60,440 nucleotides of DNA from a virus. Each line of letters opens with the position of its first letter. Positions within the stretch are counted from its first letter, which is position 1. The notes under the pieces are model-generated. The model was not told where the DNA came from, made no database searches, and saw nothing but the letters and a program-made list of their open reading frames with translations. The DNA lies in the IMG/VR virus record IMGVR_UViG_3300037070_004226, positions 1 through 60,440 of that record; one strand, given 5' to 3'. The position numbers were made by a program, and so were the translations under genes. Below, piece by piece: positions 1 to 60,440 of this stretch.

Positions 1-792
1 CTCAAGGTGGCCTACGTGGACGGTGACACCGACGACCCAGTGCGCCGGGCGATGTTCTGGGATCTGAACCACGGGAAGCTCGATTACATTTGCAACGTCC
101 AGGTGATCGAGCGGGGAACAGATATTCCGCGAATCGGCTGCATCCAGTTGTGCGTCGCCGTTGGAAGCGTGGTCAGATACCGCCAGATGATCGGCCGCGG
201 CAGCCGGATTCACCCCGAGAAGACCGACTGCTTGGTTCTCGATCATGGGGGGAACATCCTCCGGCACGGCTTCTTCGAGGATGACCCGCCGTGGTCCCTG
301 GATCGTTCCGAGAAGAATCCCGGCGATCACAAGACCCGCCCTTCGATTGAATGCCCCCAGTGCCAGGCGATCTACCGTGGTGGGAAGTGCCGCCAGTGCG
401 GCTATGAACCGTCCGAGAAGGAACGACGCGGGCAGGGGCTGGAATTCGATGGAACCGAGCTCGCCGAGGTTAAAGCCAATGAGAAGGCCACGATCAAGGT
501 CTGTTCTGCCGAGGTTCTGATGGTGCGTGCCCTCTATATCGCGGGGAAGTCCGGTCGAACCTGGCGGCAGTGCTGTGGGATCTTCAACGGTCTCTGCAAG
601 CGGCAGGGGACGCCCGGCTACCGAATCCCAAACTCAGTTCAGGTGGCAGGGAAGCGATACCAGATGCCCAAGATGGGAACTTACGACGGGGGGCGGAAGG
701 TGATGGATCTGTTCCCGTTCACGATTGAGAAGGGGAATCATGGCGGAAATTACCTGGAAGAGCCCCAGGAGAGGCAACATTCAGCGTTTTAG
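1..792 (+). CDS. SF2 DEAD/DEAH-type helicase, C-terminal part (5' truncated by window start)
   Basis: The frame is open from base 1, so the gene begins outside the window; it corresponds to residue 270 onward of the complete helicase at 56353-57951. Helicase motif V (ERGTDIP) and motif VI (QMIGRGSR, the arginine finger region) are present, followed by a zinc ribbon with CPQC and CRQC pairs and a C-terminal domain of about 120 residues. The protein should use ATP to unwind or anneal DNA in phage replication or recombination. Differences from the other copy are mostly silent, so both alleles look functional. The N-terminal Walker A and DECH motifs are missing only because of the window edge. 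Confidence 0.85.
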   Translation, partial: LKVAYVDGDTDDPVRRAMFWDLNHGKLDYICNVQVIERGTDIPRIGCIQLCVAVGSVVRYRQMIGRGSRIHPEKTDCLVLDHGGNILRHGFFEDDPPWSLDRSEKNPGDHKTRPSIECPQCQAIYRGGKCRQCGYEPSEKERRGQGLEFDGTELAEVKANEKATIKVCSAEVLMVRALYIAGKSGRTWRQCCGIFNGLCKRQGTPGYRIPNSVQVAGKRYQMPKMGTYDGGRKVMDLFPFTIEKGNHGGNYLEEPQERQHSAF

Positions 793-800
793 AGGAAGCA

Positions 801-1298
801 ATGCTCACAAAAAGAATTATCACCGACATCGCTGGCACAGCGCCGTACCTGATTCGCTGGTCGCTCTGGCTGCCGTTTGGCCTCAGTCTGAAGTTGCATC
901 AGATCGTTCGCCACGACGACGACCGCTGCAAGCATGACCATCCGTGGTGGTTCCTGAGGATTATTCTCTGGGGCGGGTACGAAGAAGAGTTCAGGAATTC
1001 CAAGAGAAACCCGCCTGGAAGCGCCCACGGATACAACCGGACGGCACTTCGCAAGCCGTGGCGTCCGTGGGCTCCCTGGAGAATCTACTACTGCGGACTT
1101 GATTTCGAGCATCGCATAACGCGACTGCTCGCCGGTCCATCGTGGTCACTGGTTTTGTGCGGCCCGCGATTCCGCGAGTGGGGATTCTTCACGCGGCAGG
1201 GATGGATGCAGTGGCGGTCGTTCGTCGATGAATCGCGGTCGAAACGTGTGCTGTGGTGCGACGACGACAGAGTTCTCAATGATGATGCCGAGTTTTAA
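801..1298 (+). CDS. Cupin-like small phage protein (allele A cargo)
   Basis: A 165-residue protein with a hydrophobic N-terminal stretch and the signature RHDDDRCKHDHPWWFLRI followed by GGYEEEF. The HDHPW...GGY pattern is typical of small cupin-fold proteins often seen in phage genomes, where the histidines can bind a metal; the substrate is unknown. It starts 8 bases after the helicase stop behind AGAGGAAG. The second copy of the region has no equivalent: there the helicase is followed directly by the 94-residue gene, so this is an insertion or swapped cargo gene. The function is not established. Confidence 0.75.
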   Translation: MLTKRIITDIAGTAPYLIRWSLWLPFGLSLKLHQIVRHDDDRCKHDHPWWFLRIILWGGYEEEFRNSKRNPPGSAHGYNRTALRKPWRPWAPWRIYYCGLDFEHRITRLLAGPSWSLVLCGPRFREWGFFTRQGWMQWRSFVDESRSKRVLWCDDDRVLNDDAEF

Positions 1299-1319
1299 CC
1301 CTTTTCATAGGAGCATGTT

Positions 1320-1604
1320 ATGGCGAAGAAGAAGATCAAAGTCCCGAAGGAATCACAGACGTACATCGAGGGAACCGCCGAGGAGCGGATTCCAGCGATT
1401 GAACGGGCCGCCTCTGCCTATGCGGACTTCCGCGACCAACGGATTGAGGCCGGTGAGCAGGAGGTCAAGCTGAAACAGAAGCTGATCAGCGTGATGAAGG
1501 ACCATAGCCTCGAAACGTACAAGTTCGATGGGTTCATGGTGATTCTGACCCACGTTGACGAGGACGAGATCAAGGTGAAGAAGCTGCGGGCGGCGAAAGA
1601 GTAG
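1320..1604 (+). CDS. Conserved 94-residue protein, unknown function
   Basis: A small, highly charged protein (basic start MAKKKIKVPK, then a predicted long helix rich in Glu, Gln and Ala) ending in a probable beta-rich stretch around FDGFMVILTHVDEDEIKVKK. It is nearly identical to 57991-58275 (residue 17 is E here, D there) although the DNA differs at silent sites, so it is under purifying selection. In both alleles it sits between the helicase and the structured RNA. I do not recognise the family; a role linked to the helicase or DNA ends is only a guess from position. Confidence 0.8.
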   Translation: MAKKKIKVPKESQTYIEGTAEERIPAIERAASAYADFRDQRIEAGEQEVKLKQKLISVMKDHSLETYKFDGFMVILTHVDEDEIKVKKLRAAKE

Positions 1605-1668
1605 GGCTGGCCTCTGAAACGTGGACCCTCTATTCCGAGGGTTGCGCGTCATGCCAGCCGCTTTTCAT

Positions 1669-1868
1669 AACCCCCAGTTGGGCAAAGGTACTTGGCTCCC
1701 CCACCGACGGCTGCGGCTCTAAGCGGGGAGCGAACAAATCAGTCACCTACAGCAAGCGGGAAAGCCGTAGGCAAGGTGCATGATTGAAGCTGGAGGAACC
1801 GGGTTCGCCCGGTTGGGTTGGTGATGAGCCAACGAGTGCGGCAGCTTACCAAATAACTCGCGGGGTTT
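1669..1868 (+). ncRNA. Structured RNA of about 200 nt, copy 1
   Basis: No credible coding frame fills this gap (1605-1901). It can be folded with an outer stem AACCCC 1669-1674 / GGGGTT 1862-1867; a hairpin GCTCCCC 1695-1701 / GGGGAGC 1725-1731; a hairpin CCTAC 1746-1750 / GTAGG 1767-1771; a stem AAGCTG 1787-1792 / CAGCTT 1842-1847; and within it AACCGGG 1797-1803, loop TTCG, CCCGGTT 1808-1814, then TTGGT 1818-1822 / GCCAA 1828-1832. Copy 2 at 58289-58487 loses one G and one C symmetrically in the TTCG hairpin and turns a U-G pair into U-A. These pair-preserving changes argue for a conserved RNA. The strand is taken from flanking genes. I do not recognise the class. Confidence 0.7.
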
Positions 1869-1901
1869 AGGTTTCTTTGCGTTTCACGCTGGAGTTGATC
1901 C

Positions 1902-2108
1902 ATGCCCTACAGTGACCCGTGCTCTGAGAAGGGCCAGCACCCGCTTCCAACGGTGTGCAAGTGGTGCGGCAAGGAGGGAAGTACGTGCTGGTTCAAGAAT
2001 AACCCCGGAATGTGCTTTGAGTGTGGCACAGTCTGGTTTCCGGTGTCCGCCTACGCTAAACGGCCCGAGCCTGAATGGGTTCGGAACCTGGAGTTCTGCA
2101 AGCCATGA
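1902..2108 (+). CDS. Small zinc-ribbon protein (allele A cargo)
   Basis: A 68-residue protein with CKWCGKEGSTC and CFEC pairs, which should bind one zinc ion. The start is an ATG 12 bases after a GGAG site at the end of the conserved RNA region. The stop overlaps the next start (ATGA at 2105-2108), implying translational coupling. The other allele has three different genes in this slot. Function is unknown; short zinc-ribbon proteins of this kind may bind nucleic acid or protein. Confidence 0.65.
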   Translation: MPYSDPCSEKGQHPLPTVCKWCGKEGSTCWFKNNPGMCFECGTVWFPVSAYAKRPEPEWVRNLEFCKP

Positions 2109-2404
2109 CCATCAGCGAAGACTTCCAGAAGCGCCAAGCCGAGAAGCCGGACCAATTCACCCTGGCCTGGTGGAACCAGCAGTACACGGAGCTGCACAAG
2201 GACGTCCGCGGAGCAACCCACGGAATTCATCTGGCCCTGGCCGACAACGAAGACCTCGGAAAGGCGGTCAAGGAGCTTCACGGACGGGTTCAGGCGCTGG
2301 AAGCGGCCGGCGAGCTCGACCGGGCCAAGATCGGAGAGCTTCAGGCGCGAGTCGAGAAGATGGCCGACTGGGCCGCTAAGTTAAAGAACGGTAAGAATCC
2401 CTAA
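2105..2404 (+). CDS. Small helical protein beginning MTISEDFQKRQ
   Basis: A 99-residue protein; the ATG at 2105 is chosen over an in-frame upstream start because it overlaps the previous stop and because the homologue at 59252-59560 starts at the same place. The N-terminal part (AEKPDQFTLAWWNQQY) and the helical middle (VRGATHGIHLALADNEDLGK) are conserved. The C-terminal third is a coiled coil (ELDRAKIGELQARVEKMA). Divergence between the two copies is concentrated just before the coiled coil. Function is unknown. Confidence 0.75.
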   Translation: MTISEDFQKRQAEKPDQFTLAWWNQQYTELHKDVRGATHGIHLALADNEDLGKAVKELHGRVQALEAAGELDRAKIGELQARVEKMADWAAKLKNGKNP

Positions 2405-2420
2405 CCCCCGGAGCCCGCCC

Positions 2421-2642
2421 ATGAGCGAACTCGAAAAACTACGCAGCCTGCTCGAAGATCTCTGGTCGTGCTTCGACTGCGGCTACCTTGGAAATCAATG
2501 TGGCCACGACGAATCAGAGAATGAGCATGACGATGAAGCCTGCCCGATGTGCGGCTGCCATGTCGGCGACGGCTTCGGCATGGCTGAAAACGACCCGCGA
2601 TACCGAGACATCCTCGCCATCATTAACCGGGAGACGCCATGA
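2421..2642 (+). CDS. Small zinc-ribbon protein
   Basis: A 73-residue acidic protein with CFDC near residue 17 and CPMCGC near residue 40, likely one zinc site. A GGAG site lies nine bases before the ATG. The first part is repeated without change at the very end of the window (60262 onward). The stop overlaps the next start by four bases (ATGA at 2639). Function is unknown. Confidence 0.7.
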   Translation: MSELEKLRSLLEDLWSCFDCGYLGNQCGHDESENEHDDEACPMCGCHVGDGFGMAENDPRYRDILAIINRETP

Positions 2643-2875
2643 TTTATCTAATCGCCATAGCCCTAGCTGCCATCCGCATCGCGGGCCACAAGTCCGAAGC
2701 GTTCCAAGCGGTCGCTCATCTTTTCATCGGCTGGCTCATCGGTGCTGGTGTTTATCAACGGGCTACTTGGACCGAAGGCCGCTCGGTAGCAATGCAAAAG
2801 ATTTGGCTGGCAATCGGCTTGTCAGTTGTGGAAGTGATTTGTTTTTTAATTGGAAGGTTTTTTACTCAGGAGTGA
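2639..2875 (+). CDS. Small membrane protein
   Basis: A 78-residue protein with a hydrophobic N-terminal segment (MIYLIAIALAAIRIAG), a second around HLFIGWLIGAGVY and a third (IWLAIGLSVVEVICFLIG), so it should span the inner membrane two or three times. It is coupled to the preceding gene by an ATGA overlap. It resembles no family I can name. It lies in the small-gene array rather than beside the lysis genes, so I do not call it a holin. Confidence 0.65.
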   Translation: MIYLIAIALAAIRIAGHKSEAFQAVAHLFIGWLIGAGVYQRATWTEGRSVAMQKIWLAIGLSVVEVICFLIGRFFTQE

Positions 2876-2878
2876 TTT

Positions 2879-3115
2879 ATGAGCAGCAAAATGGAATGGG
2901 TTGAACACGTTGACAGTTGGGGCCAGAGGTGCGAGCCGAAGCCAATGTCGCTTCTGGTGTTCCACCTTGGCAATTGGAGCGAAGTCATCACCGTGACTCC
3001 CGAAGGCGATGCGGTGGTTGATTTGATCTCCTACCAGGGTGCCGAGAAGCTGGGAATTTATCTCGGCAGCGGGATGGTTCTTGCTGCCACAAGAGCGGAA
3101 TCCAAGGAGACGTAG
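2879..3115 (+). CDS. Hypothetical protein
   Basis: A 78-residue protein with a likely beta-rich core (MSLLVFHLGNWSEVITV) and a Gly/Ala-rich C-terminal half. A good AGGAGTG ribosome site precedes the ATG, and the next start follows the stop directly. No recognisable motif. Confidence 0.6.
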   Translation: MSSKMEWVEHVDSWGQRCEPKPMSLLVFHLGNWSEVITVTPEGDAVVDLISYQGAEKLGIYLGSGMVLAATRAESKET

Positions 3116-3211
3116 ATGTTCACGGTCTTTGTTTTAGGGGCAGTCATCGGTGCTGCCGTTGGTCTGGTGTTGCTTCTCAATTACTTAGAAATGCAAGGAC
3201 CGTGGGCATGA
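3116..3211 (+). CDS. 31-residue single-pass membrane peptide
   Basis: The frame starts directly after the previous stop behind an AAGGAGA site and encodes MFTVFVLGAVIGAAVGLVLL followed by a short polar tail. It is a single hydrophobic helix with a glycine/alanine face. Its stop overlaps the next ATG (ATGA at 3208), so it fits the coupled chain of small genes. It is short, and its reality rests on the ribosome site and the exact overlap. Confidence 0.5.
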   Translation: MFTVFVLGAVIGAAVGLVLLLNYLEMQGPWA

Positions 3212-3408
3212 CTTATCAACTCGTAAATGGCCCGCAAGACGGCGGCAAGGTCAAACAAATTGGCAACGAGATGCCAGCGACGGTTTTCGTTGGTCCGAAG
3301 TGGCTTGGTGACGGCTACGTTGCTTGGGGCCGCGAGCGTTGCAAAAGGTTTCCGTGTCGCTATGACTGGGACGGAGCTAATTTTATGTTTCAAAGGAGCC
3401 AACCATGA
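3208..3408 (+). CDS. Hypothetical 66-residue protein
   Basis: The start ATG overlaps the stop of the preceding peptide; a GTG two codons upstream is less likely. The protein (MTYQLVNGPQDGGKVKQIG start) resembles a small beta-barrel, with aromatic residues and a basic centre. The stop overlaps the next ATG. No family recognised. Confidence 0.6.
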   Translation: MTYQLVNGPQDGGKVKQIGNEMPATVFVGPKWLGDGYVAWGRERCKRFPCRYDWDGANFMFQRSQP

Positions 3409-3662
3409 CCCCCGACGTTCAGACGATTGAGCGGCTGACCAGGGAGCGGGATGAGGCGATGAAGGAGTTAGAGGCCGAACGGCACACGTTCCTCATGGAA
3501 AATCAGCGGGCTACGGAACTTATTGATGCCCTCAAGGCCAAGATGGCGAAGGTGGAGGCGTGGGCGGAAGATATGGGCGACTGCAAATTGTTGTGCGACG
3601 GAAAACTGCGTAGCATCCTCAGCCCGTCAGTGAAAAATGGAATGGAGGAAGCAGAGCGATGA
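3405..3662 (+). CDS. Small coiled-coil protein
   Basis: An 85-residue protein, mostly a heptad-type coiled coil from TIERLTRERDEAMKELEAE onward, with two cysteines in a short C-terminal loop (DCKLLCDG). An AAAGGAG site precedes the ATG, which overlaps the previous stop. The next gene starts within its stop codon. Function is unknown; similar short coiled coils are common fillers in phage early arrays. Confidence 0.6.
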   Translation: MTPDVQTIERLTRERDEAMKELEAERHTFLMENQRATELIDALKAKMAKVEAWAEDMGDCKLLCDGKLRSILSPSVKNGMEEAER

Positions 3663-3847
3663 GCGAGAAGCGACTTAGAAAAATCGCCCTCTACCTTGAG
3701 TACATCGCGTTCATTCTCAAGGAGGAAGCGGACAATCATGGACGGAAGAACGCTCGTAAACGTCGCGGACTCAAGGCGGAACGTGATAGCCTCTTGTCCC
3801 AAATGGAACAATTTTCTCACCCCGAAAGGTTCAAGGACTTGCCATGA
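3659..3847 (+). CDS. Small basic helical protein
   Basis: A 62-residue protein with an N-terminal amphipathic helix (RKIALYLEYIAFILKEEADN) and a basic middle (GRKNARKRRGLKAERD). It has a strong GGAGGAAG ribosome site and ATGA overlaps at both ends. It could bind nucleic acid, but nothing specific identifies it. Confidence 0.55.
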   Translation: MSEKRLRKIALYLEYIAFILKEEADNHGRKNARKRRGLKAERDSLLSQMEQFSHPERFKDLP

Positions 3848-4137
3848 AAAGACAGGGAATCATTCTCGGTAGCAATGAAGGCCATTATCGCTGGTTTCTC
3901 AAGTGGGTTGGCACTTGGTCCCCCAGAGAGAAGATGCTTCGCGTTTGCAGATTTGTGTACCGTGGCGGACCTCGTGGAAGCTTGCCGGGACAACCAGGAG
4001 GTGGGTACACAGCGAAACTTTCTCTGGCCTTGCGTCCGTCCTTGTTCAGCTTTAAGCGAAGCAGGCACGAATGGGAAGCGACCCTGCTTGGCGTGCGAAT
4101 CCATCACCAGAAATCATTTGGCGGATGGTGCGTCTAA
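3844..4137 (+). CDS. Uncertain 97-residue basic protein
   Basis: The start overlaps the previous stop (ATGA), which supports translation, and the N-terminus MKRQGIILGSNEGHYRWFLK is plausible. The rest is rich in Arg, Gly and Trp and does not look like a compact fold, while a second frame over the same bases (from 3875) is also open. The gene may be real, frameshifted or partly degenerate. It is followed by a short hairpin CGCCC-gctca-GGGCG near 4149-4163 that may be a weak terminator. Confidence 0.4.
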   Translation: MKRQGIILGSNEGHYRWFLKWVGTWSPREKMLRVCRFVYRGGPRGSLPGQPGGGYTAKLSLALRPSLFSFKRSRHEWEATLLGVRIHHQKSFGGWCV

Positions 4138-4178
4138 TCAATTCTAACGCCCGCTCAGGGCGGGGAGGGGTGAAGAGG

Positions 4179-4430
4179 ATGATTTGCCACGTTAAGGCCA
4201 TGTTCGCCTGCGACGATTGCGGGACTGAATTTATCGTGTCGCTGGAACCGGCCTACGAGCCACCTGCCGGATGGTCTGTCTTTGCGGTTGCCGAAGACGC
4301 CATTCGCGGCGGGCAAGGTTACGAGGATGGAGTCGAAGGCTCTATGCCGGGGCCGTGGAGCAGCGGTTCTGTTGGCGACGATGGACGGCATTACTGCGAC
4401 CGCTGCACGAGAAAACGAGACACAACCTAA
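4179..4430 (+). CDS. Small zinc-ribbon protein
   Basis: An 83-residue protein with CDDC near residue 11 and CDRC near the C-terminus, a typical split zinc ribbon around a Gly/Pro-rich acidic insert. The ATG at 4179 is preferred because GGGGAGGGG lies just upstream and translation then begins right before the first cysteine pair. Function is unknown. Confidence 0.55.
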   Translation: MICHVKAMFACDDCGTEFIVSLEPAYEPPAGWSVFAVAEDAIRGGQGYEDGVEGSMPGPWSSGSVGDDGRHYCDRCTRKRDTT

Positions 4431-4447
4431 ACCCCCGAAAGGCAGCC

Positions 4448-4681
4448 ATGAGCAAAATTGACGAAGCCGCGAAGGAAATTCTCTGCTGGCTTTACGATGA
4501 CTCTGGCGATGCGGAAGCGGACCTGAAAGCCATCCTCCGCAAGCACTTCGCCGAGCCGGGGGAACTGCCCGTCAAAGTTCCACCCTCCCGCTACCTGGAA
4601 AGCTACGCTGGCCAGAAGCTCGTCATGGTGAACCGCGAGGACTTGGAAGAGTGGGCTAAGGCGTTTGAACCAAAGGAATGA
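4448..4681 (+). CDS. Hypothetical 77-residue acidic protein
   Basis: The start MSKIDEAAKEILCWLYDDSG follows a GAAAGG ribosome site; longer upstream readings have no support. The protein looks like two helices, a Pro-rich linker (ELPVKVPPSRYLES) and a last helix (NREDLEEWAKAF). No family recognised. Confidence 0.55.
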   Translation: MSKIDEAAKEILCWLYDDSGDAEADLKAILRKHFAEPGELPVKVPPSRYLESYAGQKLVMVNREDLEEWAKAFEPKE

Positions 4682-4694
4682 AAGGACTCACCAC

Positions 4695-4961
4695 ATGGAC
4701 GGGGACGCGAAGCGAGTCATTGAACGGCTGAGAGAAATCACCGCCAAGATCGGCGTGCCTGTGAACCTGCCAGCGGGGCGGGAGATAGAGATACACGCCA
4801 AGCCGGGGGAGGTGCCTGTCATGCGCTTCGATAAGGCGGGGGCGGAAGACTCCGCAGAGGAACGAATCGAAGAGCTTTTGGACGGTGACGACCCGATTGA
4901 CGTAATGCCGACCCTGGAAGCGAGAATGTTGGCCGAGAGAATCTTGGAGGTGTTGAAATGA
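4695..4961 (+). CDS. Hypothetical 88-residue protein
   Basis: Begins MDGDAKRVIERLREITAKIG and continues with a beta-type stretch (REIEIHAKPGEVPVMRFDK) and an acidic helical tail. The ATG at 4695 is the best-placed start after the preceding gene. Its stop overlaps the next ATG at 4958. Function is unknown. Confidence 0.55.
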   Translation: MDGDAKRVIERLREITAKIGVPVNLPAGREIEIHAKPGEVPVMRFDKAGAEDSAEERIEELLDGDDPIDVMPTLEARMLAERILEVLK

Positions 4962-5473
4962 GTGGCCTGCCAGAAATGATTGACACGCTGGAAACAAAAC
5001 TCAAAGAGCGAGAGGAAGAACTCGATTCTATCCGAGAGAAAGTCATTGCTCTGGAACTCGCCAACAGTGACATCACTCGCCTTAAGACCTGCGAGGCCGC
5101 TTGGCTCGGAGTCGTGGAAGCACTTCAGCCTGACCCGCACTTTCAAAAACTAACAAATGAGATGAGCCATGCAGGCGCCGCCAAGACGTGGGTTCAAGGA
5201 ATGGTGCAAGACTATGCGGACATCGGCAGCGGAGACAAAGGAACTACGAACGTATCTAATGTTCCTGCGGTTCAAGAGAATCGCCCGCTGGTTGGTAAAT
5301 GCCGAGTTGAAATAACGGGCCGCATTCTCTGCACGAAGGACTCCCCTTGGAATCCAGAGCTTCCCGGCAACGTTGCCCATCCCGACGCCGAGCTTGTCAG
5401 CAGCGGAGAGTACCGCGACTTGTACCGTTGCCCTCACTGCAACACGACGTTTCATGTGGAGTTGCCGGAATGA
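4958..5473 (+). CDS. Coiled-coil protein with C-terminal CxxC
   Basis: A 171-residue protein with an N-terminal coiled coil of about 40 residues (DTLETKLKEREEELDSIREK), a middle region without recognisable motifs, and a C-terminal YRCPHCNTTFHVE resembling half a zinc ribbon; an isolated cysteine (ILCTKDSPW) may complete it. A GGAGG site and start overlap support the reading. The stop overlaps the following start (ATGA at 5470). Confidence 0.6.
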   Translation: MSGLPEMIDTLETKLKEREEELDSIREKVIALELANSDITRLKTCEAAWLGVVEALQPDPHFQKLTNEMSHAGAAKTWVQGMVQDYADIGSGDKGTTNVSNVPAVQENRPLVGKCRVEITGRILCTKDSPWNPELPGNVAHPDAELVSSGEYRDLYRCPHCNTTFHVELPE

Positions 5474-5700
5474 ACACTCCATTGATTTTCAGTGGCATCC
5501 CGTTTTCGTCTCAGCGGATCATCGTTTACCGCGTTGGCAAAAGCATCACCGTGGGCATTAGCGGAACCGGCGGTACGCTCGAAATGGGGACTGAGTATTT
5601 TGACTTGGGGCCGGTGCCGAAGTTCTCTGACCCACCGCGCAGTCCAAACTGCTGCGGCTGCGATATGCCACGAGCGGACTGCGTTTGCAACGTCACCTAA
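5470..5700 (+). CDS. Small beta-rich protein with CCGC/CVC motif
   Basis: A 76-residue protein whose first two thirds look like a small beta sandwich (ISFSSQ-type and GKSITVGISGTGG stretches) and whose end carries NCCGCDMPRADCVCN, a probable zinc- or metal-binding knuckle. The start overlaps the preceding stop. Function is unknown. Confidence 0.55.
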   Translation: MNTPLIFSGIPFSSQRIIVYRVGKSITVGISGTGGTLEMGTEYFDLGPVPKFSDPPRSPNCCGCDMPRADCVCNVT

Positions 5701-5716
5701 CCAAAGGAGAATTGAA

Positions 5717-6010
5717 ATGGGATTTGCTCACCACGGGTCGAATGAAGAATCGCAATTGATGAAGCTGTTCATTGAACAAACTCAGGGGCGTGCCAAGCGG
5801 GCATTCTCCGAAGGTCGCATCAATGCCACTGACGATGGCGACTTGGCGTGTGCGATCACGACAGACCGCCTACATGGGAAAATCGTCATGGACTTTGGGA
5901 AGCCAGTAACTTGGCTCGCCATGACGCCCGCCGATGCCGTCAGTTGGGCGAAGCAACTCATTCAGCGGGCGAGAGAAATCAGCAAAGAGCCAATCGTCTT
6001 GGAGCTGTAG
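5717..6010 (+). CDS. Hypothetical 97-residue protein
   Basis: The ATG at 5717 follows AAAGGAGA and starts MGFAHHGSNEESQLMKLFIE. The central part (DDGDLACAITTDRLHGKIVMDFGKPVTWLAMTP) resembles small phage proteins with a beta-meander, followed by a C-terminal helix with Trp and Gln. No family recognised. Confidence 0.6.
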   Translation: MGFAHHGSNEESQLMKLFIEQTQGRAKRAFSEGRINATDDGDLACAITTDRLHGKIVMDFGKPVTWLAMTPADAVSWAKQLIQRAREISKEPIVLEL

Positions 6011-6011
6011 C

Positions 6012-6224
6012 ATGAATACCGAAGAATTCATTGCCGAGTGCGAAAAGTGGGCAGCGGCGTTTGGGAATTCACACGCCGAACTGCCGCTGCCGACTAGCGA
6101 GGGCTGGTGGTGGGAGTGGGTCGATGGCGAGTGGGACATGAGGCATATTGTGAATGGGCTGGAAACGTGTAATCCCGGTCGCTGGGTCAAGGCGATTCCG
6201 CCCACGGAAAGGGGGCAGGGATGA
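6012..6224 (+). CDS. Small acidic Trp-rich protein
   Basis: A 70-residue protein beginning MNTEEFIAECEKWAAAFG and containing EGWWWEWVDGEWDMR. It is acidic and aromatic-rich and overlaps the next gene by four bases. Function is unknown; acidic, aromatic mini-proteins of phages sometimes act as inhibitors, but there is no evidence for that here. Confidence 0.55.
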   Translation: MNTEEFIAECEKWAAAFGNSHAELPLPTSEGWWWEWVDGEWDMRHIVNGLETCNPGRWVKAIPPTERGQG

Positions 6225-6406
6225 GTGAGCCTTGGACGGAAGAACAATCGAAATGCACCGGAACTGTGGTGAAGCAGCCCGATGGCTCTTTGCTTTGTCC
6301 GGCCTGCGGGCGGAAGTGGCCGCCGATTGTGAATGAAAAAAAGCTGGCGAAGCAAGCCACGGCTAAGGCGGCAGCGATTCCAGTTGAAGCGGTGGAATGG
6401 ATTTGA
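6221..6406 (+). CDS. Small zinc-knuckle protein
   Basis: A 61-residue protein with one CPACGR motif plus an upstream cysteine, then a basic helix (NEKKLAKQATAKAAAIPVEA). It is the last gene of the rightward small-gene array and ends eight bases before the stop of the leftward late region, so the two transcription units converge here with no obvious terminator hairpin. Confidence 0.55.
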   Translation: MSEPWTEEQSKCTGTVVKQPDGSLLCPACGRKWPPIVNEKKLAKQATAKAAAIPVEAVEWI

Positions 6407-6413
6407 AAGGGAG

Positions 6414-9400
6414 TTACTCTAACCCGAGACCGGCCAGAGCTCGCAGCTTCTTCCGGTAGGAATCCTTCAGTTCCCCAGTGTCCTTCTCCCTGATCGAACC
6501 GCGTTTCCCGGTGGAATCAGGCTTCAGGTAGTATTCCTGAAGCAGGGACTGAGCGTCTTCGATGGCCCCATCGGCCTTCAGCTTCTGGAACTGGGCCTGA
6601 GCTCGAACAAGGGACCGCCGTTCCCGCTCGTAGGACTCCGCATCCTTGTACTTGGACTCGTCCTTCAGGGGTTCCGTGGCCGCATACACCGTCCGCTGCA
6701 AATAGTCGCTGACGATCTTCTGGACCTCCTCGGGGGCGTCCTTGGCGACCAGCGGGTTCGGGTTCCCCTTCAATTCGTCGTAACCCAGGGCGGAGCGGGC
6801 GAGGCCCACGACGTACGGCTGGTACTGGTAATCCCGCCGGCCAGTCCCTCCCTCCCGTTCCAGATTGCGAATCTCCGTCATCATCTCGGCGTAGCCGTCC
6901 AGCACGGCCTGCTTCCCGGTGGTCTCGTCCGAAACCTTCCCGGCAGCCTTCTCCCGGTGTCCCTGGATCTTCAGATTCTCCAACTCCGTGTAGAAGTCGC
7001 TGACGGAACGCGCCTGATGCCGGTCGAGGACAAGTCCCCGCAGGAAGGGAATGTGTTCCGGGCCCAGCCGGCCGTCTCGAGCCGAGTCATACAGGTCTGT
7101 CATGCGGTGATAGAACCCGCCCGATGCGCTGGAAAGCAGGTGATCGGTCTGAATCGGGCTGATTCCGAGATAGGGGCCAGAGACTTGGCCAATCGAATTC
7201 GATGCCCGCGACGTGTAGGGGGTGGTCTGCTGCTCTTTGGGAAGGTCCTTCAGGTAATCCGGCGTCAGGTCTCGCCCGCGGAAGTAATCGTAATCCGCCA
7301 CAAAGGTCTCCACCAAGCCACGCCCCAGGCCGCCACCCGTGGGGATTCGTCCGCCGAAGTCCCTCAGAACCACGTCGGACGTGTCCCTGGCGTCGTCGTG
7401 ATACCAGGCGTCGAGCATGTTCTCGGTGAGGTTCGAGATAACCGCCGAATCCCGCGGCTTGGGGATTCTCAGGTAGGTCTTCCCGTTCCGGCCCCAGGTC
7501 CAGTAGCCGTCCCGCAGATGAGCCTCTTGCTCGCGCCAGTCGTCGTCATCATGCCGAAGCAGCCAGTACAAGATGCTCGTGGAGGCCAGAGCGCTGAGGT
7601 ACACGACGTACCGGGCGGCGCGTGTCCCCTCGACGTCCTTCTTCCCGAGCGACTTCAGCCCCTTAATCTGCCCCCACTGGCGGTGAGAAGCCTGAATTGC
7701 AGCGTTGAAGAACGGCAGGAACGCCTCGACGTACTGCCCCTTGGCCCCGATTCGCTTGAAGTTGACCGTGGCTTCCGCCATCGCTACTGCGGCCTTGATC
7801 CGGACGTGCTCCGGAAGACGGTCGACCTCCTGGCCAATCTCGACGTTGTACCAGTTCCCATCCCGGATCTCGAACCCCTCTTCCCTGATTGCAGCCTCTG
7901 CATCAGCCAGCCGGGGCGGGGCGTCAGAAACGGCGATCAGGTCCATCATCCCCTGCAATACGCTCTCGGCGGAATCGCCGGGTCGGGACAGAGTGATTCC
8001 CAGCTTGCTCAGTACCGACTTGCCAATCCGCCGGCGGCGATAGCGAGTCCTGCTTTCGGCGTCGTGACCGACGACTGAATAGACCTTGCCGCCCGATTCC
8101 TCGTACAGGCGGATGAGCGGGTCGTTGGCTTTGTGCCCTGTCAGCTTGCGGGCCTTCTCGGCGATGTACCGGCCGAGCATCTCAGGAGGCTTCCCGAGCG
8201 TGGAGAGTCCCTTAGCGTGCCGGGCCTTCCCCTGGAATTCCCAGTAGTCCCGCAGCAGGTTGGCCGTGCCGAAGCCCGTGGAAGCACCCACGGCACCGGT
8301 CTTGAACCAGCGGGCCGCTTCCCGGAAGACGGACATGAACGGGCCGAACTGGACTTCATCCATCCCGGTAGTCGTCGCGTACAGGTCTTGGTCCAGCTCG
8401 TACATCAGGGGGTTCCCCTGCTTGTCGTAGATCAGAACCGTTCGCTTGGAAGCGTTGGGGGTGTAATCCGGCCGCCAGAGGGAAATGACCGCCAGTGCGT
8501 TGGGCTCCTCCTGGGCGGCTTCCATGAGGGCGTCGACGTCGACCTCCCCGTCCTCTTCTTCAATCCCATGCCTCTCGGCGAACCACTTCAGCGACTTCTC
8601 GCTGACCGTTTCCGGGGAATTGAGAAGCTGGGCCGCAATCTTCATCGCTCGGGAGTCATCCGCCTCGACGACACCCTCGTCGACCAGGGTATCCAGAATC
8701 TCCTCGATGTTCCCCTGCGTCACCTTCCGCTTCGGGTCCACCCGGTCCATCAGACCGCCCATGCCTCCGACGCCGCCCAGCTTCGGGTCCAGCGTCTCGG
8801 CGAGAACGTGCTGCTGGCGGGCCTGAATCGCCCGGCCGTAGAACCGCATCGCCTGGGCAACCGTGGCGTCGATCGGGTCGATGATCTGCCGGCCAGAACC
8901 CTTCCTCGACCGTCCCTTGACCGCCTTCCCGAGGTTGACGAAGCCCACCCCGCTTCCCGCGAACCGGCCTTTGTCTCCCTCCCGCACTCGATGCAGGGGG
9001 AAATAGTTCTTCCCGCCGTAGTACCGGAGCATGTTGTCTGCCTGGTCCTGGGGCAGGGCGCCCGCTTCCACCAGCATCTTCAGCAGGTCGTTGTTGAACT
9101 GGGCGAGACCCTGGGCGAACGCCTCGAACCTATCCGACTTCCCGCTCGCCTCGACTTCGCTGATCCAGTTCTCGGCGTCCTCGACATCGAAGGCGGTGTT
9201 GTAACCAGGCTTCTTCTCTTCCATGAACAGGGTATGCCTGGCTGCCGCGTACAGAACCGCGTCTTCGTACTCTCCGTCGGATTCCAGATGGTCCCGCAAT
9301 CCCCACAGGGAGGTCGTGCCGATGGGCTTCCCGGTCTGAAGCGACTTGACCCCTTCCTCGAAGGCGATCGTGGCGTGGGACGAGGCCGACATGAAATGGG

Positions 9401-12400
9401 CCATCGTCAGGTCGTAGATGCCGATTCCCTTGTGGCCTTTCTTCTTGGCTGCCTCCTGGATCCATTCGAGCGTGTGGAACTTGTCCACGAAATCGGTCTT
9501 GAGCCGGTTCACGAACCGCCGACTCTTCGCCAGCCATTCCTCCTTGAAGCTCAGGTCCTTTGGCTGCTTGTCGGAGATCAGGGAAGCGAGCCGGGCGAAC
9601 GCGCTCTGATTGGAGAACTGCTGGGCATACCCCCGGAACTCGGCGATGGACTTCGCCACTTCGGGATGTGCCGGCAGCCACGTTCCCTCGAACCAGGCGT
9701 AAGTCTGCGGGGCGTCGATAGCGGGATTCGGAACCTGCTTCCCATTCACGTCGATCGGCGGCTCGGTCATGTACCGGCGAAGGAATTCCGCCCATCCCTC
9801 GAAGACCCGCCCCTTCTGAGGTTCGTAATCCAGCCGCTTGATCTCGGTCTTGACCTCCTTCGGCATTCCCCGGACGGCCTTGGTGGTCTCGTCGATATGG
9901 TGGGCGACTTCGTGAGCTATGACTCCCAGGCTGGCGAAATAGTCCTCGCCGGTGCGAATCACTGCCGGGCTTGGGGGACGGGATTTCCCCGAGAGCCATT
10001 TGTAGATCCCGGCTGCGCGGTCGCTGAATCCCTCCTGCCGGATGGGCACGTTGAACAGCCGCTCGGCCGTCTTCTGAATGTCGGCCGCGGCGATGGGTGC
10101 TTCGCCCTCGGTCTTGGGCTTGGAGGAACGGGTCTGCCGCGTTATGCCGGCCTGCAAGCTGGCAACGCCTTCGCCTTCTTCCTGGGTGGCTTTGTCGGCG
10201 GCCTGCTGGGTTGGGGTCTTGGCCTGGAATGGCTTCCCGCCTTCCAGGAAGTGAATCTTGGCGAGTTGCTCCTCGGCCATCCTCGCCGCACCGGGAAGAA
10301 GTGTCGATTGCTCGACACGCCACTTATCGCCCTTCCCTACAAGGGAAACACGTTTACCAGCCTCTTTTTTTAGGTAATGGGCGCTTCCGCCCCAGGTGGC
10401 GCTCACTCCGTTCTCGGTCACTTTGACATTGGAGAATCCGACGTTCTTCAGCGTGCGGCCCACTGCTTCGGAAGCGCTGATCTGCTGAAGCCCGATGTCT
10501 TCCAGGTTGATTCCGACGGTCTGCCCTTCAGTTAATTCGCTGGGGTGGAGGTTGAACGATTCCGGGTTCAGGGTGTATGTCACTCCGTCTCGGAAGACGA
10601 GTTGCTTCTTGGAATTGACGGTGAAGATGGGTTCGTAGGCGAATTCGGGGACCTGCTTGGCCATCTCCTTCACCATCGCCAGCCCGTGCGTCTTGAGCCC
10701 GAATAATTCCGCGCTTTTGTGTTTCCCCAAGTCGAACGAGTCCAGAACTTTATCGGCCTTGACCTTCGTTTTGGCTACCTCGGTGTGCTTCTCGTCTGGT
10801 CGTTTCCTGGCATTTGAGCGGGCTTCCTTCAGGCGAACCTTCTCCTCTTCGTCACGCTTCTTCTCGGCGGCAGCGTTGGACTTGCGTTGCTTGGCGTCCT
10901 TCGATTCCTTGAACGACCTCTCGGCCTGAAGCACCGCATCCTGTTCTTCCTTGGACACGTAGTTGTCCAGAAGCGGCTGCGGGGCGACCCACGACTCGTT
11001 GCCGTGGGATTCAATGCGGTACTTGCCTCTCGCCGGGTCGAATTCGTGGACCGTGATAGTGGTATAAGCGCGGCCCTCGCGTTCCAGGGAATACCTCACG
11101 CCGGCGGGGACTGGCGGGAATCCTGCTCCGGCGACTCGATAGTATTCGTCCTCGGCTTTCTTCGCGGCTTCCTTGCGGTCCAGGGCGGCCTGCTTGGCCT
11201 GCTCGATCTTCTTCGCCTGGGCAGCCATCTCGGGGCTGGCCTTCACTATGTCTTCGGCGTTCTTGATGGCACCGGCGTACTGCTTGGCTGCGGAGTAACC
11301 GTGCTTGCCGCGACCACCGAAAGGGATTTTCAGGTTGCGGGCCGCTGTCTGGAACAGCGATTTCTCCAACTTGCTGAGCGCGACTTCTTCCGTTGGAATA
11401 GCTTGCTCTGCTGTTTCCCGGTCTTCCCTGGCCTTCGACCATGCCTTGTACTCCCCTTCGCCGACGCCTTCCGGCCCCTTGGTGTAATCGGCCAGCTTCC
11501 GGTTGCCGAGTTCCTTCGTGACCGCGACCTTCAGGTTGTCACCGCCATCGGAGTACGACTGCGTGCCTTCGTTCTTTCGGGATAGGTGGCGAAGTGCGGC
11601 ATCCGACAGCTTCGACAGGTCGTACTCATCATCCTTGAGCGTGATCGAGCCACTTGCTTCCTGGGCCTTCTTCTCTTCGACTGGGGGAAGCGGTTCTGGA
11701 ACTGCCTTGGCTTCGGCACGCAGCCGGTATTCTTCGTTGTACTTGCGGTTGGCCTCCTTCATCTCCTTGACACGTTCCTCTTGTGTCGCAATCTTCTGGC
11801 TGATCTCAATGCGAATCGGCGGCGGGACCATCGGGCCGCTTCGCTTCTCAAACCTCTTGCGGGCGGCTTCTGCTGACTGTGCCGCTTTGCGAACCTCTTC
11901 CGACGAGTGCGGCGGCTTGTAAGGCTCGTCCTGAATCGCTTCCGCCTTGGCTTCTGGCTCCTTCGGCTGAACTGGGGGAACGGGTTCGTCGGCCTGCTTC
12001 TGCGTCTCCATGAACTGAATCGCGGAATCCCTGCCATCGAAGGTGGCAACTGGACCGCCGCGTTCGTCACCGGCTGCGAAGACTCCGAACTTCGTCCCCG
12101 TCTCAGTCTCCACGGGGCCAAGGCGGTATTTGCCGATTTCCGCCGCGTAGGCTTTGAAGTATTGGTCCTTCCGTCCCTTGCTTTTAACAGGCCCCACCGC
12201 TTCCTGGGGGGCCACTGGCGTCACCGGAACGACTGGGGTGGGTTCTGGGGACGAATCGGGCTGGGGGGCCGCTGGGGGCGTTTCTGGGGGCTTGGGACCC
12301 ATCCAGTCCGAAACGACCTGCTCAAGGGTTTTCCCCTCGGGAACCGCCTTGGAATAGTTTTCATCGCCAAAACCCTTGGTAATCCATTCTGCGACCGCCT

Positions 12401-13868
12401 TGGGGTCCTTCAGTTCTCCGGGCTTCCGGGTAAGGGCGTCGTTGAGCCATTCTTCGGCCTGCTGCTTTGGCTTGGGAACGAGTCCCCTCCTCTTCGGCTG
12501 TGCGGGAGCCGCTTCCTTCCGGACGGGTCGCTTCTGGGGAACTGGGGGCGATTCCGGAACAGCCACCTCGGCACTTGGGTAGGACAATGTCCTATCGGGA
12601 ATCGCTTCCGGCTCCTTGCCCACAACGATTTCCGTTGGCCCTTGGGCTAAGACATCCGGTGGGTTGGCTGCATCCTGCGCCATAATCACCCCCTTCAGCA
12701 CGGAATCGTCTACCGGGGGGGCTGCTTCCGGCTCTACTTGTACTTCCGGCGGAACGACTTCGCCCGCTGTGGCTTGTACTTCAGCTTCTTCTTCGACCGG
12801 GGGTGTTTCTGTGGGTACTTCACTTTCAATCTCCTGTTCTGCCTGAGTAATAAGTCCGTCGAGCGCCTTGCCTCTCGATTCTCGGTTCTTCAACTGCTCG
12901 TCGGTGAAGCCCAGTTCCTTGCCTTCATCGACGGTGACGTACCGCTTCTGATCGTTGCGAATCTCCTTCAGGCGGGCGAGTTCCTGGGCTCGGGCTGCTC
13001 CCGTCACACCGCCGGAGATGATGTTCGGTGTTTCCACTGCCCCCAGCGTCACAGCGGTTTGAACGCTGGTCTCCTTCATGGTCTCCCAAATCTGCTTCGG
13101 GGTCAGAGGCTTTCCAGACGCAACCGACCTGGCGACGGCATGGCCGATTTCTGTGATGTTCTCCTCGGGGAGTTCCGCGAGCGCATCCTTCAGGGCCTGC
13201 TTCGCTGCGGGAAGGACTGCCTTGGAAGCAACTCGGCGGCCGACGGCTGATTCAAAACCGCCAAAGCCGACCTTTTGGAAAGCTGCCGCGACAATTCCTT
13301 CGATTACTCCTTGGGTATTGGCGTAGGTCCGGACTTCCGCCTCGGACATCCCCATGTCGCGGGCTTCGGTGATCGCCTGGTCTCGCTCCTGAAGGGCGGC
13401 GCTTCCGATTGCACCATAAGGACCAAGGAACCGCCCGGCCACAATGGACGTTGGGATGGTCTTTCCGGCTCCGCGGAGCGTGCGCTTCAGGATGGGAGGA
13501 ACGATTCCTTCCTCGTCGTGTTTCCGTGCCACCTGCTCATAGGCGTCGCCAAAACGATTCAGCTTGTCGGCCGTTTCATCCATTCCAACTTGGCGAGCCG
13601 CTGGAGCGACTACGCTTGTTCCCAGGCCAACCAGCGTTGCCCCCACGTCCCTGACGACAGAAGCTGGTACAAGGGGTCCGGCTATCGCCGCCGCCAGCTT
13701 CATGCCGGCACCCTTCCCCTTATCGACCTCGGCCTCAAGCCTGTTCTTCCGGGCCTCCTGACTGAGCATCCGGGCCTCGTCAAGCGGAACCTCCGGGGCG
13801 GAATCCCACCAGTTGCCGGCTGCTGGCTTCGGCTCGATTACCGGAGCGTTGTCCCACCAGTTACTCAT
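6414..13868 (-). CDS. Giant polyvalent internal/ejection protein with embedded zincin motif
   Basis: A protein of 2,484 residues starting MSNWWDNAPVIEPK; this start overlaps the preceding gene by eight bases, and the longer upstream reading is Arg-rich and unconvincing. Residues about 45-110 contain Ala/Gly-rich hydrophobic helices; residues about 330-900 are Pro/Glu/Lys-rich low complexity; residue 1319 starts HEVAHH, a zinc-protease HExxH motif; and the last third (LPFFNAAIQASHRQWGQIK region) resembles the large polyvalent protein C-terminal domain LPD38. Such proteins are packaged in podovirus heads and injected with the DNA, combining membrane passage, protease and other activities. As the last late gene it should be made in limited amounts. 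The LPD38 assignment is from memory of the motif, not a search. Confidence 0.8.
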   Translation of the reverse strand: MSNWWDNAPVIEPKPAAGNWWDSAPEVPLDEARMLSQEARKNRLEAEVDKGKGAGMKLAAAIAGPLVPASVVRDVGATLVGLGTSVVAPAARQVGMDETADKLNRFGDAYEQVARKHDEEGIVPPILKRTLRGAGKTIPTSIVAGRFLGPYGAIGSAALQERDQAITEARDMGMSEAEVRTYANTQGVIEGIVAAAFQKVGFGGFESAVGRRVASKAVLPAAKQALKDALAELPEENITEIGHAVARSVASGKPLTPKQIWETMKETSVQTAVTLGAVETPNIISGGVTGAARAQELARLKEIRNDQKRYVTVDEGKELGFTDEQLKNRESRGKALDGLITQAEQEIESEVPTETPPVEEEAEVQATAGEVVPPEVQVEPEAAPPVDDSVLKGVIMAQDAANPPDVLAQGPTEIVVGKEPEAIPDRTLSYPSAEVAVPESPPVPQKRPVRKEAAPAQPKRRGLVPKPKQQAEEWLNDALTRKPGELKDPKAVAEWITKGFGDENYSKAVPEGKTLEQVVSDWMGPKPPETPPAAPQPDSSPEPTPVVPVTPVAPQEAVGPVKSKGRKDQYFKAYAAEIGKYRLGPVETETGTKFGVFAAGDERGGPVATFDGRDSAIQFMETQKQADEPVPPVQPKEPEAKAEAIQDEPYKPPHSSEEVRKAAQSAEAARKRFEKRSGPMVPPPIRIEISQKIATQEERVKEMKEANRKYNEEYRLRAEAKAVPEPLPPVEEKKAQEASGSITLKDDEYDLSKLSDAALRHLSRKNEGTQSYSDGGDNLKVAVTKELGNRKLADYTKGPEGVGEGEYKAWSKAREDRETAEQAIPTEEVALSKLEKSLFQTAARNLKIPFGGRGKHGYSAAKQYAGAIKNAEDIVKASPEMAAQAKKIEQAKQAALDRKEAAKKAEDEYYRVAGAGFPPVPAGVRYSLEREGRAYTTITVHEFDPARGKYRIESHGNESWVAPQPLLDNYVSKEEQDAVLQAERSFKESKDAKQRKSNAAAEKKRDEEEKVRLKEARSNARKRPDEKHTEVAKTKVKADKVLDSFDLGKHKSAELFGLKTHGLAMVKEMAKQVPEFAYEPIFTVNSKKQLVFRDGVTYTLNPESFNLHPSELTEGQTVGINLEDIGLQQISASEAVGRTLKNVGFSNVKVTENGVSATWGGSAHYLKKEAGKRVSLVGKGDKWRVEQSTLLPGAARMAEEQLAKIHFLEGGKPFQAKTPTQQAADKATQEEGEGVASLQAGITRQTRSSKPKTEGEAPIAAADIQKTAERLFNVPIRQEGFSDRAAGIYKWLSGKSRPPSPAVIRTGEDYFASLGVIAHEVAHHIDETTKAVRGMPKEVKTEIKRLDYEPQKGRVFEGWAEFLRRYMTEPPIDVNGKQVPNPAIDAPQTYAWFEGTWLPAHPEVAKSIAEFRGYAQQFSNQSAFARLASLISDKQPKDLSFKEEWLAKSRRFVNRLKTDFVDKFHTLEWIQEAAKKKGHKGIGIYDLTMAHFMSASSHATIAFEEGVKSLQTGKPIGTTSLWGLRDHLESDGEYEDAVLYAAARHTLFMEEKKPGYNTAFDVEDAENWISEVEASGKSDRFEAFAQGLAQFNNDLLKMLVEAGALPQDQADNMLRYYGGKNYFPLHRVREGDKGRFAGSGVGFVNLGKAVKGRSRKGSGRQIIDPIDATVAQAMRFYGRAIQARQQHVLAETLDPKLGGVGGMGGLMDRVDPKRKVTQGNIEEILDTLVDEGVVEADDSRAMKIAAQLLNSPETVSEKSLKWFAERHGIEEEDGEVDVDALMEAAQEEPNALAVISLWRPDYTPNASKRTVLIYDKQGNPLMYELDQDLYATTTGMDEVQFGPFMSVFREAARWFKTGAVGASTGFGTANLLRDYWEFQGKARHAKGLSTLGKPPEMLGRYIAEKARKLTGHKANDPLIRLYEESGGKVYSVVGHDAESRTRYRRRRIGKSVLSKLGITLSRPGDSAESVLQGMMDLIAVSDAPPRLADAEAAIREEGFEIRDGNWYNVEIGQEVDRLPEHVRIKAAVAMAEATVNFKRIGAKGQYVEAFLPFFNAAIQASHRQWGQIKGLKSLGKKDVEGTRAARYVVYLSALASTSILYWLLRHDDDDWREQEAHLRDGYWTWGRNGKTYLRIPKPRDSAVISNLTENMLDAWYHDDARDTSDVVLRDFGGRIPTGGGLGRGLVETFVADYDYFRGRDLTPDYLKDLPKEQQTTPYTSRASNSIGQVSGPYLGISPIQTDHLLSSASGGFYHRMTDLYDSARDGRLGPEHIPFLRGLVLDRHQARSVSDFYTELENLKIQGHREKAAGKVSDETTGKQAVLDGYAEMMTEIRNLEREGGTGRRDYQYQPYVVGLARSALGYDELKGNPNPLVAKDAPEEVQKIVSDYLQRTVYAATEPLKDESKYKDAESYERERRSLVRAQAQFQKLKADGAIEDAQSLLQEYYLKPDSTGKRGSIREKDTGELKDSYRKKLRALAGLGLE

Positions 13869-15207
13869 TTGGCACCGTCCGAATCGTTCCGTCTGGATGG
13901 ATGAAAGCCGTGCCGGGTTTCTTGCGAAGGGCTTCAAAGTCTGCCGGTGTCTTGGGTGTCGGCAGTCCGATCTGGTCTTTGTTGGCGAGGATCTTCTCGC
14001 GGGTCTCCGGTGAATAGGCCGAACCTGCCGTCGCCTGCATCGCAGTGGCATACGCGACGGCCGCTTTCATGGGGTCAGAAGCTCCCCAGTCGGAAGCCTT
14101 CTGAACCACTTCCGGCGTCACTCCCTTGGCAATATCAGGGGAAAGATTCGGGTACTTCTTCAGGTGCTCCTGAACGACGGTCGGGGACCAGATGTTGTCG
14201 GCCGGGGCTTGGAGACCCTGATTCTGGCCCAGTGGCTGTCCAGGAGATAACGTGTTGAGATCCTTCTCGGTCTGCTGAGAAGTTGCGGCCGGGGCGGCGG
14301 GAGTGAAGAAGGAATCCGCTTCACTCTGCATTTCGTCCGCCTTTTTCAGTGCTTCACCAAACGACTTGTACTTGGGTTTGTTGAGGTCGTCTGTCTCTGC
14401 AAAGAGCTTCTCGGCCTTCGCTTTGATGTCTTGCTGACGCTTCTGCTCTGCCGCTTGGATTTTCTCCTGCTGCTTGATCTGGTCAGCTTGGATTTTCTCC
14501 TGCTGCTTCTGCTGTTCCTTCTGCTGCTCTGCTTGAGCCTTCGCTTGGGCTTCCGCCTGGGGGTTCTCGATTGGCTTTCCTGTCCTGCGGTCGTAAGGAA
14601 TGCGGCCTTCTTCGGGAAGTCCGGCGTCGTTGAAGGCTTTGCCGGACTGGTCGCGGTAGATGGTGTTTTTATTCTCCTCGTCGGCTGGTGAAAACGAGTC
14701 CTGAAGATCCTGGACGCCAGATTGATAGGCGTCACGCTCCTCTTGCCACGCTTTCTGCACTTCGGGCTTCGTCAAATCCCAAGTCGGCCCCATCAACTCT
14801 GCCAGAGCGTTCTTGTGCTTCGTCAACGTCTTTCGAGCTTCGGCGTCAGCGTGCTCTGGAATAGATGGCAGCTTCATGAATTCAGCCTGAGCAAACCGAC
14901 GCTCGGTAAGCATGTCGCCTTGCACTCGCTTCTGGTCCGCGCCGAAAGCCTGCCATGCGCGGCCAAGCAATTGAGCCTTTTGCTGCTGCTCGTTCTGTCC
15001 GGCCTGGAACTCGAAGTTCGCCTCCTGCATCTTGACCCTGTTCTGCTGGTCAATCGCCGACTGCTGGGCCTGAAACGCCTGCTGCGACTGCTGCTGGTAA
15101 ATGTCGAGAAGGTCGTCCTGCTGTTTCTTCTTCCGGTTGCCAACGCCCGCCGCGAATCCAGATTGCAAGATGGGACCGGGTGCTCCGTACTTCAGGACGA
15201 TGGCCAT
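13861..15207 (-). CDS. Gln-rich coiled-coil virion protein
   Basis: A 448-residue protein with a conserved-looking N-terminus (MAIVLKYGAPGPILQSGFAAG) and then a very long Gln/Lys/Glu-rich coiled coil, with QQQ runs and repeats such as QQKEQQKQQEKIQADQIKQQ. The C-terminal 130 residues are globular. Its place just before the giant ejected protein suggests an internal virion or ejection protein, comparable in position to the internal core proteins of podoviruses; this is inference. It ends in a short overlap with the next gene. Confidence 0.65.
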   Translation of the reverse strand: MAIVLKYGAPGPILQSGFAAGVGNRKKKQQDDLLDIYQQQSQQAFQAQQSAIDQQNRVKMQEANFEFQAGQNEQQQKAQLLGRAWQAFGADQKRVQGDMLTERRFAQAEFMKLPSIPEHADAEARKTLTKHKNALAELMGPTWDLTKPEVQKAWQEERDAYQSGVQDLQDSFSPADEENKNTIYRDQSGKAFNDAGLPEEGRIPYDRRTGKPIENPQAEAQAKAQAEQQKEQQKQQEKIQADQIKQQEKIQAAEQKRQQDIKAKAEKLFAETDDLNKPKYKSFGEALKKADEMQSEADSFFTPAAPAATSQQTEKDLNTLSPGQPLGQNQGLQAPADNIWSPTVVQEHLKKYPNLSPDIAKGVTPEVVQKASDWGASDPMKAAVAYATAMQATAGSAYSPETREKILANKDQIGLPTPKTPADFEALRKKPGTAFIHPDGTIRTVPNE

Positions 15208-15233
15208 TTGTGAATTCCTTGTTAATGTCGCCG

Positions 15234-16100
15234 CTACCCAGTCCTCATTACAGTCCAGGCCCCGATGCTTTGCAGCGTTGCGTTTGCTCCGACGGTTTGC
15301 AGTTTGGCAACCAGATACGTTCCGTCGCTGTCCACGAATTCAAACCCCATGTGATGAACCTGTTCCAGCTTTGTGGAAATCATGTCCACAATGGTCGTGT
15401 TCTGTTGCGTCACGGCGGAACCATCGCTGATAACCGTGACCGTGATTCTGGTGTTGCCAGCGACTTGCGGGCCGAGGGTCAGCCAGGAAAGATATAGCCC
15501 AGGCGGCAAGTAGAGCTTCTTCTTGGACGCATCCATAGTGAAGTAAGGATGGGAAGCGGCGTTGTAGTCCGTCCACTCAATTTCGCTGTTGGACCCGTCT
15601 GTAATCGTCTGATTGATTGGGTTGCGGTAGCCAGCCACGATTGGTCCGGATGCGCCAATGTCCAGCCACGCAATCCCCACGTCGTCATCGTCCAGAAGCA
15701 GCTCCACCACTTCGTCCAAATCCGCTGGATGACCAACTGTGGTCTCGGCCTTCCCAGGGTTGTAGCCCAACTTGCCCTTAATCCGGGCAGCCACCACAAT
15801 CTGCCCCACGACGTAAGGATTCGTCCCGCGAACCACATAGGGCTTCGCCACGTTGATCGGCGTCGTGGTGGGGACCGTGGAGGGGTCGTGCAGGTAAGTG
15901 AAGGTGGGGTCGGAGTCCGCTTCGTGCCCGCGGCAGACGACGTAGTTGTCGTGGGTGTCTTCCTCGATCACCTGGAAGAGGGCCAGCGTGGTTCCCCGAA
16001 CCGGCTCTGGTGCCAGCGGCGCACGCTCCCCGGTCATCGGGTTGAAGGGTGCCCCCGGTATCCCGAAGAACGGAGCAGGAATTCGTCTCTTGCGAAACAT
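15234..16100 (-). CDS. Putative tail/virion structural protein
   Basis: A 288-residue protein; the ATG at 16100 shares its A with the last base of the previous stop (TAATG), so I prefer it to an upstream in-frame ATG. The N-terminal part is Pro-rich (RRIPAPFFGIPGAPFNPMTG) and the rest looks like beta-sandwich material, with acidic DDDDVGIAWLD and a C-terminal lobe (KLYLPPGLYLSWLTLGPQ) reminiscent of fibre head domains. Its position between coiled-coil and internal proteins suggests a tail or fibre component. Confidence 0.55.
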   Translation of the reverse strand: MFRKRRIPAPFFGIPGAPFNPMTGERAPLAPEPVRGTTLALFQVIEEDTHDNYVVCRGHEADSDPTFTYLHDPSTVPTTTPINVAKPYVVRGTNPYVVGQIVVAARIKGKLGYNPGKAETTVGHPADLDEVVELLLDDDDVGIAWLDIGASGPIVAGYRNPINQTITDGSNSEIEWTDYNAASHPYFTMDASKKKLYLPPGLYLSWLTLGPQVAGNTRITVTVISDGSAVTQQNTTIVDMISTKLEQVHHMGFEFVDSDGTYLVAKLQTVGANATLQSIGAWTVMRTG

Positions 16101-18097
16101 TATGGTGCGGTCCATCCGGTTCCCGCGTCCCCCAAAGAAAACGCGAGCTTGGAGATTTCAACGAGGTCAGGCCCTTCGTCCACGCGGTCCTGAATGACGC
16201 GGAACATGCCCACGAGGAACTGGTTCCGGCTATCGACCTGGTACTTCATCAGGTCCAGTTCCGCCTGTGACGTGCTCTGCTTCATCTGAAGCCGGCGGGC
16301 GGCAATTTCCATCATCTGCACGTTCAGCTTGACCCGCAGATCCTGGAGGTACTGGCCTTTCTGAAGGCTCATGGCCGAATACTTCTGCCGGCCATCGAGC
16401 GTTTCGGCCACGGCGGCGTTCAGTTGGGCCAGGAGCTTGTCTCTCTGGGAAGCCTCGTTCCGATGAACGTCCTGCTTGGCGGCGTGGGTTTGAACTGTCG
16501 CCTCGATTTGTTGACGGAGAATCGCTAGCAGCTCAGTGTAGGTCTGACCCTCGTTCTGAAGCTCGACACGGCTGAGGGCGTCCCGCAGTGCCTGAATCCG
16601 GTCGAGCGAGTCCATCGTCCTCTGTCTGACCGCCTGTAACCGTGATTCGAGGTTGCTGGCGACTTCGACCTGGAAGCGGGTGAAGGCGTCCTTCAGCCCG
16701 TAGAGCGTGGTCTGAGCGGAAAGGGTCCGGTCCCTCACGCCTTGCAGTTGCCCGAATAGCGTGTGAGCCGACTGGGCTTCGTAGCGAAGCACGTCCTGCT
16801 GGATTCCGTACAGGCGGTCTCGCCCGTCCAGGCTCCGAGCCCGCATCTTGTCCTGTTCCCCGAACAGCGTGTGCTCGTTCGCCAGCTTCTCCCGCATCAG
16901 CCGGTCGTTTAGTTCACCGATGGCCTGGGTCCGTTCCCTCAGAACCGCTTCCTGCTTATCGACCAGGATGGGCGACGAATAGAACCCCTGATTCACCAGC
17001 GCCTGAGAGACTTCGCCCAGCCGGGCGTCGAACACTTCGTTGATTCGTGCCAGGTCCGTGACCCCCAGGTCAACCAACAAGGCGCGAGCAGTGGCGGCGT
17101 GGGTCGTGAAGTCAGTGGTCAGGAGCGCCAGAATCGTTTCGTAGCTCGAAGAATGGTTGTCGAAGGCGGTATCCAGGGAGGTGAGGGAAGCCGTGATCGA
17201 ACTGTTCAGGGCGGTGTAGTCCGACAGAATCGTGGTCAGCAGCGATTCGACGGTGGCACCATGAGCCGTCAGAACCGCCTGGGCGCTGGTGGTGAGGGCG
17301 GTGAGTGCTGCGCCGTGGGTCGTGTAATCCGCCAGGAGCGTGTCGATGTTGGCGAGTTGGCTGGTAATGTGACTGGCCAGGTCGGCCCCCATGTCAGCCA
17401 GGATGTCGTCCAGTGCCCCGGTGTGGGTTGTATACTCCGCGTCGAGTTCGTCCAACTTCGATTCGTAATCGGAGAGGTAGGTGGTGAGTGCATCGCTCTG
17501 CCGCGTGAGCAGGGTTGCAATGACTCCCGAATGGCTCTGGTAGTTGGCTTCGATCTCATCGAGCTTGACGACGTAAACCGCCAGTTGCGTTGCCACCCGG
17601 TCTGATTCCGCCAGGGACTCGCTGCGGGCCAGGTCGACTTGCGTCGAGATGGCTGCCACGTTGTCCTCGAACGCCGCCATGTAGACCACCACGTCTGCGT
17701 CCGACTTGGCGGTCATTTCCGTGTAATGCTGCTGGGACTGCGCGAAGGCGTGGTTCCAGACGGTGATGATGTCCTTGTACCGCAGGTAGTTGAACGTGTT
17801 GGCGGCGTTGTGGGCCACGATCAGCGAGAACATCAGTTCTTGCAGAATCTGCCAGTTGTTCATCGACTGCTTCGACATGTCGTAGGACTTCGTCGGCGGG
17901 GACGTGCTGGCGTCCTCCGTCACGTTCGTCACTACCCAGCCCTGCGCCGTCAGCCAGCCCATCATCTCCCGATCGACATTCGTGACGTTGGAAGCCGTAA
18001 ACCAGAGAGGGGTGTAAGGCGTCGTCGCCATGAGCGGCGGGACGTTGTGCGTCATCAGGCCGCCGGGGTCCATCTGCGGAAGATTCGGTGTCGCCAT
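16100..18097 (-). CDS. Long helical repeat protein, probable tail component
   Basis: A 665-residue protein with a globular N-terminal 100 residues and a predominantly helical body. Residues about 190-360 contain repeats built on a YxxHxxALxxLL pattern (YQSHSGVIATLL, YTTHTGALDDIL, YTTHGAALTALT), and residues 385-640 form a heptad-rich coiled coil. It follows the tandem-repeat fibre gene and is coupled to the next gene by TAATG. A structural role in the tail or as an elongated connector is likely from context; no enzymatic motif is seen. Confidence 0.6.
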   Translation of the reverse strand: MATPNLPQMDPGGLMTHNVPPLMATTPYTPLWFTASNVTNVDREMMGWLTAQGWVVTNVTEDASTSPPTKSYDMSKQSMNNWQILQELMFSLIVAHNAANTFNYLRYKDIITVWNHAFAQSQQHYTEMTAKSDADVVVYMAAFEDNVAAISTQVDLARSESLAESDRVATQLAVYVVKLDEIEANYQSHSGVIATLLTRQSDALTTYLSDYESKLDELDAEYTTHTGALDDILADMGADLASHITSQLANIDTLLADYTTHGAALTALTTSAQAVLTAHGATVESLLTTILSDYTALNSSITASLTSLDTAFDNHSSSYETILALLTTDFTTHAATARALLVDLGVTDLARINEVFDARLGEVSQALVNQGFYSSPILVDKQEAVLRERTQAIGELNDRLMREKLANEHTLFGEQDKMRARSLDGRDRLYGIQQDVLRYEAQSAHTLFGQLQGVRDRTLSAQTTLYGLKDAFTRFQVEVASNLESRLQAVRQRTMDSLDRIQALRDALSRVELQNEGQTYTELLAILRQQIEATVQTHAAKQDVHRNEASQRDKLLAQLNAAVAETLDGRQKYSAMSLQKGQYLQDLRVKLNVQMMEIAARRLQMKQSTSQAELDLMKYQVDSRNQFLVGMFRVIQDRVDEGPDLVEISKLAFSLGDAGTGWTAP

Positions 18098-18118
18098 CGA
18101 AGTAGCTCCTGTTTCCTG

Positions 18119-20404
18119 CTACGCAAACACAAAGACCAGGGACACGCTCACGTTCGCGGCGTTGCCGTTCGTTCCCGCAGCCGTGACCCGCAGCTCCAAA
18201 GCATCGTTCCAAGCCACGGCATAATTCGCGGTAGAGATGGCCACTGCCGAGCCGTCAACCCACGTCCCGGCCGTCGAAAGCTGAAGCCCCGCGTTGCTGT
18301 CCTGAGTCGAAACCAGATTCCCGGCGATCTTCGCGTTCAGCTTCGGCTGCGCGGCCCCGGTGTCGGCGGTCTTGTGGGTTGCGGAGATCGCCACGAGGTA
18401 AGCCCGCGACTTCCGCCAGCGGACATACCTGTTCGACGTGCCTGCCAGGATGTCCTCCACGTTGTCGGCGTAGGCTCCGGACACTGACAGGAGCATGGTC
18501 GCGACCTGCGCGGGAGTCCCGATTTCGAGGTTGGTCAGGGCTACCCCCGTGTTCAGAGTGGCCCCGGCAATCGTCATCAGGGAATTGGAAGCGACCGCCG
18601 TAATCACCCCGTAGTAGGTGGTTCCGCCGTAGGTGTAACGAACCGCCTTTCCCACGGCGATGTCGCTCGTATCGGAGAACGTCACCGTGGAGGTGCTGGC
18701 GGGAGTGGCAGTGTACTTCGTGGCGGAAACGGTCGTCCATTGCGGGTCTAAGCCAGCGCCCTGGACGTAATCGGCCAGTTCTTCCAGGGAGGTCATCGCC
18801 GGAACACCGCTCTGCGAGACGATGATCTTATCGGTGTCCTGAAGCGTTCCTTGGGCGAGGGTTTCGGTATAGGTGCCGATTCCCCCCAGAACGACCGTTC
18901 CAACCGCTGTCACTGTGGCCTGCTTCGCGGTCCCCGACTGGCAGATCAGCATATTATCCGTACCGACGACCGTGGCGGACGCCAGACCGGAGATGTCGAG
19001 CACGCTCGCCTGTAACCCGATCAAGAGGAACGTCTGCAACTGACTGACCGTAGCTTCGTTTTTGGTTCCGGCCTTGTCGATGAGGAACGTATCCGTTCCG
19101 ACGACTGAGGCGGGGGCGCTCGCCGCCCACTGCGTTGTGGTGACGTAAGTGGCAATCTCGGCCCCCGTGGCATACTTCGCCACTCCGGAAACCAGGATGT
19201 AGAACTTATCCGTGGCCAGCAGGGTCCCCGTGTCCGAGAGGCCGCCGACGTAGGTGGCGAAGTCAGTGTTCAGCTTCGTTTCGAGAGCGGTCAGCGTCGT
19301 CTTCTTCGCCACGCCGGATTGGTTCACCAGGAACTCATCCGTCGCTCCGAGGGTCGCGGTGCTCAGGCCGGAGATGTTCAGAACGGTTGCCTGGATGCCG
19401 ACCAGCACGAACGTCGACAGCGCGTCGACGGTGACGGTCTTGCTGACGTTGCTTCGGCCGATGATTAACTCATCGCCAGTGACAATCGCCCCACCCGCTG
19501 TTTGACTCCACGCCTGGGTCAGAACGTAGTCCACCACGTCGGAAATATCCATCGTCTTGGCGACGGAACTGCGGAAGACCGTGAACTTATCGCTGGCCGC
19601 GGCGGGGGCGACTGCGGCGCTCGCCCCCAGGGTTGTGAGCACATAGTCCGACATCGTGTCCACGGTGAGCGTCTTCAGCGCCCCTGAACGCTGCGCCGGT
19701 AGAACATCCGTCGAGAGGGCGGGATCGACGAGTGCCCCGTCCCACGCCATGTCGATGATGTCAAAACCCACCCCACTGGCGAAATAGTCCGCCATGTTCT
19801 CCGCGGTGACGTACTTCGGAGTCCCGCCCTGAAGCGAGTAGAACAGGTCCCCGTCAACGACCGTCGTGTTCTCGGTGAGGGCCGCGACGTAGACGGCGAA
19901 GTCTGTCCAGAGCTTTGTTTCCAGGTTCCCGAGAGTAACCTTCTTGGGGGTCGTAGTTTGGCACACCACGAACAGGTCGCTCGCCCCGAGAGTGGCCGCG
20001 GTGAGTCCGGAGATGTCCAGGACCGACGCCTGCATCCCATCCCACATGTACGTTTTGAGGTTGTTCACCGTGATCGTCTTCGCAACACCCGATCGCTCGA
20101 TGACCACCAAGTCCCCGGAAACGATGGAGGTCACGACGGTCGAATCGAAAGCCCTGGTGAGCGCGTAGTCCGAAACGGCGTCCAGCGTGAAAGTCTTGAT
20201 CGTTCCGGCTCGGTCCCCATGGAGAATGTCCCCGCTTGTGGGTGTGGCAACAGAACCAGCCACTTGCGCCGCGTTCATGTACGTCAGAAGCAAGGCGGGG
20301 GTGACGTAGTAGGGCAGCGTATCGACGAGGGGGATTTTCTCAGAACCGCCGATGGTGTCCACCGAGAGTGAACCGACAAATTCGCTGTATTTTACGTTTG
20401 CCAT
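18119..20404 (-). CDS. Tandem-repeat tail fibre protein
   Basis: A 761-residue protein containing about 13 copies of a 23-residue core (pattern [TSG]DxFxVxxSGxAKxxTxxxLxxY) spaced 36-50 residues apart, for example TDEFLVNQSGVAKKTTLTAL and SDKFTVFRSSVAKTMDISDV. A longer insert (VLDISGLTAATLGASD) recurs every third or fourth unit, a higher-order period. The last 170 residues form a separate beta-type head domain. Repeats of this kind build trimeric fibre shafts in tailed phages. It lies between the nozzle-like protein and the coiled-coil tail protein. Confidence 0.7.
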   Translation of the reverse strand: MANVKYSEFVGSLSVDTIGGSEKIPLVDTLPYYVTPALLLTYMNAAQVAGSVATPTSGDILHGDRAGTIKTFTLDAVSDYALTRAFDSTVVTSIVSGDLVVIERSGVAKTITVNNLKTYMWDGMQASVLDISGLTAATLGASDLFVVCQTTTPKKVTLGNLETKLWTDFAVYVAALTENTTVVDGDLFYSLQGGTPKYVTAENMADYFASGVGFDIIDMAWDGALVDPALSTDVLPAQRSGALKTLTVDTMSDYVLTTLGASAAVAPAAASDKFTVFRSSVAKTMDISDVVDYVLTQAWSQTAGGAIVTGDELIIGRSNVSKTVTVDALSTFVLVGIQATVLNISGLSTATLGATDEFLVNQSGVAKKTTLTALETKLNTDFATYVGGLSDTGTLLATDKFYILVSGVAKYATGAEIATYVTTTQWAASAPASVVGTDTFLIDKAGTKNEATVSQLQTFLLIGLQASVLDISGLASATVVGTDNMLICQSGTAKQATVTAVGTVVLGGIGTYTETLAQGTLQDTDKIIVSQSGVPAMTSLEELADYVQGAGLDPQWTTVSATKYTATPASTSTVTFSDTSDIAVGKAVRYTYGGTTYYGVITAVASNSLMTIAGATLNTGVALTNLEIGTPAQVATMLLSVSGAYADNVEDILAGTSNRYVRWRKSRAYLVAISATHKTADTGAAQPKLNAKIAGNLVSTQDSNAGLQLSTAGTWVDGSAVAISTANYAVAWNDALELRVTAAGTNGNAANVSVSLVFVFA

Positions 20405-20413
20405 TGTTTCACC

Positions 20414-22765
20414 CTACGTTGCGGACGGAGACGAGGACGGAGTGTTTGAAACGGACGAGGAGCGGCTGCTCGATGGCGTATTCGACACGGACGAGGACGG
20501 AGTGTTTGACACCGACGAGGACGGCGAGGGGCTGCTTGAGGGTGTGTTCGACGTGGACCCAGAAGCGGTGCTCGACGGCGAAGCCGAGGTACTCGTGCTT
20601 GGCGTGTTCGACACCGACGCCGAGGGGGAATGCGATTGACTGCTCGAAGGGCTGCTTGACGCTGACGACGACGGCGAAGGACTGCTGGAAGGAGACACAG
20701 AAGGAGAAGTCGAGGGACTGGCCGAAGCCGACGCGGATGGCGAGGACGAAACGCTTCTGGACGGGCTGGCAGACCGCGAGGACGACGGCGACGGGCTGCT
20801 CGACGTGGACGCCGAAGGTGACGCCGAGGGGGTGTTCGACACGCTGGCGGAAGGCGAACTCGACACAGAAGCCGAAGCAGTGCTCGATGGCGACGAAGAA
20901 ACGGACGCGGAGGGCGATGTGGATGTCGAAGCGGAGCGGCTGGAGGAAGGCGTATTCGAGACTGATGCGGACGGCGACGTGGACGGCGAACTTGATGTCG
21001 AGGCCGAGGGCGAAGTCGAGGGGGAAGCCGAAGCGGATGCGGACGGCGTGCTGGAGACCGACGCGGATCGGGACGACGACGGAGAATGAGAGACCGAGGC
21101 AGAGGGAGACGTGGAGGGAGACCCCGAAGGGCTGCTCGAACAGGAAACCACGCCAGGATCAACGATGTTGGCCGTGCTTCCCCGCCACTGACCCGAGGTT
21201 TCTGTATTTACAGTAAGTCCCTCGAACGCCCATCTCTCACACGACTGAAGCCACAAGACCGCCCAGACCGACCGGACGCGGGGGTAGCACATAATCGCCC
21301 GTCCGCTGATCCAGTTCCCGGAGCCTTTGACGTAGGTTGAATAACTCGTTCCGGCCTGGTACGCCTCGATCGCTAGCTTCACGTTGTCCGCCGCTTCTTC
21401 CGCAGTGTCCCCAGTGATGATCCGCCAGTTCACTCTCCCGCCGCCGGCCGCGAGCTGCGCGTGCATGTTCAGCATCCGCCCGAAGTACCCAGGGCGGCCG
21501 AGCCGGAAGGGGCCGATGGCGACGTGCGACGAAATCTCGTTCCCATCGTCGTCAGCCCCGCCGACCTTGCGGATGTACCCGTCACTGCCGGCCAATAAGA
21601 GCATTCCACGGTAATTACAGACCGCCAGCGGGGAGAGGCTGTCCCGATAGAACCTCATCGGCCAGAACGCCTTGGACACCGTTTCGTACAGCCAGTGGGT
21701 GTCAGAACCCGCAGCGGTTCGGAGGTAGATATGGAACGCCCTGCGCTCCTGGTCCCACCCGAGGGAGACCGTTGTGTCCGTGATGTGGATGTCCCTGAGC
21801 TCATCCGGCACGACGTCCGGAGTGAGGGCCGTCAGGTTGGAACCATCGGCGTTCACGGAATAGAGCCCGTCTTCCGAGAGGAACACGATCGACGTGTCCG
21901 TCTTCACCCAGGCTTTCGCGCCAACGATGCCGACCTCTTCGGAGACCCTTTGCAGAGATCCGCCCGCGGTGGGGTCGCCATTCACCACCCAGATTCCCCT
22001 GGACGTGAAGCAGAGCAGGTATTTATCCAGGCAGGGGACGATGGCCAGAGGCCGGGCACCGACATCCGCAGCGAGTGACAACTGGAACGCCAGCGCCCGG
22101 CCCGAGTCATTGAAGTGCGCCCCGTAATCGAAGTCGCCGTACACCCCCTGCCGAGACATGTAGATCGCGTTGTCCTGCCCGGCCATGCACAGCCGGTCGC
22201 GGTAGACCGCCCCGAACGTGCAATTCGTCGGAATCGTGCTGCCGGCGACGGCGACGAGGTTGTCGACCTGCCGCGTCTTGGGGTCCATCTGCACGACGCC
22301 GCTGGTGGTGACGGCGAACACCTTCTGCTTCCCAGCCACCAGGAAACCGCTGGCGGGAGCCGTTCCCTCGCTGACGATGATGGGGTTCTCGTTCTCATCG
22401 GTGATGATGTCGCCCGCTTCGTTCGTCAGGTAAGCCACCGTCGTCGTCAGAACGCCGTTGTCAATCGTGGCAATCGAGGAATCGACCAGCACGAACAGGA
22501 CTTCGCTCGCCCCGCCGGCCGCCGAGGAGACGTTCACCGCGATCATGTCGTCGATCGTGGTTCCGAGGGAAGCCGAGTGGTATTTCGTCAGTCCGTTCCG
22601 ACTTCCCCCACGGAGTCGGCGGTCCAATGGGTCTTCAATGCGGACGTTTACCGACCAGGGACTCGGGAAGGCCACGCGGGAATCCGGGCTGGAACGCACC
22701 GCTTCCCGGCGGACAACGCCCCGCATCGGCCATCGAAGATCAAGAGTCTTTTTCGGCATCGCCAT
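20414..22765 (-). CDS. Tail nozzle/stabilisation-type protein with mucin-like Ser/Pro tail
   Basis: The start MAMPKKTLDLRWPMRGVVRR is at 22765; upstream residues are the overlapping glycosyltransferase. The first 540 residues are rich in beta-propeller-like blades (KVFAVTTSGVVQMDPKTRQ, RDRLCMAGQDNAIYMSRQG, WVVNGDPTAGGSLQRVSEE) as in podovirus tail stabilisation or nozzle proteins. The last 240 residues are almost only Ser, Pro, Ala, Thr and Val (SVSNTPSSSRSASTSTSPSA and similar), a mucin-like extension. Glycosyltransferase genes lie immediately upstream, so the extension may be glycosylated (inference). Long open frames on the opposite strand here are by-products of the repeat. Confidence 0.75.
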   Translation of the reverse strand: MAMPKKTLDLRWPMRGVVRREAVRSSPDSRVAFPSPWSVNVRIEDPLDRRLRGGSRNGLTKYHSASLGTTIDDMIAVNVSSAAGGASEVLFVLVDSSIATIDNGVLTTTVAYLTNEAGDIITDENENPIIVSEGTAPASGFLVAGKQKVFAVTTSGVVQMDPKTRQVDNLVAVAGSTIPTNCTFGAVYRDRLCMAGQDNAIYMSRQGVYGDFDYGAHFNDSGRALAFQLSLAADVGARPLAIVPCLDKYLLCFTSRGIWVVNGDPTAGGSLQRVSEEVGIVGAKAWVKTDTSIVFLSEDGLYSVNADGSNLTALTPDVVPDELRDIHITDTTVSLGWDQERRAFHIYLRTAAGSDTHWLYETVSKAFWPMRFYRDSLSPLAVCNYRGMLLLAGSDGYIRKVGGADDDGNEISSHVAIGPFRLGRPGYFGRMLNMHAQLAAGGGRVNWRIITGDTAEEAADNVKLAIEAYQAGTSYSTYVKGSGNWISGRAIMCYPRVRSVWAVLWLQSCERWAFEGLTVNTETSGQWRGSTANIVDPGVVSCSSSPSGSPSTSPSASVSHSPSSSRSASVSSTPSASASASPSTSPSASTSSSPSTSPSASVSNTPSSSRSASTSTSPSASVSSSPSSTASASVSSSPSASVSNTPSASPSASTSSSPSPSSSRSASPSRSVSSSPSASASASPSTSPSVSPSSSPSPSSSASSSPSSSQSHSPSASVSNTPSTSTSASPSSTASGSTSNTPSSSPSPSSSVSNTPSSSVSNTPSSSRSSSVSNTPSSSPSAT

Positions 22766-23702
22766 CGTGCCACGAAGGAATCGGCTTGAAATGCTCAACA
22801 AGCCATGATAACGGACGGACGGCCAGTGGCCACGCATCTTTTAGCCACAAATCCCTGGAATGGTCCCGAGCCTTGTCGATGTCCCTTTGCGAGATTTCGT
22901 AGGGCCAGGACGATTCTCCGTTCTGTCCGAAGTTCCCCGTGCGGAAGAGATGCGAGATCCAGGTGTCGAGATTCGTCACCATCCGGCCCCCGGAGAGCCA
23001 GGCTTTGCAGGCGAGCTCGGTCCCGTACTGGCCCCAGCTTCCGTGAGATTCATCCATCCCCCCGAGCTTCTTGAACCGCTTCCGGTCCATCAGGAAGGCG
23101 CAGCCGATACAGCTCATCGTCTCGACGATGCCCGAGGGGGCCTGCCGCTTGTACTCCGGGGAGTGAACGTAGTGACGCCAGTATTGGAAGTGAAGCGTTC
23201 GGTCGAACATCCACGAGGTCGTAGGGGCGTACTCGACTCTGGGCTGCCAGACCATGACCTTACTGAAGTCCGTTCCCTTGCACTCCTTGCACTCGACCGG
23301 CTTCGTCCCCTGGTACTGTCTCTCCCCGCAGCCGTTGCAGTGCCAGTCGAAGACATGGAGCCGGTGCATCGACGGAATCATCGTCATGTCCGGCTCCATC
23401 TTGGCCAGGAGCTTCCGGTCGAAGCCCTCGTCGGTCGAGCAATGGGCGTCGAGTTTCATCACGTACTTCGCCCGGCTGACGTGCGCCCCATAGTTGGTCG
23501 CCGCCCGCTGGCCTACCGCGGTGCCAAAGTGAAGCACCTGAAGCCGCGGGTGATGAACGAGGGGAGGATTCGGCCAGTACGAATCGCAGACCGCAATGAC
23601 CTCGGTCGATTCGTCAGAGTGGGCGAGAACGTCGTCCACGGTATGCCGCATGAATTCTTCGTTGCGGCCGGGAATAATCACGCTGAGGAGTTTAGCCGCC
23701 AC
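22740..23702 (-). CDS. Family 2-type glycosyltransferase with zinc-ribbon insert
   Basis: A 320-residue cytoplasmic GT-A fold enzyme: LSVIIPGRNEEFM at the start, YVMKLDAHCSTDEGF carrying the DxD-like metal/nucleotide-sugar site, and EYKRQAPSGIVETMSCIGC followed by GGMDESHGSWGQYGTELACK as the acceptor region. An inserted CNGC...CKEC pair around residues 123-145 probably binds zinc, unusual for this family. It overlaps the previous glycosyltransferase and the following tail gene, so it is co-expressed with virion proteins. The sugar and acceptor are unknown. Confidence 0.85.
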   Translation of the reverse strand: MAAKLLSVIIPGRNEEFMRHTVDDVLAHSDESTEVIAVCDSYWPNPPLVHHPRLQVLHFGTAVGQRAATNYGAHVSRAKYVMKLDAHCSTDEGFDRKLLAKMEPDMTMIPSMHRLHVFDWHCNGCGERQYQGTKPVECKECKGTDFSKVMVWQPRVEYAPTTSWMFDRTLHFQYWRHYVHSPEYKRQAPSGIVETMSCIGCAFLMDRKRFKKLGGMDESHGSWGQYGTELACKAWLSGGRMVTNLDTWISHLFRTGNFGQNGESSWPYEISQRDIDKARDHSRDLWLKDAWPLAVRPLSWLVEHFKPIPSWHDGDAEKDS

Positions 23703-24441
23703 GATGTCTCGCGCTCTTTCCGGGGTTTTTGTGGAACCAGTTACGCTCCGTCTTCCGGCTCAGGGTATGAAACAGCCCCTGCGGATCGGCGTCCACGTCC
23801 CCGACGTATTTGCCGTTTGGGAAGTGGTATATCTTCGGGCGGTGGGTGCAGACTTGGCTTCCCTCTCCACCACGCTTCAGCTCGTAAGTCCGCCAGGCAC
23901 TGCGGAAGGCCCTGTCCTCACCCTGGGGGTAGGGCTTTTCCACGAGGTCTTCCCGGTATCCGCCCAGTTCCCAGAACACGTCCCTCCGCATGGCGAAGTT
24001 GTTCGGAAGCGGGCCATGAGCCAAGCTCACGTTCTTCGGGAGCCCGTAGGTTTCGAGAACGTCTCGGTCCTGGGTCAGCCGGCCATTTTCATCCAGCACC
24101 CCAAACTCACGGACGAATTGGACTTTGACGCCGGTGAATTCCCTGATGAATTTGATCGCGTACCTGGGGACGATGTGGTCGAGGTCGTACATCATGAGGT
24201 ATTCGCCCTTGGCGATTCTGGCCCCGGCGTTCCGGGCGAGGGCCCACGTCCAGGGGCGCTTGTCGTTCGTCCTGATAATCGTCGCAATGTGGTCAAAGTT
24301 GTTCTCGATGGGCGGGTCGCTCCCGTCATCCACCAGAATCAACTCGGTGTCTCCGGGCAGGCCGATGTTGTAGAAGTGCAGCAGTTGCCGGCGAACCACT
24401 TCATGCGAATTCAAACATGGTATTACGATGCTCAACTTCAC
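23692..24441 (-). CDS. Family 2-type glycosyltransferase
   Basis: A 249-residue GT-A enzyme. I place the start at the GTG 24441, which forms a GTGA overlap with the previous gene and gives the standard N-terminus VKLSIVIPCLNSHEVVRRQL; the longer upstream reading is out of character. Motifs: ELILVDDGSDPP, ALARNAGARIAKGEYLMMYD followed by LDH (DxD-type site), and GGYREDLVEKPYPQGEDRAF near the catalytic base. It overlaps the next glycosyltransferase by 11 bases. The acceptor is unknown; virion proteins are a candidate from context. Confidence 0.85.
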   Translation of the reverse strand: MKLSIVIPCLNSHEVVRRQLLHFYNIGLPGDTELILVDDGSDPPIENNFDHIATIIRTNDKRPWTWALARNAGARIAKGEYLMMYDLDHIVPRYAIKFIREFTGVKVQFVREFGVLDENGRLTQDRDVLETYGLPKNVSLAHGPLPNNFAMRRDVFWELGGYREDLVEKPYPQGEDRAFRSAWRTYELKRGGEGSQVCTHRPKIYHFPNGKYVGDVDADPQGLFHTLSRKTERNWFHKNPGKSARHRGG

Positions 24442-25082
24442 GATCCCAGCCCAGCCCTTTCCGCCCCCCGCATCCAGAACGCGGTCGGCTCCATGTCCCG
24501 CGTCACGTACCACGGGTCAATCCAGTGGGAATGGGTGTAGCCATCGACCGCCTTAATCACTCCGGACATGCCGAACGAGCAGTAGTCGTGAACCAGGACC
24601 AGACCGCCTTCACGGACCTTCGGTGCCCAGCGAATGATTCCTTGAACACAGGCATCGAACGTGTGATCGTCGTCGATGTTCACCGCGTCGAGAGAACCGT
24701 CCTCGAAGTCTTCCACGGCGTCGAGACTGGCCTTCCTGAGAATCGTGAACCCGTACTGTTCCGCGTGCAGCATGGCCGCGACGTAGATTTTGTCCTGACT
24801 CTCCTGCGAAACCCGGTGGTAAGCCCGATAGGGGTCGATGCAGGTGAGGTCCAGTCCGGGAATGTTTTCCTTCCAGAGAATCGCTGATGCCCCGTAGCGC
24901 GTCCCCACTTCAACCATCTTCTTCACGCCCAGGTCACGCATGGTGAGGGCCAGGGACAGTCGGCCTTTGCCATCCCTGCCGGTCCTGTGGAGGGACGTGG
25001 CCAGAATCGGCAGGTTGTCCAGTCCGCCCTGGAACCGGAAATGCTTATTAAGCGCTTTTCGCAAGTCGAGCATCGTCTGCAA
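24438..25082 (-). CDS. Class I SAM-dependent methyltransferase
   Basis: A 214-residue protein with the Rossmann methyltransferase order: MVEVGTRYGASAILWK (motif I), LTCIDPYRAYH (acidic loop), SLDAVNIDDDHTFDACVQG (motif III region) and KVREGGLVLVHDYCSFG (post-III). This resembles the Methyltransf_24 group often found in glycan clusters. It lies between glycosyltransferase genes and overlaps both neighbours, so a likely job is methylating a sugar or glycoprotein. A second ATG three codons in is an alternative start. Confidence 0.8.
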   Translation of the reverse strand: MQTMLDLRKALNKHFRFQGGLDNLPILATSLHRTGRDGKGRLSLALTMRDLGVKKMVEVGTRYGASAILWKENIPGLDLTCIDPYRAYHRVSQESQDKIYVAAMLHAEQYGFTILRKASLDAVEDFEDGSLDAVNIDDDHTFDACVQGIIRWAPKVREGGLVLVHDYCSFGMSGVIKAVDGYTHSHWIDPWYVTRDMEPTAFWMRGAERAGLGS

Positions 25083-25785
25083 TTCCTTCGTTGTAGATAC
25101 GGGTGATTTCCTTAGCCCGACCCCAAATCGGGATGTCGAACGCCTTCAGTTCCCCCGGCTTCCGCGCCAACCCCTTAGTTCCAATGTAGGTGGGGCTGAG
25201 ACCGTCGGGATGGCATAGGTTAACCATGGGCTCGATACAATACCACTCCACCAGCTTGTTTCGGCGGACGCCCAGAATCTTCTCGACCTCGCGCCGTCCG
25301 ATTTCCCCGGTGTAATCCCTGCCCTGGGGCCACTTCTCTTCTCTCTCTTCGAGGGCATCTACGACCAGCTTCCTTGGGCCGATCATCGTGAAATTCCCGT
25401 GCTTCCTGATGGCTGAGTAGTACGGGTTTTCGTCCCATGACATAACCGACCAGCGGGACATATCGTAGGCCACCTCGTCGTCCCGCGGGCGGAAGTCGCT
25501 GAAGTGCCGCTTCGTATAAAGCGTGTCGTCCTCTGCCACGGCCACGTACTTCGTTTCCGCCAGGGCCGCACCCCTGAGAAGCTGGCGGTACACGTTCCAA
25601 GCACGGAATGGCCCGTCTTGAATCAGATAGCCGGTTGCCGGTCGGGTCGGCTCCTCGACCGGCTTCGCGGAAATGACGATCATCGGCCTGCCTTCCGTGG
25701 CACGAAGAAGATGCTCCCAGTGGAATTTCACCCACCGGGAAGGCATCTTGTTGCACGTCAGATACACAACCGTAAGGTCGCTCAT
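25048..25785 (-). CDS. Probable glycosyltransferase
   Basis: A 245-residue protein beginning MSDLTVVYLTCNKMPSRWVK and containing AAALAETKYVAVAEDDTLY-type sequence, where the EDD is at the place of the DxD metal site, then MSRWSVMSWDENPYYSAIRK and WYCIEPMVNLCHPDG. This fits a GT-A-like transferase, less canonical than its two neighbours. It starts with a TAATG overlap on the Ser/Pro-tailed gene and overlaps the methyltransferase by 35 bases, making a four-gene modification cluster. Confidence 0.65.
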   Translation of the reverse strand: MSDLTVVYLTCNKMPSRWVKFHWEHLLRATEGRPMIVISAKPVEEPTRPATGYLIQDGPFRAWNVYRQLLRGAALAETKYVAVAEDDTLYTKRHFSDFRPRDDEVAYDMSRWSVMSWDENPYYSAIRKHGNFTMIGPRKLVVDALEEREEKWPQGRDYTGEIGRREVEKILGVRRNKLVEWYCIEPMVNLCHPDGLSPTYIGTKGLARKPGELKAFDIPIWGRAKEITRIYNEGIADDARLAKSA

Positions 25786-26321
25786 TACGTGGGCGACGGG
25801 CTTGCGGACGGAGAACCGGACGCGGACGCCGAGGGCGACGTCGAGGCCGAAGGCGTATTCGACACGGACGCTGATGGTGACGTGGAAGCCGATGGCGTAT
25901 TCGAAGCCGACGCCGAGGGCGACGTGGACGGGCTGCTCGACGCCGAGGCCGAAGCGATGACCGTTCCCAGGTTCCCTTCGAGGGCTTCCCAGCGGAACAC
26001 GCCGGCGCTGACCGTCACCGAAATGAGGCTCAGGAAGTCGCTGGCGTCCGCAAAGGTCGCTTGCGTTTCCCCGGCCACGTTGAAGCCGCCGGTCGCAGTG
26101 ACAACGATGTCACCACCGCCATCCGTCTTGATTCGGAGGACCAGCCGAATTCCCGGCTTGGTCGGCCTGGGGAGCGTGCGGGTTTCCCCGGAAGCGCCGC
26201 TGACCATCTCACAGATTTGGAGATCCATCTTCGGCCGGATGATTCCGGCGTTGCCTGGGTCTTTGAGGATCTTCGGGCCTTTGTACAGGTCGTGGTGAAG
26301 TCTGGAAGCTGGCGTGCCCAT
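25785..26321 (-). CDS. Small virion protein with mucin-like Ser/Pro tail
   Basis: A 178-residue protein. Residues 1-120 are clearly paralogous to the next gene upstream (26371-26733): both carry DLQICEMVS, a TRTL...PxKxGIR stretch, TDGG(G)DIVVT, NxAGExxATFxDASD and LSLISV...FRW. Residues 122-178 are a Ser/Pro/Ala/Thr repeat absent from the paralogue. It is probably a capsid or tail surface protein. Its 3' end touches the glycosyltransferase cluster (TAATG). Confidence 0.65.
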   Translation of the reverse strand: MGTPASRLHHDLYKGPKILKDPGNAGIIRPKMDLQICEMVSGASGETRTLPRPTKPGIRLVLRIKTDGGGDIVVTATGGFNVAGETQATFADASDFLSLISVTVSAGVFRWEALEGNLGTVIASASASSSPSTSPSASASNTPSASTSPSASVSNTPSASTSPSASASGSPSASPSPT

Positions 26322-26370
26322 TTGGGAACCCTTTCTGAAGTGAGGAACAGGTGCCGTAGCACCAGAGGAA

Positions 26371-26733
26371 CTAAGCCGCGTAAGCGATGCGTCTGGTCAT
26401 AATCTGCCAGCGGAAGGTGCCGAGAGTGGCAGTTTCCACCGAGATCAGGGAAAGCAGGTCGCTCGCGTCTCCGAACGTCGCCTTGCTTTCCCCAGCGTTA
26501 TTGAGTCCGTTGGTGACTGTCACCACGATGTCCCCGCCATCCGTCATCAGGCGAAGCACGAAGCGGATGCCGGATTTCCTGGGGGCGGCCAAGGTGCGGG
26601 TCTGGGCCGCGGTGGAGACCATCTCGCAGATTTGCAGGTCTTCCCGGACGTGAATCGTCTTGCCGTCTCCGGGGTCGGTAAGCAGCTTGTCGGCTTCGTA
26701 GAGTGCTGCGTGGACGCGATGTTGACTGGGCAT
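26371..26733 (-). CDS. Small virion protein, paralogue without Ser/Pro tail
   Basis: A 120-residue protein starting MPSQHRVHAALYEADKLL behind an AAGGA site; longer upstream frames are not supported. It shares the core described for 25785-26321 (LQICEMVS, GIRFVLRLMTDGGDIVVTVT, NAGESKATFGDASDLLSLIS) but ends in FRWQIMTRRIAYAA instead of the mucin-like tail. Likely a small structural protein expressed with the adaptor and major tail genes. Confidence 0.65.
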   Translation of the reverse strand: MPSQHRVHAALYEADKLLTDPGDGKTIHVREDLQICEMVSTAAQTRTLAAPRKSGIRFVLRLMTDGGDIVVTVTNGLNNAGESKATFGDASDLLSLISVETATLGTFRWQIMTRRIAYAA

Positions 26734-26776
26734 GTGAAAATCCTTGTGAAAGGAAGAGGAAGGGAGATCAGTCGGA

Positions 26777-27193
26777 TTACAGTTCGTCTGTCTCGTAAAT
26801 CGCTTCGATGGAACCCGTGAGGGTGTTTCCGCCCTGGGCCACGACAACCTTGATTCGCATATCCACCAGGGGGATGCGTTCGGAGGGAACGGTTCCAAGG
26901 GCTCCGGTCGCCGAGTTGGAGTTCGTCGGGGTGGCACGGGGGTACAGGAATGAATTCCCTGTCCCCAGATTGAGCTTGGTCAGAATCGGGGTTCCGGCTG
27001 GAGCAGCGTATCCAGCAGGAGGGTTCGCAGGGACTGCCTCCTCCGCGGTGATCGTCAGGTCTGCCCCTGTGACAATCGTTCCGGGGCGGTAGATGATCAT
27101 GTGGAGGTAGCCACGAATCTTCGACCCCAGGTACACGGTCGCGTCTCCGCCAGAACTGGTCACGATGGCGGTCGTTACTCTTTTGAGCAGCAT
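26777..27193 (-). CDS. Putative virion structural protein
   Basis: A 138-residue protein with an all-beta look (MLLKRVTTAIVTSSGGDATV, KIRGYLHMIIYRPGTIVTGA) and a Pro/Gly-rich middle loop. It is the next gene after the head-tail adaptor, separated by seven bases. A role as a small tail or head completion protein is inferred from position only. Confidence 0.5.
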   Translation of the reverse strand: MLLKRVTTAIVTSSGGDATVYLGSKIRGYLHMIIYRPGTIVTGADLTITAEEAVPANPPAGYAAPAGTPILTKLNLGTGNSFLYPRATPTNSNSATGALGTVPSERIPLVDMRIKVVVAQGGNTLTGSIEAIYETDEL

Positions 27194-27200
27194 GGTTCAC

Positions 27201-28436
27201 CTATAGGATGTCTGAATCCAACGTAATCGTTCCAATGCGGGAGGCGCGGGCCGTTTCATAATCCCAACCGCAGCCGTAACCGTCCCCTACATCACGCCCA
27301 AGATGAGTGGGGCTGGATTTCTCTAAGTCGGCTCGAATTGCCAGGGGGAGCATCAGCATGAACCGTTCGGTGTGGCGTTTGCTTTCCTCGTCGTAGTTCC
27401 GTTCCGCGGCCGCGAGACATGCTTCAATGATAACCTGAGTGAGGGTCTCTCCGCCAACGGGATATTGGTTTGTTTCGTCTACCATCGTCGGGCGAAGGAT
27501 CATGGGGACCTTCAGGACATAGGCCGCGTCTGGGGTCGGGTAGAGTGCCAGCCGCTTCCGGGATCCCACGGTGGGGTCGAACAGGGCCGTTCGCACCGAG
27601 TAGAACAAGGGCCGATCGTAGTAGGGGTCGCCCTGGTGAAGCCCGCGCCCGCGGCTGTCATGCCGCTGCACCAGCGCCGGGTAAAAGTCCGACTGGCCTG
27701 GTTCGTAGGTCAAGGCGCTATCCGGGGAAATCGCTTCAAACGCCGCGGGAAGGTCGTACTCCTCACGCCCGAGCTCGTAAGTGGTCAGGGCGGCCGCGGT
27801 GACGGTTACGTCTTCCAGAGTGATCTGGGTAGCGGTGTCCCGCGAATCCACGTCGTAATAGTTGTCCCCGATCCTCAGAACGCCCACCGCCGCCCAGGTC
27901 GGCCAGGTTCCGCCCGCCAGCGTCACTACTCCCGCCACAACGGTAATGGTCCCGGTCGTGTACGGAGCGGTCGTCGTGATCTCGGCGATCGGCCGGAAGA
28001 AGCTCCAGGGATGGGCCGTATAAACGTCGTGCAGACCGTCCCGGATGCACTCTTCGATGCAGTCGAGTTGCACTGAGTCGAACCCCGTCCTGATTCCGTA
28101 CAGGAAATGCCCCACCCTGTCGGTGAGCATCGAGTAGCTGGCGACCATCGTGCCCGTTTCGGCGCGAGCCGGAATGTCAATCTCAAAGTGGAAGGTTGAG
28201 GAGGCGTACACGAATTCGACGTAAGCCGTGTAGGCGATGTCCTGAATGTCCTCGAATGAGTATTCATAGACCCCAGTGGACACGTTGGTCATGTTCGTGC
28301 CGTCCGCCACGACGACGGCATCGGTGTCATTCCGCTTGATCCCGTAGGTCCCCGTGGGATCGGACATCTTGGCGGTGGTCACATTCGTCAGAACCCCGTC
28401 CACGCTCCACGTTTTACGGATTAGTCGTGTGGCCAT
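27201..28436 (-). CDS. Head-to-tail adaptor (tail tubular A-like)
   Basis: A 411-residue protein. The first 105 residues look like an Ig-like beta domain (VDGVLTNVTTAKMSDPTGTY). From residue 118 the pattern LDCIEECIRDGLHDVYTAHPWSF, a long beta insert, EEYDLPAAFEAISP and LPLAIRADLEKS is that of podovirus adaptor or tail tubular A-type proteins: a helical bundle that docks under the portal, with a Tyr-x-Leu-Pro strand. It would join the portal to the nozzle protein at 20414-22765. The N-terminal Ig-like extension is unusual. Confidence 0.6.
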   Translation of the reverse strand: MATRLIRKTWSVDGVLTNVTTAKMSDPTGTYGIKRNDTDAVVVADGTNMTNVSTGVYEYSFEDIQDIAYTAYVEFVYASSTFHFEIDIPARAETGTMVASYSMLTDRVGHFLYGIRTGFDSVQLDCIEECIRDGLHDVYTAHPWSFFRPIAEITTTAPYTTGTITVVAGVVTLAGGTWPTWAAVGVLRIGDNYYDVDSRDTATQITLEDVTVTAAALTTYELGREEYDLPAAFEAISPDSALTYEPGQSDFYPALVQRHDSRGRGLHQGDPYYDRPLFYSVRTALFDPTVGSRKRLALYPTPDAAYVLKVPMILRPTMVDETNQYPVGGETLTQVIIEACLAAAERNYDEESKRHTERFMLMLPLAIRADLEKSSPTHLGRDVGDGYGCGWDYETARASRIGTITLDSDIL

Positions 28437-28445
28437 GTTAGCTCC

Positions 28446-29531
28446 TTAGATGACGATGATGTCGCTGTCGGCATCGGTTTCATCCCCCGGAGAGGGCGAA
28501 GACGAAGGGCTTGCCGATACAGATGATGATACGGAGGAACTGGGACTGGGGGAGGAACTGGGACTGGAAGAGACTGAGGAAGAGGGCGACGGAGAAGCGC
28601 TTGGGCTGCCGCTTACGCTCGACGATGGACTGGTGGATGGCGAACTGCTTTTACTACTGCTGGGAGTGTTCGACGCCGAAGCGCTGGGAGTGTTGCTGAC
28701 GCTCGAAGATGGGGATGCGGAAGGACTGCTGCTGACCGAACTGCTTGGGCTTGGAGAGCTCGACGGTGATGACGAAGCCGAAGCGCTGGGGGTGCTCGAC
28801 GCCGATGAGGAGGGTGTACTGCTGGGGGAACTCGACACCGAGGACGAAGCGGTCGAGGACGCCGAGCCTGAAGGCGATGAGGAGGCTGCACCGGAATAGG
28901 TGAGGACGATTCTGCCAGAACCGCCCGTCGTTCCGTTCGCCGTGGCACCACCACCGCCACCACCGCCACCAGGAGCCGAACCTGCGGCCCCGGCCTGCCC
29001 TGTGCTGCCACCGTTGCCGCCGTTTCCAGCCCCTGTTACGCCAGAGCCACCGGCCCCTCCGCTGACGCCAGAACCGGCGTCGCCGTTGTCACCGTTGGCC
29101 GCGGTTCCTCCTGATGATCCACCGCCACCAGCCCCACCTGAACCTGAAGCGTTTCCGCCGTTTCCGCCCGAGAACTTGGTATCGCCAGTCCCCGAAGCCG
29201 ATGCCCCGCCAGTTCCACCAGTACCAACCGACCCGGTAAGACCACCCTTGGCCAGACAGACAACCGTTACATCGTCATCGTCCGCGAAGTAGGTATCCCC
29301 GCCAGAGTTCCCAGGGCCGGAACCTCCAGCGCCTACAGACCAGCCATAGAGCAGGCCCGCAGTGACAGCCCATGCGTTCGTCTTGGAATACCCACCACCA
29401 CCACCACCACCTTCTCCGTTGGTATTGACGCCGCTTGAACCGCCGCCCCCCCAGCATTCAACGGCAACGGACGTGACGCCAACCGGGCATTCCCAGTCGC
29501 CAGTCCCTGAAGTGAAGGTTTCTTGGGCCAT
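28446..29531 (-). CDS. Glycine-rich adhesin with mucin-like Ser/Pro domain
   Basis: A 361-residue protein. Residues 1-30 (TFTSGTGDWECPVGVTSVAV) match the start of glycine-rich domains of phage adhesins; residues 32-210 are dominated by glycine (GGGGGGGYSK, GSGGAGGGGSSGG), consistent with a polyglycine-II type receptor-binding sandwich; residues 213-345 are Ser/Pro/Ala/Val repeats; and the end is acidic (ETDADSDIIVI). It is probably a tail-tip or fibre adhesin, and the Ser/Pro part a stalk or glycan carrier. Coupled closely to the Ser/Pro protein upstream. Confidence 0.65.
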   Translation of the reverse strand: MAQETFTSGTGDWECPVGVTSVAVECWGGGGSSGVNTNGEGGGGGGGYSKTNAWAVTAGLLYGWSVGAGGSGPGNSGGDTYFADDDDVTVVCLAKGGLTGSVGTGGTGGASASGTGDTKFSGGNGGNASGSGGAGGGGSSGGTAANGDNGDAGSGVSGGAGGSGVTGAGNGGNGGSTGQAGAAGSAPGGGGGGGGATANGTTGGSGRIVLTYSGAASSSPSGSASSTASSSVSSSPSSTPSSSASSTPSASASSSPSSSPSPSSSVSSSPSASPSSSVSNTPSASASNTPSSSKSSSPSTSPSSSVSGSPSASPSPSSSVSSSPSSSPSPSSSVSSSVSASPSSSPSPGDETDADSDIIVI

Positions 29532-30335
29532 TTAATCCACGGAAAGGTCTGTCGATGTGGCGAAGCTGTGTCCTGGTACGGTCGAAAGCAGGATTTCCGT
29601 GCGTGATACTGCGGTTTTCAACCTGGATCTCTGAGTCGATGGGGCCTGAATGAGTATTGTATCCGAAGTGATCTCGATTTCATCTCCGCCGCTCGGGCTG
29701 GAAGAGAGTGAAGAGGAAACCGAAGCGCTGGGTGAAGGACTGGCCGAAGGGGAAGTTGATACGCTGGCGCTGGGTGAGGTGCTAGTCGAGGCCGAAGGAC
29801 TGGCCGAAGGCGAAGCGGAAACGGAAGCGGACGGTGTGGACGATGGGGAACTGCTTACCGAGGCCGATGGCGACGAGGAAGGCGATGGCGAAGCCGAGGG
29901 GGACGATGACGGCGATGGCGAGGCGGAAGGCGTTGACGATGCAGACGCCGAGGGTGTTGCCGACGGCGAGCTGCTTACGCTACTTGATGGCGACGGGCTC
30001 GCACTGGGAGACGTGGAGGGCGAACTTGACGGTGATGGGGACGCCGAGGGCGTGGACGAGATAGACGCCGAGGGCGAAGCGGAGGGGGTAGAAGAGGCCG
30101 AAGCCGACGGTGATACGGATGGCGTTGACGATGCCGATGTGGACGGCGAGGACGATGGCGACGGGCTGGAGCTTGGACTTGCGGACGGGCTGGAACTGGG
30201 CGAAGCAGACGGGCTGGTCGATGGAGAGGACGACGCCGCTGAAGACGCATCATGGATTGCTCCATCCGGCGTCCAGAATACGCGAGCGCCTTCCAGGACT
30301 ACTGAGCCGTCTGAGGACCAGGCTACTTGTGGCAA
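29532..30335 (-). CDS. Mucin-like Ser/Pro repeat protein
   Basis: A 267-residue protein with a short folded N-terminus (MPQVAWSSDGSVVLEGARVF), about 180 residues of Ser/Pro/Ala/Thr repeat (units such as SPSASPSPSSSPSTSPSA), and a globular C-terminus of about 50 residues (EIEITSDTILIQAP onward). The layout, a long flexible spacer between two small folded ends, suits a surface fibre. It stops directly before the next gene's start. The function is inferred from position among adhesins. Confidence 0.6.
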   Translation of the reverse strand: MPQVAWSSDGSVVLEGARVFWTPDGAIHDASSAASSSPSTSPSASPSSSPSASPSSSPSPSSSPSTSASSTPSVSPSASASSTPSASPSASISSTPSASPSPSSSPSTSPSASPSPSSSVSSSPSATPSASASSTPSASPSPSSSPSASPSPSSSPSASVSSSPSSTPSASVSASPSASPSASTSTSPSASVSTSPSASPSPSASVSSSLSSSPSGGDEIEITSDTILIQAPSTQRSRLKTAVSRTEILLSTVPGHSFATSTDLSVD

Positions 30336-30353
30336 AAGGCACCCCCGCTAAAG

Positions 30354-31739
30354 TTAGGTGCCAATCCAGATTGACGGATCGAGGTACATGTTTCCCGCGG
30401 TGATGCTTGCCACTCCCACCATAAGTCGCGCTCGCGCCGTGCACTTCTCGGCAACGGTGCGCGTCACCCGGCACTCCATCTCGTTGTCATTGGCAACGAT
30501 CTCTGTCCATGTCTTTGCACTATTCGTGAGGTCAACCGGCGTGCCGTCGAACGGCTGTGCGTTTCTTGTGCTTGTGATCGTGCCAATCGGGAAGCTGGCA
30601 TTTTCGAGGCATTCAAACTCGGCCCATACTTCCCTGTTTGTGAAATCGGTAGCACTCGCACGAAGCAACTGCAAATGAATGTCCTGAGATCCAGTTGTGT
30701 CCAGCCACCTATGAATCCAGGGCGTGACAAAAGGCTCTGCCTCGGAGCAAGCAGCCGTGGTGACGATTTCCCAACTGATTCCCGCCCCGTCGAATTGAGC
30801 CCCGCTGTTGGCGAAGTTGCTGGTGTTCTGCGTGATCTGCCCAAGACGGTTGTAGTACGCGAAGGTGTTATGGGTATCGCCGGGGTCAACCAGAACCGCC
30901 GTGATGTTTGCCACATTGCCGAGGAAGCTGCCTGTATACAGTCCCGGTGTTGCACTTGTTTTGCAGTTGATGAGGCGAAGCGGCCCAGCCATATTCGTGA
31001 TGTCGAAATAGAAACCGCCAGACTTCTCGTACGCTGACAAGTCCGAGTCCGCAATGGTCACGTCGCTGGTTAAGTTCGTCTGGAAGTCGCAAAGCGATGC
31101 CGGTTTGCTGCCGCCGATATAGCTCATCGTGAGCCCGGTGATCCTGACGCGGCAATCGCGGAACAGCATCACGGCCCCGGTCGCTACGTTCTTAATGCCG
31201 ACGGCACAGTTCACGACGTTGGAGGTCGTTGTGAGCTTCGTGGTGTCGGCGGACGGGCCGAATTGCAGGCGGGCGGCGGCGTTCGTGCTGTTGACATTCA
31301 GCGTGCAGCCTTGCAGGTCAACCGAAATAATCGTGTCTGTTTCGCCGGCCACGGCAATCGAGATATGTGCACCCGCAGAGTTTCCTGTTCCGCCGTTTAT
31401 GGTCATACCGAAGATACGCAACCGCTGCCCGCCAATCGAGCCGATGCCGAACACCGCATTAGCCGCCCCCACGTTCTCGGCTGCACCCGCTGCCCAGGCG
31501 GTCGGCGGTTCCCCGCTCGCTCGGCTGGCACTGATGATTGCCAGGACTTGATTCGCGGTGACGGCGTTCCAAGTGATCGCAGCACCAGGCGTGAAGCTAT
31601 GCGCCGAGTCAACGTAGATGATGTCTCCACTCGCGGTAGCGACAGCGATAGCACCGGCGACGGTTGCCTTGGCATTTGCCCAGGTCAAACCGTCACTGGC
31701 GTCGGAACCATCTACGGAGCTAACGTAATAGACTGTCAT
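30354..31739 (-). CDS. Right-handed beta-helix protein (adhesin or depolymerase)
   Basis: A 461-residue protein starting MTVYYVSSVDGSDASDGLTW, the classical entry of pectate-lyase-like beta-helix domains, followed by regular short strands (LRIFGMTINGGTGNSAGAHI, VDLQGCTLNVNSTNAAARLQ, LFRDCRVRITGLTMSYIGG) for about 250 residues and a beta-sandwich C-terminal domain. The ATG overlaps the previous stop (ATGA). It should sit on the virion as a tailspike-like adhesin and may cleave a host polysaccharide; catalytic residues cannot be assigned by eye. Confidence 0.7.
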   Translation of the reverse strand: MTVYYVSSVDGSDASDGLTWANAKATVAGAIAVATASGDIIYVDSAHSFTPGAAITWNAVTANQVLAIISASRASGEPPTAWAAGAAENVGAANAVFGIGSIGGQRLRIFGMTINGGTGNSAGAHISIAVAGETDTIISVDLQGCTLNVNSTNAAARLQFGPSADTTKLTTTSNVVNCAVGIKNVATGAVMLFRDCRVRITGLTMSYIGGSKPASLCDFQTNLTSDVTIADSDLSAYEKSGGFYFDITNMAGPLRLINCKTSATPGLYTGSFLGNVANITAVLVDPGDTHNTFAYYNRLGQITQNTSNFANSGAQFDGAGISWEIVTTAACSEAEPFVTPWIHRWLDTTGSQDIHLQLLRASATDFTNREVWAEFECLENASFPIGTITSTRNAQPFDGTPVDLTNSAKTWTEIVANDNEMECRVTRTVAEKCTARARLMVGVASITAGNMYLDPSIWIGT

Positions 31740-33850
31740 TGGCCTTTGACCAGAAAGGTTCTCTTCTTCCCGTCCACAACCGTTGTGACCGGATTCCATC
31801 CAGCGTGCAAAGTCTTTGGCACCGGGTCGGTAAAGGTCTTTTGCTGCGGCGTCCCCGGCCAGCGTTGATATTTCAGTGTGTACGTGCCGACCGGAGCCAT
31901 GTTGGAACTGATGATTGCTAGGTCTTCCGGCTTCGTGGCGAGTGAGCCGAGCAGCCCGTCGCCAGTCACGTCAGGCACGGCGTCAGCGGGAGCGATGACA
32001 GCGAGCAGGCACGCCCCGTATTCGTCCATGAGCTGCTGATTTGTCTTGCCGAAATACTCCGTGGGAATGACGGCAGCGTAGGGGGTGTTCGCCGGGAACG
32101 GAACGTAGTCGGCAGCTTGTTCCTTGTAGTAGAGTTGGACGCCTTCCAGCAGCGTTTGCTCCCACTGGAAATACGAGTTGCCGGTGGTTTGCTGGGGGAC
32201 AATCGGGAGCATCGCTTCGCCCATCTTATAGGTGTAGCTTCCGCAGTTCGTGATCTTCACCGTTCGCCCATCGGCCGTGACTGTCTGCCGGCGAATCAGG
32301 TCGATGTCCACGCCGTTCCCTGAGAAGATTCCGCCGTCGATAATCGTTGTGCCCTTTTGCGGCACGCTGATGCCGGTCGGGAAGTCGCTGAGTTTGAAGT
32401 CGAGCAGGTGGGTATCCTTGCCGTATGGCACAGCGCTGGTAAAGCCGTTCTCGGCTCCAGTCCCTCCGCGAACATCGAAGTCTCTGAAGGTAACTGCCAC
32501 GGACTGCCTCGCGTCGATACCATCCTTCTTTGTTCCGAACACCTTGAGCCCGGTGACGAAGCTCCGTCGCACTTCCGGCCCGTCTTCATTCGCCTTCTGC
32601 GAGCCGAATCCTCCGAAGCAGTCGATGGCCGTGTTGTCTGCGATGCTGGCAAACGGGATTTCCTTGACGCGCATGGTGGTTTTGATGACGTTGCCGGTCC
32701 AATCCAGGTAGTCGGGGAGATACTTAGTTTCCACCATGCACTCGCCCAGGCCAGTTTCGATCAACCCCAGCGCCTCCGGCCAGAATGCGAAGTCACGCTG
32801 ACCGATGGCGGTGCAATTCTCAATCTTGATTCTTGTACCCTGAGTGAAGAATCCGAACCCCTTGAAGGCGAAGTCCTGAGCGTTAAGCCGTCCAGCCGTG
32901 CCAGCAATGGTTCCATCTTTCCCGCGAGCGGCGAGGCAATGAACGAATGAGCCTAGCTCGTTTCCGGCCTCACCTACGAATTGCGAACCAAGAGCCTGGT
33001 AGGCAATGCAGTCCGTGGCGTTGACGTTGCTCGAATGGTTCACCAGCCCCCATCCAGGCGAATCGTCCACCACGAGCCCCTCGACGTTAATCTCCGTATC
33101 GAGCGAGCAGCGATGAAAATGCAGGCCGTAGCGTCCGCGAAGATTCGTCGTGCTGATGGCTACGCCCTTGTTGGTGCGACCGAGCTTGGTGAATCGAGCG
33201 AACTTGAGATTCACGTCAGTCGTGTGCATGAGCATCACGTGGCCCCGTCTGCCGATGACGCTGGACTCGCTGGTGAACACCACGTTGCGGGTCAGCATCG
33301 ACTCTGGCGGGTCCAGCACCGCTTCGTCCCACGGAGCGACGGCAGCCCCTTCCACGTCAAAGCGACCGTGGCAAATCAGCCCCCGTCCGAATTGGCCGGG
33401 GTCCGCTGCGAGGTCAATCGGCCCCATGTCCGCGAAGAGGACGGTATGGGTGACGCCCGCCGCAGGCTTGGAAGTAAAAGAGCCGCACGCACCACCACCG
33501 TCGCAAAAGCCAATGACGGCTGTATCGACGATGAGCTTGCTAGTAACCGCCGGCTCCATAGCCAGTGAACCGGTGACGTGCAGCCATTTGATTCGATGCG
33601 TCTCGCCGGCCAGCGAGACGCTCCGCTCCATCGGAATCAACACCTTGGCCCCGTCGCCGGGCACGCCGTTGTCCCACGTCGCGGCATCCTGCCATGCACC
33701 GTCCGCAACAGCGGTATGCGTCACGGCAGAATCTGGAACGAGGGCTTTGACGGCGGCACGCTCGGCGACGAATACGGGATGATTCGGGTCAACGGCCATA
33801 GCGTTCGCCGCGAGCAAGGCCAGCACGATAAGCGGTTCAAGGATTTTCAT
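31736..33850 (-). CDS. Secreted G8-domain beta-helix protein
   Basis: A 704-residue protein with a clear signal peptide (MKILEPLIVLALLAANAMA, cut before VDPNHP). Residues about 45-125 match a G8 domain (WQDAATWDNGVPGDGAKVLI, then SLAGETHRIKWLHVTGSLAM), followed by a long right-handed beta-helix (residues 150-560). G8/beta-helix proteins include the eukaryotic hyaluronan-degrading CEMIP/TMEM2 group and many planctomycete proteins. A signal peptide is odd for a virion part, so this may be a secreted glycan-degrading enzyme made by the infected cell, or a virion protein with a retained host leader. The gene overlaps the next beta-helix gene. Confidence 0.75.
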   Translation of the reverse strand: MKILEPLIVLALLAANAMAVDPNHPVFVAERAAVKALVPDSAVTHTAVADGAWQDAATWDNGVPGDGAKVLIPMERSVSLAGETHRIKWLHVTGSLAMEPAVTSKLIVDTAVIGFCDGGGACGSFTSKPAAGVTHTVLFADMGPIDLAADPGQFGRGLICHGRFDVEGAAVAPWDEAVLDPPESMLTRNVVFTSESSVIGRRGHVMLMHTTDVNLKFARFTKLGRTNKGVAISTTNLRGRYGLHFHRCSLDTEINVEGLVVDDSPGWGLVNHSSNVNATDCIAYQALGSQFVGEAGNELGSFVHCLAARGKDGTIAGTAGRLNAQDFAFKGFGFFTQGTRIKIENCTAIGQRDFAFWPEALGLIETGLGECMVETKYLPDYLDWTGNVIKTTMRVKEIPFASIADNTAIDCFGGFGSQKANEDGPEVRRSFVTGLKVFGTKKDGIDARQSVAVTFRDFDVRGGTGAENGFTSAVPYGKDTHLLDFKLSDFPTGISVPQKGTTIIDGGIFSGNGVDIDLIRRQTVTADGRTVKITNCGSYTYKMGEAMLPIVPQQTTGNSYFQWEQTLLEGVQLYYKEQAADYVPFPANTPYAAVIPTEYFGKTNQQLMDEYGACLLAVIAPADAVPDVTGDGLLGSLATKPEDLAIISSNMAPVGTYTLKYQRWPGTPQQKTFTDPVPKTLHAGWNPVTTVVDGKKRTFLVKGQ

Positions 33851-33856
33851 AACGCC

Positions 33857-34042
33857 TCAGTTCGGATAGGTAATCGCCAGAGCCTTCGCCTTGCGCTCGA
33901 GCGTCTGCATTTGAGCGTGAGTGACGCCCTTCCAAGCCGCGTGGAAGCCTTCATGCACCAAGCCCGTCCGCACTTGGTTCGGTGTCTTGAGCTTGGAACG
34001 ATTCAGGATGATCGTCTTGCAAGTGCCATTAGCTTCCCTCAA
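33857..34042 (-). CDS. Short zincin-like fragment (HEGFH), start uncertain
   Basis: The frame encodes GLVHEGFHAAWKGVTHAQMQ, an HExxH-type zinc-protease helix with a following glycine, and ends six bases before the G8 gene. No ATG or GTG is available: the frame opens after a stop near 34103 and offers only a TTG at 34042, so it is either a TTG-started mini-protein of 61 residues or the remnant of a longer protease. The conserved-looking motif argues that it is or was coding. Confidence 0.4.
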   Translation of the reverse strand: MREANGTCKTIILNRSKLKTPNQVRTGLVHEGFHAAWKGVTHAQMQTLERKAKALAITYPN

Positions 34043-34109
34043 AAAGCCGCTGCCGAGTCGCTGTCTAAAGTTCCCCGGCAGCGGCCCATCGCCTCCCGAC
34101 GATTACGGT

Positions 34110-34295
34110 TTAACGCCTCCAGAATCGCAGCCGAACGATGCCACGGCCTTCAGATCGCCGGGCCTGGGAATTCGAGCGAACTGCGCCGATGCGACTTCCG
34201 AGGCCACAGCCCCCGAGGCCACAACCGGCCAGCACTTCGCACGGGATACTCCCGAGCAGAGCCACGGCCAGGACGAAGAGAATCAGATACTTCAC
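34110..34295 (-). CDS. Small exported Cys/Gly-rich protein
   Basis: A 61-residue protein with a GTG start behind AAGGAAGGTGATCC. The first 22 residues are a signal sequence (KYLILFVLAVALLGSIPCEV), then GCGLGGCGLG and a basic tail. A cysteine near the cleavage region could make it a lipoprotein, but the lipobox is not convincing. Its place after the holin could fit an outer-membrane spanin-like part; this is speculative. Confidence 0.5.
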   Translation of the reverse strand: MKYLILFVLAVALLGSIPCEVLAGCGLGGCGLGSRIGAVRSNSQARRSEGRGIVRLRFWRR

Positions 34296-34322
34296 GGATC
34301 ACCTTCCTTTCTTGGAAATTGG

Positions 34323-34463
34323 TCAATGCAAAACGGGTGCGTCCACGTTCAACGACTTGGCCAGCACCCAAACGATCAGACTGATGAGCCCCCACCCAAT
34401 GTGCAGCCCCATCCCTACGATCACGGCCCAAATGAATGTTTTGAAACTGATTTCGGCGTTCAT
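34323..34463 (-). CDS. 46-residue single-pass membrane protein of the lysis region
   Basis: Begins MNAEISFKTFIWAVIVGMGL and continues HIGWGLISLIVWVLAKSLN, a long hydrophobic helix (or hairpin) with glycines and tryptophans. Its start overlaps the stop of the holin gene (ATGA), so the two are coupled. It may be a second holin, an antiholin or a pinholin-like partner. Confidence 0.55.
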   Translation of the reverse strand: MNAEISFKTFIWAVIVGMGLHIGWGLISLIVWVLAKSLNVDAPVLH

Positions 34464-35128
34464 GGCTTTTTCTCCGGTGGATAAGAGTCTCCGCGGTCCC
34501 CTTTGTCGCCCTTCTCTCCAGTGTCCCCCTTGGCTCCACGCGGGTTCACGACCACGGTGCTACGCTCCCCGGTGTCGTCGACTTCCAGAACGCCGCTGTC
34601 CTTCTGCAGGTTCACAATTACGTCAGACGGTCGCTTGGTTCGGGTTTTTTCCAGCGGCGCGGAAGTCTCGTTGACGTTCACCTCCACGATCGGTGCCTTG
34701 GAATCTTCCCGCAGCTTCTTCTCTCTAAGCCTCTCGAAAGCGTTCTTGAGCGAAGCGGGCAGAGGCACACCAGCCCGACCGGCGTTCTCCACAATGCTAA
34801 ATAGCTCGAATCCGCAGAAGCCGAACGCTCCCATGTTCGCCAGCGGTGCCCCTGGGATCACAATCTCCATGACCTTCGCCGCGCCGATAATCAGCATGAC
34901 AATCCCTTTGCGGCACAGTCCCTTGAAGCTCGCAGCACTAGCGAGTTCACCACCAGTCCACGCAGCCAAATATCCAGTTAGTACGTCTATGACCATCAGG
35001 ACGAGCAGGCAGCCGACAAGAGGATTTTGGGAGAACAGGGCCGCAGCTTGTTCCCGCAAGCTATCAAAATGATGCCAGTCGAACACTACAGACTCCCTCC
35101 CCGCGGTGATCGTGACTTCTGCGTACAT
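34460..35128 (-). CDS. Phage holin with collagen-like C-terminal tail
   Basis: A 222-residue protein. Residues 35-130 match the TcdE/Bacillus-type holin family: LVGCLLVLMVIDVLTGYLAA, then SFKGLCRKGIVMLIIGAAKV and MGAFGFCGFELFSIVENAGR, giving three membrane segments. It should form the inner-membrane lesion that ends the infection. After a charged linker the C-terminus carries Gly-x-y repeats (GAKGDTGEKGDKGDRGD), a collagen-like trimerising or flexible tail that I have not seen as a normal part of this family. It is coupled to the 46-residue membrane gene. Confidence 0.8.
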   Translation of the reverse strand: MYAEVTITAGRESVVFDWHHFDSLREQAAALFSQNPLVGCLLVLMVIDVLTGYLAAWTGGELASAASFKGLCRKGIVMLIIGAAKVMEIVIPGAPLANMGAFGFCGFELFSIVENAGRAGVPLPASLKNAFERLREKKLREDSKAPIVEVNVNETSAPLEKTRTKRPSDVIVNLQKDSGVLEVDDTGERSTVVVNPRGAKGDTGEKGDKGDRGDSYPPEKKP

Positions 35129-35148
35129 GGATTAGTTTGGTCCGTTGG

Positions 35149-35349
35149 TCATGCAGCACCACGCAGCAACGCTTCCAGTTGCGGCGTCATCATAATCGTT
35201 TCGTCGTTCGCCCCCAGAACCGCTTCCGCCTTCGCCAGTTGAATCTTCAGGCCGATGTTCTCCCGCTCCAATTCACGGCTCCGCTCCAAGTGCAGCCGGG
35301 CTTTGAGTTCGGCACGGTCTAAGCGGTTGTGGTATTGGGAAGCCGTCAC
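35149..35349 (-). CDS. Small coiled-coil protein between protease and holin
   Basis: A 66-residue protein with a GTG start in a GTGA overlap with the matrixin-like gene. Most of it is one helix (YHNRLDRAELKARLHLERSR, then LERENIGLKIQLAKAEAVLG) and it ends DETIMMTPQLEALLRGAA. No membrane segment is present, so it is not a typical i-spanin. A partner of the protease or holin is possible. Confidence 0.55.
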   Translation of the reverse strand: MTASQYHNRLDRAELKARLHLERSRELERENIGLKIQLAKAEAVLGANDETIMMTPQLEALLRGAA

Positions 35350-36374
35350 ACTTCTGCCTTCGGAACGAGCTTGAATCGGTTGCCGCCGTCCGGCGTGGCA
35401 ACGTACTTCCACTTGCCATCGAATTGCACGTCGCCGCGGATGATGATTCCGTTCTCGACGTAGAGCTGACCGGTGACGGGCGGATGAGCGGGAGGCACTG
35501 GGGGAGTGAGCGGTGGAACTGGCTCGCCGCCGAAGTAACGCCGCTTCGTGGATTCGTGCTTGTCTCCCTTCCACGTCAGCGGGTTGTAGGTGATGATCGA
35601 CGGGTTCATGATCCCGCCGTTGGTATGCTCCAAGCCGTCGCCGTGCCCCTTGTATTCGTGGGTCAGAAGATTCGCCAGAGTGATCGCCGAAGGGTTGTAA
35701 CCGTTGTCGATTCGGCAAGTCACGGTCTGATTGCAGGTGTCCGGCTCGGGGAAGTAGCAGAACCCTATGACGCTGCCGGCGATGCCCTGAAACCGCGTGT
35801 CCGTTTCGCACTGCGACTTGTCGCCGTCGAAAATATGACGCACGGCCTGCCCGAATTCGGCCTCGCACGCCTCCGTGTATCCGCACGCCTGCTTGAGAAT
35901 CCCCTTCTGATGCGTCGATGCGGCCGACGTGTCGATATTGACGCGGGTGGAGTGAATCCCCATCCTCTGCGGGTCGCAGCCTGCTTTAGGCCATGAGCCG
36001 CTTCCGCCGACGTAGGCCGCCGCATACCGCTGGTAGGATTCCACAGCAGCTTGCAGCTCAGGATCGTCGTAATGGAAGCTGGCGTGACCGGGCGGGGCGT
36101 AGTCAGGCATCGCACACCGCTTCATGTCCATCACGGCGGCACTGGCAGGACCGATCTCTCCGTCCGGTTCAAGCTCCCGCCCGTGGAAGGCGTTGACCAG
36201 TCGCTCGACGTTGGCGTCGATTTGCTGCCAGGATGCCAGTAGGCTTTTGGCGTCGGCTTCGCTGCCGTCCATCTTGGCCACGGAGGCTTCGTCAAGGTTG
36301 TGGAGATTCGGATACGCTTCGTTCCACGAATGGCCGAAACGGTAAGCCCAGAGCAGTCTTTCGGTGAGTGTCAC
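35346..36374 (-). CDS. Matrixin-like metalloprotease with cysteine switch
   Basis: A 342-residue protein with GTG start (GTGA overlap). Residues 45-92 resemble the peptidoglycan-binding-like prodomain of matrixins and end KRCAMPDYAPP, a cysteine-switch motif with Cys87. The zinc site is HEYKGHGDGLEH (His239, Glu240, His244, His250) followed by NGGIMNP with the Met-turn Met256. Compared with HExxHxxGxxH there is one extra residue between Glu240 and His244. There is no signal peptide. After it come a Pro-rich linker and a beta domain (LYVENGIIIRGDVQFDGKWK). Its place next to the holin suggests lysis or host-surface cleavage rather than a tail role. Family assignment is firm; substrate is unknown. 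Confidence 0.75.
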   Translation of the reverse strand: MTLTERLLWAYRFGHSWNEAYPNLHNLDEASVAKMDGSEADAKSLLASWQQIDANVERLVNAFHGRELEPDGEIGPASAAVMDMKRCAMPDYAPPGHASFHYDDPELQAAVESYQRYAAAYVGGSGSWPKAGCDPQRMGIHSTRVNIDTSAASTHQKGILKQACGYTEACEAEFGQAVRHIFDGDKSQCETDTRFQGIAGSVIGFCYFPEPDTCNQTVTCRIDNGYNPSAITLANLLTHEYKGHGDGLEHTNGGIMNPSIITYNPLTWKGDKHESTKRRYFGGEPVPPLTPPVPPAHPPVTGQLYVENGIIIRGDVQFDGKWKYVATPDGGNRFKLVPKAEV

Positions 36375-36538
36375 TTTGGCACCTCCCGCAGCTTCGCTTT
36401 CGGCTCCACGTCCAGGTCGGTTATGACTCGCTGGATCAAGTCGTCAAACATTTGCGCCATAATTGGGTCGGACGCTGCCCGCTCTTTCACCCAGTCCTTG
36501 AGATTATGGAGACGATTGATTGCTTCTTCGTGCGTCAT
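36371..36538 (-). CDS. 55-residue helical protein
   Basis: Encodes MTHEEAINRLHNLKDWVKER and a second helix (PIMAQMFDDLIQRVITDLDV) with a basic end. The stop overlaps the GTG of the matrixin-like gene and the start overlaps the stop of the 16-residue frame upstream, so it fits the coupled chain. Function is unknown. Confidence 0.5.
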   Translation of the reverse strand: MTHEEAINRLHNLKDWVKERAASDPIMAQMFDDLIQRVITDLDVEPKAKLREVPK

Positions 36539-36585
36539 GCGTCCCCCACTGGCTCGTACGTGGCCTCAAAAATGTCCTTCGCCAT
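36535..36585 (-). pseudogene. 16-residue relic of the FRKKPVVIEA phage family
   Basis: The frame MAKDIFEATYEPVGDA matches the last residues of the protein at 40780-41028 (KPDIFEATYDPV). It looks like the surviving C-terminal end of a second family member, still in a coupled position (ATGA with the next gene) and possibly kept as a translation-coupling leader. Confidence 0.4.
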
Positions 36586-36589
36586 CGCG

Positions 36590-37261
36590 CTACCCTCCAA
36601 AGAGTTTAAGGAGGGTCATGATCAGCTCGATGAGCTTGATGATCTTGTCGATGTCGATGCCGTCCAGGATTCCCTTTCCCGGCTTCGTCAAGGCGATCGG
36701 GCTGTAGCCCGTTGCCGCGTTAAGGCCGTTGGCAACCTGCTTGTAGGCCGCTGCGTACTGAGCCTTCGTGGCCAAGCTCCCCTCTTGCTGCAGCGCGGAC
36801 AGTGCATCGCTTACCGCCGTTCGCCAGCCGCCCCACGATGCTTTGTCCGGCATTTCCGCCAGGACCAGGTTAGTCGCGGCTTTGATCGCGGCGAGAGATT
36901 GCTCAGGGGCTATCGAGCCGTTAGAGACACCGGCCGAGACGCGAGAGTAAACTTCGGACAGGGCCGCGCCGGTGGTTTTGCTGCCGCCCTCGTTGACCAG
37001 GACCGTCTTCGTTTGGGCCTGGATCTCCTTTTCGAACGCCGTCAGCACTGGGCCAGGCGGCGGGTCTACCGGGTCTGTCGGGGTCTGGCCGGTCTTGAGC
37101 AGCGTCAAAGGGCGGACGGTGATGACGCCTCCCTTTTTCGTAACGACAAGCGATTGCCCTTCGGCGAGGTCGCTGACGTCGATTGCGGTAACACGGTCCT
37201 GAGCGGAGAGGACCGGGGTGAGGGCCAAGAGCAGGCCACAAATGAGAAGTCGGGGAGACAT
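36590..37261 (-). CDS. Exported helical protein of the lysis region
   Basis: A 223-residue protein with a signal peptide (LLICGLLLALTPVLSAQ, cleavage after SA). A short beta region (QSLVVTKKGGVITVRPLTLL), a Pro-rich hinge (TDPVDPPPGPV) and a helical body (residues 75-180) follow; the C-terminus is a hydrophobic helix (DKIIKLIELIMTLLKLFGG). It is likely periplasmic and perhaps membrane-attached at the end. It heads the lysis-like cassette. No enzymatic motif was recognised. Confidence 0.6.
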   Translation of the reverse strand: MSPRLLICGLLLALTPVLSAQDRVTAIDVSDLAEGQSLVVTKKGGVITVRPLTLLKTGQTPTDPVDPPPGPVLTAFEKEIQAQTKTVLVNEGGSKTTGAALSEVYSRVSAGVSNGSIAPEQSLAAIKAATNLVLAEMPDKASWGGWRTAVSDALSALQQEGSLATKAQYAAAYKQVANGLNAATGYSPIALTKPGKGILDGIDIDKIIKLIELIMTLLKLFGG

Positions 37262-37295
37262 GAGCGGAATCCTATAGCTGGAGGCTGGTTCGTAT

Positions 37296-37328
37296 CCCCC
37301 GCCAGCCTAGCATCTTCGCTGGCGGGGG
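37296..37328 (-). terminator. Strong hairpin between decoration-like gene and lysis cassette
   Basis: CCCCCGCCAGC at 37296-37306 and GCTGGCGGGGG at 37318-37328 form a perfect 11-bp stem with an 11-base loop, just after the stop of the 37347 gene in the direction of transcription. There is no T-run, so it could be a partial terminator, an RNA-processing site or a stabiliser that separates the highly expressed capsid mRNA from the lysis genes. Confidence 0.6.
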
Positions 37329-37346
37329 CATAGGTTTCCTTTCCGA

Positions 37347-38213
37347 TTACAGATACTGGGCGCAGCCCCACCAGTCAATATCCAGGTTCAGAGCCGCGTC
37401 CCCAGCTACGTCCTTGATGCCGATGACCGGAGCCATGAACACCGTGGAAGCTGGGAACGTGGCCGCGGCCAGCTCCGCCGTCGTCAGCATCGCCGGCGTG
37501 ATGTGTCCACCAGGACGGACGCCGTTGACGTAGAACTCCACCGTCTTCGGGTGAGCCCGATACCGGAAGCCGAGCTTCACGTAGGTCGCGGCGACCATCG
37601 TGTGAAGCGTGTCCAGCTTCGTCTTCGTGCTGCCGTCCTGGGCGGTCTGGGAAGCGGCCTTGTAAGCCCCGTCCCAAGCTGCGCCTTCGCCCACGAGATG
37701 CTGGAATCCGACGCCCGCAAACGTCGTCGCCAGAGCACCCGTGGTGTCCGCGAAGATTTTGTCGGTAACGCCGGCACCATCAGAACCAGCCAGCGCCAGC
37801 CCGGCGAAGATCGACCACTTCGCCGCGGTGATCGCGGAGACCGCGAACCGGCACTCGAAGGCCATATCCTTCGCCACGTTGAACTGGAACGGAGCGCCAA
37901 GTCCTCGGCCCCACTGGACCACAGCTTCACCGTTGGCGGTGCTGCCAGGGGTCAAGAGCCGGAGAATACCTTTCTCCGTCGCCGTGTCCGCCACCTGTTC
38001 AACGACGTAGCTTGAGCCTTCGAGGATCTTGTACGGACCCTCTAAGGTGCTAGCGATGAACGAGTGGAAGTTGTCAAAGAACCCAAAGCTGGGATTCCCG
38101 CTTCCGGAGGCGTAGTTCGCTCCGAGTGGCCCCATCGAAATCGGCGGGGCGAATCCTCGCCACACACGCTGCGAGGGCAATCTTGAATCGAAGTCTTCAA
38201 AGGTCAGATTCAT
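37347..38213 (-). CDS. Probable capsid decoration/structural protein
   Basis: A 288-residue protein directly after the capsid gene. The first 40 residues are Gly/Pro-rich and the remainder looks like a lectin-type beta sandwich (FFDNFHSFIASTLEGPYKIL, FECRFAVSAITAAKWSIFAG, KLGFRYRAHPKTVEFYVNGV). Proteins of this type and position commonly decorate heads. No catalytic motif is seen. Confidence 0.55.
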   Translation of the reverse strand: MNLTFEDFDSRLPSQRVWRGFAPPISMGPLGANYASGSGNPSFGFFDNFHSFIASTLEGPYKILEGSSYVVEQVADTATEKGILRLLTPGSTANGEAVVQWGRGLGAPFQFNVAKDMAFECRFAVSAITAAKWSIFAGLALAGSDGAGVTDKIFADTTGALATTFAGVGFQHLVGEGAAWDGAYKAASQTAQDGSTKTKLDTLHTMVAATYVKLGFRYRAHPKTVEFYVNGVRPGGHITPAMLTTAELAAATFPASTVFMAPVIGIKDVAGDAALNLDIDWWGCAQYL

Positions 38214-38270
38214 CTGTCAGTCCTTTCAAAAGAAGCGGGATTGCCCAGCCAAGGGTGGGCGTTGTCCCTG

Positions 38271-38326
38271 AAAAACCCGGAGCGGCGAAGTTGCCGCCCC
38301 AGCCTAAATTTAGCCCTGCGGCTAAA
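38271..38326 (-). terminator. Two tandem hairpins after the capsid gene
   Basis: In the direction of transcription the first hairpin is TTTAGCC-GCAG-GGCTAAA (38326-38309) followed by a short T-rich stretch. The second is GCGGC-aacttc-GCCGC (38297-38282) followed by TCCGGGTTTTTC (to 38271). A third, weaker stem (GCCCA/TGGGC, 38243-38260) follows. Together they should reduce read-through from the capsid gene into downstream genes. Confidence 0.7.
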
Positions 38327-38336
38327 CTCCTCTAAA

Positions 38337-39455
38337 CTACGTGGTTTCCGTGACCGTTTCAGTGCAGTAGCCGCGGAAGTTCCCCCGGCGGTTGAAGCAC
38401 ACGAGTTGAAGCGAGTCGTCCATGCAGCGCACGCGGACGTTCGACATCTCGGGGTGCTGGAACGCCTTGCGCTTCCTCATGTGGCGGCCGGGCTGGTAGA
38501 AGCACCGGAACGTGTCCCAGTTCACTCCCAGGATGATTCCGTCCGTGCGGGCGTTGATTGATGCGGCGCTCGTCCAGGCCGGAATCCAGACCATCGGCAC
38601 GCCCCGGATATAGACCGCCCCGGAATGAGCCGCCAGGTCGTCGCCGATGTTGTCGTTGCCCAACTGAAGCAACTGACGCGCTTGGGCGATTCGGCTGTGC
38701 GTGGTCAACAGCTCCCACTTCGGCCGCTTCTGAGCAACAACGTCGGGCCGCTCGACCGGCGGCTGGAAGTAGCACATGTCCATCGAGTTGATGGTCTTCT
38801 CGACGAAATCCGCCCGGTCAACCGTGGTGTAGGGGAACGTGCGGTTCCGCCACTGGTCGTAGGTGGTCGTGCTGATTCCACCGACTCCCACCGATCCAAA
38901 GCCGACCGGAGCGTAGCCGTCGAAGCCCTCTTCCGAGTTGTTCTCGGTCGTGCTGTCGTCCGTGGCAGTGATCCAGTGCAGCAGGGAAAGAGGCGGGTAA
39001 GGGGACTGAGCCGGATCGGTCGGGCCAGCACCAAACATCAGGTCTTCCATGTTGGTGTAGAACGACGTCATCAGGTCGCGTTCCAGCGATTCCAGATAGT
39101 CGTAAATCTGCTTCCCGCCGGTCTGGAAGATTTCCTCGTCGATGTCGTAGTGGTAGTTCGTCGTGGTCATCGACCACTTCGACGAACCTTCACTGAGGAC
39201 GTTCACTCGGTCAGACGAATCGCGGTGATAGAGGCCGACGACTTGGAAGTTGTCGTTCGTCGCCACCTTGATTTTCCACTTGCACTGTGAAGTGGCCATC
39301 GTGTCTTTCTTCAGGTTCCCCGAGAAGAGACGGGAGGCGAACTTGTACTCCTGAAGCGGCAGGGAGAGGTCCTGCGCCGCGAGACGGTCTTCACCAGCGA
39401 ATTTCTGGTGGATACCTGCTACGAAATCGTCGATTTGTTCAATGCCAAGAGCCAT
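38337..39455 (-). CDS. Major capsid protein
   Basis: A 372-residue protein between scaffold and terminator hairpins, the normal slot and size for the capsid subunit. The sequence (QIDDFVAGIHQKFAGEDRLA start; DEEIFQTGGKQIYDYLESLE; MVWIPAWTSAASINARTDGI; GVNWDTFRCFYQPGRHMRKR near the C-terminus) resembles HK97-fold coat proteins with a long helix around residues 105-140. Strong hairpins behind the gene fit high expression. The exact family is not recognised. Confidence 0.75.
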   Translation of the reverse strand: MALGIEQIDDFVAGIHQKFAGEDRLAAQDLSLPLQEYKFASRLFSGNLKKDTMATSQCKWKIKVATNDNFQVVGLYHRDSSDRVNVLSEGSSKWSMTTTNYHYDIDEEIFQTGGKQIYDYLESLERDLMTSFYTNMEDLMFGAGPTDPAQSPYPPLSLLHWITATDDSTTENNSEEGFDGYAPVGFGSVGVGGISTTTYDQWRNRTFPYTTVDRADFVEKTINSMDMCYFQPPVERPDVVAQKRPKWELLTTHSRIAQARQLLQLGNDNIGDDLAAHSGAVYIRGVPMVWIPAWTSAASINARTDGIILGVNWDTFRCFYQPGRHMRKRKAFQHPEMSNVRVRCMDDSLQLVCFNRRGNFRGYCTETVTETT

Positions 39456-39470
39456 GAGCCGGAGTCCTTA

Positions 39471-40469
39471 TTAAGACCCGGCAAGTTCCTTGTAGCGCCG
39501 ATCGGCTTCTTCCCTCGGATCTTCCCGAGGATCTTGAGGACGGGTTGCCCCACCCCCTTGTCTGCCGTTGCTCTGCCTGGAAATCTTGCGGGTTCTGGTT
39601 TTGAGGTCTTTCTTGCCGAGGTCTTCTGCGAAGACCATGCGGGCCACGCGGCCCACGAGCGATTCGTTGAGTTCTGTTGGACGACCGAGTTTCTCCATTC
39701 CGATCATGTGAGCCCTCACGGCGACATGCAAATCATGCCGGCGCTGAAGCTGCTTAGAGTCTTCCTTGTCGGTCTTGCCGAACAGGTCGGCATGATCGAG
39801 GGAATCCACCAGTGAATCGAAACGGTTCTCTTCGGACTTGGCATCGTTCTCCAAGAGACGCGATTCCAGGGCTTCCAGACGGGATTCGTAATGGTCACGC
39901 ATCCGCGTGAATTCATTGACGATCTCCTCGTCGTAGACGGCCTTGTCCAACTTGGGCTCATACTTGCCTTCGGCTTCGGGTTTCCCTTCGGCTTTCGGCT
40001 CGGGCTCTGCCTTCTTAACGAACTCGCCCTTGGCATTGCGGCCAGTGGCTTTTTCGCTCTCTTCTGCCATCGCCTTGCGGCCGGCAGCCAGAGCGCTCTT
40101 GTCGAAGAGACGCATCGCCCTTTCAAGCTCCTCGCGGCTGGCGAAATCGGCTAGTTCCGATTCCTCGATACCATACGCGGCAACCTCGGCTTTCAAGTCG
40201 TCATCCATCCAGGAATCAGACTCCTCATCACCGGACTCCGCTTTGGCTTCCGCCTTGGCGGGCTTACTGCCGGATTTTCCCTCGGCAGGAATTTCTTTGG
40301 CCTTTTCAGGCTTGTGTTCGTTGTTGGCGTGCTCGGAAGCGATTCGAGCATCGCCCTTGGGCTCGGGCAATGTCCCGGCCCGGTCCTCAGCGACTTCCTC
40401 GACGACCTGCTCGACGTAGGCGTTGACTTCTTCCCTCGTCGATGTTTCGGTCAGTTCTGCGAGCGCCAT
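39471..40469 (-). CDS. Capsid scaffolding protein
   Basis: A 332-residue, highly charged, Glu/Lys/Ala-rich protein, largely helical with a coiled coil at residues 190-225 (EFTRMRDHYESRLEALESRL) and a basic C-terminal tail (KTRTRKISRQSNGRQ) that would contact the coat protein. Its composition and location immediately before the capsid gene are typical of scaffolds, which are lost or cleaved on head maturation. Confidence 0.75.
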   Translation of the reverse strand: MALAELTETSTREEVNAYVEQVVEEVAEDRAGTLPEPKGDARIASEHANNEHKPEKAKEIPAEGKSGSKPAKAEAKAESGDEESDSWMDDDLKAEVAAYGIEESELADFASREELERAMRLFDKSALAAGRKAMAEESEKATGRNAKGEFVKKAEPEPKAEGKPEAEGKYEPKLDKAVYDEEIVNEFTRMRDHYESRLEALESRLLENDAKSEENRFDSLVDSLDHADLFGKTDKEDSKQLQRRHDLHVAVRAHMIGMEKLGRPTELNESLVGRVARMVFAEDLGKKDLKTRTRKISRQSNGRQGGGATRPQDPREDPREEADRRYKELAGS

Positions 40470-40470
40470 G

Positions 40471-40776
40471 TTAATCCCCGTATGATCCGTCGGAATCGAC
40501 CAATCCCCTCACGCGAAGCAATTCTTTCCTTCCACGGCGGCTGGTGATCTCCAGTTGGCCGTCGTTTTTCACTTGAACACCTTGGATGTTATGCTTCCTG
40601 ATGACAGAACGCAACTCAGGAACTTGGGATTTCATACATCCCAGCCCGTCGGACTTCAGCGGGTCGTGCTGGGAATAGGTGTTGGAAGCGAGCGCTGGAG
40701 CCTTCAGGAAGTCGTCATTCGCCCCCTTCAGGAACTCTTCCCGGGTGACTGGTTTGCCGTTCAGGGTGTAGGTCAT
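40471..40776 (-). CDS. Conserved small phage protein upstream of scaffold
   Basis: A 101-residue protein with MTYTLNGKPVTREEFLKGAN at the N-terminus and a basic beta region (IQGVQVKNDGQLEITSRRGR). Genes of this size and type often precede scaffold genes in podoviruses, but the role is unknown. It ends one base before the scaffold start. Confidence 0.55.
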   Translation of the reverse strand: MTYTLNGKPVTREEFLKGANDDFLKAPALASNTYSQHDPLKSDGLGCMKSQVPELRSVIRKHNIQGVQVKNDGQLEITSRRGRKELLRVRGLVDSDGSYGD

Positions 40777-40779
40777 GGA

Positions 40780-41028
40780 TTAAACCGGGTCGTAGGTCGC
40801 TTCAAAAATGTCGGGCTTGCAGGGGTAAAAGTGAATTCCATCCTTCTCAGGAATAACCCAGTCGCCAAACGCGAGGTCAACTCGCTGCTCGTTGTGAATC
40901 GTGTGAAGATGCGGCACTTTGGAGGTATCACCGCACTTCCAGCCAAAGCAAACACCTTTTGGTATCGGCTGGCCCTCTAAGAACTGGTTGGCCTCAATCA
41001 CGACTGGCTTTTTGCGGAACTGTGGCAT
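40780..41028 (-). CDS. FRKKPVVIEA-family small phage protein
   Basis: An 82-residue protein: MPQFRKKPVVIEANQFLEGQ, VDLAFGDWVIPEKDGIHFYP and CKPDIFEATYDPV. This order (FRKKPVVIEA, GDWII, YPCKPDIFEATYEPV) is a widespread small phage protein of unknown function. A relic of the same C-terminus exists at 36535-36585. Its start shares a base with the stop of the portal gene. Confidence 0.75.
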   Translation of the reverse strand: MPQFRKKPVVIEANQFLEGQPIPKGVCFGWKCGDTSKVPHLHTIHNEQRVDLAFGDWVIPEKDGIHFYPCKPDIFEATYDPV

Positions 41029-42797
41029 TATGCCGGCTTCCTATTGAGTTGCCCGCCCGAACCGCCCCCCATGAGCGTCTTGACCATCTCGGCGGAACGA
41101 TTCGCCTGAGTTCCTCCGGTCGAGACGTTCTTGCGCACGGTTTCCCTGGAAGTCACCGGGGATTTCGTGGCCCCATTCTGCTCCCCGCCGGGCATCATCG
41201 CGGGCGCGGCGAAGGTGATGATCCGTTTCAGTTCCGGCTTGTTCATCAGCCGCGCGATGTCGTCGAGAAGCGCTTGAGCGTCGATCGTGGCTCCCGACGC
41301 CTGAAACATCGGCCAGAGTGGGGCGATTTCGTGGAGTACCTGGAATATCTCCTGAAGGTGCTGTTGGGGGGTCTTAAAGACCATCGAGTAGGGTTCCACC
41401 CGGAAATCGTAGTCCTCGAATTCGCCCAAGCGCGTGTCTGGCGACCAGCTTGAGTCAACCTGGATGCCAGAGTTCCCAACGGGAATTGACGACTGAATTT
41501 CAAGCGTCTGGTCCTCCCACATCAGTCTTCCGAGATCCAAGATGCAATCCGCGGCGAAGTTCACGGTCGCCATCCGCATGTCAGCGACGTTCTTGGAAAG
41601 CTGGCCGTGAATCAGTTCCTCCTGCCCGAGAGTCGCAGCCTGGGGACCGAGGCCGCCCATCGCTTGAAGGTTCCCGGCGAAGCGGTCGTACTCTTCCTGG
41701 ATGAACGCGGCCGCCGCCATGTCTCTTTGGTCGATTCCCCCGACCTCCACCTGCTGAATGTTCTTCGGGTCGTTCGAGCGAACCCAGGAATTACGTTTGG
41801 CGAGGCGAATCTTCTCGGCATCGTCTGCGCCGGAAGGCGAATACACGTTGATGACGCGGTGAGCATCGGAATCCTTCTCCATCCTGACGTGCAGACGATT
41901 CTGCTGAAGATGCATCCCGAACAGATTGATCGCCGGCGCAGCGGGAATGAGCCGATCAGGAACATCTCCCAGCGAGAGGAACTTGTACGGTCCCGCCTGG
42001 GAACCGGTCCATTCCCGTTCGATCAGCGGGGGCAAGTCATCTGCGACGGGCATCGTGATGATCGTCTTGTTCTCGGCGATCCACACGTCCTGAAGCCAGA
42101 TCATGTCCTTCAGGTCATCGTCTTCGGCATCATCGACTCCAATGTCCCGGGCCGAATCAGTGCCCCCGAGGGAATCCCGTTTCGTCGGCTTGAGCTTCTC
42201 CTTGACCTTCTTGTCATAGCCCGGTTCGTCCATGACCTTCTCGTAATCGGCCCGGTAACGATGCCCGCAGAAGCGCATCTTGGTTCGCTCTCTGCTCGGC
42301 ATATCCAGAATCAGGTCGTCCAGGGAAACCCGGTTCAGCCACGGTTCCCCCGGGTCCAGCCACACATCCTCTTCGGACTCCAGGATTCCGTGGAAGCGGG
42401 TGTCGGTGTCCCGCATCATCACGCAGCCGACTCCGATGCAGAAGAACGCATCGAGAACGATATCCCGGAACGTCTGATCCAGGCACATGTCTGAAATCAG
42501 CTTGTTCAGGTTCACCTCGAAGCGCCGGGCGAAGGGGAGCTTCTCGACCGAGGACGTGTTCACCAGAACCTGCGGGTTGTTCGCGGCCAGGGCGGTCACG
42601 TAAATCCGAGCCGTCTGGTTGATCAGGTTCACCAGAATCTTCTCGGAACCCTGCGGAGCCGTCTGGTCATACCATGAACCCGCGTAGTGCTTGATCATCA
42701 GGTTCCGGACGCGACGATGCTTCTCGATGGCCTCGTTCGACGACTTGATCGCCTTGATGAGGCGTCCGCGTCTCTCGTCGTTGTGGAGGTCGATCAT
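41028..42797 (-). CDS. Portal protein
   Basis: A 589-residue protein immediately after the terminase gene, with typical podovirus portal sequence: an N-terminal helical region (KHYAGSWYDQ, LINQTARIYVTALAANNPQV), a wing with strands (EDVWLDPGEPWLNRVSLDDL), the stem/crown helices (AAFIQEEYDRFAGNLQAMGG; EELIHGQLSKNVADMRMATV) and a low-complexity C-terminus. Twelve copies should form the DNA channel at one head vertex and bind the terminase and the adaptor. Confidence 0.85.
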   Translation of the reverse strand: MIDLHNDERRGRLIKAIKSSNEAIEKHRRVRNLMIKHYAGSWYDQTAPQGSEKILVNLINQTARIYVTALAANNPQVLVNTSSVEKLPFARRFEVNLNKLISDMCLDQTFRDIVLDAFFCIGVGCVMMRDTDTRFHGILESEEDVWLDPGEPWLNRVSLDDLILDMPSRERTKMRFCGHRYRADYEKVMDEPGYDKKVKEKLKPTKRDSLGGTDSARDIGVDDAEDDDLKDMIWLQDVWIAENKTIITMPVADDLPPLIEREWTGSQAGPYKFLSLGDVPDRLIPAAPAINLFGMHLQQNRLHVRMEKDSDAHRVINVYSPSGADDAEKIRLAKRNSWVRSNDPKNIQQVEVGGIDQRDMAAAAFIQEEYDRFAGNLQAMGGLGPQAATLGQEELIHGQLSKNVADMRMATVNFAADCILDLGRLMWEDQTLEIQSSIPVGNSGIQVDSSWSPDTRLGEFEDYDFRVEPYSMVFKTPQQHLQEIFQVLHEIAPLWPMFQASGATIDAQALLDDIARLMNKPELKRIITFAAPAMMPGGEQNGATKSPVTSRETVRKNVSTGGTQANRSAEMVKTLMGGGSGGQLNRKPA

Positions 42798-42861
42798 CCG
42801 AAATGGTTTTAAGATTTAAGGCCGTTTTCTTTAACGTGCCTCGTCTGTTTGAAAGTCGTGT
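42798..42861 (-). promoter_or_regulatory. AT-rich gap before the portal gene
   Basis: This 64-base gap is much more AT-rich than its surroundings and contains TTAAAT and TTAAAG elements on the leftward strand. It may hold a late promoter, possibly for the phage sigma factor, but no clear -35/-10 pair is visible. Confidence 0.3.
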
Positions 42862-44781
42862 TTAGAAGCTCATCACGTCACGAATTCCGAACTCAGGACT
42901 CCCTTCCTCCACCTTATTCCGCTCCCTCATCTCCCGCCACAGAAAACTTCCGTACTCGGGAGTTTCGCTTGTTTCCTCGGGAAAGTCAACTCTGCCATCC
43001 GCTTCCGAGGAATAAACCAGCCAGGCCACACCTGCAGCTATGCACCGATCGCCATGGTTCACTTCCTTCGCCGCGTGGTTCTTCGTGGGCGCGTGAATGA
43101 TCTTCCCGTCCTCCCATTCGTACTCGCCGCACTCCTTAATCAGTTCATCGCTCCGCAGAATCAGCTTCCCGGTCTCCATCCCCAGCGCCATCTGCTCGAA
43201 GAGGTTCGCCTTGTCCTCGTTCGTCCGGTTCCCCCAGCCGGCCTTCCGAGACTTCCGCTTCATGCCGATCTCAGGCACGTCCCGGTAGAACACGTTCCCA
43301 TAGTAGATGACCTCCATGATCTCCTTCGCAAAGGGCCCAGACATCCCCGAATCCTCCCACCCCAGCCGCGCCTTCCGCAGCCACAGACACAGCCCCACCA
43401 CGACCCGGGCAAACTTAATCAGCGGCATCCCCTTCACCGTGTACTCCCCGACCTGTTCCCCCGTTCGATCGTCCAGAATCGAGGCCACCGAGTTTGAGGA
43501 GTAAGCCCCGTCACTTCCCGAAGCCATGTCACAACCTACCGTGAACGGCCCGAGTGGAGGAGAGTCATCAGCACCAGGCCGGAACCAGAGCTTCAGGGCT
43601 CCGTCACTCCGGGGAAGAAGTCCAGTCAATTCCAAATCTTCTGAGTCGAATATGGGCGTCCCCTGCCAGATCGGAGCTCGGCAGCTCTTCTTCGCCTTAT
43701 CCAGAAGTTCCGTGGTGAACACCTTCCCGACGGCCCCGCGGGGGTCCCGGTCGAGCTGCGAAGCGATTAGTCTCGGGGTCGACGTCGGACGGAGACACCG
43801 CATGTCGTACCAGGGGGACCGGACCCGGCCTTCGAACTTGAACCCCTTCCTCTCAAGTCGACTGCGCAGGTCCGGATTCTCCCGGTGATAGGCGTCGACG
43901 GCCGGCTGGTCGACCTGCTTCCGGGCGACCGGCTTCTCATTGATAATCTGGTAGGAATTCTTCCCGTGAATCGGGTTGTCCTTCCAGTCCAAAACCAGAT
44001 GAACGCTGTTCTTCGCCGTATCAGGGTTCTCGCAGGCGTCGTGGAACACCCCCGCATCGGCATAGCGGGCCGAGACCATTCGAATGCAGTTCGACACGTC
44101 ATGCAGGGATTCCTGGACCGCGTAGTCCTTCCCGCCGGCGATGAAGTCCCGAGCTCCGGCCTCGTCAATCGTGAAAACCGTCGCCCGTCCACCTGCCGCC
44201 ACGTCCTGACCGGCCGCGTAACCAGAGAGCAGCGCGCCGTTGGCCGGGTTCAGGAACGTATGCTGACCAAGATTCCGGTGCTTCTGAGGATCCCATCCGT
44301 CGGGGACCAGCCAGAAGGGGAGCTTTTCAATCGCCCAGGCCACCTTCCAGAGAACCGTGCTCGAGTCCGTCTTGGAATCCACCAGTGATTCGTTCCGCGT
44401 CACGAAACCCGCCGAGAACATCGGGTCCCTGAGCCATCTCCTCAAATCCACCCACAAATACCCGTAAGTTCCACCCTGTGCCCGGCTCTTATCCACGATG
44501 ACGTCGATGGTCTTCTCTTCCCCAGAATCGTCAATCGCCTTGTCAATCGCCAGGAATACCGGTTCCTGATGGGGCCAGGGAATGAACGGCCTCACCTTCA
44601 CCTTCGCCCGCGGTTCGTAGGACCAACAGGCAAATCCCATGAAGAAGAGCAGGTCCGTCATGCAGGCGTCGATGAGCGCCTTCCGAAATCTCAAATCCGT
44701 AATCGCCCGCTGACGGCAGGCATACCGCCATTCGAGATTCTCCGCTGGGTCTTTTGGGTAGAGGTCGTAGAAGGGGGTCAT
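42862..44781 (-). CDS. terL: Terminase large subunit
   Basis: A 639-residue protein; I use the ATG at 44781 (MTPFYDLYPKDPAENLEWRY), since upstream sequence belongs to another frame. The ATPase domain shows IDVIVDKSRAQGGTYGYLWV as a variant Walker A region (residues 92-111) and RATVFTIDEAGARDF as Walker B with the catalytic Glu near residue 207. The nuclease domain shows FTVGCDMASGSDGAYSSN and WEDSGMSGPFAKEI. It packages DNA into the head and cuts it. The end type is unknown; the permuted assembly is compatible with headful packaging. Confidence 0.9.
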   Translation of the reverse strand: MTPFYDLYPKDPAENLEWRYACRQRAITDLRFRKALIDACMTDLLFFMGFACWSYEPRAKVKVRPFIPWPHQEPVFLAIDKAIDDSGEEKTIDVIVDKSRAQGGTYGYLWVDLRRWLRDPMFSAGFVTRNESLVDSKTDSSTVLWKVAWAIEKLPFWLVPDGWDPQKHRNLGQHTFLNPANGALLSGYAAGQDVAAGGRATVFTIDEAGARDFIAGGKDYAVQESLHDVSNCIRMVSARYADAGVFHDACENPDTAKNSVHLVLDWKDNPIHGKNSYQIINEKPVARKQVDQPAVDAYHRENPDLRSRLERKGFKFEGRVRSPWYDMRCLRPTSTPRLIASQLDRDPRGAVGKVFTTELLDKAKKSCRAPIWQGTPIFDSEDLELTGLLPRSDGALKLWFRPGADDSPPLGPFTVGCDMASGSDGAYSSNSVASILDDRTGEQVGEYTVKGMPLIKFARVVVGLCLWLRKARLGWEDSGMSGPFAKEIMEVIYYGNVFYRDVPEIGMKRKSRKAGWGNRTNEDKANLFEQMALGMETGKLILRSDELIKECGEYEWEDGKIIHAPTKNHAAKEVNHGDRCIAAGVAWLVYSSEADGRVDFPEETSETPEYGSFLWREMRERNKVEEGSPEFGIRDVMSF

Positions 44782-44785
44782 GGGG

Positions 44786-45615
44786 CTACTTTCCGGCACA
44801 GACGTAAGGGCCGCACGAATACTCCCACTCTTCGTCCGCGAACAGGCGAAGGTTTTTGTCGTCCTTGATGGCCTCGCGTAACGGCTTGAGACGAGAGCAG
44901 AAGTAAACCGGGTCTTTCCCGAGGGAAAGACGACGGTCATTCAACAGCTCTTCCAGTTGGCACGATTTCTCAAATAGCTTTGGCCGCGTCCGTCTCTGTT
45001 CAATCCAGAAGCGAATAGTATGCAGCGGGCAGAACCAGCAAGACGATTTTGGAGCGACCGGCAGGCCAGCGGCCTCGATGATGTTCATGCAAGCGCCACG
45101 ACTCAGCCCCAAGCGGATAAGCGGATAAGCGGGTAGTCGAGAATCTGGTGCGGGATGCCGCTATCCGACCTCGCCCGGCTTGCTTCATCCGTGCTGATGC
45201 CGATGCCGACAATCATCGGATGCTCTTCGGTCGCTCCGTTCGCCTTCGACCACTTCGCCAGCACTTTGATTTTGAAGTCGGCGGTGCAGCTCCTTGTACC
45301 AGGTGCTCCAGTCTCGCTCATGCGAACAGGAATTGGCAGCGACCTTGAACCGTGTTTGGTCAATCTGCCCAGGAGCGTCTCTTGCGTGCCATCTCGCTTC
45401 AGACGCGGAATGACGACCAGCGATAACCCATGCTTCTCGGCGTAGGGCTTGGCGACCTGTTCCAAGTAATCCAGAGTCGCCGGGTTCTCTGAGTCCTCCC
45501 CCACGTCCGCCATGACGAAATGCTTGTATTCCGGCAGCCTGCCAGTCGCGGCCAGAACAAGGCAGGCGGTCGATTGAACCCCACCGCCAAAGCTGAAAGC
45601 GTGAGTAATTGTCAT
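44786..45615 (-). pseudogene. PAPS reductase-like PP-loop gene split by an 8-bp tandem duplication
   Basis: The 5' part (45615-45103, 170 residues) has the PP-loop AFSFGGGVQSTACLVLA and SETGAPGTRSCTADFKIKVL. The 3' part (to 44786) has GLSRGACMNIIEAAGLPVAP and SSCWFCPLH. In related proteins these are one chain reading PLIRLGLSRGAC. Here the octamer CGGATAAG occurs twice in tandem (45114-45121 and 45122-45129); removing one copy restores a single frame of about 275 residues. It may be a real loss, a phase-variable switch or an assembly error. Phage proteins of this group are thought to act in DNA or tRNA sulfur modification or related adenylating chemistry; the substrate is unknown. Confidence 0.75.
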
Positions 45616-45836
45616 CCGTCTATGTCCGCTCCTTCCATCACAAACCCATCACACCCCACAGAATACGCCACCCGAAACGCCGCGGCAGACAAAGCCCCCC
45701 TCAGACGTTCGTTCTCACCCTCCAACCACTTCACCCTGTCCCGAAGCTCGCCGATCAGCTTCTCGTGGGCCAACAATGGCCTTTCGTTCTCGTCCGTTTC
45801 AAACTCGTCTTCCGCTCGCCATCGTGGATCGCTCAT
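45612..45836 (-). CDS. Small coiled-coil protein
   Basis: A 74-residue protein starting MSDPRWRAEDEFETDENERP with a central coiled coil (IGELRDRVKWLEGENERLRG) and a short C-terminal tail. The stop overlaps the start of the PP-loop gene (ATGA at 45612-45615), so they are coupled. Function is unknown. Confidence 0.55.
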   Translation of the reverse strand: MSDPRWRAEDEFETDENERPLLAHEKLIGELRDRVKWLEGENERLRGALSAAAFRVAYSVGCDGFVMEGADIDG

Positions 45837-45838
45837 CA

Positions 45839-46096
45839 CTACCTCACTACGTTCTGCTGGCGTGAAAGTGTACCCATCGCCTGTTCCATCGTCAGCGTCG
45901 TGGAAATGGCAAGACCGTCCTGAACAAACACCGCCCCGCACGGAGACCTCAAATACCTCTCCCCATTCCGCAGCTTCCGCCAAAGCACCGAGGATGCCAA
46001 TTCAGCGTCCGCAGAAAACGCCGGGAATCGTTCATCAAATCGACTCCTCGCATGAAGGGTAAGACCAGGCATCCTGACCGGTGTGGTTTTGCCCAT
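45839..46096 (-). CDS. Hypothetical 85-residue protein
   Basis: A basic protein with LTLHARSRFDERFPAFSADA and VFVQDGLAISTTLTMEQAMG. The layout, HARSRFxERF followed by a small beta region, recalls small phage proteins with toxin-like folds but is not diagnostic. It begins where the HNH-type gene ends. Confidence 0.5.
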   Translation of the reverse strand: MGKTTPVRMPGLTLHARSRFDERFPAFSADAELASSVLWRKLRNGERYLRSPCGAVFVQDGLAISTTLTMEQAMGTLSRQQNVVR

Positions 46097-46836
46097 CAGA
46101 CTGCCTCTTTTTCCCTTCGTTCGTACTCACGATACCACTCCGCATCCCGCTTCGACATCGGCGTTCGATAAAACGGGTCGGAACTGTGCTTGCTGGCCAC
46201 CGGCTTCACGGCGTCCTCCGCAGACGCTCCTCGCTTCAGGCGACGATAAATTACCGCTGACGAAATTCCAAATTCTGAGACGCACTCGCCCACGCTCATC
46301 ACGATTCCGTCAATCTCAAGCCTGATGTTGTTGCTCCGGTTGTTGGCCTGGACCTCGACTGTCGCCCAACGACAATTTCCAGGCTCATAACTCCCGTCGT
46401 TGTCCTCCCGGTCAATCGAGTGGAGATCGGACGGCCTCCTGCCCATGTCCTCCAAAAATGCCAGGAACGATCTCCACCGCTCGCAAAAGGTAATTCCGCG
46501 GCCTCCGTACCGCTCGTTTTCAAGATCCAGGCATCTCGCCTTCATCGCCAGCCAGACGCGATATTCAGGCGTCCCGCTTTCTCCGTGAGTCACATGCCCG
46601 CCAAACTTGTGGCCTCGCTCGACCGCCATCTCCTTCGCCAAGCATCCACACGATTTCGTCCGACCATTCCTGAGAGCCGGAAGCCGGAAAACCTTAGAGA
46701 ACCCGCAGTCGCACTTGCACTCCACCATCCGAACTATCGTCCCGTTCGGAGTCTTCACCTGATCCAGTTCCCGCTGAACTACCAACCGCCCAAAGCGGTC
46801 GCCAGCAGATACAGGTTTTGCGGTCTTGAGCGGCAT
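46096..46836 (-). CDS. HNH/AP2-type homing endonuclease-like protein
   Basis: A 246-residue protein. The N-terminal part has a zinc site built from CKCDCG (residue about 40) and SCGCL. The core is the phage HNH pattern EYRVWLAMKARCL, YGGRGITFCERWRSFLAFLE, LHSIDREDNDGSYEPGNCRW and ATVEVQANNRSNN; the C-terminal part (SVGECVSEFGISSAVIYRRL) looks like a DNA-binding NUMOD-type helix-turn-helix. Such genes are often free-standing homing endonucleases that spread between phages. It sits next to TerL-proximal genes, a common location. Confidence 0.8.
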   Translation of the reverse strand: MPLKTAKPVSAGDRFGRLVVQRELDQVKTPNGTIVRMVECKCDCGFSKVFRLPALRNGRTKSCGCLAKEMAVERGHKFGGHVTHGESGTPEYRVWLAMKARCLDLENERYGGRGITFCERWRSFLAFLEDMGRRPSDLHSIDREDNDGSYEPGNCRWATVEVQANNRSNNIRLEIDGIVMSVGECVSEFGISSAVIYRRLKRGASAEDAVKPVASKHSSDPFYRTPMSKRDAEWYREYERREKEAV

Positions 46837-46850
46837 CGACGAAGCATAGC

Positions 46851-46920
46851 CGGTTATCCCTGATGGGTCAAGTGCCGTCTTAACAGGGCTTTAGCACATT
46901 TCGGTTACAGGGATAATCCG
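46851..46920. repeat. Inverted repeat in the gap between two late genes
   Basis: CGGTTATCCCTG (46851-46862) is mirrored by CAGGGATAATCCG (46908-46920) with one extra base and a spacer of 45 bases. The whole gap 46837-46981 has no coding frame. The long spacer makes a simple terminator unlikely; an operator, a protein-binding pair or the target of the neighbouring homing endonuclease are options. Confidence 0.5.
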
Positions 46921-46981
46921 TTAGGGTCCCCGTCGAGGTGGCACCGACTGGATCGAATCCCGGCGAGGTCGAGCGCGTGCG

Positions 46982-47593
46982 TCAGTCCTTCCCCTTCCCT
47001 GCGTCCTTCATCTCCTCTAACAGCGCCCTTATCTCCCCCAGTTGCATCCTCTCCCTGCGAACGAATTCCGCTTCATCCTGCCCGCTCGAAGCCTGCTTGC
47101 TGGCCACCTCGATGAACTTGGCGTAACTTCGAATCGACGTTTCCAGCCAGCTCAATGCGCTTCGGCTTGGTGCTGGGCCGTAAGCCTTTGTCAGATCAAC
47201 CTTTACGGCGCCGCTTGGCAATTCCTTCACGACAGCGAGCCGGTTCTCTTGAACCCAACTCACTTCCACGCCTAGACTTACGCTCCCTGGAAGCTGCGGC
47301 CAGTCCTTCGGAATAACGTCAAGCCCCTTGATTCCCCGCTCTCTCGGCTGTAACTCGTTGTCCTGTGCTGGCTTAGGCGGAGATTCCAAAAGCGCACTCG
47401 CTTCGCTTTTCCCCCCTTGCGGCGGAGGTGGACCCTTCGCGGGATTGTAGAGTTTTCCGTTCGGTCCGCGGGCCAAAGGGACGCCAAACGCCATCAAGGG
47501 AGGGCTCGGCTTGGCCGCTACAACCGCAGTAGCGGCATCAGGAACGCTCCCCTGCCCTGTTTGTGGTTCTGCTTGTGGTTGTGGCTCGATCAT
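46982..47593 (-). CDS. Candidate small terminase subunit
   Basis: A 203-residue protein with a Pro/Gln-rich N-terminal 90 residues and a conserved-looking C-terminal half: DWPQLPGSVSLGVEVSWVQE, APSRSALSWLETSIRSYAKF and FVRRERMQLGEIRALLEEMK. It is the first gene of the leftward late operon behind a good promoter, the usual place for TerS, and no other TerS candidate exists. The assignment is from position; a role as a regulator is possible. Confidence 0.45.
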   Translation of the reverse strand: MIEPQPQAEPQTGQGSVPDAATAVVAAKPSPPLMAFGVPLARGPNGKLYNPAKGPPPPQGGKSEASALLESPPKPAQDNELQPRERGIKGLDVIPKDWPQLPGSVSLGVEVSWVQENRLAVVKELPSGAVKVDLTKAYGPAPSRSALSWLETSIRSYAKFIEVASKQASSGQDEAEFVRRERMQLGEIRALLEEMKDAGKGKD

Positions 47594-47692
47594 GGCTGTG
47601 GCGGCTGTGCTGCGTCCTGTGTGGCAGGTGATCTAGGTCGAGTGAGGCCGTCGGAACGATTCTGGTGGCATCCTAGAGCGTCGGTTGAGGGG

Positions 47693-47722
47693 ATTATAGG
47701 GTGAATCGGGGTGGAATCTCAA
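47693..47722 (-). promoter_or_regulatory. Leftward sigma70-like promoter
   Basis: On the minus strand TTGAGA (47722-47717) is separated by 18 bases from TATAAT (47698-47693), a perfect -10. Transcription would start near 47686 and read into the late operon with a leader of about 90 bases. This suggests that at least the first late genes are read by the host RNA polymerase. Confidence 0.65.
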
Positions 47723-47739
47723 TAGTGGGGCGAAATGGC

Positions 47740-47767
47740 TTGCACTCCTGATGGACCGCACTACAAT
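47740..47767 (+). promoter_or_regulatory. Rightward promoter candidate, possibly leaderless
   Basis: TTGCAC (47740-47745), 16 bases, TACAAT (47762-47767). The expected start of transcription is at or next to the ATG at 47774, which would make a leaderless mRNA; no ribosome site precedes that ATG. The -35 match is weak. Confidence 0.4.
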
Positions 47768-47773
47768 AGCCTC

Positions 47774-47959
47774 ATGCCATCTAAAGCCGCTGCCGATCTG
47801 GCCCGATTACGCTGGAAGGGGAAATCAGCCGAGGAACGCCGCGCGACCATGGCGCGAGCCCGCGAGGCCCGCGATATGTCGCCGGAAGCACGAGCGGAAA
47901 TGGGCCGCAGACTAACCGCGGCCAGGGCTGCGAAGCGAGCAAAACCGCAGGCCGAGTAA
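47774..47959 (+). CDS. Small basic helical protein
   Basis: A 61-residue protein (MPSKAAADLARLRWKGKSAE start) that is almost one Arg/Ala/Glu helix with a repeated AEERRA/PEARAE pattern. The alternative start at 47735 adds 13 unlike residues. It is the first rightward gene; a DNA- or RNA-binding role would fit its charge but is not shown. Confidence 0.5.
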   Translation: MPSKAAADLARLRWKGKSAEERRATMARAREARDMSPEARAEMGRRLTAARAAKRAKPQAE

Positions 47960-47996
47960 AATTTTCTTCTCCTTATCCTGCTTGGACTTAGGACAC

Positions 47997-48018
47997 AATC
48001 CGTATAAATGTGCGGATT
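47997..48018 (+). promoter_or_regulatory. Possible operator upstream of the early promoter
   Basis: AATCCG (47997-48002) and CGGATT (48013-48018) form an inverted repeat with a 10-base AT-rich spacer, ending six bases before the -35 of the next promoter. The geometry suits a dimeric activator or repressor. Confidence 0.4.
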
Positions 48019-48024
48019 ATCTGA

Positions 48025-48054
48025 TTGACTTGCATCCCGCCAGCCGTCTATAGT
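48025..48054 (+). promoter_or_regulatory. Early sigma70-like promoter
   Basis: TTGACT (48025-48030), an 18-base spacer and TATAGT (48049-48054) match five of six bases at each box. The start should fall near 48061, giving a leader of about 55 bases with a GTTCA...TGAAC hairpin ahead of the 48117 gene. Confidence 0.7.
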
Positions 48055-48116
48055 TGTGCGTGTCGTGAGTTCAGCCGGGTGAGTTGAACCGGGTGGGGAA
48101 TTAGGAGAATGAAACG

Positions 48117-48401
48117 ATGACCAATCTCGAACGTGAATTTGCGACTGCTGGCCTTGAGTATGCCGAAGGACTCCCGCGAGCCTATCTCACGGACTGGTCT
48201 GATTCGGTTCACACCCTCGCCAAGAGCATCCGGGCGAAGGTCCGCGAGTTGAAGCGTGAAGGAACGACCGGCATGAGCCGCGATAACCTCAAGATGATCG
48301 TCAGCACCGCGGGCTTGACCATCGCCCCGAATCCGTCCGCTTTCGCTCGCTGCTTCGAGCAGGCTTTGGAAGTCGCCGAGGTCAACGGGTTCGTGTACTA
48401 A
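48117..48401 (+). CDS. Hypothetical 94-residue helical protein
   Basis: Begins MTNLEREFATAGLEYAEGLP; helical with a basic centre (SIRAKVRELKREG) and a conserved-looking C-terminus (SAFARCFEQALEVAEVNGFV). A TTAGGAGAATG ribosome site precedes it. It is the first gene behind the strong early promoter. No family recognised. Confidence 0.65.
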   Translation: MTNLEREFATAGLEYAEGLPRAYLTDWSDSVHTLAKSIRAKVRELKREGTTGMSRDNLKMIVSTAGLTIAPNPSAFARCFEQALEVAEVNGFVY

Positions 48402-48404
48402 GAG

Positions 48405-48477
48405 GTTCGCCCGCGAAAGTGTAACCGGGTCCAAACCGGCGCGGGTGCTTTGCTTCGGGTGAGGTAAACGGGTGAAC
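48405..48477 (+). promoter_or_regulatory. Leader with alternative pairings before the 48510 gene
   Basis: CCCGCG (48410-48415) can pair with CGCGGG (48440-48445) around a CCGG/CCGG hairpin, or GTTCGCCCG (48405-48413) can pair with CGGGTGAAC (48469-48477, one G-U pair). The two cannot coexist. The leader also repeats CGGGTGAG plus CGGGTG (48456-48474), as in the leader at 48076-48095. Confidence 0.4.
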
Positions 48478-48509
48478 GGCTCCCGAATAGCTGTTTAGAG
48501 GGTGAAACG

Positions 48510-49253
48510 ATGACTACGACATTAGAATTCCGCTGGTCAGTGAGTCGAGGGCGCGATACCTACGGCTACAACATCTGCACTTTGTACCTGAATGGCCGCA
48601 AGGTGGCCCGCTGCAATGGTGGCGGGTACGACATGAAGGGAACCTGCTATGGCTCATTTATCGCCTCCCATTATGCCAATCGACTGCTTGGACTCAAAAA
48701 GAGCGACATGCCCAAGCAGTCCCACTGGAATTCAAACCATCGGCAGATTTGCCGGGGCCAGTGTCACGAAGAGTACATGACTGCCTTGATCGACGACAAG
48801 AAGCCAGCCGAATTGCCAACGTATGAACGATGGGTAAATGAGACTTGCCCGGTGTGCGGCGGTGAACTGGGGACAACGGACATGGGCGAGCGAATCGACG
48901 AAGGCCGCTACTTCTACGGTCTGACCTACCACGACCCAAACTATGATCCTGCTGATGCTGTCATCGGTATTGACGCCAGTGATCGAACAATCGGCGGCGA
49001 GGCCAAGGGAATGACTGTGGGCGAGGCTGAGGCCGCTGGAAAGAGCCTTGGACTTGAGCGCTATCAAGCGATCTATTCCGCCAGCAGCAAGCACCCCACG
49101 AAGCGTCACACAGTTCCAAGTATTGACGGGGGCTGCGGTATGCGGTGCGTCGAGGACATCGCTAAGACCATCGGAATTACCCTGGAATACGTGCCGACGC
49201 GGAAGAAGCACGACAGCATTTACATCCTGCACGATTCAACTGCCGCCGAATAG
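48510..49253 (+). CDS. Conserved phage-type hypothetical protein
   Basis: A 247-residue protein. The start (SRGRDTYGYNICTLYLNGRK, then CNGGGYDMKGTCYGSF) is a pattern seen in phage proteins of unknown function. The middle carries CRGQCHEEY and CPVCGGE, probably a zinc site, and the end has GGCGMRCVEDIAKTIGITLE. The start context GGGTGAAACGATGA repeats that of the 48117 gene. I know no function for this group. Confidence 0.65.
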   Translation: MTTTLEFRWSVSRGRDTYGYNICTLYLNGRKVARCNGGGYDMKGTCYGSFIASHYANRLLGLKKSDMPKQSHWNSNHRQICRGQCHEEYMTALIDDKKPAELPTYERWVNETCPVCGGELGTTDMGERIDEGRYFYGLTYHDPNYDPADAVIGIDASDRTIGGEAKGMTVGEAEAAGKSLGLERYQAIYSASSKHPTKRHTVPSIDGGCGMRCVEDIAKTIGITLEYVPTRKKHDSIYILHDSTAAE

Positions 49254-49259
49254 TTCACC

Positions 49260-49350
49260 CCCTCGCGCCCCACGAGGTTAACCAGGGGCAGGCCCTCTTA
49301 GTCGGCTGCCTGCACGGTGGCGAGGGCTGCACGAATCCGGGTGTGATTCG
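49260..49350 (+). promoter_or_regulatory. Folded leader before the 49379 gene
   Basis: CCCTCGC (49260-49266) pairs with GCGAGGG (49320-49326) and encloses GCAGGC (49288-49293) / GCCTGC (49308-49313); a third hairpin CGAATC (49332-49337) / GATTCG (49345-49350) follows. The nested design suggests a structured leader or attenuator. There is no T-run. Confidence 0.45.
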
Positions 49351-49378
49351 ACCGAAGGCCGACGATTGGAGAAATGCC

Positions 49379-49636
49379 ATGCAATTCACAGTAGGTCAGC
49401 GGGTGAAGCACTCCGGCCGAGTCATTCAGGACAAGCGAGACTATTGGAACCGCTGCGGGCGGGAGCCTATGAAATCAGGGGCCAAGCGAGCCCTTGACGC
49501 GGCCGTATTAGAGCGCGGGCACGTTACCGCGATTCTGGCAGGCGACCCGGCGCGCGGCGTTTCGCCAGGGCTGGAAATCACATGGGCAAGCGGCGTCGTG
49601 TCGCGCTGCCTTTCTTACTTGGTGGAGGCCGCTTAA
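49379..49636 (+). CDS. Small beta-barrel-like protein
   Basis: An 85-residue protein starting MQFTVGQRVKHSGRVIQDKR, with GHVTAILAGDPARG and LEITWASGVVSRCLSYLVEA, a pattern typical of small SH3-like or KOW-like barrels. An in-frame GTG at 49343 is less likely because a GGAG site directly precedes the ATG. It ends immediately before the next start. Confidence 0.55.
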   Translation: MQFTVGQRVKHSGRVIQDKRDYWNRCGREPMKSGAKRALDAAVLERGHVTAILAGDPARGVSPGLEITWASGVVSRCLSYLVEAA

Positions 49637-50032
49637 ATGGGAAAGGAACTGATGGCCGCGGCAGAAAGGATTCGCCGCGTAGAGGCTGGGGAATCGAAAC
49701 TGGCCGTCTATTGCACGATGGATGCAATCGAGCGACCATCAACGCAGAAGTGGCAGGAAAGCCTTGCCGATGTCGCCCACCACAAGGATGCTTGGATGCT
49801 CGCGCGATTCCTGCACTCGCAAGCCGATGACGACCGCGATGCCCTGGAAGTTGGGGTGATTCGCACGCCAAACATCGACCACGAACCGACTGAGCGCGAA
49901 ATCTTTGACGCTGGCTTCGCAGCCTGCCGGTCATACGGCGACAACCACATACATTATCGTGGCCAGCAGGCGGACCAAGTGTTTGCCGCGGCGATGGCAC
50001 GTCTACGCGATGTCCCAATTAGCAAGCCATGA
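49637..50032 (+). CDS. Hypothetical 131-residue protein
   Basis: Helical protein (MGKELMAAAERIRRVEAGES start) with EREIFDAGFAACRSYGDNHI, a motif frequent in small phage proteins, and AAAMARLRDVP near the end. The stop overlaps the following gene. No function is known. Confidence 0.6.
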   Translation: MGKELMAAAERIRRVEAGESKLAVYCTMDAIERPSTQKWQESLADVAHHKDAWMLARFLHSQADDDRDALEVGVIRTPNIDHEPTEREIFDAGFAACRSYGDNHIHYRGQQADQVFAAAMARLRDVPISKP

Positions 50033-50238
50033 GCGACCACGAACAAGTACCGAGCCACGAAGATCGTTTCGACGATTGGGACCAGTACGAGCGCGAACTG
50101 GAGCCGATCGGCTCTTGCTGCAACTGTTCCGTCAACGTGTACGAAGAAGACGCATGGTTTTTCGATGGCGGAGTTGTCCTATGCGACCAGTGTGCTTGGC
50201 TCGCAATGGGATGCCCTGGACCACAAGGAGCTGCTTAA
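50029..50238 (+). CDS. Small zinc-ribbon protein
   Basis: A 69-residue acidic protein with SCCNCSVNVYEEDAWFFDGG followed by LCDQCAW: two CxxC pairs about 25 residues apart, forming a zinc ribbon. It is coupled by ATGA with the preceding gene and directly abuts the Rad52-like gene. Function is unknown. Confidence 0.6.
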   Translation: MSDHEQVPSHEDRFDDWDQYERELEPIGSCCNCSVNVYEEDAWFFDGGVVLCDQCAWLAMGCPGPQGAA

Positions 50239-50985
50239 ATGAACCTATCAAAACTAGCTGACCCCTTCCCCGACGAAGACATTGAGTGGCGAGTCTCCCA
50301 CGCCGGCCGAGGAGGGAAGGGAATCTACTGCCTGGTTGTGGCTTACATCACGGCCAGGGCGATCATGAAGCGGCTCGATGAGGTCGTTGGCCCCGAGAAC
50401 TGGCGGAACGAGGAGCCGCGGATGATTGAGGTGGGCAAGTCCGGCGCGTTCGCGGGCGGAATCTCCATCAAGATTGAAGGGGAGTGGATCACGAAATGGG
50501 ACGTGTGCGAACCTACCGCAGTCGAGCCGGCCAAGGGCGGCTTTAGCGGGGCCATGAAGCGGGCCGGCGCTCAGTGGGGCATTGGCCGCTATCTCTATTA
50601 CCTGGATGAAACCTTCGCCGAGACTTCCGAAGAGAACCAGAAGGGTTCCCGAGTTTGGAACAAGGCCAAGACCAAGGATGGCGTCGAATACTACTGGAAG
50701 GCCCCCGGCTTGCCAGCTTGGGCGCTTCCCAAGGGCGAGGAGCCGGAAGTCAAGCCCGCCGAGCTCAACCAACTCAAGAAGGTCTGGCAGGCGAAATTCG
50801 CCCCCGATCAGAAGAACAAGAAGGAACTGGCCGAGGGCTTCACGCGCTTCGTCACGTCAGTTGTGGGCGAATTCCCAATGGCTGACGCCTCGACCTGGAC
50901 GCATGACGCTTTGGAACGCTGCACGAAGCGGATCGCCGAGACTAAAGAACCTGGTGGCGTTAGTTCGGATGTACCCTTTGAGTGA
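50239..50985 (+). CDS. Rad52/22-type single-strand annealing protein
   Basis: A 248-residue protein. Residues 15-150 match the Rad52-fold annealing domain: CLVVAYITARAIMKRLDEVV, GPENWRNEE, GGISIKIEGEWITKWDVCEP, and FSGAMKRAGAQWGIGRYLYY. The C-terminal part (KKVWQAKFAPDQKNKKELAE) is a helical tail. It should bind ssDNA and anneal complementary strands, working with the 5'-3' exonuclease and NinG encoded nearby in phage recombination and replication. Confidence 0.85.
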   Translation: MNLSKLADPFPDEDIEWRVSHAGRGGKGIYCLVVAYITARAIMKRLDEVVGPENWRNEEPRMIEVGKSGAFAGGISIKIEGEWITKWDVCEPTAVEPAKGGFSGAMKRAGAQWGIGRYLYYLDETFAETSEENQKGSRVWNKAKTKDGVEYYWKAPGLPAWALPKGEEPEVKPAELNQLKKVWQAKFAPDQKNKKELAEGFTRFVTSVVGEFPMADASTWTHDALERCTKRIAETKEPGGVSSDVPFE

Positions 50986-50992
50986 GGAACCG

Positions 50993-51067
50993 ATGGCTGA
51001 ATTACTATGGTCCTGCATCGAAATGATCCTGATTGCCTCAGAGGAATACCCAAGGAGCGATTTGTGA
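50993..51067 (+). CDS. 24-residue peptide
   Basis: MAELLWSCIEMILIASEEYP followed by RSDL, behind an AGGAA ribosome site and ending in a GTGA overlap with the next start. It is amphipathic and may simply couple translation between the annealing protein and the next gene. Confidence 0.4.
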   Translation: MAELLWSCIEMILIASEEYPRSDL

Positions 51068-51237
51068 AACACCCACTATTAGAAATCCGCGACCGAGCCA
51101 ACGCCCTGGAGCGCGAGATCATCAACACGAAGATCGGTGACACCGAGGCCCTGCTCGCCAACGTCCTGACGCTGACAATGCTGGTTCGCGGCCTGATTGC
51201 CGTGGCCATGGCTGAAGTAGAGGAGAGCCGAGTATGA
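51064..51237 (+). CDS. Small helical protein, GTG start
   Basis: A 57-residue protein (VKHPLLEIRDRANALEREII) with a hydrophobic C-terminal helix (VLTLTMLVRGLIAVAMAEVE). The GTG at 51064 forms a GTGA overlap with the preceding peptide, and the stop overlaps the next ATG. It may be membrane-associated or part of a helical oligomer. Confidence 0.5.
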   Translation: MKHPLLEIRDRANALEREIINTKIGDTEALLANVLTLTMLVRGLIAVAMAEVEESRV

Positions 51238-51410
51238 CCGAAACACCTGATGAACTCCTGGCAAAGCTCAATATCTACGAAGTCCACGACGCCCGCGGCA
51301 AGCTCCTGACGACGGTTCAGGGGAACGACCCGCGATCAGTTCTTGGAATTATGCTCCTTGTATGGGGCGATGGAATCACTGTGAAACAGGTAAATGAGAG
51401 GAACGAATGA
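51234..51410 (+). CDS. Hypothetical 58-residue protein
   Basis: Encodes MTETPDELLAKLNIYEVHDA and a compact alpha/beta remainder (GKLLTTVQGNDPRSVLGIML). It fits between the two ATGA overlaps of the neighbouring genes, which makes it a likely real member of the operon. Function is unknown. Confidence 0.5.
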   Translation: MTETPDELLAKLNIYEVHDARGKLLTTVQGNDPRSVLGIMLLVWGDGITVKQVNERNE

Positions 51411-51958
51411 GTCACGATTACGTCAGCAAGCGGATTGCCAAAGTCGCTCGTGATGACTTGGACGCGCTTCGCCATTGGCCGTGGATTGTCATGGGCACTC
51501 GTCGATTCCGTCGCTACCGATTTGCGCAGGTCGGCGATGCAATGCAGCTTGGAGCCGTGCATCTCTGCAAGAGCCTTCTCACCCACGACTCACGCAAAGG
51601 AAAGGTCCTGACCTACTGCGGCACCTCGATCCATGCCGTCATGGCTCAGTGGATGTTCGCTCAAATCAAATGGGCAGAGGCAAGGAAGCCGCTTCGTGAA
51701 GACAGCCTCGTTCAAGACGATTCATTTCTGGAAGAGGCTGTCTATCACTCCGAATGCCGGGAGACGATTGCAAAGCTCATGAAGCATTTGACCTATCGGG
51801 AACGCCTGATTGTTAAGCGGCGATGCGAGGAAGACACCTTAGAGGAAGTCGCCAGAGAAGTTGGGGTTACGAAGGAGCGGATTCGCCAAATCGAAGCCCG
51901 CGCCCACGGCAGGATGCGCGACGCTGCGATTAAATACGGCATTGTATGCCCATACTAA
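51407..51958 (+). CDS. Phage sigma70-family factor
   Basis: A 183-residue protein. The C-terminal domain is a sigma region 4: LTYRERLIVKRRCEEDTLEE, VAREVGVTKERIRQIEARAH and GRMRDA, with the helix-turn-helix that reads the -35 box. The N-terminal part (GDAMQLGAVHLCKSLLTHDS, then YCGTSIHAVMAQWMFAQI) fits a reduced region 2. It should redirect host RNA polymerase, most likely to late genes, although the only clear late promoter seen is of the host type. Confidence 0.8.
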   Translation: MSHDYVSKRIAKVARDDLDALRHWPWIVMGTRRFRRYRFAQVGDAMQLGAVHLCKSLLTHDSRKGKVLTYCGTSIHAVMAQWMFAQIKWAEARKPLREDSLVQDDSFLEEAVYHSECRETIAKLMKHLTYRERLIVKRRCEEDTLEEVAREVGVTKERIRQIEARAHGRMRDAAIKYGIVCPY

Positions 51959-51967
51959 GGAACAGCC

Positions 51968-53143
51968 GTGAGCCGACTCAGAAAGCGATTCCTCGATTGC
52001 TCCAACATGACCCGCGAGGAGGCCGAGCGCTGGGGGTCAGAGTTGATCGAAGTCCAGCGGGACATTATGTTTCAGATTGGGGACCTCGCCCGCTTCGCCG
52101 AGGCGAAGTGGCCTGACACCCATACCCAAATCTGGCCGGAATGGGTTTCCCCTGGCCTGCTCTCCCGCGCCGCCGGCGTCTGCCGAGCTTATCCCAAGTT
52201 TGAGGACCGCGAGGCCGAAGCAACCTATTCCCAGTACATGCAGGTCGCTTCCAAGCCCGATCGCCTGAACCGCCTGGCCGCGATGGTCGATCAGGGGCAG
52301 ACCACTGATGAATCACGCCAAGCGGCCAAAGAGGAGAAGTCAAACGGGGGCCCCAGGTGGCTCCTGGCGATCGACGTCAACTATTTCCTACACCGCTTCT
52401 GGTTCTCGGGCGCCGGCGTCGAAGCCGCGGTCAGCGTGGCGACGTGGGTTCAGAGGACGGTGAACCGGCTCAAAGAGAAGGGACTGACAGATTGCGCCTG
52501 CTGTTTCGACTCTAAGTCGAATCACCGCAAGGAGTTCACGAAGGACTGGGAGGATAAGTACAAGGATAGACCCCCGAAGGACCCCGAACTGGTTCAGCAA
52601 TTGAACCTCGTCTATGACCTCCTGAAGGGGGCTGGCTTCGCTTGTGTGGGCTTGGAAGGGTTTGAGGCGGATGATGTGATGGCTTCCTACGCGAAGCAGT
52701 TCCAGGGCCGTGTAACGCTTCTGACGCAAGACAAAGACTGCCGGTCGAGTCTTTCCGAGAAGTGCAACATGCTCCTAGACGTGGAATGGACCACGGACGA
52801 AACGAGCGGCGACTCCCTGCCAGAATACAAGTGGCTCAGCGCCAAGACCCACACCGATAAAACCGGGATTCCTCCGTCCCAATGGGTTGCCTTCCAATGC
52901 CTGATGGGTGATGCAACAGACGGAATCAAAGGAGCGCCAGGGATCGGAGAGAAGGGGGCGGCTGACATCGTGAAGATGTTCGGGACGGTCGAAGCCGCAA
53001 TCGCAGCGGCCAAGACTGGGGACGAGCGACTGAAACCCAGGCAGCGCGAGTCTCTCATCGCGTTCGAGCCCAAAGCCGAAGTCACTCGCAAACTCGTGAC
53101 CTTAGTTGACAGCCTTGAGGTTCCAACTACCACGCGAATCTGA
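51968..53143 (+). CDS. 5'-3' exonuclease (FEN family) with N-terminal extension
   Basis: A 391-residue protein. From residue 127 it is a FEN/Pol I-type 5' nuclease: RWLLAIDVNYFLHRFWF, CCFDSKSNHRKEFTKDWEDK, EGFEADDVMASYA, VTLLTQDKDCRSSLSEKC and the helix-hairpin-helix QCLMGDATDGIKGAPGIGEK. The metal-binding aspartates of all motifs are present. The first 125 residues (TREEAERWGSELIEVQRDIM) are an added helical domain unlike the family. It removes RNA primers or flaps and may resect ends for the annealing protein. Element A begins right after its stop. Confidence 0.85.
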   Translation: MSRLRKRFLDCSNMTREEAERWGSELIEVQRDIMFQIGDLARFAEAKWPDTHTQIWPEWVSPGLLSRAAGVCRAYPKFEDREAEATYSQYMQVASKPDRLNRLAAMVDQGQTTDESRQAAKEEKSNGGPRWLLAIDVNYFLHRFWFSGAGVEAAVSVATWVQRTVNRLKEKGLTDCACCFDSKSNHRKEFTKDWEDKYKDRPPKDPELVQQLNLVYDLLKGAGFACVGLEGFEADDVMASYAKQFQGRVTLLTQDKDCRSSLSEKCNMLLDVEWTTDETSGDSLPEYKWLSAKTHTDKTGIPPSQWVAFQCLMGDATDGIKGAPGIGEKGAADIVKMFGTVEAAIAAAKTGDERLKPRQRESLIAFEPKAEVTRKLVTLVDSLEVPTTTRI

Positions 53144-53149
53144 TATGAT
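53121..53149 (+). promoter_or_regulatory. Extended -10 promoter for element A
   Basis: TTCCAA (53121-53126), 17 bases, then TGA-TATGAT (53141-53149), an extended -10 box with five of six matches. The predicted start is 53156-53157, exactly the first base of arm a. The -35 box is weak, as is usual for extended -10 promoters. Confidence 0.5.
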
Positions 53150-53156
53150 CGCCCTT

Positions 53157-53247
53157 GAAAGCATGGCTCCACGAACACGCAACCTCGGGCGGAATGTCCG
53201 CGCTATCTGCGCTGGCCATGCTTTCACCCGCCCGAGGTTGTTTCATT
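53157..53247 (+). ncRNA. Interleaved double-hairpin element A
   Basis: Four arms are arranged a-b-a'-b': a GAAAGCATGGC (53157-53167), b AACCTCGGGCGG (53181-53192), a' GCCATGCTTTC (53215-53225), b' CCGCCCGAGGTT (53228-53239), followed by GTTTCATTT. Both pairings are perfect (11 and 12 bp). A small hairpin GCGC-tatct-GCGC lies between b and a'. The pairs cross, so they form either a pseudoknot or two exclusive hairpins, the second with a T-rich 3' flank like a terminator. A promoter should start at arm a. Element B has the same plan. Confidence 0.7.
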
Positions 53248-53272
53248 TGAGGAAAGCACAAATGAAGGCCCC

Positions 53273-53809
53273 ATGCCCAAGCTGACCCCCGAACAGAGAT
53301 CCCAGAACGCCCGCGAGCGGATGCTTGATTGCGCCAAGCAATATCAGCTTGGAACGTACAGCCGGAAGTTCGTTGCGCCCGTATTCCAGGAGATGATTCG
53401 GGCGGAAGCCGGGGCCATGCCCGAGGGGTTCACGACAACCATCATTAACGGCGATATCGGCCAGAGCTTCCGAAGCGAGGGCGATTGCGCCTGCGTCACC
53501 TGCGGAACCGTCAAAGCGTGGGACAGCGGCATAAAGGGAATCCACTGCGGCCATTTCCTCGCGTCGAGGTGTAACTCGATTCTGTTTGAAGAGGACAACG
53601 TGGCCCCTCAGTGTTCGGCCTGTAATTACTATCGGAGCGGGGAACCACAGCACTTCAGACACTGGATGCTCGAAGTCCGGCCCGAAGCGGTCGAGCGATT
53701 AGAGCGGCTTAAAACCCAGTCGAAGACGTTCACACGGGATGAGCTCGTGGATATGCGAATCGGTTATAAAGCGCGGCTGGATGCAGCCGTTGAAAGGATG
53801 AGAACATGA
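53273..53809 (+). CDS. ninG: NinG/Rap-like recombination protein
   Basis: A 178-residue protein with the NinG signature: CACVTCGTVKAWDSGIKGIH, CGHFLASRCN, ILFEEDNVAPQCSACNYYRS. The cysteine pairs bind zinc and the His/Asn residues form an HNH-like nuclease core. Lambda NinG (Rap) resolves recombination intermediates, which fits the nearby annealing protein and exonuclease. The best ribosome site (TGAGGAAAG) lies before an ATG at 53262 that opens a seven-codon frame (MKAPCPS) overlapping the ninG start, so a short leader peptide may couple translation. Confidence 0.85.
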   Translation: MPKLTPEQRSQNARERMLDCAKQYQLGTYSRKFVAPVFQEMIRAEAGAMPEGFTTTIINGDIGQSFRSEGDCACVTCGTVKAWDSGIKGIHCGHFLASRCNSILFEEDNVAPQCSACNYYRSGEPQHFRHWMLEVRPEAVERLERLKTQSKTFTRDELVDMRIGYKARLDAAVERMRT

Positions 53810-54129
53810 ACATCGAGCGATTACTGGACTGGGTGAACAAGGCCATTCACTTGGCGACTTTCGACCGCGAACGGTTTCGCGTGAGAGCCATCCAAAGCGT
53901 CGATGGAACCGAGATTCAGATGTACGCGGAAACGCGATTCCCCTTCCCAGAGGAAGGGAAGATACTCGTGAACTACCAGATTGTTCGGCTGGAGGACTGC
54001 GCCAACGGATTCGACGTGAGGCAACTGACTGACATCGTGGAAGGCGCGGTCCAAATGCTTGAGTGGAAGATCGAAGACGATGGTAAATCGGTTACGCGGC
54101 CCGATTACAAGCCGCGGTGGCAAGGATGA
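53806..54129 (+). CDS. Hypothetical 107-residue protein
   Basis: Begins MNIERLLDWVNKAIHLATFD and continues with an alpha/beta middle (ILVNYQIVRLEDCANGF) and an amphipathic helix (DIVEGAVQMLEWKIEDDGKS). The start overlaps the ninG stop, so it is probably a partner of the recombination module. No family recognised. Confidence 0.6.
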   Translation: MNIERLLDWVNKAIHLATFDRERFRVRAIQSVDGTEIQMYAETRFPFPEEGKILVNYQIVRLEDCANGFDVRQLTDIVEGAVQMLEWKIEDDGKSVTRPDYKPRWQG

Positions 54130-54142
54130 AGGGAGACAGCCA

Positions 54143-54343
54143 ATGTTAGTTCTGAGTCGAAAGAGGAATGAATCAATCATGCTAGGCGACGACGTGAAGA
54201 TCACAGTCGTCAGTATTAAATCGAACGCAGTTCGGCTAGCGATCGTCGCTCCATCGAACATCCCAGTTCACCGGCAGGAAGTTTGGGACGACATTCAGAA
54301 ATATGGGTCGAAGCGCTTGACAGACGACCCGCTGGAAGAGTAG
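54143..54343 (+). CDS. csrA: Phage CsrA/RsmA RNA-binding regulator
   Basis: A 66-residue protein with the full CsrA core MLVLSRKRNESIMLGDDVKI, TVVSIKSNAVRLAIVAP and IPVHRQEVWDDI, including Arg6 and the VAP-x-x-x-x-VHRxE RNA-binding motif. CsrA dimers bind GGA in loops of mRNA leaders and control translation and stability. The ATG follows GGGAGACAGCCA. The promoter of element B lies inside its 3' end. It may act on phage leaders, the host carbon-storage network, or both. Confidence 0.9.
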   Translation: MLVLSRKRNESIMLGDDVKITVVSIKSNAVRLAIVAPSNIPVHRQEVWDDIQKYGSKRLTDDPLEE

Positions 54344-54346
54344 ATT
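54317..54346 (+). promoter_or_regulatory. Promoter for element B inside the csrA 3' end
   Basis: A perfect -35 TTGACA (54317-54322), an 18-base spacer and TAGATT (54341-54346, four of six). The expected start is near 54353-54355, the first base of arm a of element B. Because this is the same relation as in element A, the promoter assignment gains support. Confidence 0.55.
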
Positions 54347-54354
54347 CTCCACAT

Positions 54355-54458
54355 GCACGAAACCAGAATGATTCCCGCACAAGTGTAAAGCCCGGCTGGG
54401 GAAATTCTGCGCGGCTCTGCCGCACTGGTTTCGTGCAAACCCAGCCGGGCCTCCCTTG
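54355..54458 (+). ncRNA. Interleaved double-hairpin element B
   Basis: Arms: a GCACGAAACCAG (54355-54366), b GCCCGGCTGGG (54390-54400), a' CTGGTTTCGTGC (54425-54436), b' CCCAGCCGGGC (54440-54450), then CTCCCTTGTTT. Both crossing pairings are perfect (12 and 11 bp). Between b and a' lies a small hairpin GCGGC-tct-GCCGC. The arm sequences are unrelated to element A while the plan, spacing (2-3 bases between a' and b') and the middle segment (GAA-T-TC-GCGC-TCTGC) are shared. GGA straddles the end of arm b in both, a possible CsrA contact. Confidence 0.7.
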
Positions 54459-54471
54459 TTTGGAGTTGATA

Positions 54472-55464
54472 ATGGAAACCAAATCGCTCCCAGTTGACCT
54501 GCTCCGAATCGACGCCGGAACTCAAAGCCGACTGGCGATCAACGAAGAGGTCGTCGAGGACTACTCTGAAATAGTCGAAGGCTCAAAGCAGTGGCCCTTC
54601 GACGAGATCGACGTGTTCCACGACGGCAGCGATTACCTCGTGGCCGACGGCTTCCACCGGACACTCGGGGCGAAGAGGGCGAAGCGGGCCTCCATTCCCT
54701 GCCGAGTTCACAAGGGAACAGCCATCGACGCCCGCATCTTCGGAATGACCGCGAACGACCGCCACGGCCTGCGAATGAGCCGAGCCGACAAAAGGTCATG
54801 CGTCGAGTGGCTTTTAGACAACCAGCCCAAGATGACTCAGGCGGACGTTGCTGAGAAATCTGGCGTAAACCCAAGGACAGTAAGGCGTATCGTCGCAGAC
54901 CGCAAGCCTTCGGTTCTGGACAAGAATAGGACATTGTCCTACTCCAGTGACAAGGTGGACGATTCAATCAGCGAGAAGGGGAGGTCCGGCGGCGAAGTGT
55001 CTACGTCGTCAGCTACAACCCCTGCTTCGACCGCCCCGGAACCCGGCGAGGCCGCTGATCTTCCGCTGGACTTCGACCCATTCGGCTTTGATTCACGAGG
55101 AGAGGATGAACGAACGGATACACAGGGCAATGAGGCCCAAGGAACGGATCCCCGGCCGCCGAGGAGTGGCAAGGACAAGCCGGGGACTGGGACATGTCCC
55201 TGTTGCACTGGGAAAAAGTGGGTTCAGGACGAATTCGGATTCACCTGCGCCAAGTGCCATCATCCGTGGGGCGAAGTGGCTGATGTCCAGATCGAGGAGC
55301 AAAAGGATCACGTTGGAACGCTTCGCTCGAAGACGGTTAAGACGGTCGAGGCCCTGATGCGGGCGTTCGGCGACCTGAATCAACTCTGCCCCAAGGCGGG
55401 TACTCATAAGACGGCGATTGATCTGTGTAAGACTCTTCTGAAAAGCGCCCAATCATGGAAATGA
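54472..55464 (+). CDS. ParB/Srx-like domain protein with zinc ribbon
   Basis: A 330-residue protein starting METKSLPVDLLRIDAGTQSR; this ATG is chosen because sequence upstream is element B. Residues 1-100 match the ParB N-terminal fold (EEVVEDYSEIVEGSKQWPFD, VADGFHRTLGAKRAKRASIP); residues 105-150 are a helix-turn-helix (MTQADVAEKSGVNPRTVRRI). A disordered Ser/Thr/Pro/acidic linker leads to a zinc ribbon (CPCCTGKKW...CAKC) near residues 245-265 and a helical end. It may bind phage DNA for partition, transcription or packaging control. Confidence 0.75.
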   Translation: METKSLPVDLLRIDAGTQSRLAINEEVVEDYSEIVEGSKQWPFDEIDVFHDGSDYLVADGFHRTLGAKRAKRASIPCRVHKGTAIDARIFGMTANDRHGLRMSRADKRSCVEWLLDNQPKMTQADVAEKSGVNPRTVRRIVADRKPSVLDKNRTLSYSSDKVDDSISEKGRSGGEVSTSSATTPASTAPEPGEAADLPLDFDPFGFDSRGEDERTDTQGNEAQGTDPRPPRSGKDKPGTGTCPCCTGKKWVQDEFGFTCAKCHHPWGEVADVQIEEQKDHVGTLRSKTVKTVEALMRAFGDLNQLCPKAGTHKTAIDLCKTLLKSAQSWK

Positions 55465-55799
55465 AACACACCCCCGGCCCGTGGTGCGTCGAATCGGCAA
55501 TGGGCGAAGACACCGACATCGCCCTCGCCTATGAGATTCCGAGCGAAGGCTCCCCCATCATCATCGCCACCTGCTTTCCTGGCGACAAAACGGAGGAAGA
55601 CGACGGGGACGCGATTACCTACAAACAGGCCAGAGCCAACGCCAAGTTGATGGCCGCTGCGCCGGACATGCTGGCTGCGTTGCGAGTTGCCGATGACGCG
55701 ATTTGCCAAGCAACCTGGGAGGTTCGGCAGAAAGAACTGACGAACGCCAGCAACATCGTCAGGGCCGCGATTGCCAAGGCGGAAGGACTGCAAAAATGA
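55455..55799 (+). CDS. HTPGPW-family phage protein
   Basis: A 114-residue protein with KHTPGPWCVESA at the start and ARANAKLMAAAPDMLAALRV in the middle, the hallmark of a small phage family of unknown function. An in-frame ATG two codons later is an alternative start. It overlaps the ParB-like gene by ten bases and couples to the next gene by ATGA. Confidence 0.7.
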   Translation: MEMKHTPGPWCVESAMGEDTDIALAYEIPSEGSPIIIATCFPGDKTEEDDGDAITYKQARANAKLMAAAPDMLAALRVADDAICQATWEVRQKELTNASNIVRAAIAKAEGLQK

Positions 55800-56356
55800 T
55801 TAAGCTCACTGACGACGAATTGAAGATGGACCTGCCTGCCGCTCTGGCCGAAACCGAGATGGCAATCAAGGCCCTCGCTGCCATCAGCCAAGCAGTTCCC
55901 GAAGAGGCGTACCAGATTCGCAGCATAATGCGGCGTGCGATTGCTGGTGAACTTGACCGCGACCAGTACAAGAAGGAGCGGGATGGCCTGCTCGATGACA
56001 AGCGGGTGCTTGGGGACCGCCTCAGCCGCGTCGCCGCCGAGCGGGCAGAGGCCATAAGCGAGAGGGACAAGGAACGCTGGCGGAATCAGGACGAGCAAGG
56101 CAAGTGGCTGGAAACCAGGGACGCAAACCAGCGAATCACCGCAGAGCTTGCAGCACTGAAGGGCGGCACTGCGGCTGACGATGTGCGGATGCTCCGGCGA
56201 GCAATAGGTGTGATGGTTCCGACGATTTGCCGCTGCTACCGAGACACGACCCCATCGGCTAACGACCATGAGGCTGCCGAGAAAACGCTGGCTCGCATTG
56301 ATGCGGCGATGCGTGCGACCGCCAAGTATGGCCCCCACGACGGAGAACCGATGTGA
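55796..56356 (+). CDS. Coiled-coil hypothetical protein
   Basis: A 186-residue protein starting MIKLTDDELKMDLPAALAET. A helical first third is followed by a long coiled coil (RDQYKKERDGLLDDKRVLGD, LSRVAAERAEAISERDKERW) and a C-terminal helix (EKTLARIDAAMRATAKYGP). Its stop overlaps the GTG of the helicase gene. Function is unknown. Confidence 0.6.
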   Translation: MIKLTDDELKMDLPAALAETEMAIKALAAISQAVPEEAYQIRSIMRRAIAGELDRDQYKKERDGLLDDKRVLGDRLSRVAAERAEAISERDKERWRNQDEQGKWLETRDANQRITAELAALKGGTAADDVRMLRRAIGVMVPTICRCYRDTTPSANDHEAAEKTLARIDAAMRATAKYGPHDGEPM

Positions 56357-57951
56357 TAGCCTTACCGGACTTGTGGAAACACCAGGAAGACCTCCGCGAC
56401 CGCACCCGCGCCGCCCTGGCGGCGCACGGTCGGGTGATTCTCTGTGCGAACCCCGGTTTCGGGAAGACTCGCTGCTCGAAGTGGATTCTGGGGACTGCGG
56501 CGAACCGGGCTCCACTTCCGAATCAGACCGGCCGAAGCCTGTTCTGCGTTCATCGCCGCGGCCTGGTGGACAACGCCTCCGATTCCTTCCTGGAAGACCC
56601 CAAGCTCCCGCATGGAATCATTATGAGCGGTCGAGACGCCGCCTACGGCCACCGAATTCAGGTCGCCTCGATCGACACGATGCTCAGTTGGTTCATCGAG
56701 GACGACCAGTACCACACCGACATTACCTTTGACCTGATCGTGTTCGACGAGTGCCACTCACACCACGATAAGCTGGCCCGATTCCTGAAGTACCACGACC
56801 AGAAGCGAGAAGCCCTCGGCCAGCACCCCGCTTACGTGATCGGCCTCTCCGCGACGCCCCAAGCGAAGGGACTGGCGGACGTTTACAAGGAAATCGTGCT
56901 CGGGCCGACGACCCAGTGGCTGATCGAGAACAAGTTCCTCAGTCCCTTCCGCTACTTCAAAGGGGTTCAGGGGAAGCTCGGCCTGCTCGTGAAGCGGGGG
57001 GATGAGTTCACCAAGGACAGCGAAGCGGCCGCGATGGAAGGGATGTCCGGCGATCTGGTGAGGGACTGGAAGAAGTTCGCAGACGGTCGCCCCACGGTCG
57101 GGTTCTTCCCGCGCCGTTCACACGCCCAGGACGCCCTGGAACAACTCACAGCCGCCGGTCTCAAGGTGGCCTACGTGGACGGGGACACCGACGACCCCGT
57201 GCGCCGAGCGATGTTCTGGGATCTGAACCACGGGAAGCTCGATTACATTTGCAACGTCCAGGTGATCGAGCGGGGAACAGATATTCCGCGAATCGGCTGC
57301 ATCCAGTTGTGCGTGGCCGTTGGAAGCGTCGTCAGATATCGCCAGATGATCGGCCGCGGAAGCCGGATCCACCCTGAGAAGGTCGACTGCCTGGTGCTCG
57401 ACCACGGGGGAAACATCCTCAGACACGGTTTCTTCGAGGATGACCCGCCATGGAGTTTGGACCGTTCCGAGAAGAACCCCGGTGATCACAAGACCCGCCC
57501 GACGATCGAATGCCCCAAGTGTCAGGCGATCTACCGAGGGGGGAAGTGCCGGCAGTGCGGCTACGAACCGTCTTCCGCGGAACGACGCGGGCAGGGGCTG
57601 GAATTCGATGGGAAGGAGCTCGCCGAGGTCAAGGCCAAGGAGAAGGCCCCGATCAAGGTCTGTTCGGCCGAGGTTCTGATGGTGCGTGCCCTCTATATCG
57701 CGGGGAAGTCCGGTCGAACCTGGCGGCAGTGCTGTGGGATCTTCAACGGTCTCTGCAAGCGGCAGGGGACGCCGGAGTACAGGATTCCAAGCTCAGTAAG
57801 CGTTTCAGGCAAGAGATACCAGATGCCCCGCTATGGAACTTCTGACGGTGGGCAGAGGGTAGGGCATATCTTCCCGTTCACGATTGAGAAGGGGAATCAC
57901 GGCGGAAATTACCTGGAAGAGCCCCAGGAGAGGCAACATTCAGCGTTTTAA
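56353..57951 (+). CDS. SF2 DEAD/DEAH-type helicase
   Basis: A 532-residue helicase with GTG start in a GTGA overlap. Motifs: Walker A NPGFGKTR (residues 33-40), DECH (132-135), LSATP (165-169), ERGTDIP and QMIGRGSR near residue 330. A zinc ribbon follows (CPKC, CRQC at about 385-405) and then a conserved C-terminal domain. It would unwind branched DNA or restart forks, and is the only helicase recognised here. Its 3' half is repeated at the window start with mainly silent changes. Confidence 0.9.
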   Translation: MIALPDLWKHQEDLRDRTRAALAAHGRVILCANPGFGKTRCSKWILGTAANRAPLPNQTGRSLFCVHRRGLVDNASDSFLEDPKLPHGIIMSGRDAAYGHRIQVASIDTMLSWFIEDDQYHTDITFDLIVFDECHSHHDKLARFLKYHDQKREALGQHPAYVIGLSATPQAKGLADVYKEIVLGPTTQWLIENKFLSPFRYFKGVQGKLGLLVKRGDEFTKDSEAAAMEGMSGDLVRDWKKFADGRPTVGFFPRRSHAQDALEQLTAAGLKVAYVDGDTDDPVRRAMFWDLNHGKLDYICNVQVIERGTDIPRIGCIQLCVAVGSVVRYRQMIGRGSRIHPEKVDCLVLDHGGNILRHGFFEDDPPWSLDRSEKNPGDHKTRPTIECPKCQAIYRGGKCRQCGYEPSSAERRGQGLEFDGKELAEVKAKEKAPIKVCSAEVLMVRALYIAGKSGRTWRQCCGIFNGLCKRQGTPEYRIPSSVSVSGKRYQMPRYGTSDGGQRVGHIFPFTIEKGNHGGNYLEEPQERQHSAF

Positions 57952-57990
57952 CCTTAAGGCCCATAAGCACTTATTTAGGAGAAGCATGTT

Positions 57991-58275
57991 ATGGCGAAGA
58001 AGAAGATCAAAGTTCCGAAGGAGTCCCAGACGTACATCGACGGAACCGCCGAGGAGCGGATTCCGGCGATTGAACGGGCCGCCTCTGCCTACGCGGACTT
58101 CCGCGACCAGCGGATTGAGGCCGGAGAGCAGGAGGTCAAACTGAAGCAGAAGCTGATCAGCGTGATGAAGGATCACAGCCTCGAAACGTACAAGTTCGAT
58201 GGGTTCATGGTGATTCTGACTCACGTTGACGAGGACGAGATCAAGGTGAAGAAGCTGAGGGCGGCGAAAGAGTAG
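57991..58275 (+). CDS. Conserved 94-residue protein, second copy
   Basis: Same protein as at 1320-1604 apart from residue 17 (D here, E there), while the DNA carries several silent differences. It is preceded by TTTAGGAGAAG and the common GCATGTT context. It is placed directly after the helicase here, without the cupin-like gene, which implies that the helicase, this gene and the structured RNA are the stable core of the locus. Function is unknown. Confidence 0.8.
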   Translation: MAKKKIKVPKESQTYIDGTAEERIPAIERAASAYADFRDQRIEAGEQEVKLKQKLISVMKDHSLETYKFDGFMVILTHVDEDEIKVKKLRAAKE

Positions 58276-58288
58276 TTGCTCGACCTAT

Positions 58289-58487
58289 AACCCCCAGTTG
58301 GGCAAAAGGTACTTGGCTCCCCCACCGACGGCTGCGGCTCTAAGCGGGGAGCGAACAAATCAGTCACCTACAGCAAGCGGGAAAGCCGTAGGCAAGGTGC
58401 ATGATTGAAGCTGGAGGAACCGGTTCGCCGGTTGGGTTGGTGAAGAACCAACAGTTGCGGCAGCTTACCAAATAACTCGCGGGGTTT
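58289..58487 (+). ncRNA. Structured RNA of about 200 nt, copy 2
   Basis: Homologous to 1669-1868 with a handful of changes, several of them pair-preserving: the TTCG hairpin is AACCGG/CCGGTT (one pair shorter on both sides), and TTGGT (58437-58441) pairs with ACCAA (58447-58451) where copy 1 has GCCAA. Stems AACCCC/GGGGTT, GCTCCCC/GGGGAGC, CCTAC/GTAGG and AAGCTG/CAGCTT are unchanged. No ribosome site or long frame lies inside. The gap between genes here is 58276-58524. Confidence 0.7.
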
Positions 58488-58524
58488 AGGTTTCTTTGCG
58501 TTTCACGCCGGAGTTGACTCTGCT

Positions 58525-58827
58525 ATGGCCGACAATCTGAGAGTGGATTTCGGAACGTGTGCCGAAGCTCCGATGTACTCGGACTTCGACGACGGGGAAG
58601 TAGGCTACCGTGTCGAGATTTTGACTCATGCCGGTTTCATCAAGAGCAACGGGGTGGAACTCCACCACGACGAGTGGCTGCTGATCCCCACGAAGTTTGC
58701 TCGGAAGCGGGACGCAGAGATGGCGAGACTGGCCCTCATCAAAGCTGGACTGGACAACCCAGAGTCATTGCGGAAGGCCGGCTGGGAAGAAATGCGATTC
58801 GTGATGGCTTCAGCCCTTCAATGGTGA
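58525..58827 (+). CDS. Hypothetical 100-residue protein (allele B cargo)
   Basis: Begins MADNLRVDFGTCAEAPMYSD with an alpha/beta fold suggested by GYRVEILTHAGFIKSNGVEL and a C-terminal helical region (KRDAEMARLALIKAGLDNPE). It replaces the small zinc-ribbon gene found in the other allele. No family recognised. Confidence 0.55.
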   Translation: MADNLRVDFGTCAEAPMYSDFDDGEVGYRVEILTHAGFIKSNGVELHHDEWLLIPTKFARKRDAEMARLALIKAGLDNPESLRKAGWEEMRFVMASALQW

Positions 58828-58830
58828 TCC

Positions 58831-59004
58831 ATGAACTACAAGGAATTTCGATCCCTGGTAACGCACCTGCGTTGGGCGCAGAAGGAATACTTCCGCACCC
58901 GAGACAACACCCTGCTGGAAGCGGCGAAGAAGCTGGAGCGGGAGGTGGACAAGGAGCTTCTGGAAACAGGACAGGGGAAGCTGTTCGAGGAGGATGGGAA
59001 GTGA
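58831..59004 (+). CDS. 57-residue helical protein (allele B cargo)
   Basis: Encodes MNYKEFRSLVTHLRWAQKEY and a helical, charged remainder (EAAKKLEREVDKELLETGQG). It starts three bases after the previous stop and ends in a GTGA overlap with the next gene. Function is unknown. Confidence 0.5.
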   Translation: MNYKEFRSLVTHLRWAQKEYFRTRDNTLLEAAKKLEREVDKELLETGQGKLFEEDGK

Positions 59005-59255
59005 AGCGTCACACCTACAAAATCAGCACTTGGGATTGCGAGCTAGATCGCTGGCGAGTGGCCTACCGGAGGATCTCCAAGTGGGGAATTCGCCGGAAGC
59101 TGCGGGAACTCTACCGCTGTGGCTGGACGCAAATCTCCGTCCAGGTGAAGGCCGAGACGCACGACCGGCCGGCGGCGCGGTTTGACCGTGACTGGATGGC
59201 TTCGATGTCTCACTCCCCAAGGCTGCGAAAATACTTCAAAGGCATCGAAGCATGA
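59001..59255 (+). CDS. Basic 84-residue protein, GTG start (allele B cargo)
   Basis: GTG at 59001 overlaps the previous stop. The protein (VKRHTYKISTWDCELDRWRV, RRKLRELYRCGWTQISVQVK) is Arg-rich with a probable alpha/beta fold and may bind nucleic acid. Its stop overlaps the start of the next gene (ATGA). Confidence 0.5.
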   Translation: MKRHTYKISTWDCELDRWRVAYRRISKWGIRRKLRELYRCGWTQISVQVKAETHDRPAARFDRDWMASMSHSPRLRKYFKGIEA

Positions 59256-59560
59256 GCATGTCCGAAGACTTCCAGAAGCGCCAAGCCGAGAAGCCGGACC
59301 AATTCACTTTGGCCTGGTGGAACCAGCAGTACCAGGAACTGCACAAGGATGTCCGCGGAGCAACCCACGCGATTCACCTGGCCTTGGCCGACAATGAGGA
59401 TCTCGGGAAGAGGCTGCTGGCTGCCGAGGACACGATTCATTCCATGAAAGCAGACCGCGAGCTCGACCGGGCCAAGATCGGGGAGCTTCAGGCGAGAGTC
59501 GAGAAGATGGCCGAATTCCTGAACCAGTTGAAACAGAAGAAAACAGGAGAAGCGAAATGA
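59252..59560 (+). CDS. Small helical protein beginning MSMSEDFQKRQ, second copy
   Basis: A 102-residue homologue of 2105-2404. The first 60 residues and the ELDRAKIGELQARVEKMA coiled coil are conserved; the linker between them differs (KRLLAAEDTIHSMKADR here) and so does the tail. The pattern suggests a recombination or replacement event inside the gene. Confidence 0.7.
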   Translation: MSMSEDFQKRQAEKPDQFTLAWWNQQYQELHKDVRGATHAIHLALADNEDLGKRLLAAEDTIHSMKADRELDRAKIGELQARVEKMAEFLNQLKQKKTGEAK

Positions 59561-60222
59561 GCGAAACGGTAAAACTTGGGGCGATCGTCGAGGGCGAAGC
59601 GGAACGGGACGCGGTGCATGTCGCCTTGGCTCCGGTCGTGGCAGGCGAGAATTTGGAACCCGGAGAACACGTAGGGTTTCTGGAGGGAAACCGCGTGAGC
59701 AAACATGCCGAGAAGAACATCGGCATCGTGGACCCGTTCCTGACAGCCACAGTGCGGGCCGGACAGACGTTCTACCTGTGCCTCTATCCGAACACTGTGA
59801 CGAGCCTACGGCACGACTGGACGCATCCGGCGTTCGCAAAGCTACCATCAGCTCCGCACGGCATGGCGACTCTCAATAGCGAGGCCAGTCCGGAAGAGTT
59901 TGGTATCGCGGCTGACTACTTGGAAGAGCGCGGATTTGAGGCACCGGCGAAGGCGTTACGGGAGGCGAAGCCGAAAGGCGACAAGACTGACGCCGAGCAA
60001 TGGCTCCGCTTCTATGCGAACCGCATGAATCCATACGAAGAGGGTGAGAAGGCGTTTTCGACGCTGATTGACGGCTTGCGGTCTGGCGAGTTGTTCGCGC
60101 ATGGCAGCGACCTTCACGGATTAGCTGAACTTGACGACGCCGACGAATTGAAGAGGCGAGCGGAAATCTATCTCGGCACAAGCATCGACTGGAATGGTTT
60201 CAACTTCTCTTGCTCTTGCTGA
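59557..60222 (+). CDS. Hypothetical 221-residue protein (allele B cargo)
   Basis: A protein with a beta-type N-terminal half (VKLGAIVEGEAERDAVHVAL, APVVAGENLEPGEHVGFLEG, FLTATVRAGQTFYLCLYPNT) and a helical C-terminal half (AADYLEERGFEAPAKALREA, EQWLRFYANRMNPYEEGEKA), ending FNFSCSC. It is absent from the other allele. The stop of the previous gene overlaps its start. I do not recognise the family. Confidence 0.6.
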   Translation: MSETVKLGAIVEGEAERDAVHVALAPVVAGENLEPGEHVGFLEGNRVSKHAEKNIGIVDPFLTATVRAGQTFYLCLYPNTVTSLRHDWTHPAFAKLPSAPHGMATLNSEASPEEFGIAADYLEERGFEAPAKALREAKPKGDKTDAEQWLRFYANRMNPYEEGEKAFSTLIDGLRSGELFAHGSDLHGLAELDDADELKRRAEIYLGTSIDWNGFNFSCSC

Positions 60223-60261
60223 AACCCGGAGCATTTCATCCCTAACCCCCGGAGCCCGCCC

Positions 60262-60440
60262 ATGAGCGAACTCGAAAAACTACGCAGCCTGCTCGAAGAT
60301 CTCTGGTCGTGCTTCGACTGCGGCTACCTTGGAAATCAATGTGGCCACGACGAATCAGAGAATGAGCATGACGATGAAGCCTGCCCGATGTGCGGCTGCC
60401 ATGTCGGCGACGGCTTCGGCATGGCTGAAAACGACCTCTT
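60262..60440 (+). CDS. Small zinc-ribbon protein, 3' truncated by window end
   Basis: Identical to the first part of 2421-2642, including CFDC and CPMCGC, until base 60434; the last six bases do not match. The gene is cut by the window end, and the identity of this block marks where the two alleles join. Confidence 0.65.
   Translation, partial: MSELEKLRSLLEDLWSCFDCGYLGNQCGHDESENEHDDEACPMCGCHVGDGFGMAENDL

Follow-up and report, generated by a model that had tools for sequence, protein, structure and literature searches.

A structured noncoding RNA was found at two places in the 60,440-nt stretch of viral DNA analyzed here (IMG/VR record IMGVR_UViG_3300037070_004226, positions 1 to 60,440; hereafter the window), and diverged homologues were found in three other phages. 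A structured, conserved RNA is the only thing that the comparison of these sequences demonstrates. Double-sided helix changes in independent homologues were found for its core, P3, and in weaker form for the P4 and P5 arms. Coordinates of the RNA, its elements and the genes used to trace it are listed in the table.

Features of the structured RNA and associated genes in the window
Feature	Position	Strand	Remarks
Structured noncoding RNA, copy 1	1668..1899	+	Spans P1 region to 3' hairpin
P3 core, copy 1	1695..1731	+	Covariation; covariance model R1, 49.3 bits
P4 arm	1737..1785	+	Closed by AAUCA/UGAUU, with CCUAC/GUAGG inside; YAAGCGR conserved in the loop; support is partial
P5 arm	1787..1847	+	AAGCUG/CAGCUU closing hairpins 1797-1814 (TTCG-capped) and 1817-1833
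Conserved unpaired AAAUAA after P5	1851..1856	+	AAAUA in L117, L282 and G005
Structured noncoding RNA, copy 2	58288..58518	+	Other strain, opposite assembly end
P3 core, copy 2	58316..58352	+	Model R1 match
94-aa gene	1320..1604	+	Adjoins the RNA in the window phage only
DEAD/ResIII helicase	56353..57951	+	Query for finding related phages
57-aa phrog_15937 gene	58831..59004	+	Near RNA copy 2

A sequence-only reading of the window had proposed a block at 1669-1868 with a copy at 58289-58487, and both were located at these positions. The conserved block reaches approximately 1899, the interval first proposed being the core of copy 1. Alignment of 1666-1899 against 58286-58518 gave 235 columns with 11 substitutions and three gap positions; about 110 consecutive bases on the 5' side were unchanged, apart from one inserted A, and the P5 arm carries most of the differences. 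The block is more conserved than the neighboring genes, in which 14-19% of third codon positions differ: the 94-aa gene has changes at 13 of its 94 sites and the helicase at 50 of its 262. Because the copies differ by indels of one and two bases, and no + strand ORF of at least 60 aa runs over the block, it is non-coding.

The changes that had been read from the two copies were confirmed. The TTCG-capped hairpin passes from AACCGGGTTCGCCCGGTT at 1797 to AACCGGTTCGCCGGTT at 58418 with the symmetrical loss of one G-C pair, its stem of 7 bp in copy 1 being 6 bp long in copy 2; a U-G pair becomes U-A between GTTGGTGATGAGCCAAC at 1817 and GTTGGTGAAGAACCAAC at 58436. A pair of near-identical copies alone cannot prove a fold, and this pair is insufficient because no base pair has substitutions on both sides between the copies and the fold energies were only mildly better than those of shuffled sequences (z-scores of -1.64 and -1.44). 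The unconstrained minimum-energy folds of copies 1 and 2 were not alike. Of the proposal of a structured RNA with compensatory changes between two alleles, the structured RNA was upheld; the evidence comes from the homologues in three other phages and not from the "alleles", which are two ends of one assembly.

The ends of the window are colinear (1-2595 versus 57160-60436, 84-100% identity, 199 bp identical), and its left end starts midway through the helicase gene. The sequence is probably a circular or permuted genome of ~57 kb that was assembled through two co-existing strains, though the record is classed as linear. The sole other viral-contig record with the window version of the RNA, IMGVR_UViG_3300035076_000012, was not counted as independent because it is 100% identical to positions 44423-58649 (14,227 bases). 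The near-copies at the two contig ends differ in cargo: only the left end has a cysteine-dioxygenase-like gene (801-1298, phrog_4786). Between the 94-aa gene and copy 1, at 1606-1667, lies a hairpin GGCTGGC..GCCAGCC followed by CTTTT, which is missing in copy 2 and, judged by eye, may be a terminator. Diverged direct repeats (63-82%) at 20614-21129, 25807-25954 and 29785-30203 are common to minus-strand genes of the window and are possibly repeated domains.

Homologues were reached by a search with the helicase, followed by inspection of the flanks in helicase-bearing relatives. The first was found in L117 (IMGVR_UViG_3300020202_000007) at 8780-9040. Querying related records with L117 gave a second at ~23690-23975 of G005 (IMGVR_UViG_3300033148_002141, the record of L081), and a pattern from the loop common to L117 and G005 gave a third on the minus strand of L282 (IMGVR_UViG_3300012172_000001) at ~2820-3082. 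L282 has 87% identity to L117 over the common 5' part, and its 3' part resembles that of G005 by eye, so that it links the other two. L152 is identical to L117 and was left out of the count. The comparison thus comprised four independent sequences (window, L117, L282 and G005), and all three contigs besides the window carry the helicase. No copy of the RNA was detectable in ten further related records, several of which are fragments. Searching through the 94-aa gene gave one non-independent match in viral contigs and zero in genome contigs; when phage and plasmid records were searched with the block by blastn, chance matches were all that appeared, and patterns from the P3 and P4 loops of the window copy gave mostly chance matches.

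P3 is the best-supported element, and comparison of the four independent phages has shown that its predicted fold is common to all of them. It consists of 37 nt that align without gaps across the four, with a 7-bp stem (GCUCCCC/GGGGAGC in copy 1), a 7x6 internal loop with YRCCGAY opposite MYAARR, and a tip formed by a 3-bp stem and a UGMG tetraloop. Pairing was found in 97.5% of 40 cells over the four sequences, and 5 of 10 pairs showed double-sided changes; the helices had been expected to persist in homologues, and the three other phages retain P3 via compensatory changes. Covariation was 0.683 versus 0.224 in shuffles, with 0 of 500 shuffles as high, and was at most 0.148 when the partner strand was slid by 1-3 columns. 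The covariation is strong because the conserved loop fixes the register. The G-U pairs, U-G in L282 and G-U in both G005 and the window, are compatible with the + strand alone, and the RNA was therefore placed there. The same pairs bear on whether the block could function as DNA, for example as a replication origin, a packaging site or a recombination anchor for cargo exchange. Its location near replication genes and the different cargo on both sides in the two strains would suit this explanation, but compensatory changes that include G-U pairs indicate RNA pairing rather than DNA-hairpin pairing, and the sequence within the helices is free to change. We consider a DNA-level element very unlikely.

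The partners in P4, P5 and the closing stem were all chosen by hand. In the hairpin after P4, GUCA/UGAC in one and GUCG/CGAC in the other of L117 and L282 amount to a compensatory exchange between A-U and G-C. At the position of P5, the sequence has changed in the homologues and the pairing is retained. When P3, P5 and a candidate end helix were evaluated together, 92% of 88 cells were paired and nine pairs were double-changed, with covariation of 0.576 versus 0.191 in shuffled sequences (0 of 500 as high) and 0-0.14 in the slid controls. P5 is the weaker element because its partner strand was hand-chosen and such partners arise by chance; a chance partner of 5-6 bp for the P5 strand was present in 29-67% of shuffled sequences. 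Without constraints, the minimum-energy fold of L282 contained P5 and that of copy 2 contained part of it. Other conserved unpaired features, identified by eye, are GGCA(A/U)A, the YAAGCGR of the P4 loop and UUGCG near the 3' end. We infer a closing stem that carries the three arms P3, P4 and P5. In the window, a closing stem or pseudoknot could be formed by AACCCC/GGGGUU with GCAAAG/CUUUGC, a pairing for which support was inconsistent across the four sequences.

Across the window, Rfam 15 gave zero matches that reached gathering thresholds; with E-values relaxed, no credible match appeared for the block or for the homologues, so that the check for a known family left the proposal standing. 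The view that the block is no tRNA or tmRNA agrees with the lack of a match from both ARAGORN and Rfam, and no catalytic core of RNase P RNA or a group I intron was recognized by Rfam. No account of this RNA was found in searches of the literature. Orphan structured phage RNAs are a known kind, and the family is new as far as Rfam and the searched literature go. Covariance model R1 recovered the known loci only, at 49-55 bits, the next match in the related records scoring 17 bits.

Other candidates were rejected as further members. A CGACGGCTG-like loop in ~20 other contigs was attributed to chance (at most 26 bits by R1, versus 49-55), and noncoding stretches after the L078 helicase and after the L127 HNH gene, both similar by eye, had no R1 match. 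The L078 stretch (8530-8710) looks structured and has no Rfam match either. That of L127 (9464-9765, record of L079) is ~300 nt long, lies 3' of the 94-aa and HNH genes and contains an 11-bp AATCACTGTCC/GGACAGTGATT helix. Two intergenic units in L077 (~8375-8500 and 9010-9145), each with a TTGACA promoter-like start, have interleaved helices (GGACCCGCAAA..TTTGCGGGTCC with AAGCCACC..GGTGGCTT) and T runs at the end, and may be pseudoknotted small RNAs. In L080, ~1 kb at 7173-8195 interrupts the helicase reading frame in the manner of an intein or homing insertion, and a tRNA-Met gene lies downstream at 9146-9219.

In all four phages the RNA shares its strand with the early block that contains the helicase and replication genes. 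Several kb of same-strand cargo follow 3' of the RNA in the window, L117 and L282, giving the long downstream operon stretch that would be expected of a put- or EAR-type RNA; in G005 the RNA lies ~250 nt before the + strand block ends, with hardly any operon downstream. The genes that follow are unrelated: 68-aa and 100-aa genes in the window, a nucleoside deoxyribosyltransferase in L117, a 131-aa gene in L282 and a small ORF in G005. Control of the downstream gene by a riboswitch or leader would account for the conserved unpaired bases in the internal loops and for the start codon within tens of bases 3' in each phage, but related downstream genes would be expected of it and those found are unrelated in all five contexts. 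For this reason the RNA does not act as the riboswitch of any single fixed gene, and we disfavor this explanation as improbable. A guide-type or catalytic RNA (IscB/TnpB omega RNA, a degenerate self-splicing intron or a new ribozyme) could explain the complex multi-arm fold with conserved loop bases and the HNH gene nearby in L117. It is also highly improbable, given that no nuclease is consistently adjacent, that no RNA-guided nuclease gene was found beside the RNA among the neighboring proteins searched, that no such class matched in Rfam, and that the block lies between genes and not within one.

The RNA had been described as staying beside the 94-residue gene, which did not hold beyond the window phage: in L117, L282 and G005 it follows phrog_15937-type sequence instead, and L127 has the 94-aa gene with no detectable copy of the RNA. 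The phrog_15937 gene is near the RNA in the window (58831-58968), L117 (G006) and G005, and L282 has a 3' remnant of it. Of 14 related phage records, only those that bear the RNA have the gene, which is missing from the ten others. It may be a partner of the RNA or merely part of a common neighborhood. The phrog_15937 genes of Porphyromonas, Croceibacter, Bacteroides and Phocaeicola phages (n = 4) had no adjacent gap fitting the RNA, and because these Bacteroidota phages have no room for it the link is not obligatory.

Our best guess, held with slightly less than even confidence, is that the block encodes a phage-specific structured noncoding RNA, which is cut from the operon transcript and then acts in trans. 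An RNA of ~200-270 nt would be made from the + strand within an early-gene transcript ordered as replication genes, helicase, RNA and variable cargo, from which it would be excised. The folded RNA might then act in trans by binding a phage or host protein via its conserved internal loops, and the flanking genes could be exchanged freely without affecting it. Action in trans is preferred because the flanking genes are freely exchanged and because the RNA of G005 is at the operon end, a position that leaves an antiterminator little to do. Besides the hand-chosen partners in P4, P5 and the closing stem, two observations count against it. In the window copies, the GGAG ribosome-binding site of the following gene falls within the conserved 3' end, as would suit a cis element. 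Free trans-acting RNAs often have their own terminator, and neither promoter nor terminator was recognized at the block by a scan that assumes sigma-70-type signals, which may not be those of the host.

A close rival, which we regard as possible but rather doubtful, is a cis-acting operon element in the nascent early mRNA, working either by modifying RNA polymerase for processive antitermination, as put and EAR do, or as a junction for processing or stability where replication genes give way to variable cargo. The position between the helicase module and the cargo in the window, L117 and L282, the indifference to the identity of the following gene, the lack of sigma-70-type signals of its own and the run of the window RNA into the next ribosome-binding site all fit such an element; the near-absence of downstream operon in G005 and a size larger than that of put or EAR do not. 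We tentatively suggest that the RNA is the first member of a new phage RNA class, specific to a family of uncultured phages, and would be either a trans-acting folded RNA or RNA-protein particle or a new antitermination RNA, possibly together with the phrog_15937 protein. To our knowledge, relatively few structured RNAs have been described from dsDNA phages, and these are mostly tRNAs, introns and known leaders. The core of this RNA is defined, its covariance model works and four independent sequences are available, so that searches, probing and deletion are all feasible. Action in trans would make it a new means by which phages control the host or their own replication; action in cis would make it a new antitermination or processing element of environmental phages.

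Among known systems, GOLLD, ROOL and OLE are orphan structured RNAs without settled function, some of them phage-borne, and are much longer. The RNA described here is likewise an orphan structured RNA, but has no Rfam match to any of the three and is much shorter. These large RNAs have been the subject of a cryo-EM study (PMC12286853). The guide RNAs of IscB/TnpB type, such as the reRNA derived from RAGATH-18 (PMC11061315), are also structured RNAs borne by mobile DNA; in contrast to them, this RNA has no linked RNA-guided nuclease or identified guide-like variable end. Surveys of bacteria and metagenomes by comparative intergenic analysis have yielded candidate structured RNAs of unsettled function (PMC2864571, PMC8040213). 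No Rfam model matches this RNA, which was set apart from those candidates at the level of Rfam models. The closest known systems are the put RNA of phage HK022 and EAR of the Bacillus eps operon, structured operon RNAs of 70-120 nt that are indifferent to the identity of the downstream gene. No sequence similarity to either was found, this RNA is about twice their size or more, and one of its four loci is at an operon end, but it resembles both in being a structured RNA within an operon that is not tied to the downstream gene.

Follow-up and report, generated by a model that had tools for sequence, protein, structure and literature searches.

Two intergenic elements of a viral genome, here called A and B, are in our reading, held with moderate confidence, leaders at the 5' end of two early operons of a phage, with an attenuation-type design in which one long-range helix (a:a') opposes another (b:b'). 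Both lie in the window, the whole stretch of 60,440 nucleotides that was analysed (IMG/VR virus record IMGVR_UViG_3300037070_004226, positions 1 to 60,440). The layout is not limited to these two copies: leaders of this design recur in a phage group, in most cases around an intrinsic terminator, and keep complementarity and position but not the sequence of the arms.

Element A (53156-53240; all features given here are on the plus strand) is found between an exonuclease gene and a ninG gene. Its promoter is predicted by consensus match as TTCCAA-17-TATGAT (53121..53149), with the -35 box TTCCAA at 53121-53126 and an extended -10, TGaTATGAT, whose -10 proper occupies 53144-53149. The exonuclease stop codon TGA (53141-53143) directly precedes it, the first base of the -10 being the one right after the stop. 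Arm a (TGAAAGCATGGC, 53156-53167) has the predicted transcription start as its first base and is followed by arm b (CAACCTCGGGCGG, 53180-53192), by a small hairpin GCGC-tatct-GCGC (53200-53212) recognised in the sequence and in a constrained fold, by arm a' (GCCATGCTTTCA, 53215-53226), the partner of a, and by arm b' (CCGCCCGAGGTTG, 53228-53240), the partner of b, after which comes TTTCATTT. The a:a' and b:b' helices comprise 12 and 13 perfect pairs, the spacers L1, L2 and L3 measure 12, 22 and 1, and a single base separates a' from b'. Taken in isolation the two forms have similar energies, -31.6 kcal/mol for a:a' and -32.6 kcal/mol for b:b'. The 3' flank UUGUUUCAUUU is moderately T-rich and provides a weak U-tract. 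About 32 nt 3' of b' stands the start codon of a NinG/Rap-like endonuclease gene (53273..53809; Pfam PF05766, E=6e-12; PHROG 5034). The A leader also holds a 7-codon uORF, ATGAAGGCCCCATGCCCAAGCTGA (53262-53285), preceded by a GAGGA motif and overlapping the ninG start codon.

Element B (54354-54450) repeats this plan behind csrA (54143..54343; 66 aa; PF02599, E=1.8e-23). Its predicted promoter, TTGACA-18-TAGATT by consensus (54317..54346), overlaps the csrA stop codon with its -10 box (54341-54346). Arm a (TGCACGAAACCAG, 54354-54366) and arm b (GCCCGGCTGGG, 54390-54400) are followed by a small hairpin GCGGC-tct-GCCGC in the constrained fold (54411-54423), then by a' (CTGGTTTCGTGCA, 54425-54437) and b' (CCCAGCCGGGC, 54440-54450). 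Thirteen a:a' and eleven b:b' pairs are perfect, with spacers L1 23, L2 24 and L3 2, the last being the two-base gap between a' and b'. The isolated forms are again similar (-37.2 kcal/mol for a:a' and -32.5 kcal/mol for b:b'), and the 3' flank CUCCCUUGUUU is poor in T and has no U-tract. A gene for a ParB-like/HTH protein follows (54472..55464; HTH_3; PHROG 1033, ParB-like), with a GGAG Shine-Dalgarno motif and an ATG 21 nt 3' of b'. The wider neighbourhood encodes a 5'-3' exonuclease, NinG, an unknown protein, CsrA, the ParB-like/HTH protein and a helicase.

The preliminary description of this DNA had recognised the perfect a-b-a'-b' interleaving, the small hairpin between b and a', and the position of each element after one gene and shortly before another, all of which stand, although its positions were one or two bases off. 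The T-rich 3' flank that it ascribed to both is moderate in A and poor in B.

With arms of at least 9 bases, A and B are the sole interleaved perfect pairs on the plus strand of the window, and the two found on the minus strand (reverse coordinates 5991 and 7201) are the same elements seen from the opposite side. Thirty Markov shuffles gave a mean of 0.57 interleaved pairs per window at this arm length and 0.03 at arms of at least 10. A start site close to arm a had also been proposed for both elements; by promoter consensus the predicted +1 indeed lies no more than a base away from arm a in each, and a random position of the window has a comparable promoter (at least 8/12, within one base) with a probability of 0.0024.

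The claim that pairing rather than sequence is maintained was borne out by orthologous loci. A related phage, L039, whose exonuclease is 80% identical to that of the window, carries at the locus equivalent to B, between csrA and a gene sharing its C-terminus with the ParB-like protein of the window, the element GTGATAACCCCCG...CCGGATCCGCTGGGG...CGGGGTTATCAC a CCTCCAGCGGGTCCGG. B and the L039 element have the promoter and the b-a' spacer GGGGARATTCTGCGC in common, their a arms show no similarity and the pairing is maintained; their arms cannot be aligned by column. Two elements found through their arms only (L039 12430 and L007 5730) turned out to have promoters matching the consensus at 10/12 and 11/12 bases at the same position. 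Two leaders of L186 have in common TTGACA-17-TATGTTTACCAGAAGTTC, their first bases, the U-tract and the RBS, while their arms, CGGACCCGCAAA and GGGCCTGCCAG, are unrelated. Ahead of orthologues of the ParB-like gene, the leader arms likewise differ among the window, G012, G033 and G004. The arms are thus wholly different both between paralogues and at orthologous positions, and the promoter and flanks are conserved.

The leader design is not findable by sequence search. Element B, used as a query against 30 related records, retrieved no new members, and an IMG/VR search with the spacer TGGGGANATTCTGCGC gave 50 matches, among which the structure occurred only in L039 and in a near-identical relative of the window; a search with the G031 5' end gave four further matches in IMG/VR and added no member. 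A distant search of INPHARED with the region returned no match and no isolate near this phage. One relative of the ParB-like gene sits in a Planctomycetaceae MAG, a hint that bears on host range only.

Besides A and B, about 19 further leaders with differing and still paired arms were recovered from related IMG/VR phages. Members share a plan made of a sigma70-like promoter, a 5'-proximal arm a and a b:b' hairpin, then an RBS and a start codon. For most of them b:b' is an intrinsic terminator with a U-tract, located between promoter and gene, and a' lies in its apical loop, flush with b'; A has only a weak U-tract, and B and G004a have none. Throughout the curated set (n=21, A and B included), folding with a and a' held unpaired placed a' in the apical loop of b:b' (21/21), with 0-5 nt between it and the stem's 3' strand. 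The loop consists of a' alone in G005 (CGACTAC, CTTGCAC), and in G010a all but one of its 13 bases belong to a'. The predicted start lies 0-14 nt ahead of arm a, and in 19 of the 21 leaders a start codon follows 12-35 nt 3' of b', usually with a visible RBS. The genes so preceded encode NinG, ParB-like proteins, a helicase, an HTH protein and small unknown proteins. The relatives G003 and G013 lack the leader and still have the genes, which speaks against the attenuator reading. Most ParB-like loci are devoid of the element, which sets aside a tie to the ParB-like gene as such.

A scan that combined interleaved helices with a promoter and a U-tract (score at least 70) gave 18 matches in 613 kb of related phages and none in their shuffles, a few of the 18 being probably due to chance or coding sequence, such as L097 and a minus-strand match in L186. 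Distant ParB-like loci gave 7 matches against 0 in shuffles; of the two control sets, phages sharing only csrA gave 2 against 1, and random IMG/VR loci 0 against 0. In further records the scan returned G032 as a new member, and G015 and G021 again. Strong-looking matches in L030, L038, L132, L112 and L018 were rejected as coding repeats or for want of a promoter.

The link between the terminator loop and the RNA 5' end also emerged from a blind test, in which units were picked by a promoter (at least 9/12) and a terminator hairpin with U-tract alone, and the loop was then compared with the transcribed 5' leader for complementarity. Of the 46 units of the phage group, 11 reached p<=0.01 where 0.5 were expected (Fisher chi2 231.8 on 92 df), with p values drawn from single-base shuffles and a signal diluted by coding-sequence false positives among the units; this being the group in which the design was first seen, the test confirms rather than discovers. 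None of the 25 control units reached the same level (chi2 50.3 on 50 df). For the 5' leader, a rerun with fewer shuffles yielded chi2 215.9 on 92 df, whereas the same loops stayed near expectation against the untranscribed DNA upstream of the -35 box (1/46; chi2 101.8 on 92 df) and against the DNA downstream of the U-tract (1/46; chi2 99.1 on 92 df). Complementarity thus goes with the 5' end as transcribed, an indication that RNA is involved and not a DNA site. A DNA operator was also discarded on the grounds that the arms differ inside one genome and that the promoter orientation is fixed.

From this architecture, which the sequences themselves show, we infer a folding order, a competition and an on/off outcome. 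The sigma70-like promoter would start the transcript at arm a or a few bases before it, with RBS and start codon 10-35 nt past the hairpin. As a' would be transcribed ahead of b', the a:a' helix could be the first to form, with b caught in its loop, and b:b' would then have to displace a:a' or form as a pseudoknot. By opposing the terminator, a:a' would leave the gene on; anything occupying a or a' would free b:b' and turn the gene off. Since each copy has its own arms, the pairing can act on its own transcript only. The switch might be triggered by leader RNA that accumulates and pairs in trans. In A and B, with their weak or absent U-tract, the same pseudoknot may instead act on translation or on 5'-end stability.

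By geometry, competition is expected in G010a, with 12 bp of a:a' and spacers of 1 and 0, and in G032, with 11 bp and spacers of 3 and 2, whose loops are too short for both full helices. For most members with long a arms, the energies of a:a' and b:b' lie within about 6 kcal/mol of each other; over the whole set, this balance does not clearly surpass what is obtained when the values are paired at random (p=0.07). The terminator form is more stable in members with a 7-bp a:a', and there a:a' may be a mere pseudoknot.

The preliminary description had opposed an on/off attenuator to a pseudoknot with a' and b' stacked end to end, and these proved to be the right alternatives to weigh. In a stable pseudoknot both helices would coexist, a' and b' would form one continuous strand and the RNA 5' end would be buried at the junction, either protecting the mRNA 5' end or offering, close to the RBS, a binding or nucleation site through which translation would be autoregulated. 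The flush a'-b' junction, with an effective gap of 0-5 nt in all 21 leaders, is consistent with such a fold, as are the predicted start, which coincides with the first base of a in A, B, G012 and G004a, the loops of A and B, long enough for both helices together, and their weak or missing U-tract. Most members nevertheless have a true terminator U-tract, G010a and G032 have spacers of only 0-3 nt, which forbid both helices at full length, and 4-12 nt precede a in many members. We thus favour the attenuator-like design over a constitutive 5'-end pseudoknot, which we hold to be possible but unlikely.

It is improbable that the elements are stand-alone small RNAs of about 75-110 nt acting in trans, with a gene that depends on read-through alone or on expression from elsewhere. 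They have their own promoter and terminator and lengths typical of small RNAs, and an RNA of related topology, described below as family 2, is sequence-conserved; but an RBS and a start codon within 12-35 nt in 19 of 21 leaders leave no room for another promoter, and unconserved arms mean that no common target is maintained. Processive antitermination, by which a structured 5' RNA would modify RNA polymerase to pass later terminators, as the put RNA of HK022 does, appears very unlikely. It would suit elements that stand right where early transcripts begin and that in most members have a terminator inside, yet contacts with the polymerase should be conserved and no sequence is common to the members, whose arms moreover pair with the adjacent terminator itself.

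Least credible of all is control by CsrA, which the preliminary description had put forward as a possible ligand because GGA straddles the end of arm b in both elements, and which would bind there and select one pairing. The csrA gene does lie between A and B and is present in 16 of the 19 records searched. GGA occurs at b in A and B as had been noticed, and in G012 and G034, but the motif is not general: it is missing in 10 of the 14 members checked and lies partly within the b:b' stem. Furthermore, the device exists without csrA in G006 and G021, and csrA without the device in G003, G013 and the csrA-only phages used as controls. A CsrA decoy was also considered and ruled out.

To our knowledge, Rfam and the non-subscription literature searched contain no described class of this kind, in agreement with the preliminary description; no Rfam match above the gathering threshold was obtained in the window, L007, L039, L067, L073 or L091. 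The CI RNA immunity of phage P4 relies on a short leader RNA from an early promoter, with internal complementary stretches and premature termination. These traits are shared by the present leaders as predicted, which differ in having no common sequence and many independent arm sets, against one system in P4. The T4 gene 32 leader contains a small, sequence-conserved pseudoknot without terminator; here too a pseudoknot is predicted ahead of the RBS of a phage mRNA, with unconserved arms and mostly with a terminator. HDV-like ribozymes have the strand order P1-P2-P3-P1'-P2', identical to that of A and B, a 7-bp P1 and a catalytic C in J4/2. Such a ribozyme was rejected, as P1 would be 12-13 bp, only 1-2 nt separate a' from b' in A and B, and neither J4/2 nor P4 is present. 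The put RNA of HK022, which acts on RNA polymerase through a pair of neighbouring stem-loops conserved in sequence, is set apart by its description from leaders that are interleaved and lack sequence conservation.

Among attenuators, those of pT181 and pIP501 are antisense-controlled and set a competing antiterminator against an intrinsic terminator (see PMC4981023). They resemble the present leaders in their promoter-proximal position, in the intrinsic terminator that most members have before the RBS and in an earlier-made pairing that may oppose it. Unlike them, the competing helix shares no bases with the terminator stem here and the RNA 5' end pairs with the terminator loop; moreover, no countertranscript was found in our case, and the arms differ in each copy. 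The nearest repeated phage leader elements are the SAS/ESAS of cluster K mycobacteriophages, simple inverted repeats of unknown function beside the start codons of a subset of genes, which unlike the present elements have a conserved sequence and are not interleaved (PMC3203893). Reading by eye, the 13-bp start-associated sequence GGGATAGGAGCCC was seen in none of A, B and the other leaders.

Related records hold other RNA features. A second RNA of a-b-a'-b' order, family 2, is conserved in sequence in L062 (5547-5657), L067 (5525-5635), L072 (5517-5631), L073 (4583-4692), L090 (3372-3485) and L091 (3355-3469). It has a P1 of 7-8 bp (GTGGAAN/NTTCCAC), a gap of 0, a terminator stem of about 20 bp and a U-tract, and gives no Rfam match. 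Compensatory changes occur in both helices, for instance T-A, C-G and A-T at P1 position 7; they were judged by eye, alignment A2 misaligning L090 and L091. A conserved noncoding block of about 250-300 nt (GTACTCCGCACGATAGCAAGCACC ... GAATCGCTGCC) stands after this RNA and upstream of the ParB-like gene in L062 (5680-5930), L067 (5655-5900), L072, L073, L090, L074, L075, L078, L080 and L082. It looks like a large structured phage RNA and has no Rfam match in the loci scanned. A tRNA-like feature in L080 (5380-5500) has a GGTTCGATTCCCG arm, an acceptor TGATGGT/GCCATCA and a D region enlarged by an insert of about 60 nt. In L186 (8794-9010), a promoter precedes an interleaved structure of very large size, in which one pair of arms has 23 bases (ACGTTACCAATCCCGTCGC...) and another 9 bp, AGAAGTCGA/TCGACTTCT.

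Going further, one might regard the leaders as a new class of riboregulator, self-orthogonal attenuators whose 5' end closes on the terminator loop, with private arms for each operon and with leader RNAs serving as trans-acting signals of feedback or superinfection immunity, a proposal that we make tentatively and consider rather doubtful. Speculatively, a leader RNA that acts in trans and recognises its own transcript only would be well served by private arms, by analogy with P4 immunity. Should the attenuator reading be true, a whole phage group would run many of its early genes by an RNA device to which conventional RNA-family searches are blind, since only complementarity and position are kept. 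Such leaders would constitute a source of naturally orthogonal RNA switches, and more of them would be findable by combining descriptor and promoter searches.
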